Shown here: positions 1 through 64,000 of the stretch, one piece after another
Numbering within the stretch: the first letter of the stretch is position 1
Layout of the letters: every line of letters starts with the position of its first letter
Assembly: GCF_900128975.1 (NCBI RefSeq)
Contig: NZ_FQVC01000010.1
Location: 1-64,000 of the forward strand
Direction of reading: 5' to 3'
DNA from: Devosia limi DSM 17137
Lineage (GTDB): Bacteria > Pseudomonadota > Alphaproteobacteria > Rhizobiales > Devosiaceae
Length of the DNA: 64,000 nucleotides
Translations under genes and position numbers: made by a program
Notes under the pieces: generated by a model
What the model was told of the DNA's origin: nothing
The model's database searches: none
What the model saw: only the letters and a program-made list of their open reading frames with translations

Positions 1-278
1 GAGTCGATGAACTGCATGGAGTCCGGGGACTTTGCGGCAAGAACCTGGAACACCCGCACCCACACGCCAGCCTTGGCCCAACGGTTGAAGCGGTTGTAGA
101 CCGTTGTCGAGGGTCCATAGCGCTCGGGCAGGTCGCGCCAGGGCGAACCGGTTCTCAACACCCAGAATATGCCGTTCAGGACCCTGCGGTCGTCTACGCG
201 CGCAACCCCGCGCGGCTTGTTCGGCAACAGGGGCCTAATGAGTTCCCACTCGACATCTGTCAGATCAAATCGCGCCAT
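1..278 (-). CDS. IS5-family transposase, N-terminal part (cut by window edge)
   Basis: Reading leftward from an ATG at 278, the protein begins MARFDLTDVEWELI and continues with the typical IS5/IS427 N-terminal pattern: 'RPLLPNK', then 'DDRRVLNGIFWVLRTGSPW', 'LPERYG', and 'VYNRFNRWAKAGVW'. These are family hallmarks of the DUF4096 half of the transposase, ahead of the DDE catalytic domain. About 92 codons are visible, and the gene continues beyond base 1. In this group the transposase is often split into two overlapping frames joined by frameshifting, so this may be only orfA. No disruption is seen in the visible part. Confidence 0.8.
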   Translation of the reverse strand, partial: MARFDLTDVEWELIRPLLPNKPRGVARVDDRRVLNGIFWVLRTGSPWRDLPERYGPSTTVYNRFNRWAKAGVWVRVFQVLAAKSPDSMQFID

Positions 279-355
279 CGCACCCTCCGATTAGCCTGGA
301 GAGTGAATCACGATGGCGCCTAATCGGGAATCCCGTTTATGAGTTCAGAACCTAG
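1..355 (-). mobile_element. IS5-family insertion sequence, right-hand part only
   Basis: The first ~350 bases hold the 5' part of an IS5-family transposase gene on the minus strand plus its non-coding end. The stretch after the start codon, through about 345-355, resembles the terminal region of IS427-group elements, but I cannot see the other end, so the exact inverted repeat and any target duplication are undetermined. The element runs off the left edge of the window. It borders the first catabolic cassette. Confidence 0.6.
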
Positions 356-556
356 CAGAGGGTGTATAGCCGGCAGTCCGTTGGAGCTTCCCTCCCTATG
401 TTGAACGGAAGTTGTGCTAATCTTTGGAGCTCAGGCAGGCACGGCGTGGCTTCAGCTCAGCTTCGCCTACTGCAGATACATTAGTGCAAGGCGCAGTTCC
501 GAAACTCATCGTCGTTCGACACTCAAAACGCCGAGCATGGCACTTCATGAAACATG

Positions 557-592
557 TTGACATAATGTCCATAGATGTTGATATTATGTCAA
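557..592. promoter_or_regulatory. Tandem palindromic operator and probable promoter upstream of the first operon
   Basis: Two copies of a near-palindrome stand 21 bp apart, centre to centre: TTGACATAATGTCCA at 557-571 and TTGATATTATGTCAA at 578-592. The consensus is TTGAYATWATGTCAA. With one flanking base group included, ATGTTGACATAATGTC (554-569) and ATGTTGATATTATGTC (575-590) match at 14 of 16 positions. The outer arms TTGACATAAT and ATTATGTCAA form a perfect 10-bp inverted repeat. A TTGACA (557-562) and a TATTAT (582-587), 19 bp apart, could be the promoter, so a bound repressor would cover it. The TetR protein at the end of the operon is the obvious candidate ligand, but this is inference. 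Confidence 0.7.
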
Positions 593-618
593 TCTGGATT
601 GCCATGTGGGACATGTGA

Positions 619-2697
619 ATGAACGACCAGCAGATTGCTTCTCGACTCAGCGGGTTGGATGCCCTGATTTCGCCCCGGCGCATCGCCGTGGTTGGCGTCT
701 CGGTGGCCGCGCCGCTATCCTGGGGCCATCGCGTTGTCCGGGTCTTGCTGGATGGCGGATTTGACGGCCACGTCACCGTGGTTCATCCCAAGAGTGAGTT
801 TCCGGGCGTCCGCACCGTAAGGCAGCTTGTCGATCTCGAAGCGCCCGAACTGGTGGTCATATGCGTGCCGGCAGTCGCCTCGATCGAGGTGGTGCGTCAG
901 GCGCGCGCCGTCGGTGCCAAGGCGGTCATCGTCTTTGCCTCCGAGTTTGCCGAAATATCGGCGGCGGGTGAAGTGTTGCAGCGGCAACTGGTCGAGGCCG
1001 CCGGCGAGATGCTGATGCTTGGGCCGAACTGCTTTGGCATTTCCAACCGCGTCGACAATGTGAAGCTGTCGGCCGCGCCGTTTTTGAACAATCCGCTGAA
1101 CCCTCCTGGGTCGGTGGCGCTGGTGGCGCAATCAGGCGCACTCGGCCTGGTGCTCAGCCGTTGCGTTGAGGAAGCGGGCAGTGGCTACAGCTATTTTGTA
1201 AGTGTCGGCAATGAAGCGACGCTCGGTGCGGCCCAGGTGGCCCGCCAGCTTGTAGAACGCGACGAGGTGGGCATTATCCTGCTTTATCTCGAAGCCATTC
1301 GCGACCCGCAGATGCTGGCCGAAGCGGCCATGCGCGCCAATGATCTGGGCAAGCGCGTGGTGCTGCTGAGTGCCGGCACCTCCGAGGCCGGCCAGCGCGC
1401 CGCGCTGTCGCATACTGCGGCGATTGCTGGCAATGACCTGTTCCTGACCAGTCTCTGCGATGATTTCGGGATCGTGCGTATCCATGACGACGAGGATGTC
1501 AAACCCGTGCTTGCTGCGCTCGAGCGCGGTTGGGTGATGCCCCAATCCCCGCGCGTTTGCATCCTGTCCAATTCGGGCGGCGCTGGCGCGGTGCTGGCTG
1601 ACCGCGTGGAAGCCGCGGGCGGCCGCGTGATGCCGCTGGCCGCCGAGACGCGCGCCAAAATGGCTGCAATCGGCATGATCGGTGCCGGCGACAGCAACCC
1701 CATCGATATGGGCGGTGGCTGGGAGGCCGTGCTGGAACTGTTCGAGCCGACGCTGGACGTGCTGGTTGCCGCAGAAGAGATCGACGCCCTCGTGGTCTAT
1801 ATCGCCTTCGGTGAAATGTGCATCGACAAGGTTGTCCCCGTGGCGCGGCTCTGCTCGGCTTGTGCCAAGCCAGTCACCTTCATCTGGCAGATCGCGCCGC
1901 AAGAGGGGCTCGATCAGGTCAAGACTCCCGGCATATTGGCGCGCAGCATGGGTGAGGGCGCCCGCATGCTGGCCTCGCAGATGAAACTGCGTGCGGCACG
2001 CAACGCCCGCTGGCAGCCCCTTGAGCGACAGGTTATCGCCTTGCCAGCGCTGGCGCCGCAGCAGCGGACGCTGGCTGAGCATGAGAGTACGGCATTGCTG
2101 TCGGGCTGCGGGCTGACCTTTGTGCCATCCGAATTTGGCGCCGTCGATCAGCTCGAGGAATTGGCGGCGCGGGTATTGGCACAGGGTTGGGAGCGGCTGG
2201 TCGTCAAGGGCAATGCCGCTGACGTGCCCCATCGCAACAAGGTCGGTCTAGTCCGGGTCGGCGTCACGCCGACGGAACTGGCTGCTACTCTGAGACAAAT
2301 GGCTGGCGTGCTGGATCACCATTCCAGCGATCCGCGCCGTGGCCTGCTGGTGCAGCCGATGGTGGCATTCGACGACGAAATCGGGGTCGGCGCGCTGGTC
2401 GACCCGCTCTATGGGCCGGTGCTGATCATCGGGCCGGGTGGCGTCGGCATCGAATCTGCTGTGGGGCGGCGTGATGCGCTGCTGCTCAGCACCGATCGCG
2501 CGACCTGGGACAGCTACGCCCAGCGTATCGAAGCGCGCTACCAACTCAACGCCGGTACGATCCGGCCCGTTATCGATGCTGTCGCCACGCTGATGAGCGC
2601 CGGCAGCATTGCAGAAATCGACGTAAATCCAATGGTTCGAACCGAAGCGGGCGGGGTTATTGCCCTCGACGCGTTGGTTGTCGTCGACCGGACCTGA
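619..2697 (+). CDS. Acetate--CoA ligase / acyl-CoA synthetase family protein (NDP-forming)
   Basis: This 692-residue protein has the layout of single-chain NDP-forming acyl-CoA synthetases. A CoA-binding Rossmann domain comes first (about 12-145, 'SPRRIAVVGVS' and 'MLGPNCFGISN'), then a succinyl-CoA-ligase-like domain (about 150-290) with the phospho-histidine motif 'ALSHTAAIAGN', a second flavodoxin-like part (about 300-450), and a C-terminal ATP-grasp domain (about 480-690, 'VVKGNAADVPHRNKVG', 'EIDVNPM'). The family makes an acyl-CoA from an acid, CoA and ATP, giving ADP and phosphate. The ATG at 619 follows a stop directly and has no strong Shine-Dalgarno. It heads the operon, so it probably activates the acid made by the downstream dehydrogenases. 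The substrate is unknown. Confidence 0.85.
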   Translation: MNDQQIASRLSGLDALISPRRIAVVGVSVAAPLSWGHRVVRVLLDGGFDGHVTVVHPKSEFPGVRTVRQLVDLEAPELVVICVPAVASIEVVRQARAVGAKAVIVFASEFAEISAAGEVLQRQLVEAAGEMLMLGPNCFGISNRVDNVKLSAAPFLNNPLNPPGSVALVAQSGALGLVLSRCVEEAGSGYSYFVSVGNEATLGAAQVARQLVERDEVGIILLYLEAIRDPQMLAEAAMRANDLGKRVVLLSAGTSEAGQRAALSHTAAIAGNDLFLTSLCDDFGIVRIHDDEDVKPVLAALERGWVMPQSPRVCILSNSGGAGAVLADRVEAAGGRVMPLAAETRAKMAAIGMIGAGDSNPIDMGGGWEAVLELFEPTLDVLVAAEEIDALVVYIAFGEMCIDKVVPVARLCSACAKPVTFIWQIAPQEGLDQVKTPGILARSMGEGARMLASQMKLRAARNARWQPLERQVIALPALAPQQRTLAEHESTALLSGCGLTFVPSEFGAVDQLEELAARVLAQGWERLVVKGNAADVPHRNKVGLVRVGVTPTELAATLRQMAGVLDHHSSDPRRGLLVQPMVAFDDEIGVGALVDPLYGPVLIIGPGGVGIESAVGRRDALLLSTDRATWDSYAQRIEARYQLNAGTIRPVIDAVATLMSAGSIAEIDVNPMVRTEAGGVIALDALVVVDRT

Positions 2698-2747
2698 GAC
2701 CAGCAGCGCCGCAACAACTGCACCAATAACGCCTGGAGGAGAAGACG

Positions 2748-3773
2748 ATGCGAATTCTTTATGGACTAACGCTGACTGCAGCGCTGATTGCGACGGGGCC
2801 TGCCCTGGCCCAGGACAAGCCGTCGCAGATCGTGTCGGCCAATACCGGTGGCCCCTACATGGAAGCCACGCTTGAGGCTTGGGGTAAGCCCTTCACCGAG
2901 GAAACCGGCATTGAAGTGCTGGGTGATGGCCCTCAGACGCTGCCCCAGCTCAAGCAGATGGTTGATGCCGGCCGCGTCACCTGGGACGTGGTGGAAGTAC
3001 CGCCCGTGTTCACGCTGCGCTATTGCGGCACGCTGTTCCAGAAGTTGCCGGCCGATCTGCAGAACCTCGAGAATGTCATTCCCGGCTTCGGCAATGAATG
3101 TGGCGTGCCGGATGCTGGCTATGCCAATCTGATGCTCTACAATACGGAAACCTACCCCGATGGCGGCCCGCAGAATTGGGCTGACTTCTTCGATACCGAG
3201 AAGTTCCCCGGCACGCGCGGTCTGTGGGATGGCGCCGAGGGCGTCAATCTGGAAATCGCCCTGATGGCCGACGGCGTGGCGCCCGAAGATATATATCCGA
3301 TGGACCTCGACCGGGCCTTTGCCAAGCTGACCGAACTGCGCCCCAATCTGGTGTTCTGGCGCTCGGGTGCCCAATCTACCCAGATGATGGAAAGCCAGGA
3401 AGTCGACATGCTGATGGCATGGTCGTCGCGGGCCTATCCGGCGCTCAAGAACGGCGCGCCCTTCGAGCCGGTGTGGAACCAGCATATCGTCTACAACAAC
3501 GTGCTGGCCATTCCGATGGGCGCAGCGCATCCGGACGTGAGCGCTGACTATATCCGTCTTGCCATCCGCCCCGACCGCCAGGCGCGCATTTCCGAACTCT
3601 ACCCGATCACACCCGCCATCATCGGCACCAGCCCGAACCTCGATGAAGCTGGCCTGAAAGTGTTCGCCGCCACACCGGAACGGACTGCCAATGCCGTGCG
3701 GCCCAATCTGGCCTGGGTCGCCGAGCATTCCGAAGAAATCCAGAAGCGCTGGACTGAATGGTTGAATAACTAA
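2748..3773 (+). CDS. ABC transporter substrate-binding protein, spermidine/putrescine (PotD) type
   Basis: The 341-residue protein starts with a Sec signal peptide (MRILYGLTLTAALIATGPALA, likely cut after the ALA box near residue 21) and then a family-1/PotD-like periplasmic binding fold. Visible signs are 'VSANTGGPYMEA', 'GVPDAGYANLMLYN', 'NWADFFDTEKFPGTRGLWDG' and 'DMLMAWSSRAYPALKNG'. The start is fixed by a GGAGGAG ribosome binding site 7-9 bases upstream. It should bind the imported ligand in the periplasm and deliver it to the fused permease and ATPase encoded next. PotD-type proteins bind polyamines, but relatives bind many small organic ions, so the ligand is open. A hairpin follows the stop codon. 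Confidence 0.87.
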   Translation: MRILYGLTLTAALIATGPALAQDKPSQIVSANTGGPYMEATLEAWGKPFTEETGIEVLGDGPQTLPQLKQMVDAGRVTWDVVEVPPVFTLRYCGTLFQKLPADLQNLENVIPGFGNECGVPDAGYANLMLYNTETYPDGGPQNWADFFDTEKFPGTRGLWDGAEGVNLEIALMADGVAPEDIYPMDLDRAFAKLTELRPNLVFWRSGAQSTQMMESQEVDMLMAWSSRAYPALKNGAPFEPVWNQHIVYNNVLAIPMGAAHPDVSADYIRLAIRPDRQARISELYPITPAIIGTSPNLDEAGLKVFAATPERTANAVRPNLAWVAEHSEEIQKRWTEWLNN

Positions 3774-3790
3774 GCCAGCATCCCTGCCTT

Positions 3791-3822
3791 GGCGGGCCGC
3801 GCCTGCAAGCGCGCGCCCCGCC
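3791..3822 (+). promoter_or_regulatory. Intercistronic hairpin between binding-protein and permease genes
   Basis: GGCGGG (3791-3796) pairs with CCCGCC (3817-3822), and CGCGC (3798-3802) pairs with an inner GCGCG. This gives a GC-rich stem with no run of T after it. It probably protects or partly terminates the mRNA downstream of the binding-protein gene, as in malE-malF, rather than ending the operon. Confidence 0.5.
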
Positions 3823-3883
3823 GCCACTGAAGCAATCCTCGCCGGCCGAGGAGGGTGTCCTAATTGCACGCCAGGAGAACCCC

Positions 3884-5530
3884 ATGCGTAATCCCGTTGC
3901 CCTGATCGCTGGCCCAAGCCGGCAGACGGCACTGCTGATGCTGCCCATCGTCGTGTTCCTCGGGATTTTCTTTGCCTGGCCCGTGCTGCTGGTGCTGGCC
4001 AACAGCTTTGGTGGTGCCGATGGCTGGGTGAGCCAGTATGTCGAATTCTTTTCGAGCAATACCTATGTGCGCATCCTGATCCGCACCATTACCGTGGCAG
4101 TCTCGGTTACGGCGCTGTGCCTGCTGATCGGCTATCCCTATGCCTATCTGATGGCGCGGACGCGCGGCAAGACGCTTGCGCTGCTCATGGGCGTGGTGCT
4201 GCTGTCGTTCTTCTCCAGCGTCATGGTGCGCAGCTTCGCCTGGATCGTGCTGCTGCAGCGCAACGGCGTCATCGATCGCCTGGCCAGCTGGCTCGGTTTT
4301 GACGGCCTGGTGCTGCGCGGCAGCACCTTTGGCGTCAGCCTTGCCATGGTGCAGGTGATGCTGCCCTTCATGATCTTTCCGCTCTATAGCGCTATGGCCG
4401 GCATCGATACGCGACTGGAACGCGCCGCCACCTCGCTCGGCGCGAGCCGTTGGACGATTTTCTACCGGATCTGGTTGCCGCTGACGCGTCCCGGCATCAT
4501 CGGCGGCTCGGTGATCGTGTTCGTCACCTCGCTGGGCTTCTACGTGATCCCCGGCCTTGTGGGGTCGCCGTCCAATCAGTTGCTGTCGCATCTCATCTAC
4601 TCGCTCATCAACACCACGCTGAACATCCCGCTCGCCTCGGCGTCATCGGTGGTCATGCTGGTGCTGGCGCTGCTCGTGGTGCTGCCCGCAATGCTTAAGA
4701 TTAATGTCGCTGGCGGCGCGGCCAGCCATTTTGGTGGTGACGGCATCGCGGCATCCTATGTTTCGCGCTGGCTGTGGTTCTGGGCCGGGCTGGTGACCAT
4801 CCTGCTGCTGTTGCCAGGTCTTGTCGTCATTCCGCTGAGCTTCCCGGAAAACCGCAGCTTCGCCTTCCCACCCCAAGGCTTTTCGCTGAAGTGGTATGCC
4901 AACTTCTTCCAGGACCGCCAGTGGTGGGGCTCGCTGCTGACCTCGCTGCAGATTGCCGTGCTGGTGACCCTGACCTCGACCACGCTGTCGGTGTTTGCCG
5001 GTCTGGCGCTGCGGCGCGCCTCGGCGAAAACCAAAACTATCATCCGGGCGCTGGTGCTCACCCCCAGGATCGTGCCGGGCGTCATCATCGCCATGGCGGT
5101 CTATGGCATGTTCCTGGACTGGCGGCTGAACATCACCCTGCCGGGCTTTGTCATCGCCCACACCATCATGGCGCTGCCCTTCGCCTTCATCCCCATCGCA
5201 GCGACGCTGGAGCAGTTCGATACGCGGTTCGAACAGGCGGCGGCCAGCCTGGGCGCATCAAAGTGGACGACGTTCTTCCAGATCATCCTGCCGCTCATTC
5301 GCACGGGCATGCTGACGGGCGCGCTGTTTGCCTTCGTCATCTCCTTTGATGAGGTGGTGGTGTCGCTGTTCATCGGTGGGGTCGGCCTGCGCACGCTGCC
5401 GGTGCAGATGTATTCTTCCATCGCCAACGATATCGACCCGACCATTGCTGCGGCGTCCACCATGCTGCTGCTGATGACTGCCGTTCTGGTGGTGGCAAGC
5501 ACAGTCTTCAACCAACGGAGGGCCCGCTAA
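3884..5530 (+). CDS. Fused ABC transporter permease (two PotB/PotC-like halves in one chain)
   Basis: At 548 residues this is twice the size of a single permease. It carries two binding-protein-dependent transport domains in tandem, about 12 hydrophobic segments in all. Each half ends in an EAA-type loop for ATPase contact: 'ERAATSLGASRWTIFYRIWLP' in the first half (about 185) and 'EQAAASLGASKWTTFFQIILP' in the second (about 450). Such fusions are known for iron and polyamine-type importers. The ATG at 3884 has an AGGAG site seven bases upstream. The stop codon overlaps the next start by one base (TAATG), so expression is coupled to the ATPase. The chain could form the whole membrane channel alone. 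Confidence 0.87.
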   Translation: MRNPVALIAGPSRQTALLMLPIVVFLGIFFAWPVLLVLANSFGGADGWVSQYVEFFSSNTYVRILIRTITVAVSVTALCLLIGYPYAYLMARTRGKTLALLMGVVLLSFFSSVMVRSFAWIVLLQRNGVIDRLASWLGFDGLVLRGSTFGVSLAMVQVMLPFMIFPLYSAMAGIDTRLERAATSLGASRWTIFYRIWLPLTRPGIIGGSVIVFVTSLGFYVIPGLVGSPSNQLLSHLIYSLINTTLNIPLASASSVVMLVLALLVVLPAMLKINVAGGAASHFGGDGIAASYVSRWLWFWAGLVTILLLLPGLVVIPLSFPENRSFAFPPQGFSLKWYANFFQDRQWWGSLLTSLQIAVLVTLTSTTLSVFAGLALRRASAKTKTIIRALVLTPRIVPGVIIAMAVYGMFLDWRLNITLPGFVIAHTIMALPFAFIPIAATLEQFDTRFEQAAASLGASKWTTFFQIILPLIRTGMLTGALFAFVISFDEVVVSLFIGGVGLRTLPVQMYSSIANDIDPTIAAASTMLLLMTAVLVVASTVFNQRRAR

Positions 5531-6621
5531 TGGCCGGCGATATTGCACGCGGCGCGCGTCTCGAACTGCGCGATCTGGGTAAATCCTATGGCGGCCTCAA
5601 GGTGCTGGCCGACGTCAATCTGAGCGTCAATCCAGGAGAGTTCATAACCTTTCTGGGGCCTAGTGGCTCGGGCAAGACCACAACACTCAACCTCATTGCC
5701 GGCTTTGTCGATCCCGATGCCGGTGGCGTCATGCAACTTGATGGCCGCGACCTGGGCGGCGTGCCTGCAAACCGGCGCGACATCGGCGTGGTGTTCCAGA
5801 ATTATGCGCTGTTTCCGCATATGACGGTGCGGGCAAACATTGCCTTCCCCTTGCGCCAGCGTCGGCCGCGGCCGGATGCGGACGCGATTGACCGTCGCGT
5901 CAACGAAGTGCTGGCGCTGGTGCATCTTGAAGCACTGGGCGACCGGTTTCCCCACCAGCTGTCGGGCGGCCAGCAGCAGCGGGTGGCGCTGGCGCGCGCC
6001 GTGGTGTTCGAACCAAAGCTGCTATTGCTCGACGAGCCCCTGGGCGCGCTCGACAAGCGCTTGCGTGAAGCGCTGCAGATGGAACTGCGCCGCATCCATC
6101 GTGAGCTGGGCGTCACCATTGTGTTTGTGACCCACGATCAGGACGAAGCCCTGACGTTGTCGGATCGGGTGGTGGTGTTTCGGGAGGGCGCTGTCGAGCA
6201 GATCGGCACACCCGAACAGCTCTATGATAATCCCGGCAGCGAATTTGTCGCCACCTTCCTCGGCGATTCCAATATTTTCGCCGGCAACGTGCAGAATGGC
6301 GTCTTTGCAGCGCCAGACCTGGGCGGGCGGTTTGCGGCGCTGCCCGACGTCGCCGATGGCCCGGCCAAGATCATGGTGCGGCCCGAGCGTGTCAGCGTTG
6401 CGCTGAGCGATAACGACGCCATCCTGGGTAATGCCGTGCCCGTGACGATTTCGGACATCGTGTTTGCCGGTTCGAGCATTCGTGTCGAAGGCCGTAACGC
6501 GCTGGGCGCGACGCTGATTGCGCGCTGCGGCAATGTCGACAAGGCGCTGGCGATCGGCAACGCCGCGTGGTTCGGCTGGGACGCTGACTCGACCCGCCTG
6601 ATTGGCCGGTCGGCAGCATGA
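5530..6621 (+). CDS. ABC transporter ATP-binding protein, PotA type
   Basis: This 363-residue cytoplasmic ATPase has Walker A 'GPSGSGKTT' (about 46-54), Q-loop 'VVFQNYALFPHMTV', signature 'LSGGQQQRVALARAVV', Walker B 'LLLLDEPLGALD', the switch histidine in 'FVTHDQDEAL', and a C-terminal TOBE-like domain (about 270-350). The layout is that of polyamine, sulfate and sugar importer ATPases. It overlaps the fused permease by one base and the next gene by four (ATGA), so it sits in the middle of a tightly coupled operon. It powers uptake of the ligand bound by the protein at 2748. Confidence 0.9.
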   Translation: MAGDIARGARLELRDLGKSYGGLKVLADVNLSVNPGEFITFLGPSGSGKTTTLNLIAGFVDPDAGGVMQLDGRDLGGVPANRRDIGVVFQNYALFPHMTVRANIAFPLRQRRPRPDADAIDRRVNEVLALVHLEALGDRFPHQLSGGQQQRVALARAVVFEPKLLLLDEPLGALDKRLREALQMELRRIHRELGVTIVFVTHDQDEALTLSDRVVVFREGAVEQIGTPEQLYDNPGSEFVATFLGDSNIFAGNVQNGVFAAPDLGGRFAALPDVADGPAKIMVRPERVSVALSDNDAILGNAVPVTISDIVFAGSSIRVEGRNALGATLIARCGNVDKALAIGNAAWFGWDADSTRLIGRSAA

Positions 6622-8297
6622 GCGGGATTACGCCCACCGCCGCCACAGTGCAGGCGATCGCCGAACTGGCCATGGCGGAGCCGCTGGCCAATCGTGCCGC
6701 GCTGCGCGACCGCATGGCTGGCGCCAGCGTCGATGTGCTGGTGGTGGGCGGCGGCATTACAGGGGCCGGCGTGGCGCTGGACGCAGCGTCGCGCGGTTTT
6801 AGCGTCGCGCTGGTGGAACAGGGCGATTTCGCCTCGGGCACCTCCTCGCGCTCATCGAAGATGATCCATGGTGGCTTTCGCTACCTGCAGACGGGCGATG
6901 TGGCGCTGGTGCGCGAGTCTCTGCGCGAACGCTATGCGCTGCAGCGCAATGCAGCCCATCTCGTGACGGTCATGCCATTCATGATCCCGCTATTCCTCAA
7001 GGGCGGCGTCATCAATCCAAAACTCTCGCGTGCGCTGGGCGGGGCCCTTTGGAGCTATCAGCTGGCCGGCGCCTGGCGGCTGGGCAAGCGCCATCGGCGT
7101 CTCGATCATCAGGCGGTCAGCGCCCACATGAGCGGCCTCGACATGGAGCGAATCGGGGCTGGCTACCTGTTCCACGATCTGCGCACCGATGACGCGCGCC
7201 TGACCCTGGCGGTACTGGCATCTGCCGTGGGGCAGGGGGCCGCCGTCCTGAACTATGCGCGTTGCACCGGCGTCTCCGCCTTTGACCGCGATGGTCGCAC
7301 CGCCCATATCGCGGTTGGTGGCGAAAATATCGAAATCCGAGCGCGCGTCATCGTCAATGCCACGGGCGTATGGGCACAGAACTTCCTCGACATTGCCGGC
7401 ATTGCCAGCGACCGGCAGTTGGCGCCCGCCAAGGGCACCCATCTAGTGGTGCCGCGGGCGCTCACCGGCAATGACATCGCCGTCAGCCTGCCCACCAGCG
7501 ACCGCCGCACCATTTCGGTCGTCAATGAGGGCCCCTTTGCCTATATCGGTTCGACCGAAAGCACCGATCCGGACGATATCAACCAACCCAGCATCACCCA
7601 GTCCGATGTCGATTACATCCTGAGCGGCGTCAACCGGCACCTCAAGCGTCCGATTGCCCCGAGCGATGTCACTGGCGGTTGGGCCGGGTTCCGGCCACTG
7701 ATCTCGGGCGGCAAGTCTGCGCGCAGTTCAGATCTTTCACGCAAGCATTCCATATCGGTCGAAGCCGAGGGTGTCGTGACAGTCACCGGCGGCAAGCTGA
7801 CTACCTATCGCGAAATGGCGGAAGGCACGGTCAATGCCATCTGCGGTATCCTCAACCGACGCGTCGCCTGCCGCACGCGTGACCTCAAGCTGCATGGCTT
7901 TGGCCCGGGGGCCAGCCACCTCAGTGATGGGCAGCGGTTAGACAAGCGCTATGGCACCAAGGCGGCTGCCATCACGCAGATCGTCACCATGTCGCCGCCA
8001 CTGGGTCACAGCGTCACGCCCCTCGGCGACACGCTGCTCGCCGAAGTCGTCTGGGGCCTGCAGGCAGAGATGGCGGCCAGCTTGGCTGATGCCCTGCTGC
8101 GCCGCACGCGCATTGCGCTCTATGACGGCCGTGCCGTGCTGGCCAATGCCGAGCAGATCGGCCTGATCGTGGGCCGCGGGGTCGGTTGGAGCCCCAGCCA
8201 GATTGCGCTCGAGACTGAACAGCTCAAATCCACGCTTCGCCACGAATTGGGGGTGCTTGCGCACGACCTCCCCACCGTCGTGCCATGTCAATCTTGA
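6618..8297 (+). CDS. FAD-dependent glycerol-3-phosphate dehydrogenase-like protein (GlpD family)
   Basis: The 559-residue protein carries a DadA/GlpD FAD fold. The dinucleotide motif 'VLVVGGGITGAGVALDAASRG' begins near residue 36, after an N-terminal extension of about 33 residues, and is followed by 'GTSSRSSKMIHGGFRYLQ', a strong GlpD signature. The C-terminal GlpD cap domain (about 405-550) is present. GlpD enzymes oxidise sn-glycerol-3-phosphate to dihydroxyacetone phosphate at the membrane and pass electrons to quinone. Here it starts with an ATGA overlap to the ATPase and precedes an alkyl-DHAP-synthase-like gene and an FGGY kinase, so a phosphorylated, glycerol-like substrate is likely. 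It may not be the housekeeping GlpD. Confidence 0.83.
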   Translation: MSGITPTAATVQAIAELAMAEPLANRAALRDRMAGASVDVLVVGGGITGAGVALDAASRGFSVALVEQGDFASGTSSRSSKMIHGGFRYLQTGDVALVRESLRERYALQRNAAHLVTVMPFMIPLFLKGGVINPKLSRALGGALWSYQLAGAWRLGKRHRRLDHQAVSAHMSGLDMERIGAGYLFHDLRTDDARLTLAVLASAVGQGAAVLNYARCTGVSAFDRDGRTAHIAVGGENIEIRARVIVNATGVWAQNFLDIAGIASDRQLAPAKGTHLVVPRALTGNDIAVSLPTSDRRTISVVNEGPFAYIGSTESTDPDDINQPSITQSDVDYILSGVNRHLKRPIAPSDVTGGWAGFRPLISGGKSARSSDLSRKHSISVEAEGVVTVTGGKLTTYREMAEGTVNAICGILNRRVACRTRDLKLHGFGPGASHLSDGQRLDKRYGTKAAAITQIVTMSPPLGHSVTPLGDTLLAEVVWGLQAEMAASLADALLRRTRIALYDGRAVLANAEQIGLIVGRGVGWSPSQIALETEQLKSTLRHELGVLAHDLPTVVPCQS

Positions 8298-8308
8298 TAG
8301 GAAACCAA

Positions 8309-9841
8309 ATGACCCACACCCCGATTGCCATTCCCTCCCGGGCGCCGACCCCCATTCCCGGCGCTGTCGGACTCGGCCATGCGCCGGTTCTGGAAACGCT
8401 CGACGGCCAGGCCGTTGCGGTCGATGCGGCGTTCATTCGAAGCCTTGAGGGCGTGTGCACGGAAGTGTCCACTGATAGCGATGATCTGGTGGAGTGGAGC
8501 CGCGACTGGTGGCCACTGGGCATGGTCTGGGCCATGTCCGGGCGGGTGGCACGCCTGCCGGCGGTCGTGGTGCGTCCCCATTCGATCGAGGAAGTGTCCG
8601 CCGTCATGCGCTTGGCCCACGAGGCCCGCATTCCCGTCACCGTGGCTGGCGGTCGCAGTGGCGTGCTCGGCAATTCGCTGCCGGTCTTTGGTGGCGTAGT
8701 GCTGGACCTGACCAAGCTGTCCGGCATTACCGACCTACGCGTCGACGATCTGACCGTCGATGTGCTGGCCGGCACCTTTGGCGACACGTTTGAGGCCGCG
8801 CTGCAGGCGCATGGCCATACCGCTGGCCATTGGCCGCAGTCGATTGCCCTGTCCACCATCGGTGGTTGGATTGCCTGCTCGGGCGCTGGACAAATGTCGA
8901 CGCGCTACGGCACCATGGCCGACATTACCCGCGGTGTTACGGCCGTGCTCGCCGACGGGCGGGTGATCGAAACTAGCGAATATTCCCATTCGGCGACTGG
9001 CCCCGACATGACGCAGCTGTTTGTGGGCTCCGAGGGGACGTTGGGCGTTATCGTCTCGGCGCGCCTGAATATTCACAAATGCGCGCCCTATCGGGAAAGC
9101 GCGGCCTGGGCCTTTGACAGCTTCGCCGCCGGCGTCGAGGCGATCAAGCGCTTCTCCCACCGCGGCGCTCGTCCCGCTGTGGTGCGGCTCTATGATGCCA
9201 CCGAAGCGCGGCGCAACTTTGATACCAGCGACCAGCATATCCTGTTGGTACACGACGAGGGCGACCCTGCAATTGTTGCTGGCATCATGGCGGTGGTTCG
9301 CTCGGAATGTGACGGCCAAAGCATGGGCACGGAACTAGTCGACCGCTGGCTTGCCAACCGCAATAGCGTGCACGCGCTCGATGATCTGATCGTTGATCGT
9401 GCGCCCGACACCATGGAAATCACCGCGCCGTGGTCGCAGGTGAGCAAAATCTACCGTGAGACGACCGCTGCCATGGCTGCGGTGCAGGGTACGCGGACGG
9501 CAACGGCCCATATTTCGCACGCCTATCCGGGCGGTGCCGGGCTCTACTTCATGTTTGGTGGCCGGCCGGAACTGGAAGATCGTCCGCGGTGGTACCGTGA
9601 AGTTTGGAATGCGGGGGCCCGCACCGTCCTCGCCAATGGCGGCAATCTGAGCCATCACCACGGTGTCGGTCTTGGCCGCGCCCGCTTCATGCGCGAAGCC
9701 ATGGGCACCGGGCTCGATGTGCTGGCGGACGTCAAGCGGGGCCTTGACCCGCACGGGATTCTCAACCCGGGCAAGCTCGGGCTGGATAGTCCGTTTGGGC
9801 CCACGCCGCAGTGGCAGGACAAGGCGCCCAGCCGCAAATGA
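8309..9841 (+). CDS. FAD-binding oxidase, alkyldihydroxyacetone-phosphate synthase-like
   Basis: I placed the start at 8309 because GATAGGAA lies just upstream. An ATG at 8285 is in frame but overlaps the glpD-like gene. The 510-residue protein is a vanillyl-alcohol-oxidase-fold flavoprotein: FAD domain about 65-260 ('PVTVAGGRSGVLG', 'STIGGWIACSGAGQMSTRYG', 'GSEGTLGVI') and cap domain about 270-500. Two features match alkyl-DHAP synthase rather than glycolate oxidase: 'HISHAYPGGAGLYFMF' and 'LANGGNLSHHHGVGLG'. That enzyme swaps an acyl group on DHAP for a fatty alcohol without net oxidation. D-lactate or glycolate oxidase remains an alternative. It sits between the GlpD-like enzyme and a glycerol-kinase-like protein. 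Confidence 0.8.
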   Translation: MTHTPIAIPSRAPTPIPGAVGLGHAPVLETLDGQAVAVDAAFIRSLEGVCTEVSTDSDDLVEWSRDWWPLGMVWAMSGRVARLPAVVVRPHSIEEVSAVMRLAHEARIPVTVAGGRSGVLGNSLPVFGGVVLDLTKLSGITDLRVDDLTVDVLAGTFGDTFEAALQAHGHTAGHWPQSIALSTIGGWIACSGAGQMSTRYGTMADITRGVTAVLADGRVIETSEYSHSATGPDMTQLFVGSEGTLGVIVSARLNIHKCAPYRESAAWAFDSFAAGVEAIKRFSHRGARPAVVRLYDATEARRNFDTSDQHILLVHDEGDPAIVAGIMAVVRSECDGQSMGTELVDRWLANRNSVHALDDLIVDRAPDTMEITAPWSQVSKIYRETTAAMAAVQGTRTATAHISHAYPGGAGLYFMFGGRPELEDRPRWYREVWNAGARTVLANGGNLSHHHGVGLGRARFMREAMGTGLDVLADVKRGLDPHGILNPGKLGLDSPFGPTPQWQDKAPSRK

Positions 9842-11295
9842 GGCAGCCAAGCCGCCCCATTCTGGTCCTTGATCTGGGCACCACCAGCCTCCGTTGCAGC
9901 ATCGTCAGTGCTACGGGCGCGGTGCTGGCGATGCGCCGTACCCATCTGCCGCAGTTGCGCGACGATCTGGGCCTGGCATGGGACGGCGATCTATTAGCAG
10001 CACGCGTGCTGGAGGAGGTGCGCCTGCTCGCTGCCGAATGGCAGCCACAGGGGATTGCCATTGCCAATCAGCGCGCCACGGCGTTGATCTGGGATGCTCA
10101 TGGCAGCGCGGTGCAAGGCCCGGTTCTCAGCTGGTCCGATGGCCGCACGCGCGAGCAGGACCGTCGGCTGCGCGCCTTGAGTGCCGATTTTATCCCCGGC
10201 CTGTCGGCCAGCAAATGGCGCTGGCTGCTCGACAGATGCGATGCTGATCGCAGTCGCTCCCGCGCCGGGCTGCTACGGGCCGGCACGCTCGACAGCTGGC
10301 TGGTCTGGGTGTTGAGCGAGGGGCAAAGTCACGTCACCGACCACGTCAATGCATCCCATACCGGGCTGTTCGACACTGCCGTGCTGGACTGGAATTACCC
10401 GCTCGCCACGGCACTGGGTTTGGAGCCTTCGCTGCTGGCTGTGCCGGTACCCTGCACACAGATTGGCGCCAATGCCACCGCTATCGCTGACCACTTGCCG
10501 ATTCTAGCGGTGATCGGCGACCAACAGGCGTCGCTGGTCGGGCAGGGTTGCGACACAACAGGCTCGGCCAAAATCACCTTTGGTACCTCCGCCGTACTCA
10601 ATGTCATTCTCGGCGAGCAGCCGCTGGCGCAGCATTCGCGCTCGGCCTTCGGCAATGTCGCGTTGAGCAGCGATGCGGGCGTGCTCTATGGTGCCGAAGC
10701 GGCGGTAATGTCCGCCGGTAGCTCGATTGAGTGGATGATCCGCCTCGGCATTATCCCGACGGCTGAGGCTATCGATGGCCTCGTTGATCCGACGCAGCGT
10801 AGCAGCGCCACCTATGTGGCGGCGCTGGACGGGTTAGGTGTGCCACATTGGCTGCCGCACGCCCGAGGCGCGTTTTTTGGCCTCTCAGCCGGCTCCGGCG
10901 CTGAAGAAATGGTGCGAGCCGTGCTCGATGGCATTGCCGCTGGGGCTGCCGATATCGTCGAACAGCTTGAATCCGCCTGCGGCTTGCCGCTGACGGATAT
11001 CAGCATCGATGGTGGCCTGGCCAAGAGTGCGGCCTTTACGGTAATTCTGGCGGCAACGCTGGGCCGGCCGTTGCGCCTGTCCCAAGTGGCTGAAGCCACC
11101 ACCCATGGTGCGGCGCGCCTGGCTTTTCGCGGGCTGGGCCACGACATGCCCGCCCGGCCCGACCACGACGGGGGGCGACTAGTGGCGCCGGACAGAACCC
11201 TGCCGGCAGACCGCGACGCTTGGGGGGATGCGGTCGACCTTGTGATTGAGCATCACCGCCGCAGCAAACTCAGAACAACACAAAGGAATGCGTAA
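9838..11295 (+). CDS. FGGY-family carbohydrate kinase, glycerol-kinase-like
   Basis: The start at 9838 overlaps the preceding stop (ATGA), which I prefer to an upstream in-frame ATG at 9811. The 485-residue protein has the FGGY N-domain phosphate-binding loop 'LVLDLGTTSLRCSIV' (about 9-23), the catalytic-base region 'SWSDGRTREQD', a second phosphate loop 'ITFGTSAVLNV', and the C-domain adenosine motif 'DGGLAKSAAFTVILAATLGRPL' (about 390). FGGY kinases phosphorylate polyols and sugars. With a GlpD-like dehydrogenase two genes away, a glycerol-like or alkyl-glycerol substrate is plausible. It overlaps the next start by one base (TAATG). Confidence 0.85.
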   Translation: MRQPSRPILVLDLGTTSLRCSIVSATGAVLAMRRTHLPQLRDDLGLAWDGDLLAARVLEEVRLLAAEWQPQGIAIANQRATALIWDAHGSAVQGPVLSWSDGRTREQDRRLRALSADFIPGLSASKWRWLLDRCDADRSRSRAGLLRAGTLDSWLVWVLSEGQSHVTDHVNASHTGLFDTAVLDWNYPLATALGLEPSLLAVPVPCTQIGANATAIADHLPILAVIGDQQASLVGQGCDTTGSAKITFGTSAVLNVILGEQPLAQHSRSAFGNVALSSDAGVLYGAEAAVMSAGSSIEWMIRLGIIPTAEAIDGLVDPTQRSSATYVAALDGLGVPHWLPHARGAFFGLSAGSGAEEMVRAVLDGIAAGAADIVEQLESACGLPLTDISIDGGLAKSAAFTVILAATLGRPLRLSQVAEATTHGAARLAFRGLGHDMPARPDHDGGRLVAPDRTLPADRDAWGDAVDLVIEHHRRSKLRTTQRNA

Positions 11296-12686
11296 TGGAA
11301 CGCTATGACACGTCACTGACGAATGGCCGCGTTGCCACGCTGGGAGGCACCAGCGTGCTGGTGCTGTCCAGCCCGTTCACCGGCCAACCGGATCGTGAAA
11401 CGGTCCATGGCAACGCCGCCGATGTTGCGTCAGCGGTCGCGTCTGCGCGGCAGGCGCTGAGCGGCTGGGCGCAGAGCTCCAGCGCTGAGCGAACTAAGGT
11501 GCTCACCGATCTGGCCGATGCGATTGCCGCGCGGAGCGAGCAGTTTGCGCTGGCCATCACCGCCGAAGTGGGGACGCCGGAAAAGATCGCGGTTGCCGTG
11601 CAGGTTGGCCTGCCGGTACGCGTGTTGCGCGGCTTTGCCGAAGATGTCGAGCAGGCAATGGCCGCCGAGATTATCGGCAATTCAACGGTCACTCATCGGC
11701 CGCTCGGCGTGGTGGCGGCGATTACGCCGTGGAACTATCCGCTGCATCAGGCCATGGCCAAGATTGGCGCGGCACTCGCGGCGGGCTGCACCATTGTGCT
11801 CAAGCCCAGCGAACTGGTGCCCCACACCAATGCGATCATGATGGACGCGCTGGCCGAAGCGGTGCCGACCGGAGTGGTCAATGTGGTGCCCGGCGATGCC
11901 GGCACCGGTGCAGCGCTCGTCGCTCATGACGGCGTGGACGCCGTGTCGTTCACCGGATCGGTGGCTGGCGGGCGGGCTGTTGGCGAAGCGGCGGCTCGGG
12001 CCCTCAAGCCCTGCTTCCTTGAACTGGGTGGCAAATCGGTCGGGGTTATTCTCGCTGATGCGGATCTAGACAAGGCCCTGAAGTCCATCGTCAATGGCGG
12101 CTTGTTGAATTCGGGACAGACCTGCAACGCGCTGACCCGCATTCTGGTGTCCAGCGCGCAATTGCCCGAGGTCAAGGCTAAGCTGGCAGATTTGGTGGAG
12201 CGCATGACATCGCGGCTGGGGCCGTTGATCTCCCAATCCCAGTTTGACCGGGTGCAGGGTTTTATCCAGCGCGCCGCGGACGAGGCGAGCCTAACCTGCC
12301 TGGCGGGCGGGACCGGGCGCCCAGAGGGCGTAACCAAGGGGCACTTTGCCCGTCCAACCGCTTTCGTCGCTACGGACCCAGCGGTTGAACTGGTGCTTGA
12401 GGAGGTGTTCGGCCCGGTGCTGGTGCTGCAGGCCTATGACACCGATGAACAGCTGATCGAGCTGGCCAACGGCACCGGCTATGGCATTGCCGCGGCGATC
12501 TGGGGCGAAGACCAGCAGCGGGTCGCGGCGATTGCGGGGCAGCTGCGAGCTGGCCAGATCGACATCAATGGCGGGGCGTTCAATCCCCGGGCTCCATTCG
12601 GCGGCTTTGGCCTGTCGGGGAGTAGCCGCGAGATGGGAATTTACGGCATCCGTGAATTCCAGCGCCCGGTATCGGTACAGGTTTAG
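11295..12686 (+). CDS. NAD(P)-dependent aldehyde dehydrogenase
   Basis: The 463-residue protein is a standard ALDH-superfamily chain. Visible are 'ITPWNYPLHQAMAKIGAALAAGCTIVLKPSE' in two parts (NAD-binding and catalytic Asn region, about 135-175), 'FTGSVAGGRAVG', the general-base glutamate in 'LELGGKSVGVI', and the nucleophile cysteine in 'NSGQTCNALTRI'. The C-terminal 'FGPVLVLQAYD' and 'FGGFGLSGSSREMG' are also family marks. It oxidises an aldehyde to an acid, which the NDP-forming synthetase at the head of the operon could turn into a CoA thioester. The start overlaps the kinase stop by one base. Confidence 0.9.
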   Translation: MERYDTSLTNGRVATLGGTSVLVLSSPFTGQPDRETVHGNAADVASAVASARQALSGWAQSSSAERTKVLTDLADAIAARSEQFALAITAEVGTPEKIAVAVQVGLPVRVLRGFAEDVEQAMAAEIIGNSTVTHRPLGVVAAITPWNYPLHQAMAKIGAALAAGCTIVLKPSELVPHTNAIMMDALAEAVPTGVVNVVPGDAGTGAALVAHDGVDAVSFTGSVAGGRAVGEAAARALKPCFLELGGKSVGVILADADLDKALKSIVNGGLLNSGQTCNALTRILVSSAQLPEVKAKLADLVERMTSRLGPLISQSQFDRVQGFIQRAADEASLTCLAGGTGRPEGVTKGHFARPTAFVATDPAVELVLEEVFGPVLVLQAYDTDEQLIELANGTGYGIAAAIWGEDQQRVAAIAGQLRAGQIDINGGAFNPRAPFGGFGLSGSSREMGIYGIREFQRPVSVQV

Positions 12687-12695
12687 GAGGCTGTC

Positions 12696-13496
12696 ATGGC
12701 TGCAACAAACTGCCTGCTGGAGACGGTTGCCGATGGGGTGGCGCAACTGACGCTCAATCGCCCCGAAGCGATGAACACCATGACCCCGGAATTTCTGGAG
12801 CAGGTGCTGGAGACGCTGGAAGCTGTGGCTGTCGATCCCGACGTCCGCGTCCTGATCCTGACCGGGGCAGGGCGGGCTTTCTGTGCCGGTGGTGATTTGA
12901 AGCGTGGCCCCGGTGGCGCTGTTGCCGGCCCGCCGCCGCTCACCGCGCAGACCCGCCGATTGCGGACCTTCATGCGCACCTCGCAGTTGCTGCGGGACAT
13001 GCCCAAGGTGACAATTGCCGCGATCAATGGCGCCTGTGCCGGTGCCGGCCTGTCGTGGGCCTGCGCCTGCGACCTGCGCTATGCCGCCCGTACCGCCCGT
13101 TTCGCCACGGGGTTCCGCAATGCCGGGCTGCCGGGCGATTTCGGCGGCACCTGGCTGCTGCCGCGCATCGTCGGCGCTGGGCGGGCGCGCGAATTGTATT
13201 TGCGCTCGCAACCCATCGATGCGGTCCGCGCACTCGAGATTGGGCTGGTCTCCGGCATCGAGGATGGTGAGCAACTGCTGCCGGCGGTGCTGGCGATTGC
13301 CAGCGATATTGCCAACGCAGCGCCGCTGGCGGTGCCGCTGATCAAGCGCAACCTCAATGATGCTGACGAGATCGGCTTTGCCGAAGCGCTGGATCGTGAA
13401 GCCGCGCGCCACAGCCTGCTGGTGGCGAGCGATGACGGCACCGAGGCCGCGCTGGCATTTACTGAAAAGCGTCAACCCAACTGGAGCGGAAAATGA
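12696..13496 (+). CDS. Enoyl-CoA hydratase/isomerase family protein
   Basis: The 266-residue crotonase-fold protein shows the oxyanion-hole segments 'GRAFCAGGDLKR' (about 63-74) and 'NGACAGAGLSWACACDLRYA' (about 109-128). At the positions where classical hydratases carry two catalytic glutamates, the local sequence reads 'RNAGLPGDFGGTWLLPR', so the first glutamate is not evident and the second is Asp. A function other than simple hydration (isomerase, hydrolase) is therefore possible. AGGAGG stands seven bases before the ATG. It overlaps a second crotonase gene by four bases, and both follow the aldehyde dehydrogenase, so they likely process the CoA ester. Confidence 0.85.
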   Translation: MAATNCLLETVADGVAQLTLNRPEAMNTMTPEFLEQVLETLEAVAVDPDVRVLILTGAGRAFCAGGDLKRGPGGAVAGPPPLTAQTRRLRTFMRTSQLLRDMPKVTIAAINGACAGAGLSWACACDLRYAARTARFATGFRNAGLPGDFGGTWLLPRIVGAGRARELYLRSQPIDAVRALEIGLVSGIEDGEQLLPAVLAIASDIANAAPLAVPLIKRNLNDADEIGFAEALDREAARHSLLVASDDGTEAALAFTEKRQPNWSGK

Positions 13497-14251
13497 GTGT
13501 TGATCTGAGCTGGAATGACGCTGGTACGGTGGCCACGGTCTGTCTGAACCGTCCAGAAGCCCTCAATGCCATGAACTATGAGGCGCTGACCGGCGTGGCA
13601 TCGGCGTTTCAGCAGGCCGATGCCGCAGGCGCACGCATCATCGTGTTGCGGGGCGCCGGGCGCTCGTTTTGTGCTGGAGCGGATCGCAAGCAATATCCCG
13701 GCTTCAGCACGGCCGAGACCGATGAAGGACTTGCCCAGCATGCCATTGAAATCGGAGCCTCGGTAAAGCGCGCGCTGTCCGGCACCAATGCGCTGACCAT
13801 TGCCCAGTTGCACGGCCATGTGGTGGGGGGCGGACTGGTTATGGCGATGTGCTGCGACATGCGGTTTGTCGCCGAAGATGCAAGCCTGTCGCTGCCAGAG
13901 CTGAAGCTGGCGCTGCCGCTGGGCTGGGGTGCACTCTACAGGCTCATCGAGCTGGTTGGCACCACGCGCGCCTGGTCGATGCTGGCAGAGTTCGAAGTGC
14001 TGTCGGGCCTTGATGCGGTGAAGGCCGGATTGTGCTCGTCAGCATTCGCCCCGGAGGCACTGGCGGCTGCGGTGGCCCAGCGGGTTGAAGCGTTGATGGA
14101 AATCGACCCGGAAGCCCTTTTCCTGACCAAGCGTCAGTTCCGTGCAATTGCCGGGCGGGCATCTTTCGGCAATCTCGACGATATCGACGGCGCGCTTTTG
14201 CTTGGCCCCCTGCGCGGGTTGAATGTAAGACAGAAATTCACGGGCCTCTGA
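13493..14251 (+). CDS. Enoyl-CoA hydratase/isomerase family protein (second copy type)
   Basis: The 252-residue crotonase-family protein begins with an ATGA overlap. It has the oxyanion loops 'GRSFCAGADRKQ' and 'HGHVVGGGLVMAMCCDMRF'. Unlike its neighbour it keeps a glutamate in 'SLPELKLALPLGWGALYRL', at the position of the first catalytic Glu of hydratases. The two crotonases differ substantially, so they probably catalyse different steps, for example hydration and then isomerisation or thioester hydrolysis. It is the last enzyme gene before the regulator. Confidence 0.85.
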   Translation: MSVDLSWNDAGTVATVCLNRPEALNAMNYEALTGVASAFQQADAAGARIIVLRGAGRSFCAGADRKQYPGFSTAETDEGLAQHAIEIGASVKRALSGTNALTIAQLHGHVVGGGLVMAMCCDMRFVAEDASLSLPELKLALPLGWGALYRLIELVGTTRAWSMLAEFEVLSGLDAVKAGLCSSAFAPEALAAAVAQRVEALMEIDPEALFLTKRQFRAIAGRASFGNLDDIDGALLLGPLRGLNVRQKFTGL

Positions 14252-14270
14252 CGCGAAGACGGGACAAGCA

Positions 14271-14861
14271 ATGACGACGGCTACGGGTAAGAAAACAAGT
14301 CGGAACGACCCTGCTGAGACGATCGAGAAGGTCGAGGATGCGGTGCTCGAAATGCTGCACGATCAGGGCGTGCTTGCCGGTATCAATCTCAACGAAGTCG
14401 CCAAGCTGGCGGGAGTCAGCCGCAGTCTTGTCTATCATCATTTCGGTTCGCGCCGCGGGCTGCTGCGCTCCGCGCTCAAGCGCGAACTCGAATCCAAGCG
14501 CGTGCAAACGCGCACCCCGTCCGAGCCGATGAAGCTGGGCGCCCGCGTCGTCCACGCGCTGCGCTCCCTACTGGTGGGCGGCTCGTCCCTCAAGCTGACC
14601 ACCTTGCTGCACCTGGATGGCTCCAAGTCACCGCGCCTGATGCCCAATGCGGAAACTACCCTGCTGCAGTTGGAACGCGACCAGGCACTTGGTCTAGTAG
14701 GCGAGACCAAGGACTTGCCGGCGCTGCATGCTAGTTATGCCGCATCGGTCTACGGCTACGCGCTGTTCCGCGAGATCTTTGCGCGGGATCTGGGTATTGA
14801 GGTCGCCGAACTCGATGAGCGCGTGGCCAAACAATTTGAGCATCTCTACAATAACGCCTGA
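14271..14861 (+). CDS. TetR/AcrR-family transcriptional regulator
   Basis: This 196-residue protein has an N-terminal TetR helix-turn-helix (about 22-70): 'INLNEVAKLAGVSRSLVYHHFGSRRGLL'. A helical ligand-binding domain fills the rest. It lies 19 bases after the second crotonase on the same strand, so it is probably in the operon and autoregulated. The tandem palindromes at 557-592 upstream of the first gene are a good candidate operator, since TetR dimers bind 15-bp-type palindromes, often in pairs. The ligand is probably a pathway intermediate such as a CoA ester. No palindrome is visible directly before this gene. Confidence 0.85.
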   Translation: MTTATGKKTSRNDPAETIEKVEDAVLEMLHDQGVLAGINLNEVAKLAGVSRSLVYHHFGSRRGLLRSALKRELESKRVQTRTPSEPMKLGARVVHALRSLLVGGSSLKLTTLLHLDGSKSPRLMPNAETTLLQLERDQALGLVGETKDLPALHASYAASVYGYALFREIFARDLGIEVAELDERVAKQFEHLYNNA

Positions 14862-14900
14862 ACTCGAAATTGCCGAGGTAACGTTGGCAGAGCTGACCAA

Positions 14901-14929
14901 GTGTGGCCGCACCGTCTGCGCGGCCACAC
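14901..14929 (+). terminator. GC-rich hairpin after the TetR gene
   Basis: GTGTGGCCGC (14901-14910) and GCGGCCACAC (14920-14929) make a perfect 10-bp stem with a 9-base loop. No T run follows, so it may end or protect the mRNA rather than act as a classical intrinsic terminator. It lies 40 bases after the last stop codon of the first operon. Confidence 0.45.
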
Positions 14930-15403
14930 GATTTGGAAATGTAGCCTAGTTAGCGGGCGGATCGAACAGCAACGGATTAAGCTTTGTTCGCCCTGACGCG
15001 TTTGCCGAGCCTGATGTGGAGTCCGACCACTTGAATCCATGCTGGGCTATGACGGTTCCTGTGAGCGCTTTGAGTCGTGTGTCGCCAGCGACATCGGGCA
15101 GAGAACCTGTTTGCAAACTCAAGGAGTGATGCCGCATCGCTACCCAATGCGATCGATGCGCTCACGCCATCTTTTCAGTAACCTACATTCGCCACAACGA
15201 TCGATCATCTCTTCATGATCAAATGAGTCCTGACCCTATTGCACATACGAATGCACATGTTCAACGGCGGAGAAAAAAGCATCCGCCTTTCTCGATTTCG
15301 ACCTAGAAACAGTCGTTAAGCAACCCACCCCCTCTCATCGAAGGAGCAGCAACCCCTCACCTCTGTCGATTTGCCGGGGGCACATCAGGGCATACCCTGC
15401 GGT
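14930..15403. other. Non-coding stretch between the first cassette and the resolvase
   Basis: No convincing gene was found. Short minus-strand frames (for example 14946-15137) have no recognisable domain and may be relics of a mobile element. A small inverted repeat GATCAT-ctcttc-ATGATC lies near 15205-15222. The GC content is lower here than in the flanking operons, which fits the border of a transferred segment. Confidence 0.4.
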
Positions 15404-15438
15404 GATGTAACATGGATGTTCAGCCACCATGTAACATC
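15404..15438. promoter_or_regulatory. Probable res subsite of the adjacent serine resolvase
   Basis: GATGTAACATGG (15404-15415) and CCATGTAACATC (15427-15438) are 12-bp arms in inverted orientation with one mismatch, separated by 11 bp. This matches the layout of resolvase-binding subsites, which have 12-bp inverted motifs in a 28-35-bp unit, and it lies about 63 bp upstream of the resolvase start, as expected. Resolvase normally recombines here and represses its own promoter. Other subsites were not clearly identified. Confidence 0.55.
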
Positions 15439-15500
15439 TGGGTTGACGCCGACTATTTGTGACGTGCGAGCCTCGGGCCTAAACCTTGAGGTGACAACAC

Positions 15501-16061
15501 ATGACCCGCATCGGCTACGCCCGCGTCAGCAGCGCTGACCAAGGCCTTGATATTCAGACAGGCAAGCTAAAGGCTGAGGGGTGCGAAATCATCCGCTCGG
15601 AGAAGGTCTCGGGTGCCAGCAGGGTTGGGCGAACCGAACTGGCGACCATCATTGAGTTTCTCCGTCCCGGCGATGAGATGGTGGTCACCCGCCTCGACCG
15701 ACTGGGCCGCGATACGCGCGATGTGCTCAACGTCATCCACGACTGTGAGCAGCGCCAGGCATCGGTGATGGTGCTTGACCCACTGGTCTCAACGCGGGGA
15801 GAGATGGGGCACATTGTGCTGACCGTATTGGGGATGGTGGCGCAGATGGAGCGACGCTTCATCAAGGAACGACAACGCGAGGGTATTGAGCAGGCGAGGG
15901 CACAAGGCCGCTACAAGGGTGGCAAGCGCCGCCTGGATCGGGACCAAATCCGTCAACTAAGTCTGGGCGGTCTTACTAATTCGGCTATCGCCCAGCAGAT
16001 GGGGTGCTCCCGGATGCAAGTCTACCGCGTGCTGACTAAACACGATCCAATAGATTTGTAG
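15501..16061 (+). CDS. Serine recombinase (Tn3-type resolvase / DNA invertase family)
   Basis: The 186-residue protein starts MTRIGYARVSSADQ, with the nucleophile serine at residue 10 and Arg8. The active-site arginines lie in 'VVTRLDRLGRDTRDVL'. The long E-helix region follows ('MVAQMERRFIKERQREGIEQARAQGRYKG'), then a C-terminal helix-turn-helix (about 145-183, 'LTNSAIAQQMGCSRMQVYRVL'). This is a complete small serine recombinase. No Tn3-type transposase is adjacent, so it is a transposon relic or a free-standing resolvase. It sits in a scar between two catabolic cassettes, with an IS1182 fragment after it. Confidence 0.92.
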   Translation: MTRIGYARVSSADQGLDIQTGKLKAEGCEIIRSEKVSGASRVGRTELATIIEFLRPGDEMVVTRLDRLGRDTRDVLNVIHDCEQRQASVMVLDPLVSTRGEMGHIVLTVLGMVAQMERRFIKERQREGIEQARAQGRYKGGKRRLDRDQIRQLSLGGLTNSAIAQQMGCSRMQVYRVLTKHDPIDL

Positions 16062-16391
16062 CCCCGCGCCTGAAACATGGTGCAGTCGAGAAGACAGAGC
16101 TCCAATCGCCGTCCGTGGTGGGCACAAACCAGGTGTCCAAAGCGCCCAAGGTGTAGTCCTCATGCGAAAAATCGATGGACTGGCGACCAGCTAGGAAATC
16201 CCGGATGTCTTATCTTCCGCTCCCGCTGCAAATCCCATAGATTTTCCGTTGGCTCGATATATTTAAGTCGCTCGCCCTTTTACTCGAATATCATCGTCTC
16301 CAAGGCCACGGCGCGCGCAGCACGAACTGTCACCGACCAATTGGTGAAAGATCGGAGCTGCAGCATGCCGAGTCGCTTGGTGGCGGCATGT
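16062..16391. other. Spacer between resolvase and IS1182 remnant
   Basis: No gene, repeat or hairpin worth naming was seen in this stretch. The one plus-strand frame spanning it (16077-16445) has no recognisable domain and no ribosome binding site. Confidence 0.4.
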
Positions 16392-16892
16392 TTACCTGAA
16401 GAGCTCGCCAAAGCGAGCATTAGCGGCGACATATCGAGCCGCTAGGCTACCCCTGTTGGTGCCGAAGACGTGCTCGACGGTAAAGCGACCGGCAGCCATC
16501 GCTTCGGGGGTCGCATCGAGTCTACGCTGCATGGCACCGACCTGCTTCATGCTCCCATCGCCAGAGTTGGCGATGGTCTTGAAGTCGGTTATCAGCTTCC
16601 CGGTCAGCCACATCAGCTCGATATTGCGGCCCGCCTCGCGTTCAAGCTTCCGGCTCGAGGTCAGCTGATGAAGTATCCATAGACGTAGATGCTTGAGCAT
16701 GGTGCCAGGCCCGTAGCCGGGTCTGCCGGTCGATGCCGGCTGTACATGAGCGAATGTAAGTTCGGCCAGATCGAGTTCACCGACAAAGGCGTCGATGATG
16801 CGTACCGGCTCGTCCGGACCGACATAGTCTTTCCAGGCAGGCGGGCAAGAAACTCGCCAAAGATCGATCGGCAGCCTCGACAAACGTCCCAT
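16392..16892 (-). pseudogene. IS1182-family transposase, internally deleted
   Basis: The 166-residue frame begins MGRLSRLP and shows the IS1182 N-terminal block: 'VGELDLAELTFAHVQPASTGRPGYGPGTMLKHLRLW', 'SSRKLEREAGRNIELMWLTGKLITDFKTIA'. It then jumps at about residue 110 to 'RRLDATPEAMAAGRFTVEHVFGT', a C-terminal motif normally found about 250 residues later. The DDE core is therefore missing. Intact members run to 450-550 residues. The gene is dead, but it marks a past insertion upstream of the Dpp-type transporter operon. Confidence 0.75.
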
Positions 16893-16990
16893 CAGGCTCC
16901 TCCGAAGCGGGTCTCAGATCATAGCATAACCCACAGCCTCCACCCCATTGCAGCCGTTCGTGTGAATTCAACCGAGTCCTGAAGGCTGCC
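16392..16990 (-). mobile_element. IS1182-family element remnant
   Basis: The segment holds one truncated IS1182-type transposase frame and, at 16893-16990, what looks like its 5' non-coding end. No second end or target duplication was found. It is a relic, with internal sequence of the transposase lost. Confidence 0.55.
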
Positions 16991-17109
16991 GCCACGCACT
17001 CTCACTAGAACTGCCATGATGAGGGGGATTGGCGGAGGAGGCGCAAGGGGAGCTCAGGACACGCACACGAAGAGCCAAGCGCTTGCCGACGACGATGGGC
17101 GGAATGTCG

Positions 17110-17140
17110 TTGACATCCACAAGAAATCCAAACTAGATTT
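17110..17140 (+). promoter_or_regulatory. Promoter with overlapping inverted-repeat operator (site A) before the Dpp-type operon
   Basis: TTGACA (17110-17115) and CTAGAT (17133-17138), 17 bp apart, fit the alphaproteobacterial promoter pattern. Over the -10 lies AAATCCAAACTAGATTT (17124-17140), an inverted repeat whose arms extend to GAAATC/GATTTC. The same 17-bp layout, AAATCC-N5-rGATTT, recurs at 28954-28970. A bound regulator would block the promoter. The GntR protein at 22308-22961 is the likeliest binder, by inference. Confidence 0.55.
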
Positions 17141-17230
17141 CGCTCTGTCGTACCACAAATCCCGGTTAACGACAGATCAGGATTTCGGCGCGGCTGTGCG
17201 CATGATTTTTCATGATCCTTGGAGGAATAG

Positions 17231-18754
17231 ATGCGAGGACTACCTTTTTACGCTGCGGCGTTCGGGCTTGCCCTGACCGCCTCGAGCCTTGCTGCAGATG
17301 CGGGTGAAATCACCATCGTGCAGCCGGCAGGGCCGCAGACCATGGATGCCTGCCAGGCAGCCGTGTCGTCGACTGGCCGTATCCTCAAGCTCAATGTGCT
17401 TGAATCGCTTACCGAGATCGACGCCATCAACGGCGGCGCAATTCCGCGTCTGGCGACATCTTGGGAACAGGACACCGATGGCTCCTGGCTGTTCAAGCTG
17501 CGCCAGGGTGTTACCTTCCATGACGGCACGCCGCTGACGCCCGAAGCCGTGAAATACTCGTTCGAGCGTATGCTCGACCCCGCCCTGAGCTGCGACGCTT
17601 ACGTGTTCGTTTTCTCCGGGATCACGGTGACTGTCGAAGCCGTGGACGAGGAGACCGTCCGCATCGTGACCGACCCGGTTCAGCCCATTCTGCCACTTAT
17701 GGCGGAAGCTCTGCCAATCGTGCCGCTATCCACGCCGCGTAACGAAATTACCCGCACCCCGATCGGCACCGGCCCTTATGCCTTCGCCAATTGGGATACC
17801 CAGACCTCGGTCACCCTTGAAGCCTATGAAGGATATTGGGGCGACAAGCCTGCGGTCACCAAGGCCAACTTTGTCTGGCGCGAAGAAGCCAGCGTGCGTG
17901 GCGCCATGGTCGATGTGGGCGAAGCTGACATCGCTCTTTCGATCGGCGAACAGGATTCGCGCGAATCCGACGTGGTCTTCCAGAGCGCGGAAATGTCCCG
18001 CATCAAGATCAACAAGGACCGCCCTCCGTTCGACGACCTGCGCGTTCGCCAGGCGCTGAACTACGCAATCGACCGCCAGGGCCTGATTGGCACCCTGGTG
18101 AATGCAAACCTGCAGCTGGCCAATCAGGTGGTCGGGCCCAGCGTGTTCGGTTACAACCCAAATCTAGGCCAGTACGAATACAACGTAGAAAAGGCCAAGG
18201 CCCTGCTTGATGCAGCCCGCGCCGATGGCGTGCCGGTCGATACTCCGATCCGCATGATTTCGATCAGCGGTTCGAGCACCTTCTCCAATCAGGACGAAGT
18301 TATCGAAGCGGTCATTTCGATGTGGAAGCAGGTCGGGCTCACCGTGACAAACGAACCACTGGAAATGGGCTTGTTCCGCAACTCCATCCGTCGTGACAAT
18401 TTCGAAGCTGGTCGCGCGCCCACGCTAGTGTTCTCCAACCACGATAACACCACGGGCGATGCGGGCATGAGCGTCTCGTCGCGCTACCACTCGTCCAACA
18501 TGACAGCCGACCTTCCGGTCGGCGACGATGCGATCAAGGCCATGGACGCCCTGATCGACTCGGGTATGGCAGCTGTGGGTGAAGAACGCCGTGCGATCTT
18601 CCAGGAAATCCTGCGCCAGCAGCATGAGGAAGTGGTCACCGAGGTCTGGATGTTCCAGATGGTGAACATCATCCGCGTCAGCGACCGGATCGCCTATGAG
18701 CCGAATGCACGGACCAATGCCGTGATCGAACTCTCGGACATCTCGTTTAAGTAG
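17231..18754 (+). CDS. ABC transporter substrate-binding protein, family 5 (DppA/OppA type)
   Basis: The 507-residue protein starts with a signal peptide (MRGLPFYAAAFGLALTASSLA, cut after about residue 22-25) and continues as a family-5 solute-binding protein: 'GGAIPRLATSWEQDTDGSWLFKLRQGVTFHDGTPLTPEAVKYSFERM' in pieces (about 60-115) and 'FDDLRVRQALNYAIDRQGL' (about 262). This fold binds peptides, nickel, opines and other compounds. GGAGG stands right before the ATG at 17231. It heads the operon of two permeases and a fused ATPase. Because the following enzymes act on amino-acid-like compounds, the ligand may be a peptide or modified amino acid. Confidence 0.9.
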   Translation: MRGLPFYAAAFGLALTASSLAADAGEITIVQPAGPQTMDACQAAVSSTGRILKLNVLESLTEIDAINGGAIPRLATSWEQDTDGSWLFKLRQGVTFHDGTPLTPEAVKYSFERMLDPALSCDAYVFVFSGITVTVEAVDEETVRIVTDPVQPILPLMAEALPIVPLSTPRNEITRTPIGTGPYAFANWDTQTSVTLEAYEGYWGDKPAVTKANFVWREEASVRGAMVDVGEADIALSIGEQDSRESDVVFQSAEMSRIKINKDRPPFDDLRVRQALNYAIDRQGLIGTLVNANLQLANQVVGPSVFGYNPNLGQYEYNVEKAKALLDAARADGVPVDTPIRMISISGSSTFSNQDEVIEAVISMWKQVGLTVTNEPLEMGLFRNSIRRDNFEAGRAPTLVFSNHDNTTGDAGMSVSSRYHSSNMTADLPVGDDAIKAMDALIDSGMAAVGEERRAIFQEILRQQHEEVVTEVWMFQMVNIIRVSDRIAYEPNARTNAVIELSDISFK

Positions 18755-18761
18755 TCCAATG

Positions 18762-18792
18762 GGCGGCGCCGGCAGTCCGGCGCCGCCTTTTT
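18762..18792 (+). terminator. Strong hairpin with T run between binding-protein and permease genes
   Basis: GGCGGCGCCGG (18762-18772) and CCGGCGCCGCC (18777-18787) form an 11-bp perfect stem with a CAGT loop, followed by TTTTT. It has the form of an intrinsic terminator, yet the permease genes follow 35 bases later on the same strand. Partial termination would make the binding protein more abundant than the permeases. Confidence 0.8.
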
Positions 18793-18826
18793 CATGCTTT
18801 GACGCCAGTGGCCAGGAAGGCGTGTC

Positions 18827-19744
18827 ATGCTGCAATTCATTCTCAGACGAACGTTGAGCGGTGCACTTTCGCTTGCGGTCCTGATCACGTTGATCTTCTT
18901 TTTCGCCCGTCTGAGCGGAAATCCAACCGATCTTTATCTTCCTCAGGACGTTTCCGAAGTCGTTCGCAATCAAATCGCTGAAGAGCGTGGCTTCAACGAG
19001 CCCGTGCTGACTCAGTTCGGCAAATTCCTGTCGGACCTGTCACGCGGCGATCTTGGCCAGTCGCTCCGCTTCGCGCGCCCGGCTATCGACGTCGTCACTG
19101 AGGCTATGCCAACAACATTGACGCTGGCTGCCCTGGCGATTCCGATCGCTACAGTATTGGCGCTGATCATCGGTTCCCTGGCCGCCATGCGCCCTGACGG
19201 CGTATTTGACCGCATCGCCACCGGGACGTCGCTGGCCGCCTCGGCGCTGCCTGATTTCTGGCTGGCCATCGTCGGCATCCTGGTTTTCGCGGTGTCTTTG
19301 CGCTGGCTGCCTACATCCGGCATGGGCACACCCCTGCACTGGGTACTTCCTGTGGCGATCCTTGTGTTCCGGCCACTGGGTATTCTGGTGCAAGTGTTCC
19401 GCACTTCCATGATTTCCGTACTCAGTGCCGACTATATCCGCGCTGCACAGGCCAAGGGTGTACGCCAGACCACAATCGTCATGCGTCACGCCCTGCCCAA
19501 TGCCATAATCCCGATGCTGATGGTGGTGGCATACCAGTCTGCCGGCATTCTCAATGGCGCGATCGTCATCGAAGTGATCTTCGGCCTCCCTGGTGTCGGC
19601 CGGCTGATGCTGGACTCCATCGTCTTCCGCGACTTCAACCTGCTGCAGGCGGTCGTTGTTGTTACCGCAGTCGCCATCTTCGCCGTCACTGCCCTGGCGG
19701 ACGTGCTGCATGCGCTCATCGACCCCCGGATTAATCATGGTTGA
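18827..19744 (+). CDS. ABC transporter permease, DppB type
   Basis: The 305-residue membrane protein shows the DppB/OppB N-terminus ('FILRRTLSGALSLAVLITLIFFFARLSGNP') with the first membrane segment, then about five more, and the EAA loop 'DYIRAAQAKGVRQTTIVMRHALPNA' (about 202-226) that contacts the ATPase. It forms half of the channel with the product of the next gene, with which it overlaps by eight bases. The ligand is that of the binding protein at 17231. Confidence 0.92.
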   Translation: MLQFILRRTLSGALSLAVLITLIFFFARLSGNPTDLYLPQDVSEVVRNQIAEERGFNEPVLTQFGKFLSDLSRGDLGQSLRFARPAIDVVTEAMPTTLTLAALAIPIATVLALIIGSLAAMRPDGVFDRIATGTSLAASALPDFWLAIVGILVFAVSLRWLPTSGMGTPLHWVLPVAILVFRPLGILVQVFRTSMISVLSADYIRAAQAKGVRQTTIVMRHALPNAIIPMLMVVAYQSAGILNGAIVIEVIFGLPGVGRLMLDSIVFRDFNLLQAVVVVTAVAIFAVTALADVLHALIDPRINHG

Positions 19745-20648
19745 GAAAAACGTCGTGGCGCCTTCCAGCCAGAAACTTATCGCCCTGCTCTGGTTCCTGC
19801 GCCATCAGCCCGGCGTGGCGCTCTCCATCATCTACCTGGTGCTGGTGGCTCTTGCAGCGATCTTCGGCTCATACTTCTTCAGCGAGTCCGCTTCCATCGT
19901 GAATTTTGCCAGCCGCAACCTCCCACCGTTGTCACTGGAGCCAAGCTGGAACTTCATTCTGGGCAGTGACTCGCTTGGCCGGCCGACGCTGGACCGCCTG
20001 CTTGCTGCGGCGCAGCCAACGGTTGGCATTACCCTGACAGCGGTCGCCATCGGCGCCACGGTCGGCATCGGTCTTGGATTGGTGGCGGGGATGCGCAGTG
20101 GCCCGCTGTCGGCGGTTATCATGCGCTTCACCGATGCACTGATGAGCTTTCCGACCCTGCTGCTGGCCATCCTTCTGCTCTACGTGGTCAAAAGCAGCAT
20201 CGGCACGGTTATCGTGGTGCTGGCCGTCAGCCGCGTCGCCTTGTTTATCCGGGTGACGCGTGCCGAAACGATGGAAATCCGTTCGCGCGTCTATGTCACC
20301 GCGTCTCAGGCAATCGGTGCGCCGATATCCTGGATCACGCGTGTCCACTTGCTTCCGACGCTGATGCCGACACTGGTCACGTTGCTGGCCGTAGAAATTG
20401 CTTTCACCATGCTGGCCGAATCCAGCCTGAGCTTTATCGGCGTGGGCGTGCAATCGCCTGGCGTTTCCTGGGGTCTGATGGTCGCACAAGGCCGAGACTA
20501 TCTCGCGACGCAATGGTGGCTCGCGTTCTGGCCGGGCCTCGCGATTGTGCTGACTGCAATGTCACTGATCGTCCTGGCTGATTGGATGAAGACGGCGCTC
20601 GATCCGCGCCAGAAATGGCGCCTGCAATCGGCGGAGAGCAATAAATGA
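19737..20648 (+). CDS. ABC transporter permease, DppC type
   Basis: I place the start at the ATG at 19737, inside the end of the previous gene. Longer in-frame extension reads through dppB-like sequence and is not credible. The 303-residue protein has a cytoplasmic N-terminus, a membrane segment at about 27-50, 'ILGSDSLGRPTLDRLL' (a DppC hallmark), and the EAA loop 'VYVTASQAIGAPISWITRVHLLP' (about 186-208). It overlaps the ATPase gene by four bases (ATGA). Confidence 0.92.
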   Translation: MVEKNVVAPSSQKLIALLWFLRHQPGVALSIIYLVLVALAAIFGSYFFSESASIVNFASRNLPPLSLEPSWNFILGSDSLGRPTLDRLLAAAQPTVGITLTAVAIGATVGIGLGLVAGMRSGPLSAVIMRFTDALMSFPTLLLAILLLYVVKSSIGTVIVVLAVSRVALFIRVTRAETMEIRSRVYVTASQAIGAPISWITRVHLLPTLMPTLVTLLAVEIAFTMLAESSLSFIGVGVQSPGVSWGLMVAQGRDYLATQWWLAFWPGLAIVLTAMSLIVLADWMKTALDPRQKWRLQSAESNK

Positions 20649-22267
20649 GCACGACGCCCCTGCTTCAGGTCGAGAACCTGTCAATCGAATTTGGCTCGGG
20701 ATCGGCGGCGGTCAAGGCTGTGCGCAATGTCAGCTGGTCGATTGCGCCCGGCGAAACGCTTGCCATCATTGGCGAGAGCGGCTCCGGGAAAAGTGTCAGC
20801 TCATCGACCATCCTCAACCTACTACCCATGCCCCCAGCTCGCATCACCAGCGGCAGGATCATGTTCGACGGAATTGACCTGCTCAAGATCAACGCGCGGC
20901 AGCGCCGGGAGATCAACGGCAAGCGCATTTCCATGATCTTCCAGGATCCACTGTCGAGCCTTAATCCACTGCACACGGTCGGCCGGCACATTACCGAGGC
21001 CATGACGGCCCACGGCGTGGACAGCGCATCGGCTCGAACGCGCGCGCTGGACCTGCTGACCCGCGTTGGCATTCCCAGTCCCGAAACGCGTTTCGACGAC
21101 TATCCGCACCAGTTCTCGGGCGGCCAGCGCCAACGCATCATGATTGCGGTGGCGATTGCCATGGGCCCGGAACTGCTGGTGGCAGACGAGCCGACCAGCG
21201 CTCTCGACATTACTGTCCAGGCCGAGATCCTGCAGCTGCTCCGGAGCCTCCAGAAGGAAACCGGGATGGCCATCGCCATCATCACGCATGACATCAACGT
21301 GGCCCGTCAGTTTGCAGACAAAGTCGCCGTGATGCATCGGGGTGAAGTAGTGGAGGCAGGCCTGACCAGTGTGGTCCTGACTAATCCCACCAATGACTAT
21401 GCACGCCGGCTGATTGCGGCCGTGCCAGATCATACGGAAGCCATTGTCAGCTACCACCGTCCCGCCGACGGCGAACCGATGTGCAAAGTCACGAAGCTGA
21501 CCAAGATTTACCCGGCGCGGAAGAACTTCTTCGGCCGCCGGGTGAGCGCGGACAAGATCGCCGTCAAGGATGTGAGCCTTGATATCTATCCCGATGAGAT
21601 CGTCTGCGTGGTCGGCGAGACCGGGTCTGGAAAATCCACCCTGGTCCGATCAATTCTGCTGCTTGAAAAGGCCGATGCAGGCGCGGTGGTGATTGGCGGC
21701 AAGAACCTGATGGACATGGATGCCGCGGCGTTACGCGGCATGCGGCGCGACATGCAGATCATCTTTCAGGATCCCACTGCCTCGCTGAACCCGCAGCTGA
21801 CCGTGGAAGGGATCATCTGTGAGCCGTGGAACATTCACCAGGATGTCGTGGCGCCCGCGGACCGTCGCAGGCAGGCAGGCGACCTGCTGGAGCGCGTCGG
21901 ACTCAAGCGCGAGCAACTTGACCTGCATCCGCACCAGTTTTCGGGCGGGCAGCGCCAGCGTATCGCCATTGCCCGGGCTCTGGCCCTGCGGCCGCAGCTG
22001 ATCGTCTGCGATGAAGCCGTTTCGGCGCTGGACGTATCCGTGCGCGCGCAAATTCTTGACCTGCTGGCCGAGCTCAAGGCGGCGACCGGCATGTCACTGC
22101 TGTTCATCACCCATGACCTGAGCCTGGTCCGACAGTTCGCCAATCGCGTCATCGTCATGCGCAATGGCGAAATCGTCGAAATGGGCAATGTGCAGGACGT
22201 GTTCCTGGCCCCTGCGCACGACTATACCAAGAGCCTGCTGGGCTCACTGGAGCGCCTAATTGAGTAA
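20645..22267 (+). CDS. Fused ABC transporter ATP-binding protein (DppD-DppF in one chain)
   Basis: The 540-residue protein contains two full ATPase domains. Domain 1 (about 5-255) has Walker A 'GESGSGKSVSS', signature 'FSGGQRQRIMIAVAIA', Walker B 'LLVADEPTSALD' and the oligopeptide-type C-terminal extension. Domain 2 (about 280-535) has 'GETGSGKSTLV', 'FSGGQRQRIAIARALA' and 'LIVCDEAVSALD'. The latter carries 'DEAVSALD' in place of the usual 'DEPVSALD', a mild variation. Fused DppDF chains are common in alphaproteobacteria. The protein energises uptake through the two permeases encoded upstream. Confidence 0.92.
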   Translation: MSTTPLLQVENLSIEFGSGSAAVKAVRNVSWSIAPGETLAIIGESGSGKSVSSSTILNLLPMPPARITSGRIMFDGIDLLKINARQRREINGKRISMIFQDPLSSLNPLHTVGRHITEAMTAHGVDSASARTRALDLLTRVGIPSPETRFDDYPHQFSGGQRQRIMIAVAIAMGPELLVADEPTSALDITVQAEILQLLRSLQKETGMAIAIITHDINVARQFADKVAVMHRGEVVEAGLTSVVLTNPTNDYARRLIAAVPDHTEAIVSYHRPADGEPMCKVTKLTKIYPARKNFFGRRVSADKIAVKDVSLDIYPDEIVCVVGETGSGKSTLVRSILLLEKADAGAVVIGGKNLMDMDAAALRGMRRDMQIIFQDPTASLNPQLTVEGIICEPWNIHQDVVAPADRRRQAGDLLERVGLKREQLDLHPHQFSGGQRQRIAIARALALRPQLIVCDEAVSALDVSVRAQILDLLAELKAATGMSLLFITHDLSLVRQFANRVIVMRNGEIVEMGNVQDVFLAPAHDYTKSLLGSLERLIE

Positions 22268-22307
22268 GCACGCTCCAGACAACTGGCCTGAAGTCGATCT
22301 CGCCCGC

Positions 22308-22961
22308 TCAGCGGCGGGAGAGATTGTCGACGAAACCGGCCCAGACATGGTTGAGGTGATGGTTGAGCGCGTCGCGAGCTGCGGCACCGTCGCCATCGGC
22401 GATGGCCTGCAGGATTTCGAGATGTTCCTTGCAGTTTTCGCGGAACCGACCGGGGTAGCGGTTGACGTTGCACATGCGGACGCGGCGACGGACCGTGGCA
22501 ATGGTCTGTTCCAGGGCAGCGTTGCCGCTGGCCTTGGCGATGGCCATATGCAGGTCTTCGTCGAGCACGAAATAGACCGGCAGATCGGCCTCTTCGCGGT
22601 CGGCCATGGCTTCGATGCGTCCTTTGAGATCGGCCATGACTTCGGGCGCCATGCGGCCGGCAGCACATGCACAGGCCTCGCCTTCCAGCAGGCGACGCAA
22701 CTGCAGCAGATCGAGGTATTCTTCGATCGAGGGCGAGGGCACCATGTAGAGCCCGTTGGACAACCGCTCGAGCATGCCCTCCCCGTGCAGGCGGCTGAGT
22801 GCGATGCGCAGCGGCGTGCGGGAGATGTCGAGAATTTCCGACAGGGGCCGCTCTTCGATCACCTTTCCGCCGGGCAGTTCACGCTGGAGGATCATCAATG
22901 ACAACGCCTGATAGGTGCTTTCCGAGAGGGTCTGACCTCCGGTGGCGGGGTTCTTCATCAA
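22308..22961 (-). CDS. GntR-family regulator with FCD ligand domain
   Basis: This 217-residue minus-strand gene is convergent with the transporter operon and divergent from the catabolic operon starting at 23145. The N-terminal winged helix (about 12-75) reads 'LSESTYQALSLMILQRELPGG' and 'LSEILDISRTPLRIALSRLHGEGMLE'. The C-terminal FCD domain (about 85-215) has metal-type residues in 'DEDLHMAIAKASGN' and 'LNHHLNHVWAG'. Such proteins usually bind an organic acid and repress a neighbouring pathway. Its position between the uptake and catabolic operons makes it the likely local regulator. Candidate sites are 17124-17140, 23014-23031 and 28954-28970. Confidence 0.87.
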   Translation of the reverse strand: MMKNPATGGQTLSESTYQALSLMILQRELPGGKVIEERPLSEILDISRTPLRIALSRLHGEGMLERLSNGLYMVPSPSIEEYLDLLQLRRLLEGEACACAAGRMAPEVMADLKGRIEAMADREEADLPVYFVLDEDLHMAIAKASGNAALEQTIATVRRRVRMCNVNRYPGRFRENCKEHLEILQAIADGDGAAARDALNHHLNHVWAGFVDNLSRR

Positions 22962-23013
22962 GCGGCTCCGAAATAACTTTTCATGTGCGTCGACAGATAA
23001 TCATCGGCGCTCC

Positions 23014-23031
23014 GGATTTCAATTGAATTTC
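23014..23031. promoter_or_regulatory. Palindrome in the GntR / catabolic operon divergent spacer
   Basis: GGATTTCAATTGAATTTC (23014-23031) contains the perfect 10-bp palindrome TTCAATTGAA (23018-23027). It lies between the divergent GntR gene (start 22961) and the operon starting at 23145, a typical place for an autoregulatory operator. Its spacing differs from the AAATCC-N5-rGATTT sites elsewhere in the cassette. Confidence 0.4.
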
Positions 23032-23144
23032 ACTGCGATCCATTGGGATACGCAGAAGCCGCAATAGCTTATCTGACAAAAAATAGGCAGGCGGCGCGTC
23101 TCAGGACAAAAATGCGCGAGCCTGACGCTAAAGGGAGAATATGT

Positions 23145-23735
23145 ATGCCAGACCACAACTCATCCGATACGGGCACAGCATTGACCTGGCTCAAGCTTGC
23201 GCCAGCCGAGCCGACGCCAACGCTGCAGACGGTGTTCGACGCTACGCGCGAACGCATCGGCTATGTCCGCAACTCGCAGCGCGCGATGTCCGGCACACCC
23301 GATGTGGTGATTGCGCTCGAAGGTCTTAGTCGTTCGCTGATGAACCAGACCTCGGGCACATTGTCGGCCAAGGAGCGCGAGCTGATCGCGCTTGTCGCCA
23401 GCGTCACCAATAACTGCGTCTCCTGCATTTTCAGCCATGCGGCTCGCCTGCGCGCGATTACCGGCGATCCGGTATGGACCGCCGTGGTTGAAGCAAACTA
23501 TCGCCACGCCGCGCTGACAGCGCGCGAGCGCGCCCTGGCGGACTATGCCTACAAGCTGACCGCACATCCGAACCTCGTCGATGACAAGGACCTCGAGCCT
23601 ATGCGTGCTGCCGGCGTCACCGAGCAGGACATATTCTACGTCATCGGCATCACGGCCTATTTCAACCTCAGCAACAGGTTGATGAGCGGTATGGGCGTGC
23701 GCCCAAATCGCGAGGCTTACGAAGCCGGCCGCTGA
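23145..23735 (+). CDS. Carboxymuconolactone decarboxylase / AhpD-like peroxidase-related protein
   Basis: I chose the ATG at 23145 because AAGGGAG stands about eight bases before it; the longer frame to 23043 has no start signal. The 196-residue protein is an all-helical CMD-fold protein with the redox motif 'NNCVSCIFSHAARL' (CxxC plus His, about 82-95). This is typical of AhpD-like 'peroxidase-related' enzymes, which reduce peroxides or alkyl hydroperoxides using the CxxC pair. It lacks the lactone-decarboxylase-only pattern. It leads the catabolic operon, 22 bases ahead of the PLP lyase, so it may protect against peroxide formed by the flavoenzymes downstream or act on a pathway intermediate. 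Confidence 0.8.
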   Translation: MPDHNSSDTGTALTWLKLAPAEPTPTLQTVFDATRERIGYVRNSQRAMSGTPDVVIALEGLSRSLMNQTSGTLSAKERELIALVASVTNNCVSCIFSHAARLRAITGDPVWTAVVEANYRHAALTARERALADYAYKLTAHPNLVDDKDLEPMRAAGVTEQDIFYVIGITAYFNLSNRLMSGMGVRPNREAYEAGR

Positions 23736-23757
23736 CCCTGATACCGAGGATACTACC

Positions 23758-24966
23758 GTGAGCAACACCGACGCAAAGTATGGATTTGGCACGCGCCTCG
23801 TGCAGATGGGACGCGTCAAATCCGACGAACAGACCTTCGTAAACCCGCCGCTGGAGCGTGGTTCGAGCGTGTTGTTTCCCTCCATCGCTGCGCGGGACGC
23901 TGTTCGTCAGCGTCCCTATGACCAGGTTCTGACCTATGGGCTGAAGGGCAGTTCCACCCACTTCCATCTCGAAGACAGCATTGCCGAGATCGAGGGGGGC
24001 AGCCGTTGCCAGCTGGTCTCGACCGGGCTGGCCGCCGTTACCACGGTGCTGTTCACCTTTATCAAGGGCGGCCAGCACTGCCTGATGCCGGACAGCGTCT
24101 ATGGCCCGACCCGCACTTTCCTAGCCACGATCGGCAAGGATTGCGGCATGGCCGTAACCTACTATCCGCCCGCCATCGACGAAGCGGGACTGCGCGCGCT
24201 GGTGCAGGACAATACCGTGGTCATCTACGCCGAGAGCCCGGGCAGCCACACAATGGAAGTCCAGGACATCGCCATGCTGTCGCGAGTCGCTCGCGATGTC
24301 GGTGCCAAGGTGCTGATGGATAACACCTGGGGCTTCTCGCACTTCAAGCCCTTTGAGCATGGGGTCGATTGTTCGATCCAGGCCGGGACGAAATATGTCG
24401 GCGGTCATTCCGACCTGATGCTGGGGGCGATCACCACCAATAGCGACGAAAACTGGCAGCGCCTGCGCAACACGGCGGTCACTCTGGGACAGTATGCGAG
24501 CCCCGATGACTGTTGGCTTGCCCTGCGCGGACTGCGCACGCTGCGCATTCGCATGGCGGAACACATGCGGGCCGGCATCGAGGTTGCTGAGTGGCTGCGC
24601 GATCGCCCCGAAGTCACCCTGGTGCTGCATCCCGCTTTGCCGGGTGCCCCCGGTCACGATTTGTGGAAGCGCGACTTCACTGGTGCCTGCTCGCTGTTCT
24701 CGGTCGTGCTGGATGCCAGCTATGACTATGCCGACATGGTGGCCTTTATCGATGCCCTCCAATTGTTTGGCATCGGCGCATCCTGGGGCGGATTTGAAAG
24801 CCTCGTGCTGCCCACCACGGGCTCCATAACACGCCTGCCAGTGAGTTCCATCGACGCTGCACCGACCTTCCGACTGCATATCGGGCTTGAGGACACAACC
24901 GACCTTATTGCGGACCTCGCGGCGGGGCTCGACGTGCTGAACCAGCACCGGGCCAGCCGCACCTAG
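23758..24966 (+). CDS. PLP-dependent trans-sulfuration enzyme, cystathionine beta-lyase-like
   Basis: The 402-residue gene starts with GTG at 23758. It is a Cys/Met-metabolism fold-type-I PLP enzyme. Signs are 'YGLKGSSTHFHLEDSIAEIEGG' (active-site Tyr/Arg region), 'MPDSVYGPTRTFL', 'YAESPGSHTMEVQDI', 'DNTWGFSHFKPFEHGVD' and the PLP lysine in 'IQAGTKYVGGHSDLMLG' (about residue 210). MetC-type enzymes break the C-S bond of cystathionine or cysteine conjugates, giving a thiol, pyruvate and ammonia. Nothing else here belongs to methionine synthesis, so it probably opens a sulfur-linked or beta/gamma-substituted amino acid. RidA follows directly, consistent with enamine or imine products. Confidence 0.87.
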   Translation: MSNTDAKYGFGTRLVQMGRVKSDEQTFVNPPLERGSSVLFPSIAARDAVRQRPYDQVLTYGLKGSSTHFHLEDSIAEIEGGSRCQLVSTGLAAVTTVLFTFIKGGQHCLMPDSVYGPTRTFLATIGKDCGMAVTYYPPAIDEAGLRALVQDNTVVIYAESPGSHTMEVQDIAMLSRVARDVGAKVLMDNTWGFSHFKPFEHGVDCSIQAGTKYVGGHSDLMLGAITTNSDENWQRLRNTAVTLGQYASPDDCWLALRGLRTLRIRMAEHMRAGIEVAEWLRDRPEVTLVLHPALPGAPGHDLWKRDFTGACSLFSVVLDASYDYADMVAFIDALQLFGIGASWGGFESLVLPTTGSITRLPVSSIDAAPTFRLHIGLEDTTDLIADLAAGLDVLNQHRASRT

Positions 24967-25003
24967 CGCCAATTCCATCCAATTCTTTGATCAGGACCAA
25001 GTC

Positions 25004-25354
25004 ATGAGCACCATTACCCGTATCGAGCCCAACCATCGCCGCAGCCGCGTCGTCATCCATGGCGATACGATCTACCCGGCAGGCCAGGTGGCCTCGGACA
25101 CCAATGGCGACATCACCCACCAGACCAAGGGATGCCTGGCCAATATCGACCATGTTCTGGCGCTCGCCGGCAGCGACAAGAGCAAGATCCTCAGCGCCAC
25201 CATCTGGCTGAGAGATATGACCAACTTCAAAGCCATGAACGAAGTCTGGGACGCCTGGATCGACCCCGAAAATCCGCCTGCCCGCTCATGCGGCGAGGTG
25301 AAGCTGGCCCGCCCCGACCTGCTGATCGAAATCATCATCATTGCGGCGCGCTAA
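25004..25354 (+). CDS. RidA (YjgF/YER057c/UK114) family deaminase
   Basis: The 116-residue protein has the complete RidA fold, with 'HGDTIYPAGQVASD' near the N-terminus, 'NIDHVLALAGSDKSKILSATIWL' in the middle, and the imine-binding arginine region 'NPPARSCGEVKLARPDLLIEI' at the end. RidA proteins hydrolyse reactive enamines and imines to 2-oxo acids and ammonia, and one branch is 2-aminomuconate deaminase (AmnD type). Lying between a PLP lyase and a full set of lower meta-cleavage enzymes, a substrate-specific deaminase role is more likely than general housekeeping. Confidence 0.9.
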   Translation: MSTITRIEPNHRRSRVVIHGDTIYPAGQVASDTNGDITHQTKGCLANIDHVLALAGSDKSKILSATIWLRDMTNFKAMNEVWDAWIDPENPPARSCGEVKLARPDLLIEIIIIAAR

Positions 25355-25384
25355 CGACCGCGCGAATTTTAGAAGGTGGCCATC

Positions 25385-26182
25385 GTGTCAGACGCAAATT
25401 ATCAGGAAGCCGCAGATCGGCTCTGGCAGGCTTGGCAGACCGGGGGGGTCGTCGACCCCGTCCGCGACTGTATCGGCGCCAGCGACGTGGACGCCGCCTA
25501 TCAGGTGCAGGAAATCAATACCCGCCGTTGGCAGGACCAGGGACGCAAGATATCGGGCCGCAAGATCGGCCTGACGGCCAAGGCCGTGCAGGCCCAATTG
25601 GGTGTCGATCAACCCGACTACGGAATCCTGTTTGCCGATATGGAAGTGCAGTCCGGCGAAGAGATCGCCTTTGGGCGGGTGCACCAGCCCAAGGTGGAAG
25701 CCGAAGTGGCCTTTGTTATTTCCGCGCCCCTGACCGGTCCGCATCTGACGATGGCCGATCTCATCCTTTCTATTGGCTTTGCTTTGCCGTCGATTGAAGT
25801 GGTGGGAAGCCGGGTCCGCAACTGGGATATCCGGATCGCCGATACCGTGGCGGATAATGCCTCGAGCGGCCTCTATGTGCTGGGGCAGACGCCCCGTCAG
25901 CTCGCCGATTTCGACCCGCGCCTCTGCGGCATGGTGATGCTGCGCAACAACGAGCCGGTTTCGGTGGGTGCGGGGGCTGCGTGCCTTGGCAGCCCCCTGA
26001 ATGCCACCCTGTGGCTGGCTCGCGTCATGGCAAAGGCCGGCCGTCCGCTTGGACCGGGCGATGTCGTGCTTTCGGGTGCTCTCGGCCCAATGGTCCCCGC
26101 CACGCCGGGCGATGTGTTCGAGGCCCGGATCAATCGGCTGGGCTCGGTCACCGTAAGTTTCGGAACAGAAGCAAAATCATGA
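25385..26182 (+). CDS. 2-oxopent-4-enoate hydratase (MhpD/DmpE/AmnF type)
   Basis: The start is probably GTG at 25385, eight bases after AGAAGG; GTG at 25376 is an in-frame alternative. The 265-residue FAH-like fold protein matches the hydratase branch: '[23 protein letters not shown]' (about 57-79), '[12 protein letters not shown]' with the metal glutamates, '[27 protein letters not shown]' and 'SGALGPMVP'. It adds water to 2-oxopent-4-enoate to give 4-hydroxy-2-oxovalerate, the substrate of the aldolase two genes on. It overlaps the acetaldehyde dehydrogenase gene by four bases. Confidence 0.87.
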
Positions 26183-27120
26183 CCAAAATCAAATGTGCGA
26201 TTATCGGGTCCGGCAATATCGGCACCGATCTGATGATCAAGATCATGCGCAATTCCGATATCCTGGAAATGGGCGCATTCGTGGGGATCGACGCGGCAAG
26301 CGATGGCCTGGCCCGTGCGCTGCGGCTGGGTGTGGCAACGACCCATGAAGGTCTTGAGGGCTTGCGCCAACTCGCCGTCTATCCGGAAATCCGGGTGGTG
26401 TTCGATGCGACTAGCGCCGGCGCGCATAGGGCCCATAACGAGGCCCTGCGGGCCGATGGCAAGCAGGTGATTGACCTCACCCCCGCTGCCATCGGTCCCT
26501 TCACCATCCCGGCGGTCAACCTCGATAGCCATCTCGAGGCAGGCAATGTCAACATGGTGACCTGCGGGGGGCAGGCTACGATTCCGATCGTCGCGGCGGT
26601 GAACCGGGTGAGCCCGGTGCGCTATGCCGAAATCGTCGCTTCGATCAGCTCGAAATCGGCGGGCCCGGGCACCCGCGCCAATATCGATGAGTTTACCCAC
26701 ACCACCGCGCAGGCCATCGAGCAGGTGGGCGGCGCCAAGCGTGGCAAGGCGATCATCATCCTCAACCCGGCGGAACCGCCGATGATCATGCGCGATACGG
26801 TGTTCTGCTTCTGCGAAACGGCAGATGTGGAGGCCATTCGCGCCTCCGTCGAGCAGATGGTGCGCGACGTGCAGGCCTATGTCCCCGGCTATCGGCTGAA
26901 ACAGCATGTGCAGTTCGAGCATATCGGCTCAAACGCCCCGCTGCTCATCCCCGAAATGGGTGGCAGCTTCGCCGGCATCAAGGTCTCGGTGTTCCTCGAG
27001 GTCGAGGGCGCCGCACACTACCTGCCAGCCTATGCCGGCAATCTCGACATCATGACCTCGGCAGCCATGAGGACTGCCGAACGACTGGTGGAGATACGCA
27101 ACTGGTGGAGGGCTGCGTGA
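26179..27120 (+). CDS. mhpF: Acetaldehyde dehydrogenase (acetylating), MhpF/DmpF type
   Basis: The ATG at 26179 overlaps the hydratase stop (ATGA). The 313-residue protein has an N-terminal Rossmann fold ('[19 protein letters not shown]') and the catalytic cysteine in '[15 protein letters not shown]' (about residue 129), as in DmpF-type enzymes. The C-terminal '[12 protein letters not shown]' and '[20 protein letters not shown]' fit the family. It turns acetaldehyde, NAD and CoA into acetyl-CoA and normally forms a channelling complex with the aldolase encoded next, whose start overlaps its stop by one base. The length is normal. Confidence 0.93.
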
Positions 27121-28139
27121 TGGCCAGACTTTATGTTCAGGATGTCACACTGCGCGACGGCATGCATGCCGTGCGCCATCAATATGATCTGGGTCAGGTG
27201 CGCGACATCGCCCAGGCGCTTGATGAGGCGGGTGTCGACGCCATCGAGGTTGCGCATGGCGACGGGCTTTCCGGCTCCACCTTCAACTACGGCTTCGGCG
27301 CACATACCGACACAGCCTGGGTCCGCGAAGCGGCAAAGGTCTGCAAGAATGCTCGCTTGACCACGCTGCTGCTGCCCGGCATCGGCACGGTAGAAGATCT
27401 CAAGCGCGCGCGTGATAACGGCGTGAAATCGGTGCGCATCGCCACCCATTGCACGGAAGCAGATGTCAGCGCCCAGCATATTCGGGCGGCTAAGGAGATG
27501 GGGCTGGACGTGTCCGGCTTCCTGATGATGTCGCATATGAATACGCCCGAGCGCCTCGCTGCCGAAGCCGCCAAGATGGAGTCCTATGGTGCCGATTGCG
27601 TCTATGTGACCGATTCCGGCGGCGCACTGACCATGGCGGGCGTGGAAGCGCGGTTTGCCGCCTATAACCAGGCTCTCAAACCCGCAACCCAGCGCGGCGT
27701 GCATATGCACGAGAACCTCTCGCTATCGGTCGCCAACACCGTAGTCGCGGTGCAGAACGGGGCAATCCGTGTGGACGCGTCGTTGGCCGGCATGGGGGCC
27801 GGCGCCGGCAACTGCCCGCTGGAGGCCTTCATCGCCGTGGCCAACGTCTATGGCTTCGAGCACGGCTGCGACCTGTTCAAGCTGCAGGATGCTGCTGAAA
27901 CTCTCGTCCGTCCCTTGCAGGACCGCCCGGTTCGGGTCGACCGCGAGACGCTGACGCTGGGCTATGCCGGGGTCTACTCATCCTTCCTGCGGCACGCAGA
28001 AAAGGCGGCGGCGCTTTATGGGCTCGATACACGAGCCATCCTCATCGAGCTGGGCAAGCGCGGCATGGTCGGCGGACAGGAAGACATGATCGTGGACGTG
28101 GCGCTCGACATGATAAAGTTGAGAGAGGAAACGGCATGA
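27120..28139 (+). CDS. mhpE: 4-hydroxy-2-oxovalerate aldolase (MhpE/DmpG type)
   Basis: Start ATG at 27120 (TGATG overlap), with GGAGG nine bases before it. The 339-residue protein is a DRE-TIM-type metal aldolase: '[16 protein letters not shown]' (catalytic Arg-Asp, about 6-21), '[10 protein letters not shown]', the metal motif '[17 protein letters not shown]' (about 199-215) and '[11 protein letters not shown]'. A C-terminal dehydrogenase-contact domain follows. It cleaves 4-hydroxy-2-oxovalerate to pyruvate and acetaldehyde, the latter handed to MhpF. Gene overlaps on both sides indicate strict co-translation. Confidence 0.93.
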
Positions 28140-28903
28140 CCGACCTGGAAAGACTAGCAGCGATCGTCGATGACGCCGCGCTGAACGCCAATGCAATTCC
28201 CCAGTTCTCCGAGCATAGCCCTCTCAGCGTTGCCGACGGCTATGCCGTGCAGGCGCTCTCCATGCAGCGTCGCTATGCCCGTGGAGACAGGCGCGTCGGC
28301 ATAAAGATGGGCTTCACCAGCCGCGCCAAGCAGGTGCAGATGGGGCTCGACGACCTGATCTGGGGCCACCTGACCGAAACCATGCGGATGCAGGAAGGCG
28401 GCAGCATCTCGATGGCGCACTATGTCCATCCGCGCGTCGAGCCTGAAATCGCCTACCTGATCAAACATGAGCTTGCCGGCAATATCTCCCCGCTCGAAGC
28501 GATCAATGGCGTGGCGGGAATTGCCTGCGCCATGGAGGTGATCGACAGCCGCTATGCGAACTTCAAGTTCGATGCCGGCGATGTGGTGGCCGATAACACC
28601 TCGGCAGCCGGTTTCGTCATTGGCGACTGGCATCCACCCGATACGGACGTGACCAATCTGGGGATCGTCCTCAACATCAACGGCCGTCCAAAGCAGATCG
28701 GTTCTAGCGCATCCATATTGGGCAATCCGTCCCGGGCGCTGGTAGCGGCTATCCGCCTTGCGGCCGAGAATGGTGAACCGCTGCAGCCGGGGGACATCGT
28801 GCTGGCCGGCTCGGCCACGGCAGCCGTGGAGCTGTCGGTTGGCGACCATGTCGAAGCGCAGTTCGAAACGCTGGGCTCGGTCTGCTTCAGCGTCCGTGAA
28901 TAG
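28136..28903 (+). CDS. 4-oxalocrotonate decarboxylase (DmpH/XylI/AmnE type)
   Basis: The 255-residue protein overlaps the aldolase by four bases. It is a paralogue of the hydratase at 25385 but carries the decarboxylase marks: '[25 protein letters not shown]', '[12 protein letters not shown]' (metal glutamates), '[23 protein letters not shown]' and '[10 protein letters not shown]' instead of 'SGALGPMV'. DmpH-type enzymes decarboxylate (3E)-2-oxohex-3-enedioate to 2-oxopent-4-enoate. With the RidA protein, this makes a full 2-aminomuconate to acetyl-CoA route. A 4-oxalocrotonate tautomerase gene was not seen. Confidence 0.87.
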
Positions 28904-28953
28904 CATGCAGCATAGGCAGGCGGTTGATGCAAAGCCGCCTACCCACCTACAAT

Positions 28954-28970
28954 AAATCCCGCCTGGATTT
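28954..28970. promoter_or_regulatory. Inverted-repeat operator (site C) upstream of the racemase
   Basis: AAATCCCGCCTGGATTT has the same 17-bp arm layout as site A (17124-17140), with 13 of 17 bases identical. Its arms extend outward to CAAT and ATTG. The bases before both sites are also alike (CTACAAT here, CCACAAG at site A). It lies between the decarboxylase stop and the ATG at 29029, which suggests separate control of the racemase-to-dehydrogenase genes and supports the shorter racemase start. Confidence 0.55.
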
Positions 28971-29028
28971 TATTGACATTTCATCTGGACCCCGCAACAG
29001 CTGGGTAGATTTCACACAGGTTCGCAGC

Positions 29029-29757
29029 ATGAAAGATATCGCATCTCGTCCACCCCATCGCGGACGACCCATTTACGGCGCCAAGCTCGGCATCATCATT
29101 CTCGACACCCGGTTCCAGCGTTTCGTCGGCGATATCGGCAATGCGGAAACTTTCCGCTTTCCCGTGCAGTATTCAGTTGTCAGCGGCATCTCGCTGGGGG
29201 CCGACCTGACGCCTGATGGTGAAACTCTACAGGTGTTCTATCGGGCTATGGACGACTTGGTAGCGCGCGGCGTCGATGGCATTTCGACCAGTTGCGGCTT
29301 CCTCGCGATCATGCAGCCGCACCTGACCGCACGCAGCCCGGTGCCGGTGGCGAGTTCCAGCCTTTTGCAGATCCCCATGCTGCAGCGCATGCTGCCCTCC
29401 AACAAGCAGGTCGGCGTGGTGACCGCCAAGAAGCCTGCCCTGACGCCGGAGCATTTCGCGGGGGTGGGCGTCGACTTCAATGGTCCGATCGCCGGCATGT
29501 CGCTTGAGGGCTACTTCCGGGCAAACCTGGTCAGCGGCAACCCCAGAATCGATTTTGCCCGGCAGGAAGCCGAAGTGCTAGACACGGTGCGCACCTTCCT
29601 CACCGAGAGCCCCAATATCGGCGCGCTGGTGTTTGAGTGCACCAACCTGTCGCCTTACTCGGCGGCCGTCGAACGCGAATTCGGCATCCCGGTGTACGAC
29701 GTCATCACCATGCTCGACTGGTTCCATGCCGGTCTTAGTCCCCGCCGGTACAGGTAA
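29029..29757 (+). CDS. Asp/Glu/hydantoin racemase-family protein
   Basis: The open frame extends back to 28924, but I start at ATG 29029 because the inverted repeat at 28954-28970 lies upstream of it. The 242-residue protein has the two-cysteine racemase fold, with first Cys in 'DGISTSCGFLAIMQ' (about 89) and second Cys in 'ALVFECTNLSPYSAAVE' (about 203). Family members interconvert D and L forms of aspartate, glutamate, hydantoins or related acids, and some act as maleate or arylmalonate enzymes. It is followed within six bases by an aspartate-dehydrogenase-like gene and further on by a D-amino-acid-type dehydrogenase, which fits stereo-inversion of an amino acid. Confidence 0.78.
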   Translation: MKDIASRPPHRGRPIYGAKLGIIILDTRFQRFVGDIGNAETFRFPVQYSVVSGISLGADLTPDGETLQVFYRAMDDLVARGVDGISTSCGFLAIMQPHLTARSPVPVASSSLLQIPMLQRMLPSNKQVGVVTAKKPALTPEHFAGVGVDFNGPIAGMSLEGYFRANLVSGNPRIDFARQEAEVLDTVRTFLTESPNIGALVFECTNLSPYSAAVEREFGIPVYDVITMLDWFHAGLSPRRYR

Positions 29758-29762
29758 ACGCC

Positions 29763-30530
29763 ATGCCCGCAGCATTACAGTCCAGAAACGGCGTCACCCG
29801 CATCGGCATCATCGGGGCCGGTCGCATCGCTCAAGCCATCATGGCGAGCATTCGCAGCGGTGAAGCGGGCGCCTGCGAAGTCAGTGCTGTGCTGGCGCGA
29901 CGCATTGTGGAGCGCAGCGATCTTGAGCCGCTGCTTACCACCGACCGCGAAGCGTTTCTGGCAACCAGACCGGATCTCATCATCGAAGCCGCGGGCCCGG
30001 CTGCGCTAACGGAGCACGGCGTCGCCGCCATTGCGGTGACGGACATCTGGTCGATCAGTGCCATGGCACTTGCCGATCGCGATTTTGCCGCTGCGGTTGA
30101 AGCCGCGGGCAAGCGTTCGGGACATCGTCTCCGTCTTGTGGGTGGGGCTGTTGCCGGGCTGGACGCCGCTGCCATCGCCGCGCGTGATCCGAATGCGAAA
30201 ATTCGCTTCGAGGCCATTACCGATGGCGCGTCCGATGGCGCCCCCAATTTTGAAGGCAGCACCCGTGAAGCGGTAGCCACGCTGCATGGGGTCAATGTCG
30301 TCGCCGCTGCCGCAATTGCCGGCACCGGGTTCGACGCCACCACGCTCAAGTTCTTTGATCGCAAGCCTGGCGCACGACGCTATTTCAACATCCATATCGA
30401 GAGCACGGTCGGCCTCTATATGATGAGCAGCAGCCCCAACCTGTCGCCGACGCAGGGTGCCACGGCTGTTGTCGCTGCCTCGGTCGTCACGGCTCTGGTG
30501 CAGGCGCAGCAAACCGTCTGGGCAGGCTGA
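29763..30530 (+). CDS. L-aspartate dehydrogenase-like protein
   Basis: The 255-residue protein shows an N-terminal Rossmann motif 'RIGIIGAGRIAQAIMASI' (about 13-30) and the aspartate-dehydrogenase C-terminal domain with 'LVGGAVAGLDAAAIAA' (about 121-137), 'NVVAAAAIAGTGFDATTLKFF' in two pieces, and 'NIHIESTVGLYMMSSS'. The family oxidatively deaminates aspartate to iminosuccinate, or acts in reverse in NAD synthesis. No nadA or nadC is nearby, so a catabolic deaminating role on an aspartate-like compound is more likely. The spacing to its neighbours is 5 and 3 bases, clearly one operon. Confidence 0.82.
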   Translation: MPAALQSRNGVTRIGIIGAGRIAQAIMASIRSGEAGACEVSAVLARRIVERSDLEPLLTTDREAFLATRPDLIIEAAGPAALTEHGVAAIAVTDIWSISAMALADRDFAAAVEAAGKRSGHRLRLVGGAVAGLDAAAIAARDPNAKIRFEAITDGASDGAPNFEGSTREAVATLHGVNVVAAAAIAGTGFDATTLKFFDRKPGARRYFNIHIESTVGLYMMSSSPNLSPTQGATAVVAASVVTALVQAQQTVWAG

Positions 30531-30533
30531 GAA

Positions 30534-31604
30534 TTGGTTGAGGCGGGCGCGGCGTCCCAGTTGCAACTCTTCCTGCGCGCCACATTGGCTCTGGTCATAG
30601 GCGTTGCTTCCGGACTCGTTGCCGCTGCGACCGGCCTGCCCTTGCCATGGATGCTGGGGCCGATGATCGGCACCACCGTTGCTGCTATCGCAGGGGCACC
30701 CCTGACGTCTCCAATGCGCCTGCGAACGATCTTTCTGCCCATACTCGGTGTCATGCTCGGCTCGGGCATAGATGCTTCGACCCTCTCGGCAATCGGGCAG
30801 TGGACGACCACGCTCCTGCTACTTCTGCCTTTCGGCATCGTCACCTCATTGGCCTGTTACCTGTTCTATCGGCGTGTCGGCCGATATGACCCGGTCACGG
30901 CGTTTTTCAGCTCGATGCTGGGCGGCATCAATGAGAGCATCCTGCAAGGCGGCAATGCTGGTGGTGACGAGAAACGCATTGCGATGGCCCATGCCACCCG
31001 CCTGCTGGCGGTGGTTTTGTTGGGGGTGCTGTTTTTCGGTTTGGTGCTCGGGGTACCAACCGGGGCGACACCAGACAGGCAACTTCAGCACCTGACCCTG
31101 CAGGACTGGCTGATCCTGGGCAGTTGCGCCCTGATCGGCGCGCCGCTCGGAAAGCTCATCCGGCTACCCGCCGCGCTGATCATCGGGCCCATGTTGCTGA
31201 GTGCCGCCGCCCATGTCAGCGGTCTGGTCGTGGTCGCACCACCCGATGCGCTGGTCCTTGCCGCGCAGGTGGTGCTGGGAACCGTGATCGGTTCGCGCTT
31301 CATCGGCTCGCGCATACGCCAGGTCGGAACCGACATGCTGCTTGGACTAGGGGCGTCGCTGATCATGCTGGCGATCACCGTGCTGTTCGCCTTCATCGTC
31401 CAAAGCGTCACGGGAACGAGAATGACGCATGCCTTCCTGGCCTATTCTCCCGGCGGGCTGACGGAAATGAGCCTGCTTGCGCTCGCTATGGGACAGGAAG
31501 TTGCCTACGTCTCGGTGATGCATCTGGCCCGGATGAGCGCCGTGGTGCTGCTGTCTCCTCTGGCGCTGCCATGGCTGCGGCGAAAACAGCAGGCCGAAGC
31601 ATGA
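30534..31604 (+). CDS. AbrB-family (duplicated) membrane transporter-like protein
   Basis: The 356-residue protein has about ten hydrophobic segments in two repeats, with the duplicated 'GxxxxxxxGLPLPWMLGPMIG' (about 22-42) and 'RLPAALIIGPMLLSAAAHVSG' (about 206-226) that define the AbrB / 'ammonia monooxygenase' membrane family. Despite the old name it is not an oxygenase; relatives are thought to be regulators or small-molecule transporters. The start is TTG at 30534, only three bases after the previous stop, with no clear alternative. In this operon it could move an amino acid, ammonia or a product across the membrane. Confidence 0.75.
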   Translation: MVEAGAASQLQLFLRATLALVIGVASGLVAAATGLPLPWMLGPMIGTTVAAIAGAPLTSPMRLRTIFLPILGVMLGSGIDASTLSAIGQWTTTLLLLLPFGIVTSLACYLFYRRVGRYDPVTAFFSSMLGGINESILQGGNAGGDEKRIAMAHATRLLAVVLLGVLFFGLVLGVPTGATPDRQLQHLTLQDWLILGSCALIGAPLGKLIRLPAALIIGPMLLSAAAHVSGLVVVAPPDALVLAAQVVLGTVIGSRFIGSRIRQVGTDMLLGLGASLIMLAITVLFAFIVQSVTGTRMTHAFLAYSPGGLTEMSLLALAMGQEVAYVSVMHLARMSAVVLLSPLALPWLRRKQQAEA

Positions 31605-31640
31605 CGCATTCAAACAGCTCAAAACAAAAGAGGAAACCTC

Positions 31641-32771
31641 ATGGCCACCAGTTGTGACCTGCTGGTCATCGGCGGAGGACTGATCGGCACTGCCATGGCG
31701 TGGGGTGCTGCGCGCACCGGGGCCAAGGTGACCGTCATCGACGGTGAGGACGACGCCTACCGAGCCTCGGTCGGCAATTTCGGCCTGCTCTGGACGCAGG
31801 GCAAGGGCATCAATTCTCCTGCCTATGCAGCGTGGACACGCGCTGCGGTGAACCAATGGCCCGAATTTGCGCAGGCGCTGGCCGACATCAGCGGCGTCGA
31901 TATCGGCTTCCAGCAGAATGGTGGCCTGCATTTCATGCTGTCCGAGGCAGAAGCCGAAAAGCGCATGGCACAGTTGGCGCCTCTCGCTGCAGCCAAAGAT
32001 GACTTCGCGATCGAATTCATCGCCGCAGCAGAATTGCGGCGATCCATGCCGGATCTGGGACCGGAGGTTTATGGCGCAACCTTCTGCCGGCGCGATGGCG
32101 CGGTCAATCCGCTGACGCTGCTTCAGGCACTGCGCGTTGCGCTTGCGCGGAGCGGCGTGAGCATCCTTGCGGGCACGTCGGTCAAGCAGATCCAACTCTC
32201 GGGCGGTAGCTTTACGGTTGTCGCCGGCGACCATAAAATCCTGGCAGATAAGCTGCTGCTGGCGGCGGGTCTGGGCAGCCGCGAACTGGGCCATCAGGTC
32301 GGGCTCGATCTGGCGGTGTTTCCGCAACGCGGTCAATTGATGATCACAGCGCGAACCACGCGACTTTTGGATCTACCTGCCAGTTCGGTGCGGCAGATGC
32401 CTGAGGGCACGATCCTGCTTGGCTCGACACAGGAAAATGTTGGCTTCAACAAGTCCATCGGCGTGCCGCAACTGGCCAATATTGCCCAGCGCGCCGTGCG
32501 CATATTCCCGCGGATCGCCGATCTCGACCTGGTGCGCAGCTGGGCCTGTCTGCGCGTCATGACGCCCGACGGCTTTCCGATCTACCAGCAGTCGGAACAA
32601 TATCCTGGTGCCTTTGCCGCCACGGCTCATAGCGGGGTGACCCTTGCGGGCATCCATGCACTGACCGTGGCCCCGGCGCTGCTGTCGGGCACACTGCCAC
32701 CCGCGCTCGACGCATTCGCCGCTGGTCGCTTCGGCGACTGGCAGGGCCATGCGGGCGGGTCCGAACACTAG
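31641..32771 (+). CDS. FAD-dependent oxidoreductase, DadA/GlyA-oxidase type (beta subunit)
   Basis: The 376-residue flavoprotein has 'DLLVIGGGLIGTAMAWGAARTG' at the N-terminus, 'SVGNFGLLWTQGKG' for FAD contact and a D-amino-acid-oxidase-like C-terminus ('SWACLRVMTPDGFPIYQQ', 'TAHSGVTLAGIHA'). Together with the next two genes it has the three-part layout of D-hydroxyproline dehydrogenase and opine/HCN-synthase-type complexes. This chain would be the catalytic flavin subunit that oxidises an amino group, with electrons passing via the iron-sulfur and second flavin subunits to the respiratory chain. AGAGGAAA lies upstream of the ATG. Confidence 0.83.
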   Translation: MATSCDLLVIGGGLIGTAMAWGAARTGAKVTVIDGEDDAYRASVGNFGLLWTQGKGINSPAYAAWTRAAVNQWPEFAQALADISGVDIGFQQNGGLHFMLSEAEAEKRMAQLAPLAAAKDDFAIEFIAAAELRRSMPDLGPEVYGATFCRRDGAVNPLTLLQALRVALARSGVSILAGTSVKQIQLSGGSFTVVAGDHKILADKLLLAAGLGSRELGHQVGLDLAVFPQRGQLMITARTTRLLDLPASSVRQMPEGTILLGSTQENVGFNKSIGVPQLANIAQRAVRIFPRIADLDLVRSWACLRVMTPDGFPIYQQSEQYPGAFAATAHSGVTLAGIHALTVAPALLSGTLPPALDAFAAGRFGDWQGHAGGSEH

Positions 32772-32781
32772 GGAGCGAGCC

Positions 32782-33081
32782 ATGTTCACGCGACTGACGC
32801 AGGATAGCGCTGCCTCCGACCAGACGATCGAATTTACCGTCAATGACCGCAAAGTGGTGGCGCGAATGGGCGACACTGTCGCCGCAGCGCTCCTCGCGGC
32901 AGGCGAGATGCAGTTTCGTATTTCACCCAGCGCCGACAAGCCGCGTGGCCCCTATTGCATGATGGGTGTTTGCTTTGAATGCCTCGTCACCATCGATGGT
33001 CGCGCCGGGCGGCAGGCATGTCTCACCGCGGTGAAATCGGGCATGCAGGTCATCATCCCGGAAGGAGGCCGAAATGACTGA
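32782..33081 (+). CDS. [2Fe-2S]-binding small subunit of an amino-acid dehydrogenase complex (HcnA-like, gamma)
   Basis: Starting at ATG 32782 (GGGAGCGAG upstream), this 99-residue protein is a one-domain ferredoxin of the Fer2_4 type with cysteines in 'GPYCMMGVCFECLVTIDG' (about 61-78) and 'RQACLTAV' (about 85). It should carry one 2Fe-2S cluster. Its place between two flavoprotein genes, overlapping the next by eight bases, is typical of heterotrimeric D-hydroxyproline-type dehydrogenases and opine oxidases. Confidence 0.85.
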   Translation: MFTRLTQDSAASDQTIEFTVNDRKVVARMGDTVAAALLAAGEMQFRISPSADKPRGPYCMMGVCFECLVTIDGRAGRQACLTAVKSGMQVIIPEGGRND

Positions 33082-34483
33082 TCCCGTGACCAATCCACAC
33101 TGGGACGTCGTGGTCATTGGTGCAGGCCCGGCCGGGCTTGCCGCTGCAACCCTGCTGGCTGAACAGAAGACCAGCGTCTTGCTGGTCGATGAACAGCCCG
33201 AGCCTGGCGGCCAGATCTATCGGGGCATCGAGCGCCTGCAGGCGGGCAGTGCCAAGGCGCATATCCTGGGGGAGGATTATGTGTATGGCGCGGATCTGGT
33301 GCGCCGTTTTCGCTCCAGTGCGGCAAGCTATCGACCCGAAACCAGCCTTTGGCATGTCACGCCGAAACTCGAGCTGTTCGTCAGCCGGGGTGGTGTCGCG
33401 GAAACCTTGCAGGCATCGCAGTTGATCCTCGCCACCGGAGCCATGGAGCGCGCCGTGCCCGTTGCCGGGTGGACGCTGCCCGGCGTTGTCACCGCCGGGG
33501 CGCTGCAAATTCTGCTCAAGAGCAGCGGGCTTGTGGCGGACCAACCGGTGATTCTTGCCGGTTCTGGGCCGCTGTTTTATCTCCTGGCCACGCAGTGCCT
33601 CGCCGCTGGAGTCCCGATTGCTGCTTTACTCGATACCGCCAAGGCCCGGCACATGTTCGGTGCAATCGGCGCGCTTCCCAGGGCCCTGACCGGTGCCGGG
33701 CCGGGTTATCTGAGCAAGGGAGTCAAGCTGATGCGGGCGCTGCGTCAGAGTGGTGTCCCAACCTATCGCGGCGTGGAGGATTTGCAGATCCTCGGTGAGA
33801 ATCGGGTCAGCGAAGTGCAGTTCCGGTCCGGCAAACGGAAGCATCGGCTCAAGGCAGGCATTGTCGCCTTGCATGAAGGGGTGGTTCCGATGGTGAACGC
33901 CACCCGCATGCTGGGGTGTGAGCATACCTGGGACGACAGGCAGCATGCCTTCCACCCCGTCACGGACACTTGGGGCGCGACCAGCCATGCCGGAATCCGG
34001 GTGGCAGGAGATGCGGCGGGGATTGTCGGCGCGCGTGGCGCGGAGCATCAGGGGGGCCTTGCGGCCGTCGGTGCGCTGCATGATCTGGGGCGTATCGACA
34101 GTGCAAGACGCGACCGGCTGGCCTCCGCCGAGATGCGCGCGCTTGAGGCGCATATGACGGCGCGGCCCTTGCTCGATCGGCTCTACCCGCCGCGTGCCGA
34201 AATCAAGACGCCGGGCGATGACATCGTGGTCTGCCGCTGTGAAAACGTGACGGCGGGCGCAGTGCGCCAGCTGGCCACGCAAGGCCTGGGGCCCAATCAG
34301 ATGAAAGCGGCATTGCGCTGTGGGATGGGACCGTGCCAGGGGCGGCTCTGCGGCGATACAGTCGCCCAGATCATCGCCGATACGCGCGGCACGGCGCCGC
34401 GCCCCTCGGACTATTACAATATCCGTGCGCCGCTGAAGCCAGTGTCAATCGGCGAGATCAGCACATTGGGGGAGCGCCGCTAG
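33074..34483 (+). CDS. FAD/NAD(P)-binding subunit with C-terminal BFD [2Fe-2S] domain (HcnB/OoxA-like, alpha)
   Basis: The 469-residue protein has an N-terminal pyridine-nucleotide-disulfide-type FAD fold ('DVVVIGAGPAGLAAATLLAEQ', 'LVDEQPEPGGQIYRG', 'LILATGAMERAVPVAGW') and a second dinucleotide fold ('PVILAGSGPLFYLLATQCLA'). The C-terminal BFD-like iron-sulfur domain (about 385-440) has cysteines in 'VVCRCENVT' and 'ALRCGMGPCQGRLCG'. This is the large subunit of HcnABC-, opine-oxidase- and D-hydroxyproline-dehydrogenase-type complexes. It completes the trio with the two preceding genes and ends the operon, 14 bases from the convergent M20 peptidase. Confidence 0.87.
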   Translation: MTDPVTNPHWDVVVIGAGPAGLAAATLLAEQKTSVLLVDEQPEPGGQIYRGIERLQAGSAKAHILGEDYVYGADLVRRFRSSAASYRPETSLWHVTPKLELFVSRGGVAETLQASQLILATGAMERAVPVAGWTLPGVVTAGALQILLKSSGLVADQPVILAGSGPLFYLLATQCLAAGVPIAALLDTAKARHMFGAIGALPRALTGAGPGYLSKGVKLMRALRQSGVPTYRGVEDLQILGENRVSEVQFRSGKRKHRLKAGIVALHEGVVPMVNATRMLGCEHTWDDRQHAFHPVTDTWGATSHAGIRVAGDAAGIVGARGAEHQGGLAAVGALHDLGRIDSARRDRLASAEMRALEAHMTARPLLDRLYPPRAEIKTPGDDIVVCRCENVTAGAVRQLATQGLGPNQMKAALRCGMGPCQGRLCGDTVAQIIADTRGTAPRPSDYYNIRAPLKPVSIGEISTLGERR

Positions 34484-34497
34484 GCGCTTCCGGCTAC

Positions 34498-35892
34498 TCA
34501 GTCTGCAAGCGCAGCGAGGATGCGGACCCAGGACCGCGTGCCCTTGTAGAAGCTCTCGACGTCATATTTCTCGTTGGGAGAATGCACCTTGTTGTCGATG
34601 CGGGCGAACCCGATCAGAAAGGTGTCCAGGTCCAGCACCCGCTTGAATTCACCGACCACAGGGATGGAGCCTCCGGAGCCGGTAATCACGGCGCGCTTGC
34701 CCCATTCTTCGGTCAGGGCGCTAATGGCTTTTTGCAGAGCCGCGCCGTCGCTCGGGACGGTAATGGCTGGCGAGCCGCCATGGCCGGTGAAGCGAATGGT
34801 GCAGTCGGGCGGAAGCTGCGCTTCGACATGCCGGCGAAAGGCCTGACGGATCTTCTCCGGGTCCATGTTGGAGACCAGCCGGAACGAAATCTTGGCGCAG
34901 GCGGTGGCCGGTATTACGGTCTTGAATCCGTCGCCGGTATAGCCCCCGGTCATCCCATTGATCTCGCAGGTCGGTCTGGCCCAGAGCGTTTCCAGTATGG
35001 TCCGTCCTGTCTCGCCGGCCGGGACAGACAGGCCCGCCGTGCCCAGGAACGCGCCCTCGTCAAATCCCAGACCGGCCCATTGCGCCTTCAGTTCGGGGCT
35101 GATTTCGGCCACATCGTCATAAAAGTCGGGGATCGCTACGCTGCCATCGGCAGTGCGCAGGCTAGCAATGATCTGTGCTAGAATCTGGTTCGGATTGCGC
35201 GCAGCATTGCCGAACATGCCTGAATGCAGGTCTTTTCTGGCACAGGTGATCTCGATCTCTTCAGCAACGAGACCGCGTAGCATGGTGATGACCGATGGCG
35301 TTGCTGCGTCCCACATGCGGGTATCGCAAACCAGGGCAATATCGGCCGCCGACAGCTCGTCCCGATGCGTCGTCAGGAAGTCGGGCAGGCTGGGACCGCC
35401 GCTTTCTTCCTCGCCTTCGAGGAGCATCGACACGCGAACCGGCAGGGTGCCCGTGACCGTTTTCCAGGCGCGGCAGGCTTCGATGAATGTCATCATCTGA
35501 CCTTTGTCGTCCGAGGCACCGCGCGCGATGATGATCCGGTTCCCCTTGGCGTCCGTCTGCACCACGGGCTCAAACGGATCGGAATGCCATTGTGACAGCG
35601 GATCGACCGGTTGGACGTCGTAATGGGCATAGAACAGCACATGGGGCCCGACTTGGTCGGGGCTATGGGCCACGACGACCGGATGCCCCGGCGTCTGGCG
35701 GGGAGCGGCTTCGAAACCCAGATCCTGCAACTGCTCCGACAGCCAGTTTGCGGCCCGCCGGCACTCCGGCGCATAGGCTGGATCGGTCGAAATCGACTTG
35801 ATGCGCAGCAGCGCCTTGAGCCGCTCCAGCCCTTCGTCGAGATTGTCATCGACATGAGCCAAAACCGCAGAAAGTTCGCTGTTCATTGTCAT
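34498..35892 (-). CDS. M20-family metallopeptidase (dipeptidase type)
   Basis: I prefer the ATG at 35892, ten bases after a GGGAG; a GTG at 35901 is in frame but too close to it. The 464-residue protein has the M20 di-metal residues in order: 'LFYAHYDVQP' (His, Asp), 'GASDDKGQM' (bridging Asp), 'LEGEEESGGPS' (catalytic Glu pair) and 'VCDTRMWD', plus the lid domain (about 200-360) and the C-terminal 'GGSIPVV'. The length fits CNDP-like dipeptidases, which hydrolyse dipeptides or N-acyl amino acids in the cytoplasm. It is convergent with the trio operon and could release the amino acid from an imported peptide. Confidence 0.87.
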   Translation of the reverse strand: MTMNSELSAVLAHVDDNLDEGLERLKALLRIKSISTDPAYAPECRRAANWLSEQLQDLGFEAAPRQTPGHPVVVAHSPDQVGPHVLFYAHYDVQPVDPLSQWHSDPFEPVVQTDAKGNRIIIARGASDDKGQMMTFIEACRAWKTVTGTLPVRVSMLLEGEEESGGPSLPDFLTTHRDELSAADIALVCDTRMWDAATPSVITMLRGLVAEEIEITCARKDLHSGMFGNAARNPNQILAQIIASLRTADGSVAIPDFYDDVAEISPELKAQWAGLGFDEGAFLGTAGLSVPAGETGRTILETLWARPTCEINGMTGGYTGDGFKTVIPATACAKISFRLVSNMDPEKIRQAFRRHVEAQLPPDCTIRFTGHGGSPAITVPSDGAALQKAISALTEEWGKRAVITGSGGSIPVVGEFKRVLDLDTFLIGFARIDNKVHSPNEKYDVESFYKGTRSWVRILAALAD

Positions 35893-36165
35893 GTTACGCA
35901 CGCTCCCACAGTCTGCGATGAAGACGAACTAAATGTCCTGATGCTCTCTTAGCGCGATCGCAAAGCTGAAGAAACACGCAACAGCGTGCGTGATCGAGGA
36001 CGCGCGCAAAAAACTGATAGGCCGTCAGTTGTGGCACCGCTGGGGCGGTCGCACCCCATCCCGCGGCTTTCAGCGTGGAAGCCAAACATGCGCCAGCTCG
36101 GGAAGCCGAGATTGCGAAATTAGCGTAAGCATCCGGTGAGCACCACGGTGTGAGTGTCGCGCCGT

Positions 36166-36771
36166 TCAGTTGATGCGGTTGCGGCTTTTCTCGAATGCCG
36201 CCTTACCCTGGGCCCTGCGCCTGGCGAGTTTGGTAAGGCGCTCGTTGATTGCGCTCAAGCCCATATCGCCCGGTTCGAAGAGGCGTCCATACCAGGTCAT
36301 GACGCTGTCGTGCTCAGGATGTTTCGGGGCTGCCATGGCGTCGAGGAAGTCTTCAAAGCCCGGGAGGCCGCCGACATCTTCCGGCGGAGCGCGACGGCCG
36401 CCATCGACAAAGCGTGGATAGTCGACCATCGGGTCTGCAGCGACAACCTCCTCGACCACGACGGTGTGGCGCCAGTCGTCGCCAAAATCATAGGTGTAGG
36501 TGAAGCGGGTCTCGCCGCGGGCGAGGATGGCGCTGAGCCGGATGTAGCGGGCGTCGCGCATCTCATCGCCCCAGTCGGGATCGGGATAGCCATAGCGGCG
36601 GTGGCCGATCTCGAACTGGAAGAGATGATAGTCCTCAAACAGCATGGCGGCCTGGATAACATCGTGAACGGCCTTGAGAGTGCTGGTCAGGGGCACTTCG
36701 ACCCGTCGCCAGATGGCGGGCTCTACATCGTCGAGCTGGATATGGAGCCGGGCAATGCGATCGCTGGTCAC
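36166..36771 (-). CDS. Plasmid pRiA4b ORF-3 family protein (IS66 passenger)
   Basis: Start GTG at 36771, overlapping the tnpC stop (GTGA); the frame upstream of it is only tnpC read out of phase. The 201-residue protein carries the PRiA4_ORF3 domain over most of its length: 'ARLHIQLDDVEPAIWRRVEVP' near the start, 'FQFEIGHRRYGYPD', 'FTYTYDFGDDWRHTVVVE', and 'GGLPGFEDFLDAMAAPKHPEH' later. The family's function is unknown, but it is often found in IS66-type elements and rhizobial plasmids. Its stop is only about 40 bases from the IS end, so it travels with the element, and the coupled start suggests it is made with TnpC. Confidence 0.85.
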   Translation of the reverse strand: MTSDRIARLHIQLDDVEPAIWRRVEVPLTSTLKAVHDVIQAAMLFEDYHLFQFEIGHRRYGYPDPDWGDEMRDARYIRLSAILARGETRFTYTYDFGDDWRHTVVVEEVVAADPMVDYPRFVDGGRRAPPEDVGGLPGFEDFLDAMAAPKHPEHDSVMTWYGRLFEPGDMGLSAINERLTKLARRRAQGKAAFEKSRNRIN

Positions 36772-38419
36772 GCGGTCTTCCTGCCCTGGTGCTGAGCCGC
36801 CCAGTTCCACGGTAACAGGTCGTCGAGTTGGTGGCTGGGGTGATCGGCGATGCGGGCCAGGACATCGGCGAGCCAGGCCTGCGGATCGACATCGTTGAGC
36901 TTGGCTGTGACGATGAGGCTGTACATGAAGGCAGCCCGCTGCCCACCGCGATCGGAGCCGGCGAATAGCCAGGCCTTGCGGCCGAGCGCGATGCCGCGCA
37001 GGGCCCGCTCGGCGGCATTGTTGGTCAGGCACACGCGCCCATCCTCGAGGAACCGGGTGAATACCGGCCAGCGCTTGAGCATATAGTCCATGGCCTTGGC
37101 CAGATCGTCGTGCCGCGACAAGCCGGGACGGTACTTGAGCAGAAGGGCTTCGAGCTCAGCCACCACGGGAGCGCTGCACTCCTGGCGTGCCGCGAGGCGG
37201 TCCTGCGATGACTGACCGTTGATGGCGCGTTCAACCTCGAACAGGCGATCCATGCGCTGCACGATTTCGAGGGCAAACGGCGAGATCGGCGCGGTCTTCT
37301 TGCCGTCGGCCTTGCGCCGGGCGCTCGCTTCAAGATCGGCCAGCACGAAGAAGGCGCGGCGCGCATGGCTCCAGCAACCGGCCTCAATGATCGGCGCGGG
37401 TTGGCGGCCAGCGTCATAGAGCCGGGCATAGCCACCATAGGCATCGGCCTGCAGTATCCCGGACCAGTCGGCCAGGTGCTGCCTTGGATGCTCACCGGCG
37501 CGGTTGGGCGAATAGTAGAACAGCGCCGCCGGCGGGGCTGCCCCCCAAACCGTCGATCATCCCGGACATAGGTCCAGATCCGGCCCGTTGCCGTCTTGCC
37601 CCGGGCCAGCACCGGCACGGTGGTATCGTCCCCGTGCAGCCGTTCGGCCCTCATGACATGGGCGGCAAGCCGATGGTGCAAGGGTGCGAGCACGGCCGCG
37701 GCTGCACCCACCTGGTCGGCAAGGGTCGACAGGCTCAGCGGCACGCTTTCACGGCCATAGCGCTCGACCTGCCGGTTGAGCGGCTGATGTTGCCCGTACT
37801 TCTCGAACAGCATCATCGCCAGCAAACTTGGACCGGCCCAGCCGCGCGCCACCACATGGAACGGCGCCGGGGGCTGGCTGATCTTCTCGCAGTCCCGGCA
37901 GGCGACCTTCTCACGCACCGTCTGGATGACCTTCCACTGGCGCGGGATCACCTCGAGCGCCTCGGTGACGTCATCACCGATCCGGCTCAGCCGGGTTCCC
38001 CCGCAGGCTGGACAGGCGCAGGGCGCCGCAATGACACGGCGCTCACGTGGCAGATGCTCTGGGAAAGGCTGGCGTGATGGCCGGCGGCGTTCAAAGCCGG
38101 GGGCATCGGCGACCTTGCGGGCCGCAATCTGGGCTATCGCCTCGTCCTGACTGGCTGTGGCCTCCAACTCCTCGAGTTGGAGCTCGAGTTGATCCAGAAG
38201 ACGGCTGCTGCGCTCAGACTTGCTGCCGAAAAGCTGATGCTTGAGCTTCTCGATCTGCAACTTGAGATGGGCGATCAGCACCTGGTCGTCAGACCTCTCG
38301 GCCCGGACCGTTGCTGCCTCGGCCTTGGCTTCTGCAACTTCGATCCGCGCAGCCGCCAGCGCCGCCTTGAGGGCTTCCACGTCGTCGGGCATGGGCGAAA
38401 CGCTGGCTTGCATGACCAT
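36768..38419 (-). pseudogene. tnpC: IS66-family transposase TnpC, with a one-base frameshift
   Basis: The N-terminal frame (38419 to about 37540) has the leucine-zipper-like helix, 'LKHQLFGSKSERSSR', the zinc-finger part 'CACPACGG', and 'LLAMMLFEKYGQHQPLNRQVERYG'. The reading then breaks at a run of six G (C on the plus strand, 37541-37546). The C-terminal frame, stop at 36768, carries the rest: 'LSRHDDLAKAMDYMLKRWP', 'LTNNAAERALRGIALGRKAWLFAGSDRGGQRAAFMYSL' in two pieces, and the IS66 C-terminal tail. One extra G would restore a typical ~550-residue transposase. It is either a real inactivating deletion or a homopolymer sequencing error. Confidence 0.85.
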
Positions 38420-38483
38420 GATGGAATCATAGCCGTCCCGCGGCGTGAAGTAGAAAATGCTTCGTCAGCCGACGAAATATGAA

Positions 38484-38831
38484 CTATCCGGCCCGCGTCG
38501 GACGCCAGCTCTGCTGCGGGTTGCGCCAGTCGATCCCTTCGAGCAAATAGCCCATCTGCCCGCCACTCAGATGCACCACGCCGTCGACAGTGGACGGCCA
38601 TATGAAGCGCCCCCGCTCAAGGCGCTTGGCGTAAAGCGACAGACCGATGCCGTCGTGCCAGAGCGCCTTGATCAGCGACCCGCTGCGTCCTCGAAACACG
38701 AATACGTCCCCGGCAAACGGGTCCCGCCCCAGCCCTTCCTGGATCAGGCGCGCCAACCCGCCCATCCCCTTGCGCATATCGGTATGGCCGCTGGCCAGCC
38801 AGACGCGGACATCGGAGCGAACCGGGATCAT
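38484..38831 (-). CDS. tnpB: IS66-family accessory protein TnpB
   Basis: The 115-residue protein is the standard IS66 Orf2: 'VRVWLASGHTDMRKGMGGLARLIQEGLGRDPFAGDVFVFRGRSG' in pieces, then 'LIKALWHDGIGLSLYAKRLERGRFIWP'. Its start overlaps the tnpA stop by four bases (ATGA on the minus strand). It is needed with TnpA and TnpC for IS66 transposition, but its exact role is unknown. The gene looks intact, unlike tnpC. Confidence 0.93.
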   Translation of the reverse strand: MIPVRSDVRVWLASGHTDMRKGMGGLARLIQEGLGRDPFAGDVFVFRGRSGSLIKALWHDGIGLSLYAKRLERGRFIWPSTVDGVVHLSGGQMGYLLEGIDWRNPQQSWRPTRAG

Positions 38832-39184
38832 CGCAATGCCCGCAGCACCGCCATGACCAACCGAGCGGGCGCCGTCGCGGCAATTCTCACCGTCGTCCCT
38901 CCGGCCAGCTCCAGACGGATCGCCGGACTATCCGAAAGGACATCTCCGGACACAGCCGCCGCCACAGGACCTTCGTCCTCGGTTGCTACGGCAGGCACAA
39001 ACATCGCCTCGGACTGCTGGGCGCTGCGGCGCCATTGGTAGATCAAGCTGGTCGACACATCGAACTGCCGCGCGACCTCGGCAACCACCGCGCCCGGCGC
39101 AAACGACGCCAACACGATCTCTTCCCGCTCCGTCGCGGTCCAGCGACGCCGGCGTTCAGGGCCCGAAATAACCGTCATGTGCAT
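38828..39184 (-). CDS. tnpA: IS66-family accessory protein TnpA
   Basis: The 118-residue protein has an N-terminal helix-turn-helix like those of IS3-type OrfA: 'RRRWTATEREEIVLASFAPG', then 'VAEVARQFDVSTSLIYQWRR' (about 35-54). A variable C-terminal half, here rich in Ala and Val, follows. It is the first gene of the IS66 operon, about 85 bases inside the right end of the element. It probably binds DNA during transposition. Confidence 0.92.
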   Translation of the reverse strand: MHMTVISGPERRRRWTATEREEIVLASFAPGAVVAEVARQFDVSTSLIYQWRRSAQQSEAMFVPAVATEDEGPVAAAVSGDVLSDSPAIRLELAGGTTVRIAATAPARLVMAVLRALR

Positions 39185-39270
39185 TCTGCGGCGCTCTTAG
39201 CTGCGTCCTTATGAGCGCAGCATCATCACCAGGTACCAGCATCGCAAGGCGGCCTCCGCCGGAGGCTTAC

Positions 39271-39667
39271 GACCATCGGTCAGTGCATCGCTGACAAAAT
39301 CCAGGGACCAACGCTGGTTCGGACCTGACGGCAGGACCATGGGCGCCCGCGTACCCAAGGCTCTTTTGCGGCCGCCGCGACGGCGAACCTGCAGCCGTTC
39401 CTCGGCATAGATCCGCCGCAACTTCTTGTGGTTGAGCACGATCCCCTCCCGATCAAGCAGCACATGCAGCCGGCGATAGCCGAACCGGCAGCGCACGGCC
39501 GCCAGTTCGCGCAGCCGCGCCCGAACGGCCTGATCATCGGATCGCGTGCTCACATAACGCACCGATGTTCGATCGATCCCGATCACCGAACACGCCCGAC
39601 GCTGGCTCACCGCGAAGGCCTCGCAGAGGTAAGCCACGGCTTCTCGCCTGACGGCGGGCGTTACCAT
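39271..39667 (-). pseudogene. IS3-family transposase orfB, N-terminal part only
   Basis: Starting at ATG 39667, the frame shows the HTH_21 and integrase-core beginning: 'REAVAYLCEAFAVSQRRACSVIGIDRTSVRY', 'FGYRRLHVLLDREG', 'HKKLRRIYAEERLQVRRRGGRK' and 'PNQRWSLDFVSDALTDGR', in pieces. At 'DGRK' it enters IS66 sequence, so the trailing residues to a stop at 39209 are not transposase. Most of the DDE core is lost. The upstream orfA is frameshifted as well, so this copy is inactive twice over. Confidence 0.87.
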
Positions 39668-39926
39668 TTTTTTGTGCTGAGGTCCTTGAGCATGGCGTTG
39701 TCCAGCATCGCCTCGGCCAGCAGCTTCTTGAGCCGGGCGTTCTCGTTCTCCAGCACCTTGAGCCGCCGCGCCTCGCTGACGTCCATGCCGCCGAACTTGG
39801 CCTTGTATTGTAAAACGTCGCGCTGCTCACGCCGTGCTTGCGGCATACATCGGCAGTCGGCATGCCCGCCTCCTGCGCTTTGATCATGCCAATAATCTGC
39901 TCCTCGCTGATTCGCGAAGCCTTCAT
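39661..39926 (-). pseudogene. IS3-family transposase orfA, frameshifted
   Basis: The first frame (from ATG 39926) reads 'MKASRISEEQIIGMIKAQEAG', then 'TADVCRKHGVSSATFYN', a classic IS3 OrfA helix-turn-helix. At about 39808 the phase slips by one base, and the leucine-zipper part continues in another frame: 'YKAKFGGMDVSEARRLKVLE', 'LKKLLAEAMLDNAMLKDL', ending 'STKKW'. A run of seven A (minus strand, 39667-39673) spans the orfA/orfB junction, a typical site for programmed -1 frameshifting in this family. Confidence 0.82.
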
Positions 39927-40103
39927 CGTCCGTCTCCTTCAATGGACGGACTCTACTCATTTTTGGAGGAGATCTAAGGGCTCCCGCCCGGATCTGAATA
40001 GGTGGCAGTGCGGTGGTACTGGCTACATGCAAGCTCGTGTAGGCAGACGCCTGCAGCGCGCCCCTACTCGGTTAAACCAAAGGTTTCGCTGAAAATGTCT
40101 AGA

Positions 40104-40913
40104 TCAAGCTTTGTATTTGGGGCTGCGACCAGGGCGAGCCGCAACAACAATGCCGCTACCTGACTGCTTGGCACTTCCGCTTATGCGCCGCTCGATCTCC
40201 GACGCAATATTTCTAATATTGTCGATGAAGTAGTTTGGATCGTTCGCTTCGAACCGACGGGCTGAAACAACGAAGACCACACTGCCAAGCACTCTCCCTT
40301 CTGCATCGCTGACAGGTGCGGCAATGCCCACGAGGCCGGAAAAAACTTCTGCATGTGTTATGCAGTATTGGGCATCTCTGATGATTGCCATACGGCTCAG
40401 GAAGTCGGCCAGGTCAACTCCAAGCGCGCTTTCCTCGATCAGGGACGCGTTGTGAGCATAAATGCTCTTGAGTTGTGAAACCGACAAACTTGCCAAAATA
40501 ACCTTGGCCATCGCCCCTTTGAAAATGGGCATGGGACGACCAGGCTTGTAAATTTCAGGGATAGTGTGGTCAGTCCACGCCAGATCCGCACAAAGGACCT
40601 TGTCTCCATAATAACTGCAAAGCATCAGGTTAAGCTGGAGCTCCTCGGAGCTGAAGCGGATCAGATGCCGCCCAGCCCGAAGAAGAGGGTCGTTCTCTCG
40701 TTTGAGCATCTCGAGCTCGATGACCCGAGAGCCCACTGTATAGGTGCCGCCACTCGCCGGTGTCAGCAGTCCTGCTCGCGTCAAAGCCTGCAGGTAGCGG
40801 TATGTGCTCGCCCGAGACGAGCCGCAACGTTCTGCGGCTCGTGAAATGTCGATGGTCAGCGTGTTCTCATCGAACTCATCCAAGATCGCGAGCATCTTAT
40901 CTAAGCTGTTCAA
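40104..40913 (-). CDS. IclR-family transcriptional regulator
   Basis: The 269-residue protein has an N-terminal winged helix (about 1-65, 'LDKMLAILDEF', 'SRAAERCGSSRASTYRYLQALTRAGLL') and a C-terminal IclR effector domain (about 80-255, 'GAMAKVILA', 'ISGLVGIAAPVSDAEGRVLGSVVF'-like segments). It is the last gene of the minus-strand TRAP operon, 30 bases after dctM. It probably senses the transported acid or its product. A perfect inverted repeat TTGTCTCA-N5-TGAGACAA, in the divergent promoter region at 45137-45157, is the natural candidate site. Confidence 0.87.
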   Translation of the reverse strand: MNSLDKMLAILDEFDENTLTIDISRAAERCGSSRASTYRYLQALTRAGLLTPASGGTYTVGSRVIELEMLKRENDPLLRAGRHLIRFSSEELQLNLMLCSYYGDKVLCADLAWTDHTIPEIYKPGRPMPIFKGAMAKVILASLSVSQLKSIYAHNASLIEESALGVDLADFLSRMAIIRDAQYCITHAEVFSGLVGIAAPVSDAEGRVLGSVVFVVSARRFEANDPNYFIDNIRNIASEIERRISGSAKQSGSGIVVAARPGRSPKYKA

Positions 40914-40943
40914 TCACACCACCGGTATCGAGCAAATTCGCCA

Positions 40944-42227
40944 TCACTCGCCTAGCAAGAGAGCTGCAGGGAAGGTGATCAACTCAGGAAAGATAACCAT
41001 TAGGACCAATACAGCTAGTTGTGCCAGCAGGAAGGGCCAAACTCCCATGATGACCCTTGGGAGCGAGATCCTGGATACTCCCGCTACCACATTGAGCACT
41101 GCGCCAACAGGCGGCGTGAGAAGTCCGACCGCGGTCGCCATCATAAATACTACTGCGAAATACACAGGGTCGATGCCGGCAGCTCTCACGCTGGGCAGCA
41201 GAACCGGAACTAGAATCAGGATGATCGGCACCATGTCCATTGCGGAACCTATCACCAGCACCAGAACAACAATCGCCGCCATCAGCAATCTTGGGTCCGA
41301 TGCAAAAGGAGCAATCAGTCCAGCCACCTGATCTGTGAGTCCTGCAACCGTTATCATCCAGCTCGACACCAGCGCCGCGGCGACTAGGAACATGACCATG
41401 GCGGTGGTCTTGGCCGCCCCCAGGAATACGTCAAAGAGGTCGGAAATCTTGAGTTCCCGATAAACGACCAAAGACACAAAGAGCGCATAGACCGCTGCCA
41501 CGACACCGGCCTCAGTGGGCGTAAAAACACCAAAACGCAGCCCGACCAGAATTATCAGCGGCAACATCAGTGCCCAGATACCTGCCCAAGCTTCCTTAAG
41601 CACCGTCCTGAAGGGCACTTTGGGCGGAGAAATGGTATGCTCGGACCTCGAAACCAAAAACCACACCACTGTTAGCGCAATTCCCATGATGAGGCCGGGT
41701 GCGATGCCCGCGACGAAGATGTCCGTTATGGATATACGACCGACGACACCGATGAGAATGAAGCCGATCGATGGCGGAATGATCAGCGCGGAAATGCCGG
41801 CTGAGGCGATGAGGCCGGCAGAGCGGCCCCCGTCGTGACCCGCCTTGACCATCATGGGGATAAGAATTGCTGACAGCGCTGCGGCATCGGCGGCGGCCGA
41901 CCCCGAAAGGCTCGCCAGCATCAGGGCAGCGAGAATTGCCACATATCCCAAGCCGCCACGGATGTGGCCGACCGCTGCAACCGCCAGATTGACGATGCGC
42001 TTCGACAACCCCCCGGCATTCATAACTTCGCCTGCGAGCATGAAGAAGGGTACGGCCATCAGCGGGAAACTGTCAGCACCGTTCAACATGTTCTGCGCAA
42101 TGATCTGAGCGTCAAACATGTTGAGGTAAACCATGAAAGCGATGCCGGTCATGATCAGGGCGTAGGCAATCGGCATACCGATGGCCATGCTCCCGAGCAG
42201 GGAACCGACGAAAATCAGGACTGCCAT
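40944..42227 (-). CDS. dctM: TRAP transporter large membrane subunit (DctM)
   Basis: The 427-residue protein has about 12 hydrophobic segments and standard DctM blocks: 'GMPIAYALIMTGIAFM', 'PFFMLAGEVMNAGGLSKRIVNLA', 'AALMLASLSGSAAADAAALSAILIPMM' (in pieces, about 95-120) and 'LLTPPVGAVLNVVAGVSRIS' near the end. It is the ion-driven translocation channel of the TRAP system and works with the adjacent DctQ and the DctP binding protein. The stop of dctQ abuts its start (one base apart). Confidence 0.93.
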   Translation of the reverse strand: MAVLIFVGSLLGSMAIGMPIAYALIMTGIAFMVYLNMFDAQIIAQNMLNGADSFPLMAVPFFMLAGEVMNAGGLSKRIVNLAVAAVGHIRGGLGYVAILAALMLASLSGSAAADAAALSAILIPMMVKAGHDGGRSAGLIASAGISALIIPPSIGFILIGVVGRISITDIFVAGIAPGLIMGIALTVVWFLVSRSEHTISPPKVPFRTVLKEAWAGIWALMLPLIILVGLRFGVFTPTEAGVVAAVYALFVSLVVYRELKISDLFDVFLGAAKTTAMVMFLVAAALVSSWMITVAGLTDQVAGLIAPFASDPRLLMAAIVVLVLVIGSAMDMVPIILILVPVLLPSVRAAGIDPVYFAVVFMMATAVGLLTPPVGAVLNVVAGVSRISLPRVIMGVWPFLLAQLAVLVLMVIFPELITFPAALLLGE

Positions 42228-42752
42228 TTATTTGACTCCCACACGCTGCAAGGCAATCTGCTCTTCATCGATCGAAGACAGGCGATCCATTTTTCCTGTA
42301 AGGATCAATACTAGCCGGGAGATGAGAATTGCACCTGATGACACGCCGAAAACAAGCCCGACACCGAAGAATAGAGCCTGTGAAAGGCCGGTGGCCGGCG
42401 CAAACGTATTCATGTTCACTCGTACCTGGACCCAGCTGCCGGCAATGATCAGCCAGGTTGCGTAGATCATCAGCAGGTGGGACAGGGTCAGCGCAACTAT
42501 GCGCAAGGGGCGCGGCAAGCTGTTGACGATGAAGTCGATCCCCAGGTGACCGTTTTCGCGCAGTACGATGATTGCACCAACGAATACCGTCCAGACAAAA
42601 AGCCATCTGGAGAACTCCTCGGATTGCGTGATCCCGGAGTTAAAGAAGTAGCGCAAAATGACATTGCCGAAGACAAGGACTACCATGCCTGCAAGGCACA
42701 GCACCACGAACCACTTCAGTAGCGTAAAGTAGAGCTCGATCAATCTGGACAT
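42228..42752 (-). CDS. dctQ: TRAP transporter small membrane subunit (DctQ)
   Basis: I chose ATG 42752, preceded by GAGGAGGGG; the frame runs ten codons further up without a start signal. The 174-residue protein has four hydrophobic helices and the DctQ mark 'EEFSRWLFVWTVFVGAIIVLRENGHLGID' in pieces (about 47-76). It pairs with DctM in the membrane. Small differences from dicarboxylate members do not reveal the substrate. Confidence 0.9.
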   Translation of the reverse strand: MSRLIELYFTLLKWFVVLCLAGMVVLVFGNVILRYFFNSGITQSEEFSRWLFVWTVFVGAIIVLRENGHLGIDFIVNSLPRPLRIVALTLSHLLMIYATWLIIAGSWVQVRVNMNTFAPATGLSQALFFGVGLVFGVSSGAILISRLVLILTGKMDRLSSIDEEQIALQRVGVK

Positions 42753-42788
42753 GCGCCCCTCCTCAGGCGGTACTTGCCGCAATTCTGT

Positions 42789-43214
42789 CTAAGCGCGCTT
42801 GTAGCCTGGCAACGCACCGTCCTGAATGTCCGGCAAATTGACGACGATATTGTCAGGCGTCCTGCAGGTCAGCCAGACCAGCGGCTCCGTGGTGCTCATA
42901 TTGGCCTCGACATGGGGCATGTTGGGGGGAACAAAGACGAAGTCACCTTCTGTCATGTCGACAAATTCATCGAAGTTCTCGCCGAAATAGATCCGGCCAT
43001 GCCCCTTGAGCACATAGCCGCCGGTTTCGGCTTCGCCATGGTGGTGCGGCGGGGAGCGGAAGCCCGGCTCGTTGGACACCTGACCGAACCACAGACGGGT
43101 TGCGGGTGTGTGTTGCGGGCTGACGCCCGATCTGCGCACGGCATCTCCGGACTGTTCGGTATTTGTGTCCAGAGCATCTGCACGTGTAACAACCGGAACG
43201 ACTTTGTCGGTCAT
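42789..43214 (-). CDS. Cupin-domain protein
   Basis: The 141-residue protein has one cupin barrel with metal-binding motif 1 'PPHHHGEAETGGYVLKGHG' (His-His-Glu, about 56-75) and motif 2 'GDFVFVPPNMPHVEAN' (His, about 90-106). Such proteins act as isomerases, lyases or small-molecule sensors. The gene lies between the TRAP small subunit and an SDR gene in the same operon, so it probably acts on the transported compound. The specific reaction cannot be told from the sequence. Confidence 0.8.
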   Translation of the reverse strand: MTDKVVPVVTRADALDTNTEQSGDAVRRSGVSPQHTPATRLWFGQVSNEPGFRSPPHHHGEAETGGYVLKGHGRIYFGENFDEFVDMTEGDFVFVPPNMPHVEANMSTTEPLVWLTCRTPDNIVVNLPDIQDGALPGYKRA

Positions 43215-43239
43215 GGCAATATCCTAGCTAATTATCGAT

Positions 43240-43983
43240 TTAGTTCATGTGCATTCCGCCGTTCACGTCAATCGACGAGCCGGTTATGTACGAAGACATG
43301 TCGGAGGCGAGAAAGACGCAGGCGGATGCGACGTCGGAAGGCTGGCCAAACCGGCCAAGGGGAATGGTTGGCAACACCCTGTCAGTGATTTGCTGGGTGT
43401 AGAAGTCTTTCGTCATCCGGGACATAATAACGCCCGGGTTTATTGAGTTTATCCTGATGCCAGATGGAGATACGTCTCTTGCTATGGCCTTGACCAAGCT
43501 GGAGACACCGCCTTTTGACGCTGCATAATGGGGACCGCCCATTAAGCCGCCGCCGCGTTGTGCGGCGATCGAGGCGATACAGATGATCGAAGCGCCAGAA
43601 GTCATGAGCGCAAGCGCCTGCTGCGTAACGATCAAGGTACCGCGCAGATTGACGTCCATGATGGCGTCATAGTCCTCGCGGGTGATATCGACCGTTTTTC
43701 GGGGCTGCGTGATGCCGGCATTGTTGAGCAGGATATCAAGGCTGCCAAAATGCTGGCTGGCATGGCTGAACACTTTACGGACGCTGTCTTCGGAGCGAAC
43801 GTCGGCACAGATGTAGGAAGCCATCTCGCCCAGCGATGTCGAAGCATCCACCAGTTGCTCTTCGTTGATGTCGACGAGCAGAACACGTGCCCCCTGGGAG
43901 ATGAAGGCTTCTGCAGCGGCGAAGCCAATGCCTTCGGGGTTGCCCGCACCGGTGACGACGGCCGTTTTGCCGTTGAGTAACAT
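43240..43983 (-). CDS. Short-chain dehydrogenase/reductase (SDR)
   Basis: The 247-residue protein is a classical SDR: cofactor motif 'TGAGNPEGIGFAAAEAF' (a longer glycine loop than usual, about 11-27), 'NNAGITQ' (about 88), catalytic Ser in 'SIICIASIAAQRG', Tyr-x-x-x-Lys in 'HYAASKGGVSSLVKAIA' (about 153-157), and a C-terminal 'GSSIDVNGGMHMN'. An Asp after the second strand ('LLVDINEEQ') suggests NAD rather than NADP. It lies between the TRAP binding-protein and cupin genes and likely oxidises the imported hydroxy acid or polyol. Confidence 0.88.
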   Translation of the reverse strand: MLLNGKTAVVTGAGNPEGIGFAAAEAFISQGARVLLVDINEEQLVDASTSLGEMASYICADVRSEDSVRKVFSHASQHFGSLDILLNNAGITQPRKTVDITREDYDAIMDVNLRGTLIVTQQALALMTSGASIICIASIAAQRGGGLMGGPHYAASKGGVSSLVKAIARDVSPSGIRINSINPGVIMSRMTKDFYTQQITDRVLPTIPLGRFGQPSDVASACVFLASDMSSYITGSSIDVNGGMHMN

Positions 43984-44038
43984 TCTTGCTTCCTAAGAAA
44001 AAATGAGAGCGGGGCTTCGCGCGAAGGAGCAAAAGCTT

Positions 44039-44067
44039 GGGCTCTCCCTAGTCGTCAGGGAAAGCCC
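44039..44067 (-). promoter_or_regulatory. Intercistronic hairpin after dctP
   Basis: On the minus strand, GGGCTTTCCCT and AGGGAGAGCCC pair around a 7-base loop (plus-strand arms 44039-44049 and 44057-44067; ten of eleven pairs match, plus one wobble). It lies just past the dctP stop and ahead of the SDR gene. A short CTTTTG follows, so partial termination is possible. It matches the pattern at the other binding-protein genes. Confidence 0.6.
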
Positions 44068-44073
44068 TGTGCA

Positions 44074-45078
44074 TTACTGAGCCGTTGCGCCCTTGGCGAC
44101 TTCAGCATTGAAATCTTCGACGAGTTGCGCATCGAGCCTCGAGGTCACCTGGTCCACAACCGGCTTCACCGCATCGCGGAATTCCTGCAATGCCTCTTCC
44201 GAGATCACGCTGAGCTCCATGCCCTGCTCCTGCAGGTAGGTCAGAGTTTCTTCGCTCGATGCGTTGATGATTTCGCGGTTGTAGGCAGACGACTCGTCGC
44301 AAGCCTCCTGCACAGCGGCCTGCTGGTCTGCGTCAAGACCATCCCAAAATGCCTTGCTGCTGAACACTACCGAGAGTGTGGTGAAATGCTTGGTCTCGGT
44401 GATGTAATCCTGCACTTCGTAGAAGGAACTGGCACGGGTGACGTCGTTGGCAATCTCGTTGCCGTCGATAGCGCCGGTCTCGAGCGCCGTGAAAGTTTCC
44501 GGGAATGGCAGTGGCGTGGGATTGATCCCCATCGCCGACAGCGAGTCGATATAGACCTTGTTCTGAATGGTGCGAATGCGCAGCCCTTCAGCGTCGGACA
44601 GCTGCTGAACGGGCCGCTGGTTGTTGGTGATGTTGCGGAAACCGTAATCCCAATAGCAGAGTCCCTTGAGATTGCTGGCTTCCATCTTGTCGAGCACGGA
44701 CAGGCCCACCGGACCGCGCGAGACCGCGTCGAGCTGCTCATAACTCGAGAAGGTGAACGGCAGCTGGAACAGATCGAACTCGGGCACCAAAGCGGCAAGG
44801 CCTGCAGTGGTAGTCACCGACATTTCAACGATGCCACCCTGGGCCGAAGAAATTGACTGGATTTCATTGCCAAGCTGAGCATCGGGAAAACCGCGTACGG
44901 TCACACTGCCGTCGGTCTTCTCGCTCACTAGGTCCGCAAAGTGCGCCACGGTCCGGCCCATCGTGCTTTCGCTGGAGACCGGGTAGCTGAATTTGATCGT
45001 CTGAGCTGCAGCTGGAAGCGCAGTGGCCACCAGAATGGCGACTGCGGCGCAAGCCGCCGTTGTTTTAATCCTTGGCAT
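44074..45078 (-). CDS. dctP: TRAP transporter solute-binding protein (DctP)
   Basis: The 334-residue protein begins with a signal peptide (MPRIKTTAACAAVAILVA, cut after 'PAAAQ', about residue 26) followed by a DctP fold: 'IKFSYPVSSESTMGRTVAHFADLVSEKT' in pieces, 'FPDAQLGNEIQSISSAQGG' and 'LRIRTIQNKVYIDSLSAMGINPTPLPFPETFTALETGAIDGNEI' in pieces (about 150-195). The arginine of the 'LRIRTI' block is the usual carboxylate anchor in TRAP proteins, so the ligand is probably an organic acid. It is the first gene of the minus-strand operon. Confidence 0.92.
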   Translation of the reverse strand: MPRIKTTAACAAVAILVATALPAAAQTIKFSYPVSSESTMGRTVAHFADLVSEKTDGSVTVRGFPDAQLGNEIQSISSAQGGIVEMSVTTTAGLAALVPEFDLFQLPFTFSSYEQLDAVSRGPVGLSVLDKMEASNLKGLCYWDYGFRNITNNQRPVQQLSDAEGLRIRTIQNKVYIDSLSAMGINPTPLPFPETFTALETGAIDGNEIANDVTRASSFYEVQDYITETKHFTTLSVVFSSKAFWDGLDADQQAAVQEACDESSAYNREIINASSEETLTYLQEQGMELSVISEEALQEFRDAVKPVVDQVTSRLDAQLVEDFNAEVAKGATAQ

Positions 45079-45136
45079 TTCTTCTCACTCCCTTAACGGT
45101 TGGCGGCGGCGTTTGCTCGCCGCTCCTGTCAGAAAA

Positions 45137-45157
45137 TTGTCTCAAATGGTGAGACAA
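45137..45157. promoter_or_regulatory. Inverted-repeat operator between the divergent TRAP and SDR operons
   Basis: TTGTCTCA (45137-45144) and TGAGACAA (45150-45157) are perfect 8-bp arms around AATGG. They lie 59 bases upstream of dctP and about 125 bases upstream of the plus-strand SDR gene, inside the only divergent promoter region of this cassette. It is the best candidate binding site for the IclR regulator encoded at the end of the TRAP operon and would let one protein control both directions. Confidence 0.65.
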
Positions 45158-45280
45158 GTCAACCAGGGTGAAATTGAATGTGTAAGTTCCTTCTGCGGTA
45201 CAACCGTCCTGTTGGCAGACTTATTTGGAAGGTGTTTTTTGGAAAAAATCACATAGTGATAATTTCTTGACGATCGGGAG

Positions 45281-46066
45281 TTGACGCGATTAAGTCTTTG
45301 GAAAAACGCGCCAAAGGCAGTGGGAGGGTTTCAACTGACCAAAAGCAACATCTATGATCTTGGCGGCCGTCGGGTCGTCATCGCTGGAGGTGGCGGGCAG
45401 ATCGGGCAGGCCATCGCCTTGCGTATGCAAGAGCACGGCGCGGCAGTGGAGGTTTGGGATCTGACGTTTCCTGGGCCATGCTCGGGCACAGCACGTAGGG
45501 TGGACGTCACCGATGCTGCTGCGGTCGGGGCCGCCATGGACGCGGCTGTTGCGGCAATGGGCGGTGTTGATGCTCTGGTCTACGCAGTCGGCGCCACCGG
45601 CCCAACCAAGCTCACGCAACAGTACACAGCCGACGAGTGGAAACGGCTTATCGACATAAATCTCAATGGGGCGTTCAACTGCATCCAGTCAGCGCTGGAA
45701 TGCTTTGATGCCGAAGCACCCAGCCATATCGTCACGATCGCTTCTATTGCCGGTAAGGAGGGCAATCCCAGGATGGCGGCTTATTCTGCCGCCAAGGCCG
45801 GCCTGATCGCCCTTACAAAGTCTGTCGGCCGCGAATTGGCACACACGAGAACGCGCACCCACGCCATCGCCCCTGCGCTCATCGACACCAACCTCCTAAA
45901 ACAAATGAAGCCTGAGATCGTGGCGCAGAACATGGCCAAGATTCCCATGGGTCGAGCGGGTACGCCCGGTGAGGTGGCAGAACTCGCAGCGTGGCTGATT
46001 TCGCCGGGATGCACCTTCACGACCGGCGCGGTGCATGACCTTTCGGGCGGCCGCGCAACCTACTAG
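45281..46066 (+). CDS. SDR-family oxidoreductase, paralogue of the gene at 54603
   Basis: The 261-residue frame is an SDR: 'VVIAGGGGQIGQAIALRMQEHGA' (about 31-53), 'SIAGKEGNPRMAAYSAAKAGLIALTKSVGREL' in pieces (Tyr-x-x-x-Lys), and the ending 'GAVHDLSGGRATY'. The start is unclear. TTG 45281 is the longest, but a GGGAGG at 45322-45327 stands seven bases before a CTG (45335), where homologues begin, so a rare CTG start or the GTG at 45320 are alternatives. The 54603 protein has the same tail and 'IAGKEGNP' block. It is the first gene of a four-gene plus-strand operon. Confidence 0.83.
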   Translation: MTRLSLWKNAPKAVGGFQLTKSNIYDLGGRRVVIAGGGGQIGQAIALRMQEHGAAVEVWDLTFPGPCSGTARRVDVTDAAAVGAAMDAAVAAMGGVDALVYAVGATGPTKLTQQYTADEWKRLIDINLNGAFNCIQSALECFDAEAPSHIVTIASIAGKEGNPRMAAYSAAKAGLIALTKSVGRELAHTRTRTHAIAPALIDTNLLKQMKPEIVAQNMAKIPMGRAGTPGEVAELAAWLISPGCTFTTGAVHDLSGGRATY

Positions 46067-46074
46067 GAGCTTTC

Positions 46075-46860
46075 ATGAACCTTAAGAACAAGACAGCTGT
46101 CGTCACTGGCGCAGCGCGCGGCCAAGGACTGGCCGAGGCCAAACTGCTGGCAGAGAAAGGGGCGTCAGTTATCATCTGCGACGTCCTTGAAGCGGAGGGC
46201 CGAGAGGCAGCGAACACGCTTGTGTCGGGAGGATTGGATATCCGGTTTGCCCGGCTCGATGTTGCTCTTGAGGATGACTGGGACCGCGTTGCAGACCTGG
46301 TTCGGGAGCAGTCGGACTCCCTTGAAATTCTCGTCAACAATGCCGGCATCATCAATAGAAGCTCGATTGCAGATACCTCATTGGAGGCATGGTCGAGGCT
46401 CATGAGCATCAATGTCACCGGCGCATTTCTTGGCATCAAGAAATTGGCCCCGTTGCTTGGCTTGCGCGGCGGCGCCGTGGTGAACATATCGTCCAACAGC
46501 GCATTTTCGGCCCATTACGATCCCGGCTACACCGCCAGCAAATGGGCTCTGAGGGGGCTAACGCGAGCCGCCGCAATGGAGTTCGCCGGCCAGAAAATCC
46601 GAGTGAATGCGGTTTGTCCCGGGCTGGTGCTGACCGATCTGAACGCTGAGGCGCCCCATCTCAAGCCAATGATTGAAATGACCCCCCTCAAGCGCGCTGC
46701 AAGTGTAGACGAGATTGCGTATCTCGTCGCCTATCTGGTCAGCGACGAAGCATCCTTCGTCACCGGCGAGGACTTTGTCATCGATGGTGGCTTCACCGCT
46801 GGGGCCGCTTATCGGAGGGTCTCCGAAGAGGCAGGTCTGCAGCGGGACCGGGACCATTGA
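46075..46860 (+). CDS. Short-chain dehydrogenase/reductase
   Basis: The 261-residue SDR has 'AVVTGAARGQGLAEAKLLAEKGA' at about 9-31, 'NNAGIINRSSI' (about 88), Ser in 'VVNISSNSAFSAHYDPGYTASKWALRGL' with Tyr and Lys (about 153-157), and 'VCPGLVLTDLN'. The 'CDVLEAEG' after strand 2 suggests NAD preference. AGGAG stands right before the ATG. It is distinct in sequence from the preceding SDR, so the operon encodes two different dehydrogenation steps. The next gene starts inside its stop codon. Confidence 0.88.
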   Translation: MNLKNKTAVVTGAARGQGLAEAKLLAEKGASVIICDVLEAEGREAANTLVSGGLDIRFARLDVALEDDWDRVADLVREQSDSLEILVNNAGIINRSSIADTSLEAWSRLMSINVTGAFLGIKKLAPLLGLRGGAVVNISSNSAFSAHYDPGYTASKWALRGLTRAAAMEFAGQKIRVNAVCPGLVLTDLNAEAPHLKPMIEMTPLKRAASVDEIAYLVAYLVSDEASFVTGEDFVIDGGFTAGAAYRRVSEEAGLQRDRDH

Positions 46861-47171
46861 TCGTCGAGGAGCGGACTTACCGCATAAAGGCAGGACAGTT
46901 GAATGCCTATCTGGCTCTCTACGACAGCGGGCCGCGTGCGCTGCAGGAATTCTTCCTGGGCAATTTGATCGGCTATTTCACCACGGAATCCGGCGACCTC
47001 AGCAATCTGGTCCATCTGTGGGGTTATGCCGATTTCACGCAGCGGCAAGAGCGGCGTGATAGGCTGGCCGCCGAACCGGTCTGGCAGCAGTACCTAGTCC
47101 AGTGCACGCCACTGATCCTCAAAATGGAAAACCGCTTTTTGACGCCCCTGGCGTTTTCACCACTTCGCTGA
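46857..47171 (+). CDS. NIPSNAP-family protein
   Basis: A 104-residue protein starting with TTG at 46857, overlapping the SDR stop (TTGA). It has the NIPSNAP pattern: 'IVEERTYRIKAGQLNAYLALYDSGP' (about 2-26), 'LGNLIGYFTTESGDLSNLVHLWGYADFTQRQERRDRL' in pieces, then 'EPVWQQYL'. The fold is a ferredoxin-like dimer. NIPSNAP proteins often lie next to dehydrogenases and hydrolases in catabolic operons, but no reaction is firmly established for bacterial members. Here it separates two SDRs from an FAH-family protein. Confidence 0.82.
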   Translation: MIVEERTYRIKAGQLNAYLALYDSGPRALQEFFLGNLIGYFTTESGDLSNLVHLWGYADFTQRQERRDRLAAEPVWQQYLVQCTPLILKMENRFLTPLAFSPLR

Positions 47172-47200
47172 ACTGCACCCCTATCCATCGGATCACGACA

Positions 47201-48067
47201 ATGAAATTGGCTACTCTTCTCGTCAGATCGCTTAAGCACGTCGCCGTGTTGGAGGGTGATGAGTATATTCTGCTCGACCAGCAGGCCGGGGACCTTTCTG
47301 AGCTTGCCGGCCTGAGCGTCACTGAGCTGGAAAAACTGAAGGCAGCGTCGATCGAGCGGGTCTCGGCTACCGACGCGCAGTTCCTGGCGCCCATCCAGCG
47401 TTTCCGCCGTGACGTTCTTTGCACGGGCTGGAACTACTGGGATCATTTCGAGGAAGGGATTGGTCGTCGTGAAGGTCAGGAAGTCGAGCGACCGACCGCG
47501 CCTACGTTCTTCACCAAGGCCCCAAATTCTCTTACCGGACCTTATGACGATATTCCCCTCGATCTGTCCCTGTCCGAGAAGTGGGACTATGAAGGCGAAA
47601 TGGCGATCGTCATTGGGCGCGAAGGATGCTCGATCAAGGCCGAAAAGGCGATGGAGCATGTGTTTGGTTATATGCTGGCCAACGATGTGTCACAGCGCGA
47701 CCTGCAGCGCCGGCATGGCGGACAGTGGCTCAAGGGAAAAAGCCTCGATCGATGCAGCCCGATCGGGCCCTATATTGCCACCGCAGACGAGATCGACCTT
47801 TCCGAGGTCAGAATCGAGACCAGAGTGAACGGCGCTCTCAGACAATCCGCCTCGACCCGGCAAATGGCATTTTCGCTCGAAGAACTCATCGCCGAATTGT
47901 CCTTTGGTATGACCTTATTTCCAGGCGACGTCATCCTGACCGGCACACCAAGCGGCATTGGAATGGCCCGAAATCCGCCAGAATTTTTGCAGCCCGGCGA
48001 CGAAATCGTTATTACTGCAACCGGCCTTGGAGAGCTGCGTAATCGCTGTCGAAATATGGCGAACTAA
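47201..48067 (+). CDS. Fumarylacetoacetate hydrolase-family protein
   Basis: I start at ATG 47201 since the longer frame (to 47102) overlaps the NIPSNAP gene and lacks any signal; the ribosome site here is weak. The 288-residue protein has a short N-terminal domain and an FAH catalytic domain (about 75-285): 'LCTGWNYWDHFEEG', 'FFTKAPNSLTGPYDDI', the metal acids in 'WDYEGEMAIVIG', 'GYMLANDVSQRDLQRRHGGQWLKGKSLDRCSPIGPYI' in pieces and 'ILTGTPSGIG'. Members hydrolyse, hydrate or decarboxylate 2,4-dioxo or 2-oxo acids. It probably ends the pathway that the two SDRs begin, as in non-phosphorylative sugar routes. Confidence 0.87.
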   Translation: MKLATLLVRSLKHVAVLEGDEYILLDQQAGDLSELAGLSVTELEKLKAASIERVSATDAQFLAPIQRFRRDVLCTGWNYWDHFEEGIGRREGQEVERPTAPTFFTKAPNSLTGPYDDIPLDLSLSEKWDYEGEMAIVIGREGCSIKAEKAMEHVFGYMLANDVSQRDLQRRHGGQWLKGKSLDRCSPIGPYIATADEIDLSEVRIETRVNGALRQSASTRQMAFSLEELIAELSFGMTLFPGDVILTGTPSGIGMARNPPEFLQPGDEIVITATGLGELRNRCRNMAN

Positions 48068-48189
48068 GCCTACGGCTGGACAGCTTCATTCAATAGATCG
48101 ACCTTGGATCGCCGGTTATCAGATGATGCATTGCTAGGTGGAGAATGATGAACTGGCCCAAAGTTCGCTGATATTTCCAGAAGATGGTG

Positions 48190-48296
48190 TATCGCGGCGG
48201 CTGCGGCACGATCGGAGATCGGGAGGCTGCAGCCCCTTCGTATACGATGCTGGCGAGGTCGCACCTGGCCTCGGCATCGAGGGAAGGAGCGAGGCG
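48190..48296 (+). ncRNA. Candidate IS110 bridge-type RNA in the left end
   Basis: In IS110-group elements a structured RNA encoded in the non-coding end upstream of the recombinase guides target choice. The stretch before this recombinase can fold. CGATC (48209-48213) and GATCG (48217-48221) form a hairpin nested inside GGCTGC (48199-48204) pairing with GCAGCC (48229-48234). This is suggestive only; target- and donor-binding loops could not be matched without knowing the insertion site. Confidence 0.35.
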
Positions 48297-49337
48297 ATGG
48301 CTTATTTCGTGGGACTGGACGTGTCGGTCAAGGAGACGGCGGTGTGCGTCGTCGATGAGACCGGAAAGGTAATATGTGAGCAGAAGGTGCCGTCCGAGCC
48401 AGACGACATCGTCACGCTGCTGACGTCGATTGGCGAGGACTATGGCCGGGTAGGGATCGAGGCCGGGCCGTTGTCGCAGTGGCTGGTCAACGGCATGGCG
48501 GAAGCCGGTCTGCCCGTGATCTGCGTCGAGACCCGCCACATGAAGTCGCTGCTGAAGGCGCAGCAAATCAACAAGTCCGACCGGCACGACGCGCGCGGCA
48601 TTGCCCAGATGATGCGCGTGGGCCTGTTCAAACCGGTGCATGTGAAGACGTTGGCCAGCCAAGAAAAGCGCATGCTGCTGACGGCGCGCAAGCTGGTGCA
48701 GCGCAAGATGCTCGACGTCGATGCCGATCTGCGCGGCACCTTACGCAACTTCGGCCTGAAGGTCGGCGTCGTCGGACAAGCTGGATTCGAGACGCGTATC
48801 CGCGAGCTGGTCGAAAGTTTACCCCGGCTTGCCGCCATCATCGAGCCGATGCTGACCATCCGTCGCGTCATGCGCCAGGAGTTCACCAGGCTGCACAGGA
48901 TGCTGCTCGACGTCGTGCGGCGTGATCCCGTCTGCTGGCGATTGATGACGGCGCCGGGTGTCGGCGCTGTTGTTGCGCTGACCTACCGCGCGACTGTCGA
49001 CCAGCCTCAGCGCTTTGTCCATTCCAGGGCGGTGGGTGCCCATGTGGGATTGACGCCTCGTCGTCATCAGTCAGGTGAGATCGACTACGATGGCGGCATC
49101 TCAAAGTCCGGCGACACCATGCTGCGCACGATGCTGTACGAGGCCGCGCAGGTTCTGCTCACCCAGCGCGTGAAATGGTCGTGGCTGAAGGCGTGGGGCA
49201 TGCGGGTCGCGCAGCGCCGAGGCCAGCGGCGTGCCATTGTTGCTGTGGCCCGCCGCCTGGCGGTGGTCCTGCACCGGATGTGGACCGACGGGACTGACTT
49301 CCGCTGGGGCAGCGAACCCGCCGCAATTTGCGCCTGA
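48297..49337 (+). CDS. IS110-family transposase (DEDD/Ser recombinase)
   Basis: The ATG at 48297 is preceded by GGAAGGAGCGAG. The 346-residue protein has the RuvC-like DEDD domain (about 1-150): Asp in 'YFVGLDVSVKET', Glu in 'GIEAGPLSQWL', Asp pair in 'SDRHDARGIAQMM'. After a helical linker comes the C-terminal transposase_20 domain (about 215-310), with 'TAPGVGAVVALTYRATVD', 'VGLTPRRHQSGEID' and the catalytic-serine region 'GISKSGDTMLRTMLYEAA'. All key residues are present, so the protein should be active. It is different from the second IS110-like gene that follows. Confidence 0.93.
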   Translation: MAYFVGLDVSVKETAVCVVDETGKVICEQKVPSEPDDIVTLLTSIGEDYGRVGIEAGPLSQWLVNGMAEAGLPVICVETRHMKSLLKAQQINKSDRHDARGIAQMMRVGLFKPVHVKTLASQEKRMLLTARKLVQRKMLDVDADLRGTLRNFGLKVGVVGQAGFETRIRELVESLPRLAAIIEPMLTIRRVMRQEFTRLHRMLLDVVRRDPVCWRLMTAPGVGAVVALTYRATVDQPQRFVHSRAVGAHVGLTPRRHQSGEIDYDGGISKSGDTMLRTMLYEAAQVLLTQRVKWSWLKAWGMRVAQRRGQRRAIVAVARRLAVVLHRMWTDGTDFRWGSEPAAICA

Positions 49338-49733
49338 TTACCCACTTACAGGAGCTTTAACGGTTCTGCCTCGGCAGGAAAGAGGTCCTCACGGGGACGA
49401 AGGTGGCATGAGATCGTACTGGCAGCAGCCCTCCAGTTGGCAAGGGCGCCCAAAAGATTGATCCATTCCGCCTCTCTTACTCCATCTTGGGGCGGCCGCA
49501 GCGCCGACCCCGAAGAGAAGCGCGAGCCCCGTGTGTCCACCACCTCATGCCAAGCAGCAAAAGCCTAACCCAATGTGCGCCTCGTCGGCGTCGTTCTTCC
49601 AAGCCTGACAATGCCACCACTTGGCGGCAGATGACGCCGTTCGGCCCTTGACACAAACCGCGATAGAGAAGTTGCCTCTGAGATCGATGAGATTGCCGAC
49701 GCGATACGAGGTTTTGCCGCGCCTGTTGATGGC
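49338..49733. other. Non-coding stretch between the two IS110-type genes
   Basis: This holds the right end of the intact IS110 element and the eroded 5' part of the second one. From 49640 an open frame without a start (RDREVASEIDEIADAIRGFA) runs in phase into the pseudogene at 49734 and is its ancestral sequence. No other gene was seen. Confidence 0.5.
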
Positions 49734-50615
49734 GTGGCGCTGGAGACCGGCAACCTCACGCCATGGCTGAAGGCGGGGCTGCGCGCTGAAGGCTTTCGGG
49801 TTGTTGTAATGGAAGCCCGCCAGGTGAAGACGACCCTGTCGAGCCTGCGCAACAAGACCGACCGGAACGATGCACGCGGCATAGCCCAGATCCTGCGCAC
49901 CGGCTGGTACCGCGAGGTGCATGTAAGGAGCCTTGAGAGCCAGAGACTGAAGACACTGCTGGCGGCACGCAAAGCTTTGCTCCGGCGGCGGATCGACCTC
50001 GAGAACGAGGTGCGCGGACTACTCAAGGTCTACGGCTTCAAGCTGCCAGCGCAGATCTATCATGCCCGGTTCGAGGATATGGCGCGCCAGGCTGTGATGG
50101 CCGATCCAGCACTTGATGAAGCGCTTGGTCCGCTGCTGGACGCCCGCGGTCATCTTTACCGCGCGTTTCTCGAGATCGATAAGCGCGTCAGGTCCAGCGC
50201 GCATGATGATCCGGTTTGCCAACTGCTCATGCCAGCGCCGGGGGTGGGTTTTGTCGCCGCTCTGACCTTCAAGGCAGCAGTGGATGACCCCAAGCGCTTC
50301 CGGCGCTCGAAGACGGTGGCTGCCCATTTTGGGCTCACGCCCAGACGTTACCAGTCTGGCGAAAAGGATAATCCAGGCCACATATCCAAGGCCGGCGATG
50401 TCGAGGTTCGGTCCGCCCTCTTTATGGCGGCCAACACCATCATGAACGGTCGAGGCCAACCCTCGTCTTTGCGCAACTTCGGCGCCCGGCTGGCCCGGCG
50501 GAAGGGCCGCAAACGCGCGATGGTTGCGGTAGCCCGTAAACTTGCCGTTGTGCTCCATGCCATGTGGACCGACGGCACCATGTTCTGCAACGTCGAGAAG
50601 GAGGCGCTCGCCTGA
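49734..50615 (+). pseudogene. IS110-family transposase lacking its N-terminus
   Basis: The 293-residue frame from GTG 49734 begins at 'VALETGNLTPWLKAG', the catalytic Glu block of IS110 recombinases; in-phase sequence extends only to about 49640 before a stop. The first ~50 residues with the leading catalytic Asp are lost. What remains is otherwise good: 'TDRNDARGIAQILRTGWYREVH', 'PAPGVGFVAALTFKAAVDDP', 'FGLTPRRYQSGEKD' and 'GHISKAGDVEVRSALF'. It is a different IS110 subgroup from the intact copy upstream. The element is likely immobile unless helped by another. Confidence 0.82.
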
Positions 50616-51009
50616 CGATGTGATCGCCTACCAGGAAACCAGCTCTTCGTTGCAGTTCGTCCGGTGCGGACGAGGGAGCCGGGGCAAAGCCGCAAATGGC
50701 TGCTGCGCATCATAGCGCGTCTGAAAGCAAGGCACCCCGACCCGATCCGACCAATGCTTGTGGCAGCTCCGGCTCGCGCCGCTATGCCGACCACGGAAAG
50801 AAGCGTGACCCGCTAGGACGAAACGCAGTGGGAGAAGATTGGAGCTTGACCTCAATGCCCGATTAAAGAAGCTGCCATTCAACCGTTCGAACTGGAGGCA
50901 GCTCAGCGCCCATTTCGGTCGTTCAGCAGGCCCTAACCGCTCCCATAAGTGGACGCTCTGGCGACCAACCCCAGCGGCGCCATTGCCTCACGGGTGCTAT
51001 CTCATCTTC
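50616..51009. other. Non-coding stretch after the IS110 pseudogene
   Basis: The sequence just after the pseudogene is probably the element's own 3' non-coding end. No gene was recognised in the rest. The plus-strand frame at 50839-51039 has no domain and no ribosome site. Confidence 0.4.
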
Positions 51010-51897
51010 CTAAACGCGCAGAGCATTCACAACGACTGAAAACGCTGGCGAATTCTGCCGCCTGCTGGGGTAGTAAAGGTAGTATCCGGCGAAAATCGGT
51101 GACCAGTCGTCCAGAACTTGGACCAACCGCCCCGAGGCGATGTCCCGTTCAACAAGATTTTCTGGCAGATAGGCAATCCCATAGCCGTTGGCTGCAGCGT
51201 CAATCTGAGCATAGGAAGTGTTGAAGATGAACTGCCCGTCCACGCGGACCCGCAGGGCCCGACCGTCCTTCTCGAATTCCCAGGCGTAGAGCCCGCCCGA
51301 CCTGATCTGACGCTGGTTGATGCAGTCGTGGTCGACCAGCTCCTGGGGGTGTTGTGGCGTGCCATGGGCCGCGAAGTAGTCGGCAGAGGCTACCGTGACA
51401 AGGCGCCAGTCCGGTCCGATCCGAACCGCAATCATATCCTTGTCGAGGCTCTCGCCCAGCCGCACGCCGGCGTCGAAACGCTCCTCGACGATGTTGCGAA
51501 ACCCGTTGTCGCTGTTCAGTTCGATCTTGATGTCGGGGTAATTTCTCATCATCGGCCGGAGCTTGGGCCACACCACGCTCTCCAGGGCATGGTCTGACAA
51601 CGTAATTCGCACCGTGCCTGAAGGGGTGTCGCGCGTCGCCAACAACGCATCGATGTCGCTCTCCAGGTCGGCAATGCGAGGCGCCAGCGAGCGCAGCAGC
51701 CGTTCGCCCGCCTCGGTGGGCGATACGCTGCGGGTGGTCCGGGTCAGGAGCCGCAGGCCCATGCGGGCCTCCAACTGCTTGATCGTATGGCTGAGCGTCG
51801 GCTGCGATGTACCCAGCCTGGCGGCGGCCTTGGTGAAGCTGCGCTCCTCGGCAACCGCGAGGAACCAAAGCATGTCGGTCAGATCCTCACGTTTCAT
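51010..51897 (-). CDS. LysR-family transcriptional regulator
   Basis: The 295-residue protein has the LysR helix-turn-helix at 1-60 ('DLTDMLWFLAVAEERSFTKAAARLGTSQPTLSHTIKQLEARMGLRLLTRTTRSV' in pieces) and a substrate-binding domain (about 90-290). Typical lines are 'LLATRDTPSGTVRITLSDHALE' and 'YLPENLVERDIASGRLVQVLDDW'. It is divergent from the MFS gene, a common LysR arrangement, and probably controls that operon. Relatives next to alcohol dehydrogenases and aldo-keto reductases are widespread. The gene looks intact although its targets are damaged. Confidence 0.9.
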   Translation of the reverse strand: MKREDLTDMLWFLAVAEERSFTKAAARLGTSQPTLSHTIKQLEARMGLRLLTRTTRSVSPTEAGERLLRSLAPRIADLESDIDALLATRDTPSGTVRITLSDHALESVVWPKLRPMMRNYPDIKIELNSDNGFRNIVEERFDAGVRLGESLDKDMIAVRIGPDWRLVTVASADYFAAHGTPQHPQELVDHDCINQRQIRSGGLYAWEFEKDGRALRVRVDGQFIFNTSYAQIDAAANGYGIAYLPENLVERDIASGRLVQVLDDWSPIFAGYYLYYPSRRQNSPAFSVVVNALRV

Positions 51898-51989
51898 CGA
51901 TCACCTCGCTGCACTCATATCATAGGCCGATAAGTTCTTGCGGATTGCAACGGCTAATCACCGCCGAGGGGGTGGTCTATCTTGCGGCC

Positions 51990-53210
51990 ATGACACAAAC
52001 CATGGCCTCGGCCCAAGACATTAACCTCGTGCGTTCGCCTGCGGCGTGGGGTGCCATCCTCTCCATGGCGCTCTGCGTGGCCGTGCTAATCGCGTCCGAA
52101 TTCATGCCGGTCAGCCTGCTTACGCCCATCGCCTCTGAGCTCGGTGTCACCGAGGGCCAGATGGGACAGGCGATCTCGATCTCCGGCATCTTCGCGGTGC
52201 TGACCAGCCTCTTCATCTCCGGGCTGACCCGCCAGTTGGACCGCCGCCTGGTCCTGCTGTCCTTCTCGGCATCACTGGTGCTGTCAGGCGCCATCGTGAC
52301 TTTCGCCCCGAACTACACGGTGCTGATGGTTGGCCGGGCGCTGCTTGGCGTTGCCATTGGTGGCTTCTGGTCGATGTCCACCTCCATCATCATGCGCCTG
52401 CTGCCGCCGGCACTCGTGCCTAAAGGCCTTGCCGTGCTCAATGCGGGCAATGCCATCGCCGCGACCATCTCCGCGCCGGTCGGCAGCTTGCTGGGCGCCT
52501 ATATCGGGTGGCGCGGCGCTTTCTTCTTCGTCGTGCCGCTGACCTTGCTGGCACTGGTTTGGCAATGGGGCAGGCTGCCGTCATTGCCGCCGCGCCAAAG
52601 CCAAGGTTCCCCCAACATGTTCCGGCTGCTGGCCCGTCCGCCGGTTGCACTTGGCATGGCGTCAACCCTGTTGCTGTTCATGGGTCAGTTCGCCCTGTTC
52701 ACCTATCTGCGCCCCTTTCTCGAGTCGGTGACGCAGGTCTCCATCCAAACCCTGTCGCTGCTTCTGCTTCTCATGGGCTTGGCTGGTGTGCTGGGCACCT
52801 ACTGCGTCAGTCGCCTGCTCGCCACTCGCCTGTTCAGCATCGTCGCCGCCATTCCCCTGGTCATGGCTGCAATCGCACTCGCGCTGATCGCCTTCGGCAC
52901 ATCTCCTGTCCTCACTGGAATTCTGCTCGCCGCGTGGGGGCTGTTCAGCACAGCGGTGCCGGTCGGCTGGGGCACCTGGCTTAGCCGATACATGCCCGAC
53001 GACGCGGAAGCCGGTGGCGGCCTGCAGGTTGCCACGATCCAGCTCGCCATCACCTTGGGCGCAGCGATTGGCGGCACCCTTTTCGACGTTGCCGGCTAGT
53101 GGAGCACATTCGTCTTTGCCGCAGTTCTTCTGTGTGGCTCTTCATTGCTTGCCGTGGCCGCATGGCGCTCGACCCTCACGCTGGCCCAGTCAGATCGGCG
53201 TGTTGCCTGA
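51990..53210 (+). pseudogene. MFS transporter (arabinose-efflux/Bcr type) interrupted by an in-frame stop codon
   Basis: From ATG 51990 the frame encodes 369 residues and 11 clear membrane segments: 'ILSMALCVAVLIASEFMPVSLLTPIASELGVTEGQMGQAISISG' in pieces, then 'MVGRALLGVAIGGFWSMS' (a motif of drug and sugar efflux proteins). It stops at TAG (53097-53099) after 'TLFDVAG'. The same phase continues for 36 codons with a perfect twelfth membrane helix, 'WSTFVFAAVLLCGSSLLAVA', to a TGA at 53208. The TAG is therefore a recent nonsense change (or an error). The 369-residue product may be partly active or not at all. Confidence 0.8.
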
Positions 53211-53375
53211 TGTCGAGCAATAGGGAGCCAATGACAGCTCGCAAGTTTTGGTGCCGCGCATTTGGCGGTTGCATCCTGGCGCATTTCGACTGGTTAGCCA
53301 TTAGCCTCGTGGGCGGTAGCTACGACCTGGCACGAGCGAAAACCGATAACCCAGATTCAAAAAGAGACAATTGCC
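53211..53375. other. Short spacer between MFS gene and cyclophilin-like gene
   Basis: No gene is supported. A 50-codon frame beginning at ATG 53231, after AGGGAG, has a start signal but no recognisable domain, and it overlaps the next gene's start. Confidence 0.35.
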
Positions 53376-53852
53376 GTGAATAGGTCGGTTGCCTGTCTCA
53401 GTCGCCGGTCGCTTCTGGCTGCTGCAATCAGCATCGCCGTCTCGCCACGGCTGGCTCTGGGCCAGGAAGGCAGCGACCCTGCCAGTCAGGAGCCCTCCGA
53501 CATGAAAATCCGAATGACCTTCAGCGCCATGACGATGCCCGCGACACTCTACGACAATCCCTCGGCGCGTGATTTTGCATCCTTGCTGCCGCTGGACCTG
53601 AGCATCGATGACTACGCCAACAATGAAAAGATCGCCTACCTGCCAAGGAAGCTAACCGAGGACGGCAGCGGCGCCTTCAGCAACGAGCAGCCCGGCGATC
53701 TCTGTTATTTCGCGCCCTGGGGCAATCTGGCGCTGTTCTATGCCGGCTACCGTTATTCCAGTGGCCTGATCCGGCTCGGCCGCTTCGACGATGGCTTTAA
53801 GCCCCTGTTGGTCCGTGGCGAATTTCCGCTGCGCATCGAACTGATCCAATAA
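53376..53852 (+). CDS. Secreted cyclophilin-like fold protein
   Basis: The 158-residue gene starts with GTG at 53376. A twin-arginine-like or Sec signal ('SRRSLLAAAISIAVSPRLALG', cut near residue 29) precedes a small beta-barrel, the 'cyclophilin_like' domain (about 44-156): 'MKIRMTFSAMTMPATLYDNPSARDFASLLPL' in pieces, 'GDLCYFAPWGNLALFY' and 'LIRLGRFDDGFKPLL'. The family is common in bacteria next to LysR regulators and oxidoreductases. No enzymatic role is known; it is not a typical prolyl isomerase. Confidence 0.8.
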   Translation: MNRSVACLSRRSLLAAAISIAVSPRLALGQEGSDPASQEPSDMKIRMTFSAMTMPATLYDNPSARDFASLLPLDLSIDDYANNEKIAYLPRKLTEDGSGAFSNEQPGDLCYFAPWGNLALFYAGYRYSSGLIRLGRFDDGFKPLLVRGEFPLRIELIQ

Positions 53853-53871
53853 TCAAAAGGAAGAGAAAGCT

Positions 53872-54541
53872 ATGCTGGCCACCGTGCTCCACGGCCGCGG
53901 CGACGTTCGCTTCGAGGACGTTGCCGAACCCAAAATCCTCAAACCCACCGATGCGATCATCAAGCTGTCGGCCACCTGCGTCTGCGGCTCCGACCTGTGG
54001 CCCTACTGCGGCGCCAGCCCTGTCAGCTCGCCCCAGCACATGGGGCACGAGTATTGTGGGATCGTTATGGAAGTCGGCAGCGCCGTCAAAACGGTGCGGC
54101 CCGGCCAATTCGTGGTTGGCTCGTTTGCCACCTCAGACAATACCTGCCCATTGCCAATACGGCTTCCACTCGTCCTGCGAGCAGCGCGAGTTCATGTCAG
54201 GTGCGCAGGCCTCCTTCGCCCGCGTTCCGCTGGCGGACGGCACGCTAGTCGCCACCGAAGAAATTCCGGCCGACGACCTTATCCCGAGCCTTCTTGCCAC
54301 CTCCGACGTTCTCGGCACGGGTTGGTACGCCGCCGACGCTGCGCGCGTTCGGCCCGGCATGACCGTCGCCGTCGTGGGCGACGGCGCGGTCGGCCTCATG
54401 GGCGTTCTGGCGGCCAGGCAGATGGGCTGGGGGCAACCGGACGATCTTGCCTCCACTGTACTCTACCTTGCATCGCCGGCGAGCGATTTCCTCAACAGCC
54501 AGGTCATTGCCCTCAATGGCGGCATTCTCCATCAAATCTAG
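53872..54541 (+). pseudogene. Zinc alcohol dehydrogenase remnant, frameshifted and fused to an SDR C-terminus
   Basis: Frame 1 (from ATG 53872) reads the start of a zinc-dependent alcohol dehydrogenase: 'MLATVLHGRGDVRFEDVAEP', the catalytic-zinc block 'ATCVCGSDLWPYCG' and 'GHEYCGIVMEVGSAV'. At about 54147-54152 the phase slips, and the structural-zinc lobe and cofactor fold continue in another frame: 'FHSSCEQREFMSGAQASFA', 'VAVVGDGAVGLMGVLAARQMG'. At about 54425 the text changes to the tail of a short-chain dehydrogenase: 'GQPDDLASTVLYLASPASDF', 'VIALNGGI'. A frameshift plus a deletion joining two genes explains this. It is not functional. Confidence 0.87.
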
Positions 54542-54602
54542 AAGATGGCGCCACTGGGCGGTCAAATTCTCGTTCGCGTGCTGCCCAGGCTTAGTACCAA
54601 TG

Positions 54603-55355
54603 TTAATAAGTCGCTCGCCCGCCCGACAGGTCAAACACTGCACCAGTGGTGAAGGAGTTTTCCGATGACGCAAGCCAGCAGATCATGGCGGCGGCTTCCC
54701 CTAGCTCCAGCATGCGGCCACGCGGGATTTTGCCCAGGATCATCCTAACAAAATCGGGATCCTGCTGCATCGCGCCAACAGTCTTGGCGACGGCCGGGGT
54801 CACCGCGTTGACGGCGATGTCATAGCCGGCCAATTCCTTGCCCAGCGACTTGGTCAGCGCGATAACGGCCGCTTTCATCGCCGAATAGGCCGGGGCATTC
54901 GGATTACCTTCCTTGCCCGCGATCGAACTCATATTGACGATGCGGCCATAATTGGCGTCGATCATATGGGGCACCAGGGTGCGGCAGCAATGGAACGTGC
55001 CCATCAAACCGACGCGCAGCACGTCCTCGAAGGCCTGTACTGGATATTCCCAGGTTACGGCGTTGGGCCCGACAATCGCGGCGTTATTAATCAGGATGTC
55101 GATCTTGCCGAATTTCTGCTTGGTTTCGGCCGCAGCCGCCTCGACCGCCACCAGATCGGCGATGTCCACTGGAATAGCGCGCAGTCGCTTACCATCACCA
55201 TACTGCTGGTTAAGTTCGGCAACCAGTGCCGGGTCCCGGTCCCACACTGCCACCTGGGCGCCATTTTCCAGCATTCGTTTGGCCACGGCCAGGCCAATGC
55301 CCTGGCCCCCGCCGGTGATGATGGCAACACGACCGTTCAAATCATAACTGTTCAT
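54603..55355 (-). CDS. SDR-family oxidoreductase, paralogue of the gene at 45281
   Basis: The 250-residue SDR shows 'VAIITGGGQGIGLAVAKRMLENGA' (about 9-32), 'WDRDPALV' (Asp for NAD), 'NNAAIVGPNA', 'NMSSIAGKEGNPNAPAYSAMKAAVIALTKSLGKELAG' in pieces (Ser, Tyr, Lys) and the ending 'GAVFDLSGGRATY', as in the 45281 protein. It follows the UgpC-type ATPase by six bases on the minus strand, so the two are one operon, divergent from the enolase-superfamily gene. It probably oxidises a sugar, sugar lactone or 2-oxo-deoxy acid. Confidence 0.88.
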   Translation of the reverse strand: MNSYDLNGRVAIITGGGQGIGLAVAKRMLENGAQVAVWDRDPALVAELNQQYGDGKRLRAIPVDIADLVAVEAAAAETKQKFGKIDILINNAAIVGPNAVTWEYPVQAFEDVLRVGLMGTFHCCRTLVPHMIDANYGRIVNMSSIAGKEGNPNAPAYSAMKAAVIALTKSLGKELAGYDIAVNAVTPAVAKTVGAMQQDPDFVRMILGKIPRGRMLELGEAAAMICWLASSENSFTTGAVFDLSGGRATY

Positions 55356-55361
55356 AATGGA

Positions 55362-56435
55362 CTACCCGCGTTCTGACGTCTGGATTCGCAGGCCGCTTTT
55401 GACGTCAAACAGATGCTCCTGATCCGGCGCTATGGCGAGTTTGATGGTGCTGCCGACGGAAGCGGCAAAACGGTGCTTCAGCACAGCGGTGAAGCTCTGG
55501 TTCTGCCACTGCGCGACGATCTGGGTTTCAGAGCCGGTTGGCTCAACCACCAGCAATTCGGCTTCGGTGCCGCTCTCATCGAGTACGATATGCTCGGGGC
55601 GAATGCCCAGCACGGCGTCGCCACCGGCCGGCCAGCGCCCAGGGGTCAGTGGCACGGCAGTAGAACTGCCAATCATGAAGCGGCTGCCATCGGGGGCGAC
55701 CTTGCCTTCGAAAAAATTCATCGCTGGGGAGCCGAGAAACCCCGCTACGAAGCGGTTGATCGGCCGGTCATAGAGCTCCAGCGGCGTGCCGACCTGCTCC
55801 ACGATCCCCGAATTCATCACCACAATTCGATCGGCCATGGTCATGGCCTCGATTTGGTCATGCGTCACGTAGACGGTCGTGGTTTTGAGGCGCTGGTGCA
55901 GCGATTTGATTTCGCCACGCGTCTGCACTCGCAGTTTTGCATCAAGATTGGACAGCGGTTCATCGAACAGGAACACCGCCGGGTCGCGCACGATGGCACG
56001 GCCCATCGCCACGCGCTGCCGCTGCCCGCCTGACAACTGCCGGGGGAACCGGTCCAGCAATTCGGTCAGCCCCAGGATTTTCGCGGCCTTGGCAACCCGC
56101 TCGTCAAATTCGGCCTTGGGGGCGCGGCGCAGGCGCAGCGAAAAGCCCATGTTTTGCGCCACCGTCATATGGGGGTAGAGCGCATAGCTCTGGAACACCA
56201 TGGCGATGTCACGGTCCTTGGGTGGAACATCATTCATCAGCCGGTCCCCGATCAGCAACTCGCCCCCGGTGATGGGCTCCAATCCGGCGATCATGCGCAG
56301 CAAGGTGGATTTGCCGCAGCCTGAGGGGCCTACGAGCGCGACGAATTCACCGTCGGCGATATCGATGCTGACACCATGCAGCACCTCGGCATTGCCGTAG
56401 GATTTTCGGATTGCGGCAAGCTTTATCTGGGCCAT
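55362..56435 (-). CDS. ugpC: ABC transporter ATP-binding protein, UgpC/MsmK/MalK type
   Basis: I start at ATG 56435, where the conserved domain begins ([15 protein letters not shown]); upstream in-frame codons overlap the promoter region. The 357-residue protein has Walker A 'GPSGCGKST' (about 37-45), signature '[16 protein letters not shown]', Walker B '[14 protein letters not shown]', switch His in '[14 protein letters not shown]', and the C-terminal TOBE/regulatory domain (about 235-350) of carbohydrate importers. It should power the family-1 binding protein and permeases at 58510-61621, which have no ATPase gene of their own. Confidence 0.92.
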
Positions 56436-56496
56436 TTTCGATCTCATCCTCATTGCGCCGGAACCGCACAGTTGACGGTTGGCGTCTAAATCACGC

Positions 56497-56548
56497 TTGA
56501 CGGCTATCATCCATGAGTTCATATAACTTGTAAATTATAATTTATATG
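56497..56548 (+). promoter_or_regulatory. Promoter and AT-rich palindromic operator before the enolase-superfamily gene
   Basis: TTGACG (56497-56502) and CATATA (56520-56525), 17 bp apart, form a plausible promoter. Over it lies a 29-bp imperfect palindrome (56520-56548) with perfect outer arms CATATAA and TTATATG, in an otherwise GC-rich region. It ends eight bases before the ATG at 56557. The FCD-type GntR regulator encoded two genes on is the likely binder, and the site also faces the divergent ATPase/SDR operon. Confidence 0.65.
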
Positions 56549-56556
56549 GACCAGTC

Positions 56557-57723
56557 ATGAAGATCGCTCGCATTACCGCCATCCCTCTGGAAGCTTCATT
56601 CGCGAGCATTTTTGGTGGCGAGGGCCAAGTTCCCGAGCAGTTCCGCATTCCCGCGGCACACTTCCGGCGGATTCCGCGCTCGGGCCAGTTCACCACCATG
56701 GTGATAATCGAGAGTGATGACGGTGCGGTGGGCTATGGCGAATGCTTCGGGCTGCCCCATCCCCTGGCCGCCACGGCATTGGTGAACAAGGTTATCGCTC
56801 CGGCGATCCTGGGGGCGGAAATCAACGACCCCTATGAAATGACCCTGGATGTGCGTAGCTATTTCTACGCGATGGGCAACACCCGCGGCGCAGCAATGGA
56901 AGCCCTGAGCGGGGTGGATATCGCCTTGTGGGATTTGAAGGCCCGCGCCGCTGGCCTGCCGTTGGCAACCTTGTTGGGCAGCGGCCCCGGGCCGGTGGCG
57001 ACTTATGTCAGCCCTATTCCGTTCCGTAACACGGCTGCCGAGACCGCAGCCGAAGCACGCAACTATCTCGGGCAGGGCTATACTTCCTTCAAATTGAAGG
57101 TCGGGCGAGGGGTCGAAACTGATCTGATGCATATCGAGGCGACCCGCGAAGCGCTGGGGCCTTCGGTGCCGCTCTATCTCGATGTCAACTGCGCCTATGA
57201 CGTGGTAACGGCCATCGCCCTGGCGCGCGAGCTGCCGCAATATGACATCGGCTGGCTGGAAGAGCCCATCAATCCAGACAATCCGGCGGCCCTGGCTGAG
57301 GTGCGCCGTGCCTCGCCGGTGCCGATCGGGGCCGGTGAAAACGACTTCAACATGCAAAGTTATGAAGCTTTGGTCGCCGCCGACGCGGTGGATTTCCTGC
57401 AGTGCAACATCGGCCGCGCCGGTGGCGTGTCGGGCCTGCTGGCGGTCGGCAAACTCTGCACCAAGGCAGGCATCAAGCTGGCGCCGCATGGCGTTGGCGG
57501 TTGTGCGGCGGTCGCGGCATCCGTACACGCCTGCCGCGCCGCCGAGAGCTTTCATGCCTATGAGGCTAATCGCCTGCTCAATCCGCTGCGCGACACCATG
57601 GGCGTGAAACCGATCGAGCTCATCGATGGCGCCCTGATTGCCTCCGACCGAATTGGGCATGGCGGTGAGCCAGACCTTGAGCGTCTTGAACAGTATCGAC
57701 TAGATCGTCCTGCACTCAACTAG
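56557..57723 (+). CDS. Mandelate racemase/muconate lactonizing enzyme family protein (enolase superfamily)
   Basis: The 388-residue protein has the enolase-type N-terminal cap (about 1-125) and a TIM barrel. Barrel residues in order: 'SFKLKVGRG' (KxK lysines, about 182-184), metal ligands in 'LYLDVNCAYD' (Asp), 'GWLEEPINPDN' (Glu) and 'GAGENDFN' (Glu), and a His in 'KLAPHGVGG' (about 313). At the position where dehydratases carry the Asp of the His-Asp pair ('QPD' before 'GG'), it reads 'LQCNIGRAGG', an Asn. It should remove a proton alpha to a carboxylate, either sugar-acid dehydration or racemisation. The ribosome site is weak. Confidence 0.87.
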   Translation: MKIARITAIPLEASFASIFGGEGQVPEQFRIPAAHFRRIPRSGQFTTMVIIESDDGAVGYGECFGLPHPLAATALVNKVIAPAILGAEINDPYEMTLDVRSYFYAMGNTRGAAMEALSGVDIALWDLKARAAGLPLATLLGSGPGPVATYVSPIPFRNTAAETAAEARNYLGQGYTSFKLKVGRGVETDLMHIEATREALGPSVPLYLDVNCAYDVVTAIALARELPQYDIGWLEEPINPDNPAALAEVRRASPVPIGAGENDFNMQSYEALVAADAVDFLQCNIGRAGGVSGLLAVGKLCTKAGIKLAPHGVGGCAAVAASVHACRAAESFHAYEANRLLNPLRDTMGVKPIELIDGALIASDRIGHGGEPDLERLEQYRLDRPALN

Positions 57724-57732
57724 GAGGTACTA

Positions 57733-58467
57733 ATGTCGAGCAGCACTGAAGACTGGCCGCGTGCGGGTCAACTGGTCGGGCAACCCGGGGCTACCTTGGG
57801 CGAGAACGTGCGCAGCACACTGCTCGAACTGATCATGCGCGGACATTTCGAGGAGGGGCATCGCCTCTATCCCGATCACTTGGCCGAGCAGTTCGGGGTG
57901 AGCATCACCCCGGTTCGCGAGGCCCTGATGCAGCTGGCCGCCGAGGGGTTTATCGAGGCGGTACAGCGGCGCGGATTTCATGTGCGTACGCCGGATGCGC
58001 AGCAGATCAGGAACATCTGGCAGGTTCGCCAGGGGCTCGAGCTGACGGCCGGAGAGTTGTGCATTGACCGGCTCAAGGCGGGTCAATTGCAGGTGTCCGA
58101 TTTCGATGTGCTGGTGCAGTTGCAGGAGCGGCAGCAAACCCGCAGCGAGCAGATCCAACATGTCGAAAAGCTCGAACTCAACGGGCGGTTCCACAGCCAG
58201 ATTGTCGAATTCAGCGGCAACCCACTGCTGCTGTCGCTGTACCGGAGCATCCAGCACAAGGTCCTTGGATCCTTGGTGCAGCGGGGCCTGGATTCCTGGC
58301 GGCGGCGGCTTGATGACGAAAGTGCCGAGCACTGGCAGATCATCAAGGGCCTGCAGACCGGCAGTTACGAGACTTATCGGGCGGCGGTCCGTGCGCATAT
58401 CGCACGTTCCTTGACCGACGCCCTTATCGATCTGGACGCAAGAAACAACCAGAAACGGCGTGAATAA
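57733..58467 (+). CDS. GntR-family regulator with FCD domain
   Basis: The 244-residue gene has AGGAGG eight bases before its ATG and follows the enolase-superfamily gene by nine bases. The winged helix (about 20-90) reads 'LGENVRSTLLELIMRGHFEEGHRLYPDHLAEQFGVSITPVREALMQLAAEGF' in pieces, and the FCD domain (about 100-235) has 'LNGRFHSQIVEFSGNPLLL' with the metal His. It probably represses the cassette until its organic acid ligand is present and likely binds the palindrome at 56520-56548. It is about 15 residues longer than many family members at the N-terminus. Confidence 0.9.
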   Translation: MSSSTEDWPRAGQLVGQPGATLGENVRSTLLELIMRGHFEEGHRLYPDHLAEQFGVSITPVREALMQLAAEGFIEAVQRRGFHVRTPDAQQIRNIWQVRQGLELTAGELCIDRLKAGQLQVSDFDVLVQLQERQQTRSEQIQHVEKLELNGRFHSQIVEFSGNPLLLSLYRSIQHKVLGSLVQRGLDSWRRRLDDESAEHWQIIKGLQTGSYETYRAAVRAHIARSLTDALIDLDARNNQKRRE

Positions 58468-58509
58468 ACCGCGCCGAGGCGTGTGACTACCAAGGAGGAG
58501 ACTGAGGAC

Positions 58510-59811
58510 ATGAGAACATTCATCAAAGTGGCTATGGCCGCGACTGTGGCGCTGGCGGCCCTGGCGGCCGCCGCGCCGTCAATGGCGCAAGACAAGACGA
58601 TCCGCATGTGGACCTTCCTGAACCCCACGGGTACGGCCCCGCGTGAAGTGGCGCTGGCCAAGATCATCGAGAATTATGAAGCAGCCAATCCGGGTACCAA
58701 GATTCTGGTTGAAACCCAGGTTTGGGACCAGATGACCCCGAAGTTCCTGTCGGCCCACGCCACCGGCAATGCGCCCGACGTGATCTGGGTGGTGACGGAC
58801 TTCCTGGGCGATGCCATCAAGTCGGGATCGCTCGCCGATCTCAATGAGCTGTTCATCAAGGACTGGTCGGCCGAGCAGCTGGCTGACAATGCCGGCGCCT
58901 ATTGGGACCTGAGCTTGGTTGATGGCAAGCAGCACTCGATCTTTGTGTCGCGCAACTACATCTCGCTGATGTATCGCAAGGACCTGTTTGAGGAAGCCGG
59001 CATTGACCCCACAAGCCTGACCACCTGGGAGGCGTTCCACGATGCTGCCCAAGCCCTGACGGTCAAGGATGCGGCTGGCCAGGTCACGCGCTATGGCTTT
59101 GCCACCGGGTTCAGCGAACAGCAGGCCGATCCCTCGCCAATCCTGCCCCCCATGCTGGCGGCCGGCATCGAGCCCTTCAACGCCGACGGCACGGCCAATT
59201 TCGCCAATGCCAAGGGCGTCGAAGCGATGACCTTGCTGACCGACATGGTCAAAGAGGGTATCTCGCCGGCCCAGGCAGCAACCTGGACTGTCGATGACAT
59301 GTTCGAGCAATTCGCGTCTGACCGTGTGGCCATGATCCAGGGCCCTGCCGTGCGCGTCTCCACCCTCCAGGCAAAGCTGGGTGCGGACAAGGTCGGCCTG
59401 ATGATGTGGCCGGGCGACGGTGTCGCCGCGCATTCGCCAGCCGTCATGGCTGGCTGGGCCGTTGGTGTTTGGTCGGGTAGCCCGATCAAGCAGGAGGCCG
59501 GTAACTTCGTGGAGTACATGCTGGGTTCGGAGGCCGACAAGATCTGGGTGACCGATGGTGGTCAGGTCCCCGGTCTTCAGTCGACCCTGACCGAACTGGC
59601 TGATTTCATCGCGCAGCCGGGCAACGAATACCTTGCTGTTGCCGCAGAAGGCTCGGCCAAGTTCGGCTGGCTCACCCCGATCGACTTCGCGGTGGGTGGC
59701 TATCGTCAAGCAATCAACAAGGCCGCCCAGCGCGTTCTGGTCGAAGGCGTAGACGTCGAGACGGCGCTCAAGGATGCCGAAGTCGAGTTCAATCGCCAGA
59801 ACAATCGCTAA
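58510..59811 (+). CDS. ABC transporter substrate-binding protein, family 1 (UgpB/MalE type)
   Basis: Start ATG 58510, with AAGGAGG about 12 bases before it; the frame reaches back to 58483 but the signal peptide begins here (MRTFIKVAMAATVALAALAA, cut after 'PSMAQ', about residue 30). The 433-residue protein shows a family-1 carbohydrate-binding fold: 'IRMWTFLNPTGTAPREVALAKIIENYEAANPG' in pieces, 'APDVIWVVTDFLGDAIKSG', 'FVSRNYISLMYRKDLFEEAGID', 'MIQGPAVRVSTLQ'. The ligand is probably a sugar or glycerol-phosphate-like compound. It is followed by a hairpin and two permease genes. Confidence 0.9.
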   Translation: MRTFIKVAMAATVALAALAAAAPSMAQDKTIRMWTFLNPTGTAPREVALAKIIENYEAANPGTKILVETQVWDQMTPKFLSAHATGNAPDVIWVVTDFLGDAIKSGSLADLNELFIKDWSAEQLADNAGAYWDLSLVDGKQHSIFVSRNYISLMYRKDLFEEAGIDPTSLTTWEAFHDAAQALTVKDAAGQVTRYGFATGFSEQQADPSPILPPMLAAGIEPFNADGTANFANAKGVEAMTLLTDMVKEGISPAQAATWTVDDMFEQFASDRVAMIQGPAVRVSTLQAKLGADKVGLMMWPGDGVAAHSPAVMAGWAVGVWSGSPIKQEAGNFVEYMLGSEADKIWVTDGGQVPGLQSTLTELADFIAQPGNEYLAVAAEGSAKFGWLTPIDFAVGGYRQAINKAAQRVLVEGVDVETALKDAEVEFNRQNNR

Positions 59812-59824
59812 CACGCCCAATTGT

Positions 59825-59848
59825 GATGCGAGGCCCCGGCCTCGCATC
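59825..59848 (+). promoter_or_regulatory. Intercistronic hairpin after the family-1 binding protein gene
   Basis: GATGCGAGGC (59825-59834) and GCCTCGCATC (59839-59848) form a perfect 10-bp stem with a CCCG loop. It starts 13 bases after the stop of the binding-protein gene and ends 25 bases before the permease start. CTTCT follows, not a strong T run, so stabilisation or partial termination is likely. Confidence 0.6.
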
Positions 59849-59873
59849 CTTCTCCAGCATTCGAGAGATTGCG

Positions 59874-60731
59874 ATGCATTCCCGTCTCACCGGCGTGTCC
59901 TACGTTCTGCCGGCATTTGCCGTCTTGACGCTCGTGCTGTTCTCGCCAGTGTTCTATGGCCTGTGGTTCAGCCTATTCCGCATTCAATATGGTGCGCCGA
60001 CCGACTTCATCGGCCTGGGCAATTTTGCCCGGCTGTTCGAAGATCCCGCTTTGGGCGGGACGTTGCGGCGCACCCTGGTCTTCACCAGTTTTTCCGTGGC
60101 CATCACCATCGTCATCGCCCTGGCGCTGTCTGTGTGGATCCACAAACTGCCGCCCAAGCGCGGCTTTGTCGTGCAGATGATCGTGATCATCCCGTGGATC
60201 ATCTCCACCGTGGTGGCGACGCTGCTGTTCCGCTGGGTGTTCGTCAACGATATCGGCCTGGCCATCTCGCTGGCGCGCGCCGCCGGCTTTGGCGAAATCC
60301 ATCTGCTGAACGATCCGAATTCGGCCATGGCGCTGTTGATCTCGGTCTCGGTGTGGAAGCGCATCGGCTATGCGGTGATCATCATCCTGGCCGGTCTAAA
60401 GAGCATTCCGGACGATTATGAAGAAGCCGCCTCCCTCGATGGCGCCACCGCCTGGCAGGTGTTCCGCATGATCACCCTGCCGCTGCTCAAGACGCCGCTG
60501 CTGCTGGTAACGATCGTGCTGACGCTGTCCAATATCAACACAGTGGAGACCCCGCTCGTGCTGACCGGCGGCGGCCCGGGCTCGGCCACCCGTATCCTTC
60601 CCATCGAAGTGTTCGACCGCGCCTTCGTCACCTACGACCTTGGTTCGGCGACAGCTCTGGCCCTGGTGATGTTCTTTGGCAATGTCCTGCTGGTGCTGGG
60701 CTATGTCCGTCTCGCGAAATGGAAGGCCTGA
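59874..60731 (+). CDS. ABC transporter permease, UgpA/MalF type
   Basis: Start ATG 59874 after GAGAGATTGCG; the longer frame passes through the hairpin and is discounted. The 285-residue protein has about six membrane helices ('LPAFAVLTLVLFSPVFYGLWFSLFRI' at the start), and the EAA loop 'DDYEEAASLDGATAWQVFRMITLPLL' (about 180-205) contacts the UgpC-type ATPase. It forms half of the sugar-type channel. Confidence 0.92.
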   Translation: MHSRLTGVSYVLPAFAVLTLVLFSPVFYGLWFSLFRIQYGAPTDFIGLGNFARLFEDPALGGTLRRTLVFTSFSVAITIVIALALSVWIHKLPPKRGFVVQMIVIIPWIISTVVATLLFRWVFVNDIGLAISLARAAGFGEIHLLNDPNSAMALLISVSVWKRIGYAVIIILAGLKSIPDDYEEAASLDGATAWQVFRMITLPLLKTPLLLVTIVLTLSNINTVETPLVLTGGGPGSATRILPIEVFDRAFVTYDLGSATALALVMFFGNVLLVLGYVRLAKWKA

Positions 60732-60736
60732 CGATC

Positions 60737-61621
60737 ATGACCACAAATCCATCCACGCCGGACCGCGCTGTCAAACCGGTACATCGCCGCCGTCTCCCCG
60801 GTATTGCCGGCATACTGGCAACCGGCTTGTTCCTGGTGCTGGCCTTGCTCAACCTAATTCCGCTGGTCTGGGGTGTGCTCACCTCGCTCAAGGCGGAAGC
60901 TGACCTGTTCAAGTTTCCACCCGTCATCTTCGGCTTCCAGCCGACGCTGGCCAATTACGAGCGCGTGATTGAAAGCGGCTTCCTGCAGAACATGCAGGTG
61001 ACGGTGCTGTATTGCGTCGGCACGGTGGTCGCGGCGCTGACGCTGGCCCTGCCGGCAGCCTATGCGTTCGACCGCTTCGAATTCCCGTTCCGCAAAACCC
61101 TGCTGCTGCTGGTCGTCGCCAGCATTCCTCTATCGCTGGGCGCCGCCGCGCTGCTGATCCCCAACTACATCTATTTTACGCGCCTGGGGCTGACCAACAA
61201 TTGGTTCACGCTGCCGCTGATCTACACCGCCCACCAATTGCCCATGGCCATCTGGATCATCAAGGGCACGCTCGAGGGGATCCCGCGCGAGCTCGACGAG
61301 GCTGCGGTGGCCGATGGCGCCAGCCATTTCGATGTGCTGCGCCTCGTCATCCTGCCGCTCAGCCGCTCGGCTCTGGGGGCCGCCGGCGTCATGGCTTTTG
61401 TCGGGTCTTGGAATGAGTTCGTCGCCAGTACGGTGATGGTGGACAATCCGGCGCTGCGCCCGGTGCAGCCGGCCATCTACAATTTCATCGGCTATTTCGG
61501 CCGAGAATGGGGTCCGCTGACAGCCTCGGCAACCATGGCCATCATCCCCATCCTGATCATTTTCATTTTGCTGGGACGGCTCATCGTTTCAGGGCTGACC
61601 AAAGGCTCGGTCAAAGGCTGA
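60737..61621 (+). CDS. ABC transporter permease, UgpE/MalG type
   Basis: I choose ATG 60737, ten bases after GGAAGG; ATG 60719 is in frame but overlaps the end of the preceding gene. The 294-residue protein has 'GILATGLFLVLALLNLIPLVWGVLTSLK' near the start, six helices in all and the EAA loop 'ELDEAAVADGASHFDVLRLVILPL' (about 190-213). It pairs with the UgpA-type subunit. Confidence 0.92.
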   Translation: MTTNPSTPDRAVKPVHRRRLPGIAGILATGLFLVLALLNLIPLVWGVLTSLKAEADLFKFPPVIFGFQPTLANYERVIESGFLQNMQVTVLYCVGTVVAALTLALPAAYAFDRFEFPFRKTLLLLVVASIPLSLGAAALLIPNYIYFTRLGLTNNWFTLPLIYTAHQLPMAIWIIKGTLEGIPRELDEAAVADGASHFDVLRLVILPLSRSALGAAGVMAFVGSWNEFVASTVMVDNPALRPVQPAIYNFIGYFGREWGPLTASATMAIIPILIIFILLGRLIVSGLTKGSVKG

Positions 61622-61648
61622 TCGCTTCTGTTGAATGGAGTTCCCAAC

Positions 61649-62077
61649 ATGCTGACCAAGCTCAGTATCGACATCACGCAGGCTGAAGACGTCATTGCCG
61701 CCGCCACAAGGCGCGCCACCGAAATGGGCGTACCCCAGAACATCGCCATCGTAGACGATGCCGGTCATTTGGTGGCGTTCCGCCGCATGGATGGGGCCAA
61801 GTTCTTTTCCATCGACATCGCCATCACCAAGGCGTTCGCCGCAGCTGGCGCCCGCAAGGCAACCAAGGATATCGGCCCCGCCACCCAGCCGGGCGCTCCT
61901 GCTTTCGGCGCCCAGGCGCTGCTCAATGGGCGCTTCACTACCCTGCCCGGCGGCATTCCGCTGGTGGTGAATGGGGCGGTGATCGGCGCGGTCGGGGTCA
62001 GCTCCGGCTCCGTTGGCGAGGATCAGACCGTGGCCGAAGCCGCCGCAGACTACTTTCTGCAAACTTACGCGCACTAA
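61649..62077 (+). CDS. GlcG/HbpS-family protein
   Basis: From ATG 61649 (TGGAG upstream) the 142-residue protein has the GlcG/HbpS ('haem-degrading', DUF336) fold: 'AEDVIAAATRRATEMGVPQNIAIVDDAGHLVAFRRMDGAKFFSIDIAITKAFAA' in pieces (about 10-70), 'GRFTTLPGGIPLVVNGAVIGAVGVSSGSVGEDQTVAEAA' in pieces (about 95-135). Despite the name many members neither bind nor degrade haem and sit beside flavin oxidoreductases and glycolate, propanediol or sugar-acid genes. It directly precedes a GMC oxidoreductase here, so a helper role for that enzyme is plausible. Confidence 0.85.
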   Translation: MLTKLSIDITQAEDVIAAATRRATEMGVPQNIAIVDDAGHLVAFRRMDGAKFFSIDIAITKAFAAAGARKATKDIGPATQPGAPAFGAQALLNGRFTTLPGGIPLVVNGAVIGAVGVSSGSVGEDQTVAEAAADYFLQTYAH

Positions 62078-62118
62078 CGGGCCTGTTCGCCGGTCTAGCC
62101 TTCTCAAGGGAATTTCAT

Positions 62119-63816
62119 ATGTGGGACTTTATCATCGTCGGTGGCGGCAGCGCTGGCTGCGTCTTGGCCAATCGGCTCTCCGCGGACAAGAACCGCAAGG
62201 TCTTGTTGATCGAGGCGGGGCGCGATCTCAAGCCAGGTGAGGAAGGCGAGGCCGTCCTTGACACCTATCCTGGCAAGGCCGCGCATGACCCGCGCAATCA
62301 TTGGGCTGGGCTGATGGTCCAGAGCCAGCCGCATCTGCACAATGCACTCAACAAGCCGGCCATGAAGAAATACGAGCAGCCCCGCTTGATGGGCGGGGGC
62401 TCCAGCATTAATGGCCAGATTGCCAATCGCGGCACCCCCGACGATTATTCTGAATGGGAAGATCTGGGCGCCGAAGGCTGGAACTGGGCCGGCGTGTTGC
62501 CGTATTTCAAGAAGCTCGAAACCGACCAGAACATGGACGGCCCGCTCCACGGCAAGACCGGTCCGATCCCGATTTACCGCATTCCGCGCGACAAATGGCC
62601 GGCGTTGTCCCGCTCCACCGAAGCGGCGCTAGACGAGCTTGGCTATGCGGGTCTGGAAGACCAAAACGGCGCCTTTGGCGACGGTCACTTCCCCATGACG
62701 CTGTCTAATAATGGCGGCAAGCATCGCGTGTCCACATCCATGGGCTATCTCGACATCGATACCCGCAAGCGGCCCAACCTGACCATCATGGCCGATACTC
62801 ACGTTAAGACGCTTGTGATTGCCGATGGCGCCGTCACCGGTGTCAGGGTCATTCGCAATGGCAAGGAAGAAGTCCTGTCAGCGCGCGATGTGGTGGTGTC
62901 ATCGGGCGCAATCCATTCGCCGGCCCTGCTGATGCGCTCGGGCATCGGGCCCAAAGTTGCGCTGCGCAAGGTGGGGATCGATGCCATTGTCGATCTGCCC
63001 GGGGTCGGGGAGAACCTGCAGGAGCATCCTGGCATATCGCTCTCGGCCTATATCAAGCCGCATGCGCGCCTGCGCCATACCCGCCGCCATATCCATGTGG
63101 GCCTGCGCTACAGCTCTGGCGTGGAAGGGTGCGGCCCGTCCGACATGTTCTCCATGATGGCCGCCAAGTCGGCATGGCACCCCTTGGGCATCCGCCTGGC
63201 CTCGATGCTTTCCTGGATCAACAAGGCGGAATCGCGCGGCAGCGTTTCGTTGGTTTCCAACGATCCGATGGCCGAGCCGACGGCGAACCTTAACTATCTT
63301 TCGGATTCCCGCGATCTGGAGCGCCTCAGCGGCTCCATGCACCTGATGGCAAGAGTGTTTGCTGCCGATGCTTTGGCTGGTTCCATCGAAACCCCCACCG
63401 CCTCCAGTTATACCGGCTTTGCCAAGGCGCTGGGTCGCCAGACCTTGCGCAACTACCTGATTACCGCCCCTGTTGCCGTCGTGATCGATGCGCTGCCCTT
63501 CGCTCGGCGCCAGTTCATGCATCTCGCCGTCGCCAACGGCCTTTCCCTGCGGGATCTGCTGACCGACACCGATGCCATGCACGATTATGTGCGCGCCAAT
63601 GCCTTCGGGCAGTGGCATGTCTGCGGCACCTGCAAGATGGGCAGCGCCGATGATCGCGATGCGGTGGTGGACCCGCGCACCGGCAAGGTGCACGGCATTG
63701 AGGGGCTGAGAGTAGTCGACGCGTCGATCATGCCGACCGCGCCCCGTGCCAATCTCAATATTCCGGTGATCATGCTAGCCGAAAAAATGTCCGATCTGAT
63801 CATCGCCAGTAGCTAG
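62119..63816 (+). CDS. GMC-family FAD oxidoreductase (choline/alcohol dehydrogenase type)
   Basis: The 565-residue protein has the GMC FAD motif 'DFIIVGGGSAGCVLANRLS' (about 3-21), the flavin-linking region 'RLMGGGSSINGQIANRGTPDDY' in two parts (about 91-112), signature 2 'VVVSSGAIHSPALLMRSGIG', and the active-site His in 'FGQWHVCGTCKMGS' with Asn in 'ANLNIPVIML' (about 548). GMC enzymes oxidise alcohols, sugars or lactols and pass electrons to quinone or oxygen. It lacks a signal peptide, so it is probably cytoplasmic or membrane-associated. It is the last gene of the cassette. Sugar or polyol oxidation fits the transporter and the enolase-superfamily enzyme. Confidence 0.9.
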   Translation: MWDFIIVGGGSAGCVLANRLSADKNRKVLLIEAGRDLKPGEEGEAVLDTYPGKAAHDPRNHWAGLMVQSQPHLHNALNKPAMKKYEQPRLMGGGSSINGQIANRGTPDDYSEWEDLGAEGWNWAGVLPYFKKLETDQNMDGPLHGKTGPIPIYRIPRDKWPALSRSTEAALDELGYAGLEDQNGAFGDGHFPMTLSNNGGKHRVSTSMGYLDIDTRKRPNLTIMADTHVKTLVIADGAVTGVRVIRNGKEEVLSARDVVVSSGAIHSPALLMRSGIGPKVALRKVGIDAIVDLPGVGENLQEHPGISLSAYIKPHARLRHTRRHIHVGLRYSSGVEGCGPSDMFSMMAAKSAWHPLGIRLASMLSWINKAESRGSVSLVSNDPMAEPTANLNYLSDSRDLERLSGSMHLMARVFAADALAGSIETPTASSYTGFAKALGRQTLRNYLITAPVAVVIDALPFARRQFMHLAVANGLSLRDLLTDTDAMHDYVRANAFGQWHVCGTCKMGSADDRDAVVDPRTGKVHGIEGLRVVDASIMPTAPRANLNIPVIMLAEKMSDLIIASS

Positions 63817-63881
63817 CAAGCGAGCACGAGTCCCCACCGCCATCACTGCCAACAGAAAGAGAGCCGGTCAAAGTCGGCGGC

Positions 63882-64000
63882 TCAAAAGGCACGCGCGTTG
63901 GCGCGCGCATTGTCAGCCGCCGCCTCATCGGCCCAAGCCCCTCGATGGCCTTGATGAAGTGACCGCCCCGGAAGGACTGCCGTCGGCCAGCCGGCCTTGT
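63882..64000 (-). CDS. Possible C-terminal end of a minus-strand gene (cut by window edge)
   Basis: A minus-strand frame enters from the right edge and ends at 63882 with 'WADEAAADNARANARAF', which looks like a natural protein tail. About 39 codons are visible, with no recognisable domain. It would be convergent with the GMC gene. This could equally be non-coding sequence. Confidence 0.35.
   Translation of the reverse strand, partial: KAGWPTAVLPGRSLHQGHRGAWADEAAADNARANARAF

Follow-up and report, generated by a model that had tools for sequence, protein, structure and literature searches.

A lower meta-cleavage route within a probable amino-acid operon of Devosia limi, which an unusual amino acid may feed

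Gene content and layout of the locus

The window, a stretch of 64,000 nucleotides from Devosia limi DSM 17137, contains 13 genes on one strand between 23145 and 34483, with intergenic gaps of -23 to +37 bp (Table 1), which probably form one co-transcribed operon. The four genes of a lower meta-cleavage route, here called the tail, are located in its centre. Hydratase, acylating dehydrogenase, aldolase and decarboxylase overlap by 4, 1 and 4 bp, while 21 bp separate the RidA gene from the hydratase and 20 bp the decarboxylase from the racemase-like gene. The gaps from the latter through the DUF108, AbrB, beta and gamma genes to the alpha gene are 5, 3, 36, -23 and -8 bp. The first-pass annotation had described a complete lower meta route within an amino-acid operon, with mostly short overlaps and joined to a PLP C-S lyase, a racemase, an aspartate dehydrogenase-like protein, a membrane protein, a three-subunit dehydrogenase (the trio) and a Dpp importer; all of these genes are present and bear the description out. 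Whether the convergent M20 metallopeptidase gene is part of the same system is uncertain.

Table 1. Features of the operon and its neighbours in the window
Feature	Coordinates	Strand	Evidence or remark
Dpp/Opp/Nik-type ABC solute-binding protein	17231..18754	+	NCBIfam matches, all below cut-off
ABC permease, DppB/OppB type	18827..19744	+	NCBIfam matches below cut-off
ABC permease, DppC/OppC type	19725..20648	+	start uncertain, 19725 or 19737
Fused ABC ATPase, DppD-DppF type	20645..22267	+	
GntR/FCD regulator, divergent from operon	22308..22961	-	
AhpD-like peroxidase-related protein, CMD family	23145..23735	+	TIGR01926, 157 bits (cut-off 82)
Cystathionine beta-lyase-type PLP enzyme	23758..24966	+	TIGR01324, 435 bits (cut-off 366)
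RidA-family imine deaminase	25004..25354	+	nearest solved relative Rid2 protein PSPTO_0102; PAR motif
2-oxopent-4-enoate hydratase	25376..26182	+	NF008461, 319 bits (cut-off 350)
Acylating acetaldehyde dehydrogenase	26179..27120	+	TIGR03215, 469 bits (cut-off 282)
4-hydroxy-2-oxovalerate aldolase	27120..28139	+	TIGR03217, 556 bits (cut-off 286); solved 8ih7, 1nvm
4-oxalocrotonate decarboxylase	28136..28903	+	8ih6 chain F, 292 bits
Asp/Glu-racemase-family protein, PRK07475 subfamily	28924..29757	+	NF005679, 285 bits (cut-off 231)
AspDH/DUF108-family dehydrogenase or imine reductase, divergent	29763..30530	+	PF01958, 28.3 (cut-off 27)
AbrB-type membrane protein	30534..31604	+	TIGR03082 and PF05145, both above cut-off
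Beta subunit, DAO-type flavoprotein, opine/D-hydroxyproline dehydrogenase-like complex	31641..32771	+	PF01266; GxGxxG, RxW
Gamma subunit, 2Fe-2S	32749..33081	+	PF13510; C-x4-C-x2-C-x12-C
Alpha subunit, FAD/NAD-type with BFD 2Fe-2S domain	33074..34483	+	PF07992, PF04324
M20 dipeptidase-type metallopeptidase, convergent	34498..35901	-	NF006579, 743 bits (cut-off 327)

Mobile elements flank the operon on both sides: remnants of resolvase and transposase genes lie at 15.5-16.9 kb, and genes of IS66, IS3-like and IS110 elements at 36-50.6 kb. A recent chance joining is thus possible, in which a tail cassette was dropped into an amino-acid operon and has an unlinked role or is decaying. The long branches of two tail enzymes and the occurrence of the set in a single genome among those searched (see below) point in the same direction. 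Against this, all 19 of the 19 reading frames examined in the window are intact, the joints of the tail measure only 20-21 bp, its motifs are kept and the G+C content is even along the operon (0.60-0.64), which makes this explanation distinctly improbable.

Tail enzymes and amino-acid module

All four tail enzymes are present together; the aldolase and the acylating dehydrogenase score above their NCBIfam equivalog cut-offs, the hydratase and the decarboxylase (216 bits, cut-off 351) below. A relative whose operon contains a semialdehyde dehydrogenase above cut-off yields the same picture for this pair, with 319 bits for the hydratase and 219 bits for the decarboxylase. As the best solved match of the window decarboxylase is moreover a 4-oxalocrotonate decarboxylase, both identities stand. 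A sequence scan found the motifs of the tail enzymes, which we take to be their active-site motifs, in the window proteins. Tree branches are long for the decarboxylase (0.86, median 0.2) and the aldolase (0.45, median 0.15), which fits, without proving, an altered use.

The predicted racemase keeps both catalytic cysteines of the Asp/Glu racemase family: the Cys of TSCGF and that of ECTNL are conserved in 9 of 9 aligned rows (the window protein and eight relatives), and its match to Pfam PF01177 reaches 27.8, under the cut-off of 31. The DUF108 protein obtains 54.7 of the 206.6 bits required by the NadX equivalog, falls below the cut-offs of the other NadX models as well and matches the L-aspartate dehydrogenase 2dc1 with 58 bits, in a profile of two rows only. 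A profile alignment read by eye places a Phe at the position of the catalytic His, presumably His193 in TM1643, and a His three residues further on that could shift in. The PLP enzyme matches solved cystathionine beta-lyases with about 313 bits, and a relative with 50% identity adjoins another ABC importer.

The trio resembles OdhBCA, Nox/Oox opine and D-hydroxyproline dehydrogenases in its tandem, overlapping B-C-A order, DAO-type beta, 2Fe-2S gamma and FAD- and BFD-containing alpha subunits. In a published description, this layout is common to opine and D-hydroxyproline dehydrogenases and overlapping in P. putida, and the motifs given are C-x4-C-x2-C-x11~12-C in gamma, GxGxxG in alpha and beta, RxW in beta and C-x-C-x15~20-C-x4-C in alpha (PMC4575208). 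The gamma and beta motifs and both GxGxxG motifs are present in the window proteins. The alpha subunit has CxC and Cx4C, in contrast 26 residues apart by hand count, and scores 28.7 with Pfam Fer2_BFD (cut-off 26). The window trio differs further from these dehydrogenases in being joined to a meta-cleavage tail.

Ring-cleavage genes and the placement of RidA

The first-pass annotation had noted that a ring-cleavage gene is missing, and profile searches extend this to the genome (given as 99.96% complete) for the families covered. LigB gave 0 matches, with a model that matched in 4 of 14 control genomes and, in 4 of 4 cases, recovered the aminophenol dioxygenase subunits of relatives. Catechol 2,3-dioxygenase (best 21.7 of 320 bits) and hydroxymuconic-semialdehyde dehydrogenase (best 386 of 693 bits) had no match above cut-off; no control genome exceeded either cut-off, while two real dioxygenases score 413 and 374 and a real member scores 842 with the dehydrogenase model. 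The 3-HAO model matched neither this genome nor the control. Intradiol, gentisate, homogentisate, biphenyl-type and unknown dioxygenase classes lay outside this search. The aldolase has one copy in the genome at E<=1e-40, that of the tail. Seven marker probes scanned across the window gave no more than an aldehyde-dehydrogenase match of 33% at 11-13 kb and a RidA match of 25%, no tautomerase match was obtained in the window, and family profile matches recognised no oxygenase in the operon. One tautomerase-family gene is located on another contig.

Within the plasmid collection, the tail has its best DNA match in p1 of Sphingobium fuliginis KK22, whose catechol lower meta operon has the same hydratase-dehydrogenase-aldolase-decarboxylase order (61, 72, 72 and 56% identity). 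In contrast to the window, this plasmid also carries catechol 2,3-dioxygenase, semialdehyde dehydrogenase and tautomerase genes; the window does not fit a catechol lower meta pathway, as none of these three markers was found near the tail. The amn/cnb/nba clusters for 2-aminophenol and 2-aminomuconate share the four tail enzymes and a RidA-family gene with the window, and the Ensifer adhaerens pC cluster of this kind has the identical tail order. They differ in that the window operon adds the racemase-like, DUF108, AbrB, trio and PLP lyase genes, and in their RidA proteins.

The window RidA shares 35-54% identity with seven RidAs from regions with three-subunit dehydrogenases, but 26-34% with six RidAs from aminophenol and 3-hydroxyanthranilate clusters, and in the tree it falls outside the aminophenol branch (support 0.98). 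Its PAR motif at residue 92 aligns with that of other Rids, and the arginine is presumably equivalent to RidA Arg105. The third solved match is PA5083, which we take to be DguB, while solved AmnE (6izh) obtains only 30.6 bits. The Pseudomonas dguRABC operon for D-glutamate likewise pairs a D-amino-acid dehydrogenase with a Rid2-type protein; the window differs in its three-subunit dehydrogenase and catabolic tail. The Rid2 proteins PSPTO_0102 and PA5083 act in vitro on the imine from D-arginine dehydrogenase, and Rid proteins accept many imines (PMC5619798).

These results bear on the assignment of the genes to the 2-aminomuconate branch (AmnD to AmnH). The four tail enzymes agree with it; the RidA type and the lack of a LigB match and of a semialdehyde dehydrogenase above cut-off do not. 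By sequence kinship the window RidA is not an AmnE/NbaF-type deaminase; its kin are the RidAs of trio regions, among them one with 54% identity from an Agrobacterium cluster that lacks the tail. A 2-aminomuconate or 6-hydroxypicolinate-type route, close to that assignment, would start from imported or hydrolysed heterocycles; RidA would deaminate 2-aminomuconate, yielding 4-oxalocrotonate, and amino groups would be scavenged by the remaining amino-acid genes. A decarboxylase without a tautomerase is expected for such a route because deamination would give the keto form, and the broad imine range of Rid proteins is compatible with it. As the CnbZ-type deaminase also matched none of the 19 window proteins it was compared with, in addition to the RidA placement and the genome searches, this route is very improbable.

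Distribution of the modules and proposed pathway

The joined set occurs in one genome only within what was searched. Among 44 aldolase regions from 39 genomes of the class sample and 14 further tail loci, none had racemase-like, DUF108 or trio genes, and none of 20 trio regions had the tail; some of these regions are truncated at contig ends. The check proposed in the first-pass annotation, whether these genes are constant companions of the tail, thus came out negative, and conservation cannot vouch for co-function. Ring-cleavage, semialdehyde-dehydrogenase or tautomerase genes are nearby in 27 of 31 decarboxylase-bearing loci; the remaining four carry genes for Rieske ferredoxin and ferredoxin reductase.

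A plasmid of Agrobacterium tumefaciens from walnut (pAt; NZ_CP042276 read) shares AhpD-like, GntR (25% to the window regulator), RidA (54%), trio (42-47%), racemase-like (44%) and DUF108 (43%) genes and a similar ABC importer. Its 40-kb stretch matched neither the tail genes nor the PLP lyase; GMC oxidoreductase, aldehyde dehydrogenase, dipeptidase and LLM flavin genes take their place. The RidA, trio, racemase-like and DUF108 genes hence constitute a module of their own. Trio and racemase-like genes also co-occur in Paracoccus, on S. meliloti pSymA and in two class genomes, and trio and RidA genes in Leisingera and Azospirillum.

Since the Agrobacterium module stands alone, the amino-acid module does not need the tail, and one operon could do two jobs: the module would take one substrate, or half of it, and the tail another fragment of the same compound, e.g., a piece released by the PLP lyase, with an as yet unrecognised dioxygenase or hydrolase to open it. 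The kinship of the PLP enzyme to true cystathionine beta-lyases, the importer beside its relative, the tautomerase-family gene elsewhere and the dioxygenase classes outside the search favour such a division, while the results for LigB, catechol 2,3-dioxygenase, semialdehyde dehydrogenase and operon oxygenases weigh against it. Overall it is unlikely.

That the tail is joined to genes for amino-acid oxidation, and that the searches recovered none of the ring-opening enzymes they targeted in this genome, suggests feeding by an amino acid. The reading preferred here, with a rough probability of 0.45, is a catabolic operon in which an unusual amino acid would be converted by the amino-acid module to a 2-oxo acid and, via the tail, to pyruvate and acetyl-CoA. 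We infer what the substrate is, how each enzyme acts on it, in which order the steps run and that the modules work together, as follows. The Dpp-type importer would bring in the amino acid or its conjugate (peptide- or opine-like), and the PLP lyase would first remove a substituent at the beta or gamma position. Stereochemistry and amine would be the task of the racemase-family protein and the DUF108 dehydrogenase, the trio would form an imine by oxidising the amino acid (probably its D-form) or an N-substituted version of it, and RidA would release the 2-oxo acid and ammonia. This acid would be or become 4-oxalocrotonate or 2-oxopent-4-enoate, to be processed by decarboxylase, hydratase, aldolase and acylating acetaldehyde dehydrogenase in turn.

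An unsaturated or sulfur-linked amino (di)acid, as proposed in the first-pass annotation, may be the substrate. Judging by the families involved and the presence of the decarboxylase, it would be an acidic amino acid whose C6 skeleton is unsaturated or substituted, similar to 2-aminohex-3-enedioate. That the racemase/dehydrogenase/RidA module converts such a compound to 4-oxalocrotonate, so that the lower route serves non-aromatic catabolism without extradiol cleavage, is possible but on balance doubtful; we know of no named natural amino acid that yields 4-oxalocrotonate on deamination. The novelty is the joining of modules that are each already known. The first-pass annotation knew of no described route of this composition, and the open-licence PMC full texts likewise yielded no paper on this gene set. 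With few genes, probably in one operon, and a tail-less relative of the module for comparison, the cluster is directly testable. If true, the proposal means that a new amino-acid substrate and its route await identification, and if an amino acid can feed the lower route, inferring aromatic degradation from these genes would mislead annotation: an unusual amino acid, and not an aromatic ring, may feed an old aromatic route.

Joining of a lower meta-cleavage tail to an amino-acid module

Within the samples searched, the genome of Devosia limi is alone in joining a lower meta-cleavage tail (hydratase, acetaldehyde dehydrogenase, aldolase and decarboxylase) to an amino-acid module of AhpD-like, GntR, racemase-like, DUF108/AspDH and RidA genes and a three-subunit flavin/iron-sulfur dehydrogenase (the trio). 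Contig C12 measures 145 kb, of which the window covers the first 64 kb; the genome totals 4.3 Mb. The 13 operon genes are separated by gaps of -23 to +37 bp, with the tail in mid-operon in the order RidA, hydratase, acetaldehyde dehydrogenase, aldolase and decarboxylase; the racemase-family gene starts 20 bp past the decarboxylase. G+C content is similar for tail and amino-acid genes and gives no hint of separate origins. The block formed by the importer and the operon is flanked on both sides by mobile elements, among them an IS66 TnpC in broken pieces beside a PRiA4_ORF3 domain.

Features of the locus and its neighbourhood (window positions)
Feature	Position	Orientation or setting	Evidence
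Separate cluster: CoA-ligase-like protein, ABC importer, GlpD-like and FAD-linked oxidases, FGGY kinase, aldehyde dehydrogenase, two enoyl-CoA hydratase-family proteins, TetR	619-14861		
Resolvase and transposase remnant	15501-16883	left of importer-operon block	
Dpp/Opp-type ABC importer	17231-22267		open frames, family profiles
GntR gene	22308-22961	divergent	open frames, family profiles
13 operon genes	23145-34483	+	open frames, family profiles
M20 peptidase	34498-35901	convergent	
IS66 genes, IS3-like remnant, two IS110 genes	36166-39926 and 48297-50615	right of block	
IclR-type regulator, TRAP transporter, two SDR dehydrogenases, fumarylacetoacetate-hydrolase-family gene	40104-48067		

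An Rfam scan of 14-37 kb returned nothing at gathering score, and promoter and terminator scans gave a signal no better than that of shuffled sequence. A candidate operator motif, TTATCTGWC, with two copies in the GntR-AhpD intergenic interval, was dropped: 8 of 100 shuffles also reached two copies, and the motif had been chosen from the same interval.

Tail enzymes and ring-cleavage genes

The aldolase and acetaldehyde dehydrogenase score over their curated cut-offs, the hydratase and decarboxylase under theirs. The same sub-threshold level is reached by the hydratase and decarboxylase (319 and 219 bits) of a family relative (G114, locus L075), where the neighbouring semialdehyde dehydrogenase scores 842 bits against a cut-off of 693. 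The best solved matches of the window proteins are 4-oxalocrotonate decarboxylase (292 bits) and 4-hydroxy-2-oxovalerate aldolase (484 bits), and the tail proteins contain motifs typical of active enzymes. Single-sequence structure models were unusable (mean pLDDT 40.0 and 31.7). At the DNA level, the tail block is closest to sphingomonad aromatic plasmids, with a best match of 67.8% identity over 39% of the 8-kb query. In the trees built for the decarboxylase (32 rows) and for the aldolase (27 rows), the sequences do not cluster by the labels catechol, aminophenol and 3-hydroxyanthranilate (3HAA); thus, tail ancestry cannot name the source aromatic branch. The long branches of both proteins may be read as weak evidence compatible with a changed role.

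The aldolase is present as a single copy in the genome at E<=1e-40. The LigB model, which finds four of four aminophenol dioxygenase subunits from relatives and is positive in 4 of 14 control genomes, has no match in the D. limi genome. Catechol 2,3-dioxygenase gave a single weak match there (21.7 of the 320 bits of the cut-off), and hydroxymuconic-semialdehyde dehydrogenase matched 14 places, all under the cut-off (best 386 of 693 bits). Because neither of these two models exceeded its cut-off in any of the 14 control genomes, they were tested on real members; the catechol 2,3-dioxygenase model gives two real enzymes 413 and 374 bits. A 3-HAO model had no match in the genome, but was also silent in the control. 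One tautomerase-family gene is located on another contig.

Separate occurrence of tail and amino-acid module

At E<=1e-60, the aldolase is found in 40 of 385 class genomes, and it occurs in 7 of 136 family-sample genomes (D. limi included in both counts). All 44 places outside D. limi were compared as aldolase regions, some of which end at contig ends. The amino-acid genes are not constant companions of the tail: racemase-like, DUF108 and trio genes are absent from all 44 regions (E<=1e-5) and from 14 further tail loci. RidA is likewise missing from the 44 regions at this threshold, and a distantly similar RidA is carried by 3 of the 14 loci. The 44 regions include one 27% match to the PLP enzyme and one 26% match to the AbrB-type membrane protein.

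The decarboxylase accompanies the aldolase in 17 of the 44 regions. Four of these (L131, L135, L136 and L141, from genomes of one family, f106) have no semialdehyde dehydrogenase, tautomerase or dioxygenase by the probes used, so that the lack of a nearby ring-cleavage gene is not unique to the window. All four contain Rieske ferredoxin and ferredoxin reductase genes and therefore look aromatic. Each of the 14 further loci has at least one marker, which is tautomerase alone in L036, L087 and L091.

The amino-acid module occurs without the tail, among other genes, on a pAt plasmid of an Agrobacterium walnut isolate (identities: AhpD-like 46%, GntR 25%, trio 42-47%, racemase-like 44%, DUF108 43%, RidA 54%). 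A DUF108 search of the plasmid collection matched 20 records, all Agrobacterium, and the gene content is that of one of them. As a search key, the DUF108 protein retrieves few, weak relatives, with matches at E<=0.001 in 11 of 136 family-sample genomes, D. limi included (best outside it 1.5e-19). The trio beta subunit is present at E<=1e-50 in 51 of 385 class genomes, again including D. limi. Among the best 20 trio places elsewhere, 19 have all three subunits, two a racemase-like gene, three RidA, and none the tail or DUF108.

On a Paracoccus denitrificans plasmid (L033), a racemase-like gene and trio adjoin UbiD/UbiX decarboxylase genes, and a thiamine-diphosphate enzyme and an aldehyde dehydrogenase are encoded a few kb away; here the same core of amino-acid genes may be coupled to a different catabolic tail. 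In each of three loci (L149, L151 and L153), one 20-kb stretch combines a hit to the DUF108/AspDH profile with a relative of 3-hydroxyanthranilate dioxygenase; these genes perhaps serve NAD synthesis.

RidA kinship and the proposed route

The first-pass annotation had filed the gene set under the 2-aminomuconate branch (AmnD-AmnH), and RidA kinship, the key test of this filing, speaks against it. When compared with 13 other RidAs, the window protein is only 26-34% identical to six from aminophenol or 3HAA clusters, which form their own branch with two sub-branches; the separation of this branch (support 0.98) is the sole well-supported split in the tree, and the window RidA lies outside it. 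Identity is 54% to the Agrobacterium RidA, 48-49% to the trio-region RidAs L055, L038a and L040, and 35-39% to three further trio-region RidAs (L045, L058 and L038b), which are placed nearer the aminophenol side. Finer joins near the window protein are weak (0.10-0.30; 0.30 with Agrobacterium). The Rid arginine is retained. The best PDB matches are PSPTO_0102 (97 bits), 3k12 (90) and PA5083 (83), with 31 bits for the 2-aminomuconate deaminase 6izh. According to PMC5619798, PSPTO_0102 and PA5083 are Rid2 proteins, acting in vitro on the imine from D-arginine dehydrogenase.

By sequence, the kinship of the trio with opine and D-hydroxyproline dehydrogenases is established. Layout and most motifs resemble those given in PMC4575208, whereas the cysteine spacing in alpha is 26 instead of 15-20. 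The racemase-family protein has two cysteines conserved in all nine aligned sequences. Aspartate dehydrogenase may be the wrong assignment for the DUF108 protein, since it scores low against curated models and its catalytic histidine position is ambiguous in the alignment.

No paper on this gene combination was found in open-licence PMC full text. The single occurrence and the mobile elements on either side call for caution, while the tight spacing, intact frames and lone tail argue for a joint function. Oxidation by the trio would yield an imine from a D-amino acid or from an N-substituted one, and RidA would convert this imine to a 2-oxo acid for the decarboxylase, hydratase, aldolase and acetaldehyde dehydrogenase. 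Mimosine-type beta-heterocyclic alanines, allylglycine, canavanine, opines, pipecolates and homarine are purely speculative guesses at the substrate. Relatives of AspDH, Asp/Glu racemase and 4-oxalocrotonate decarboxylase take diacids, which favours an acidic C6 amino acid as the most economical guess.
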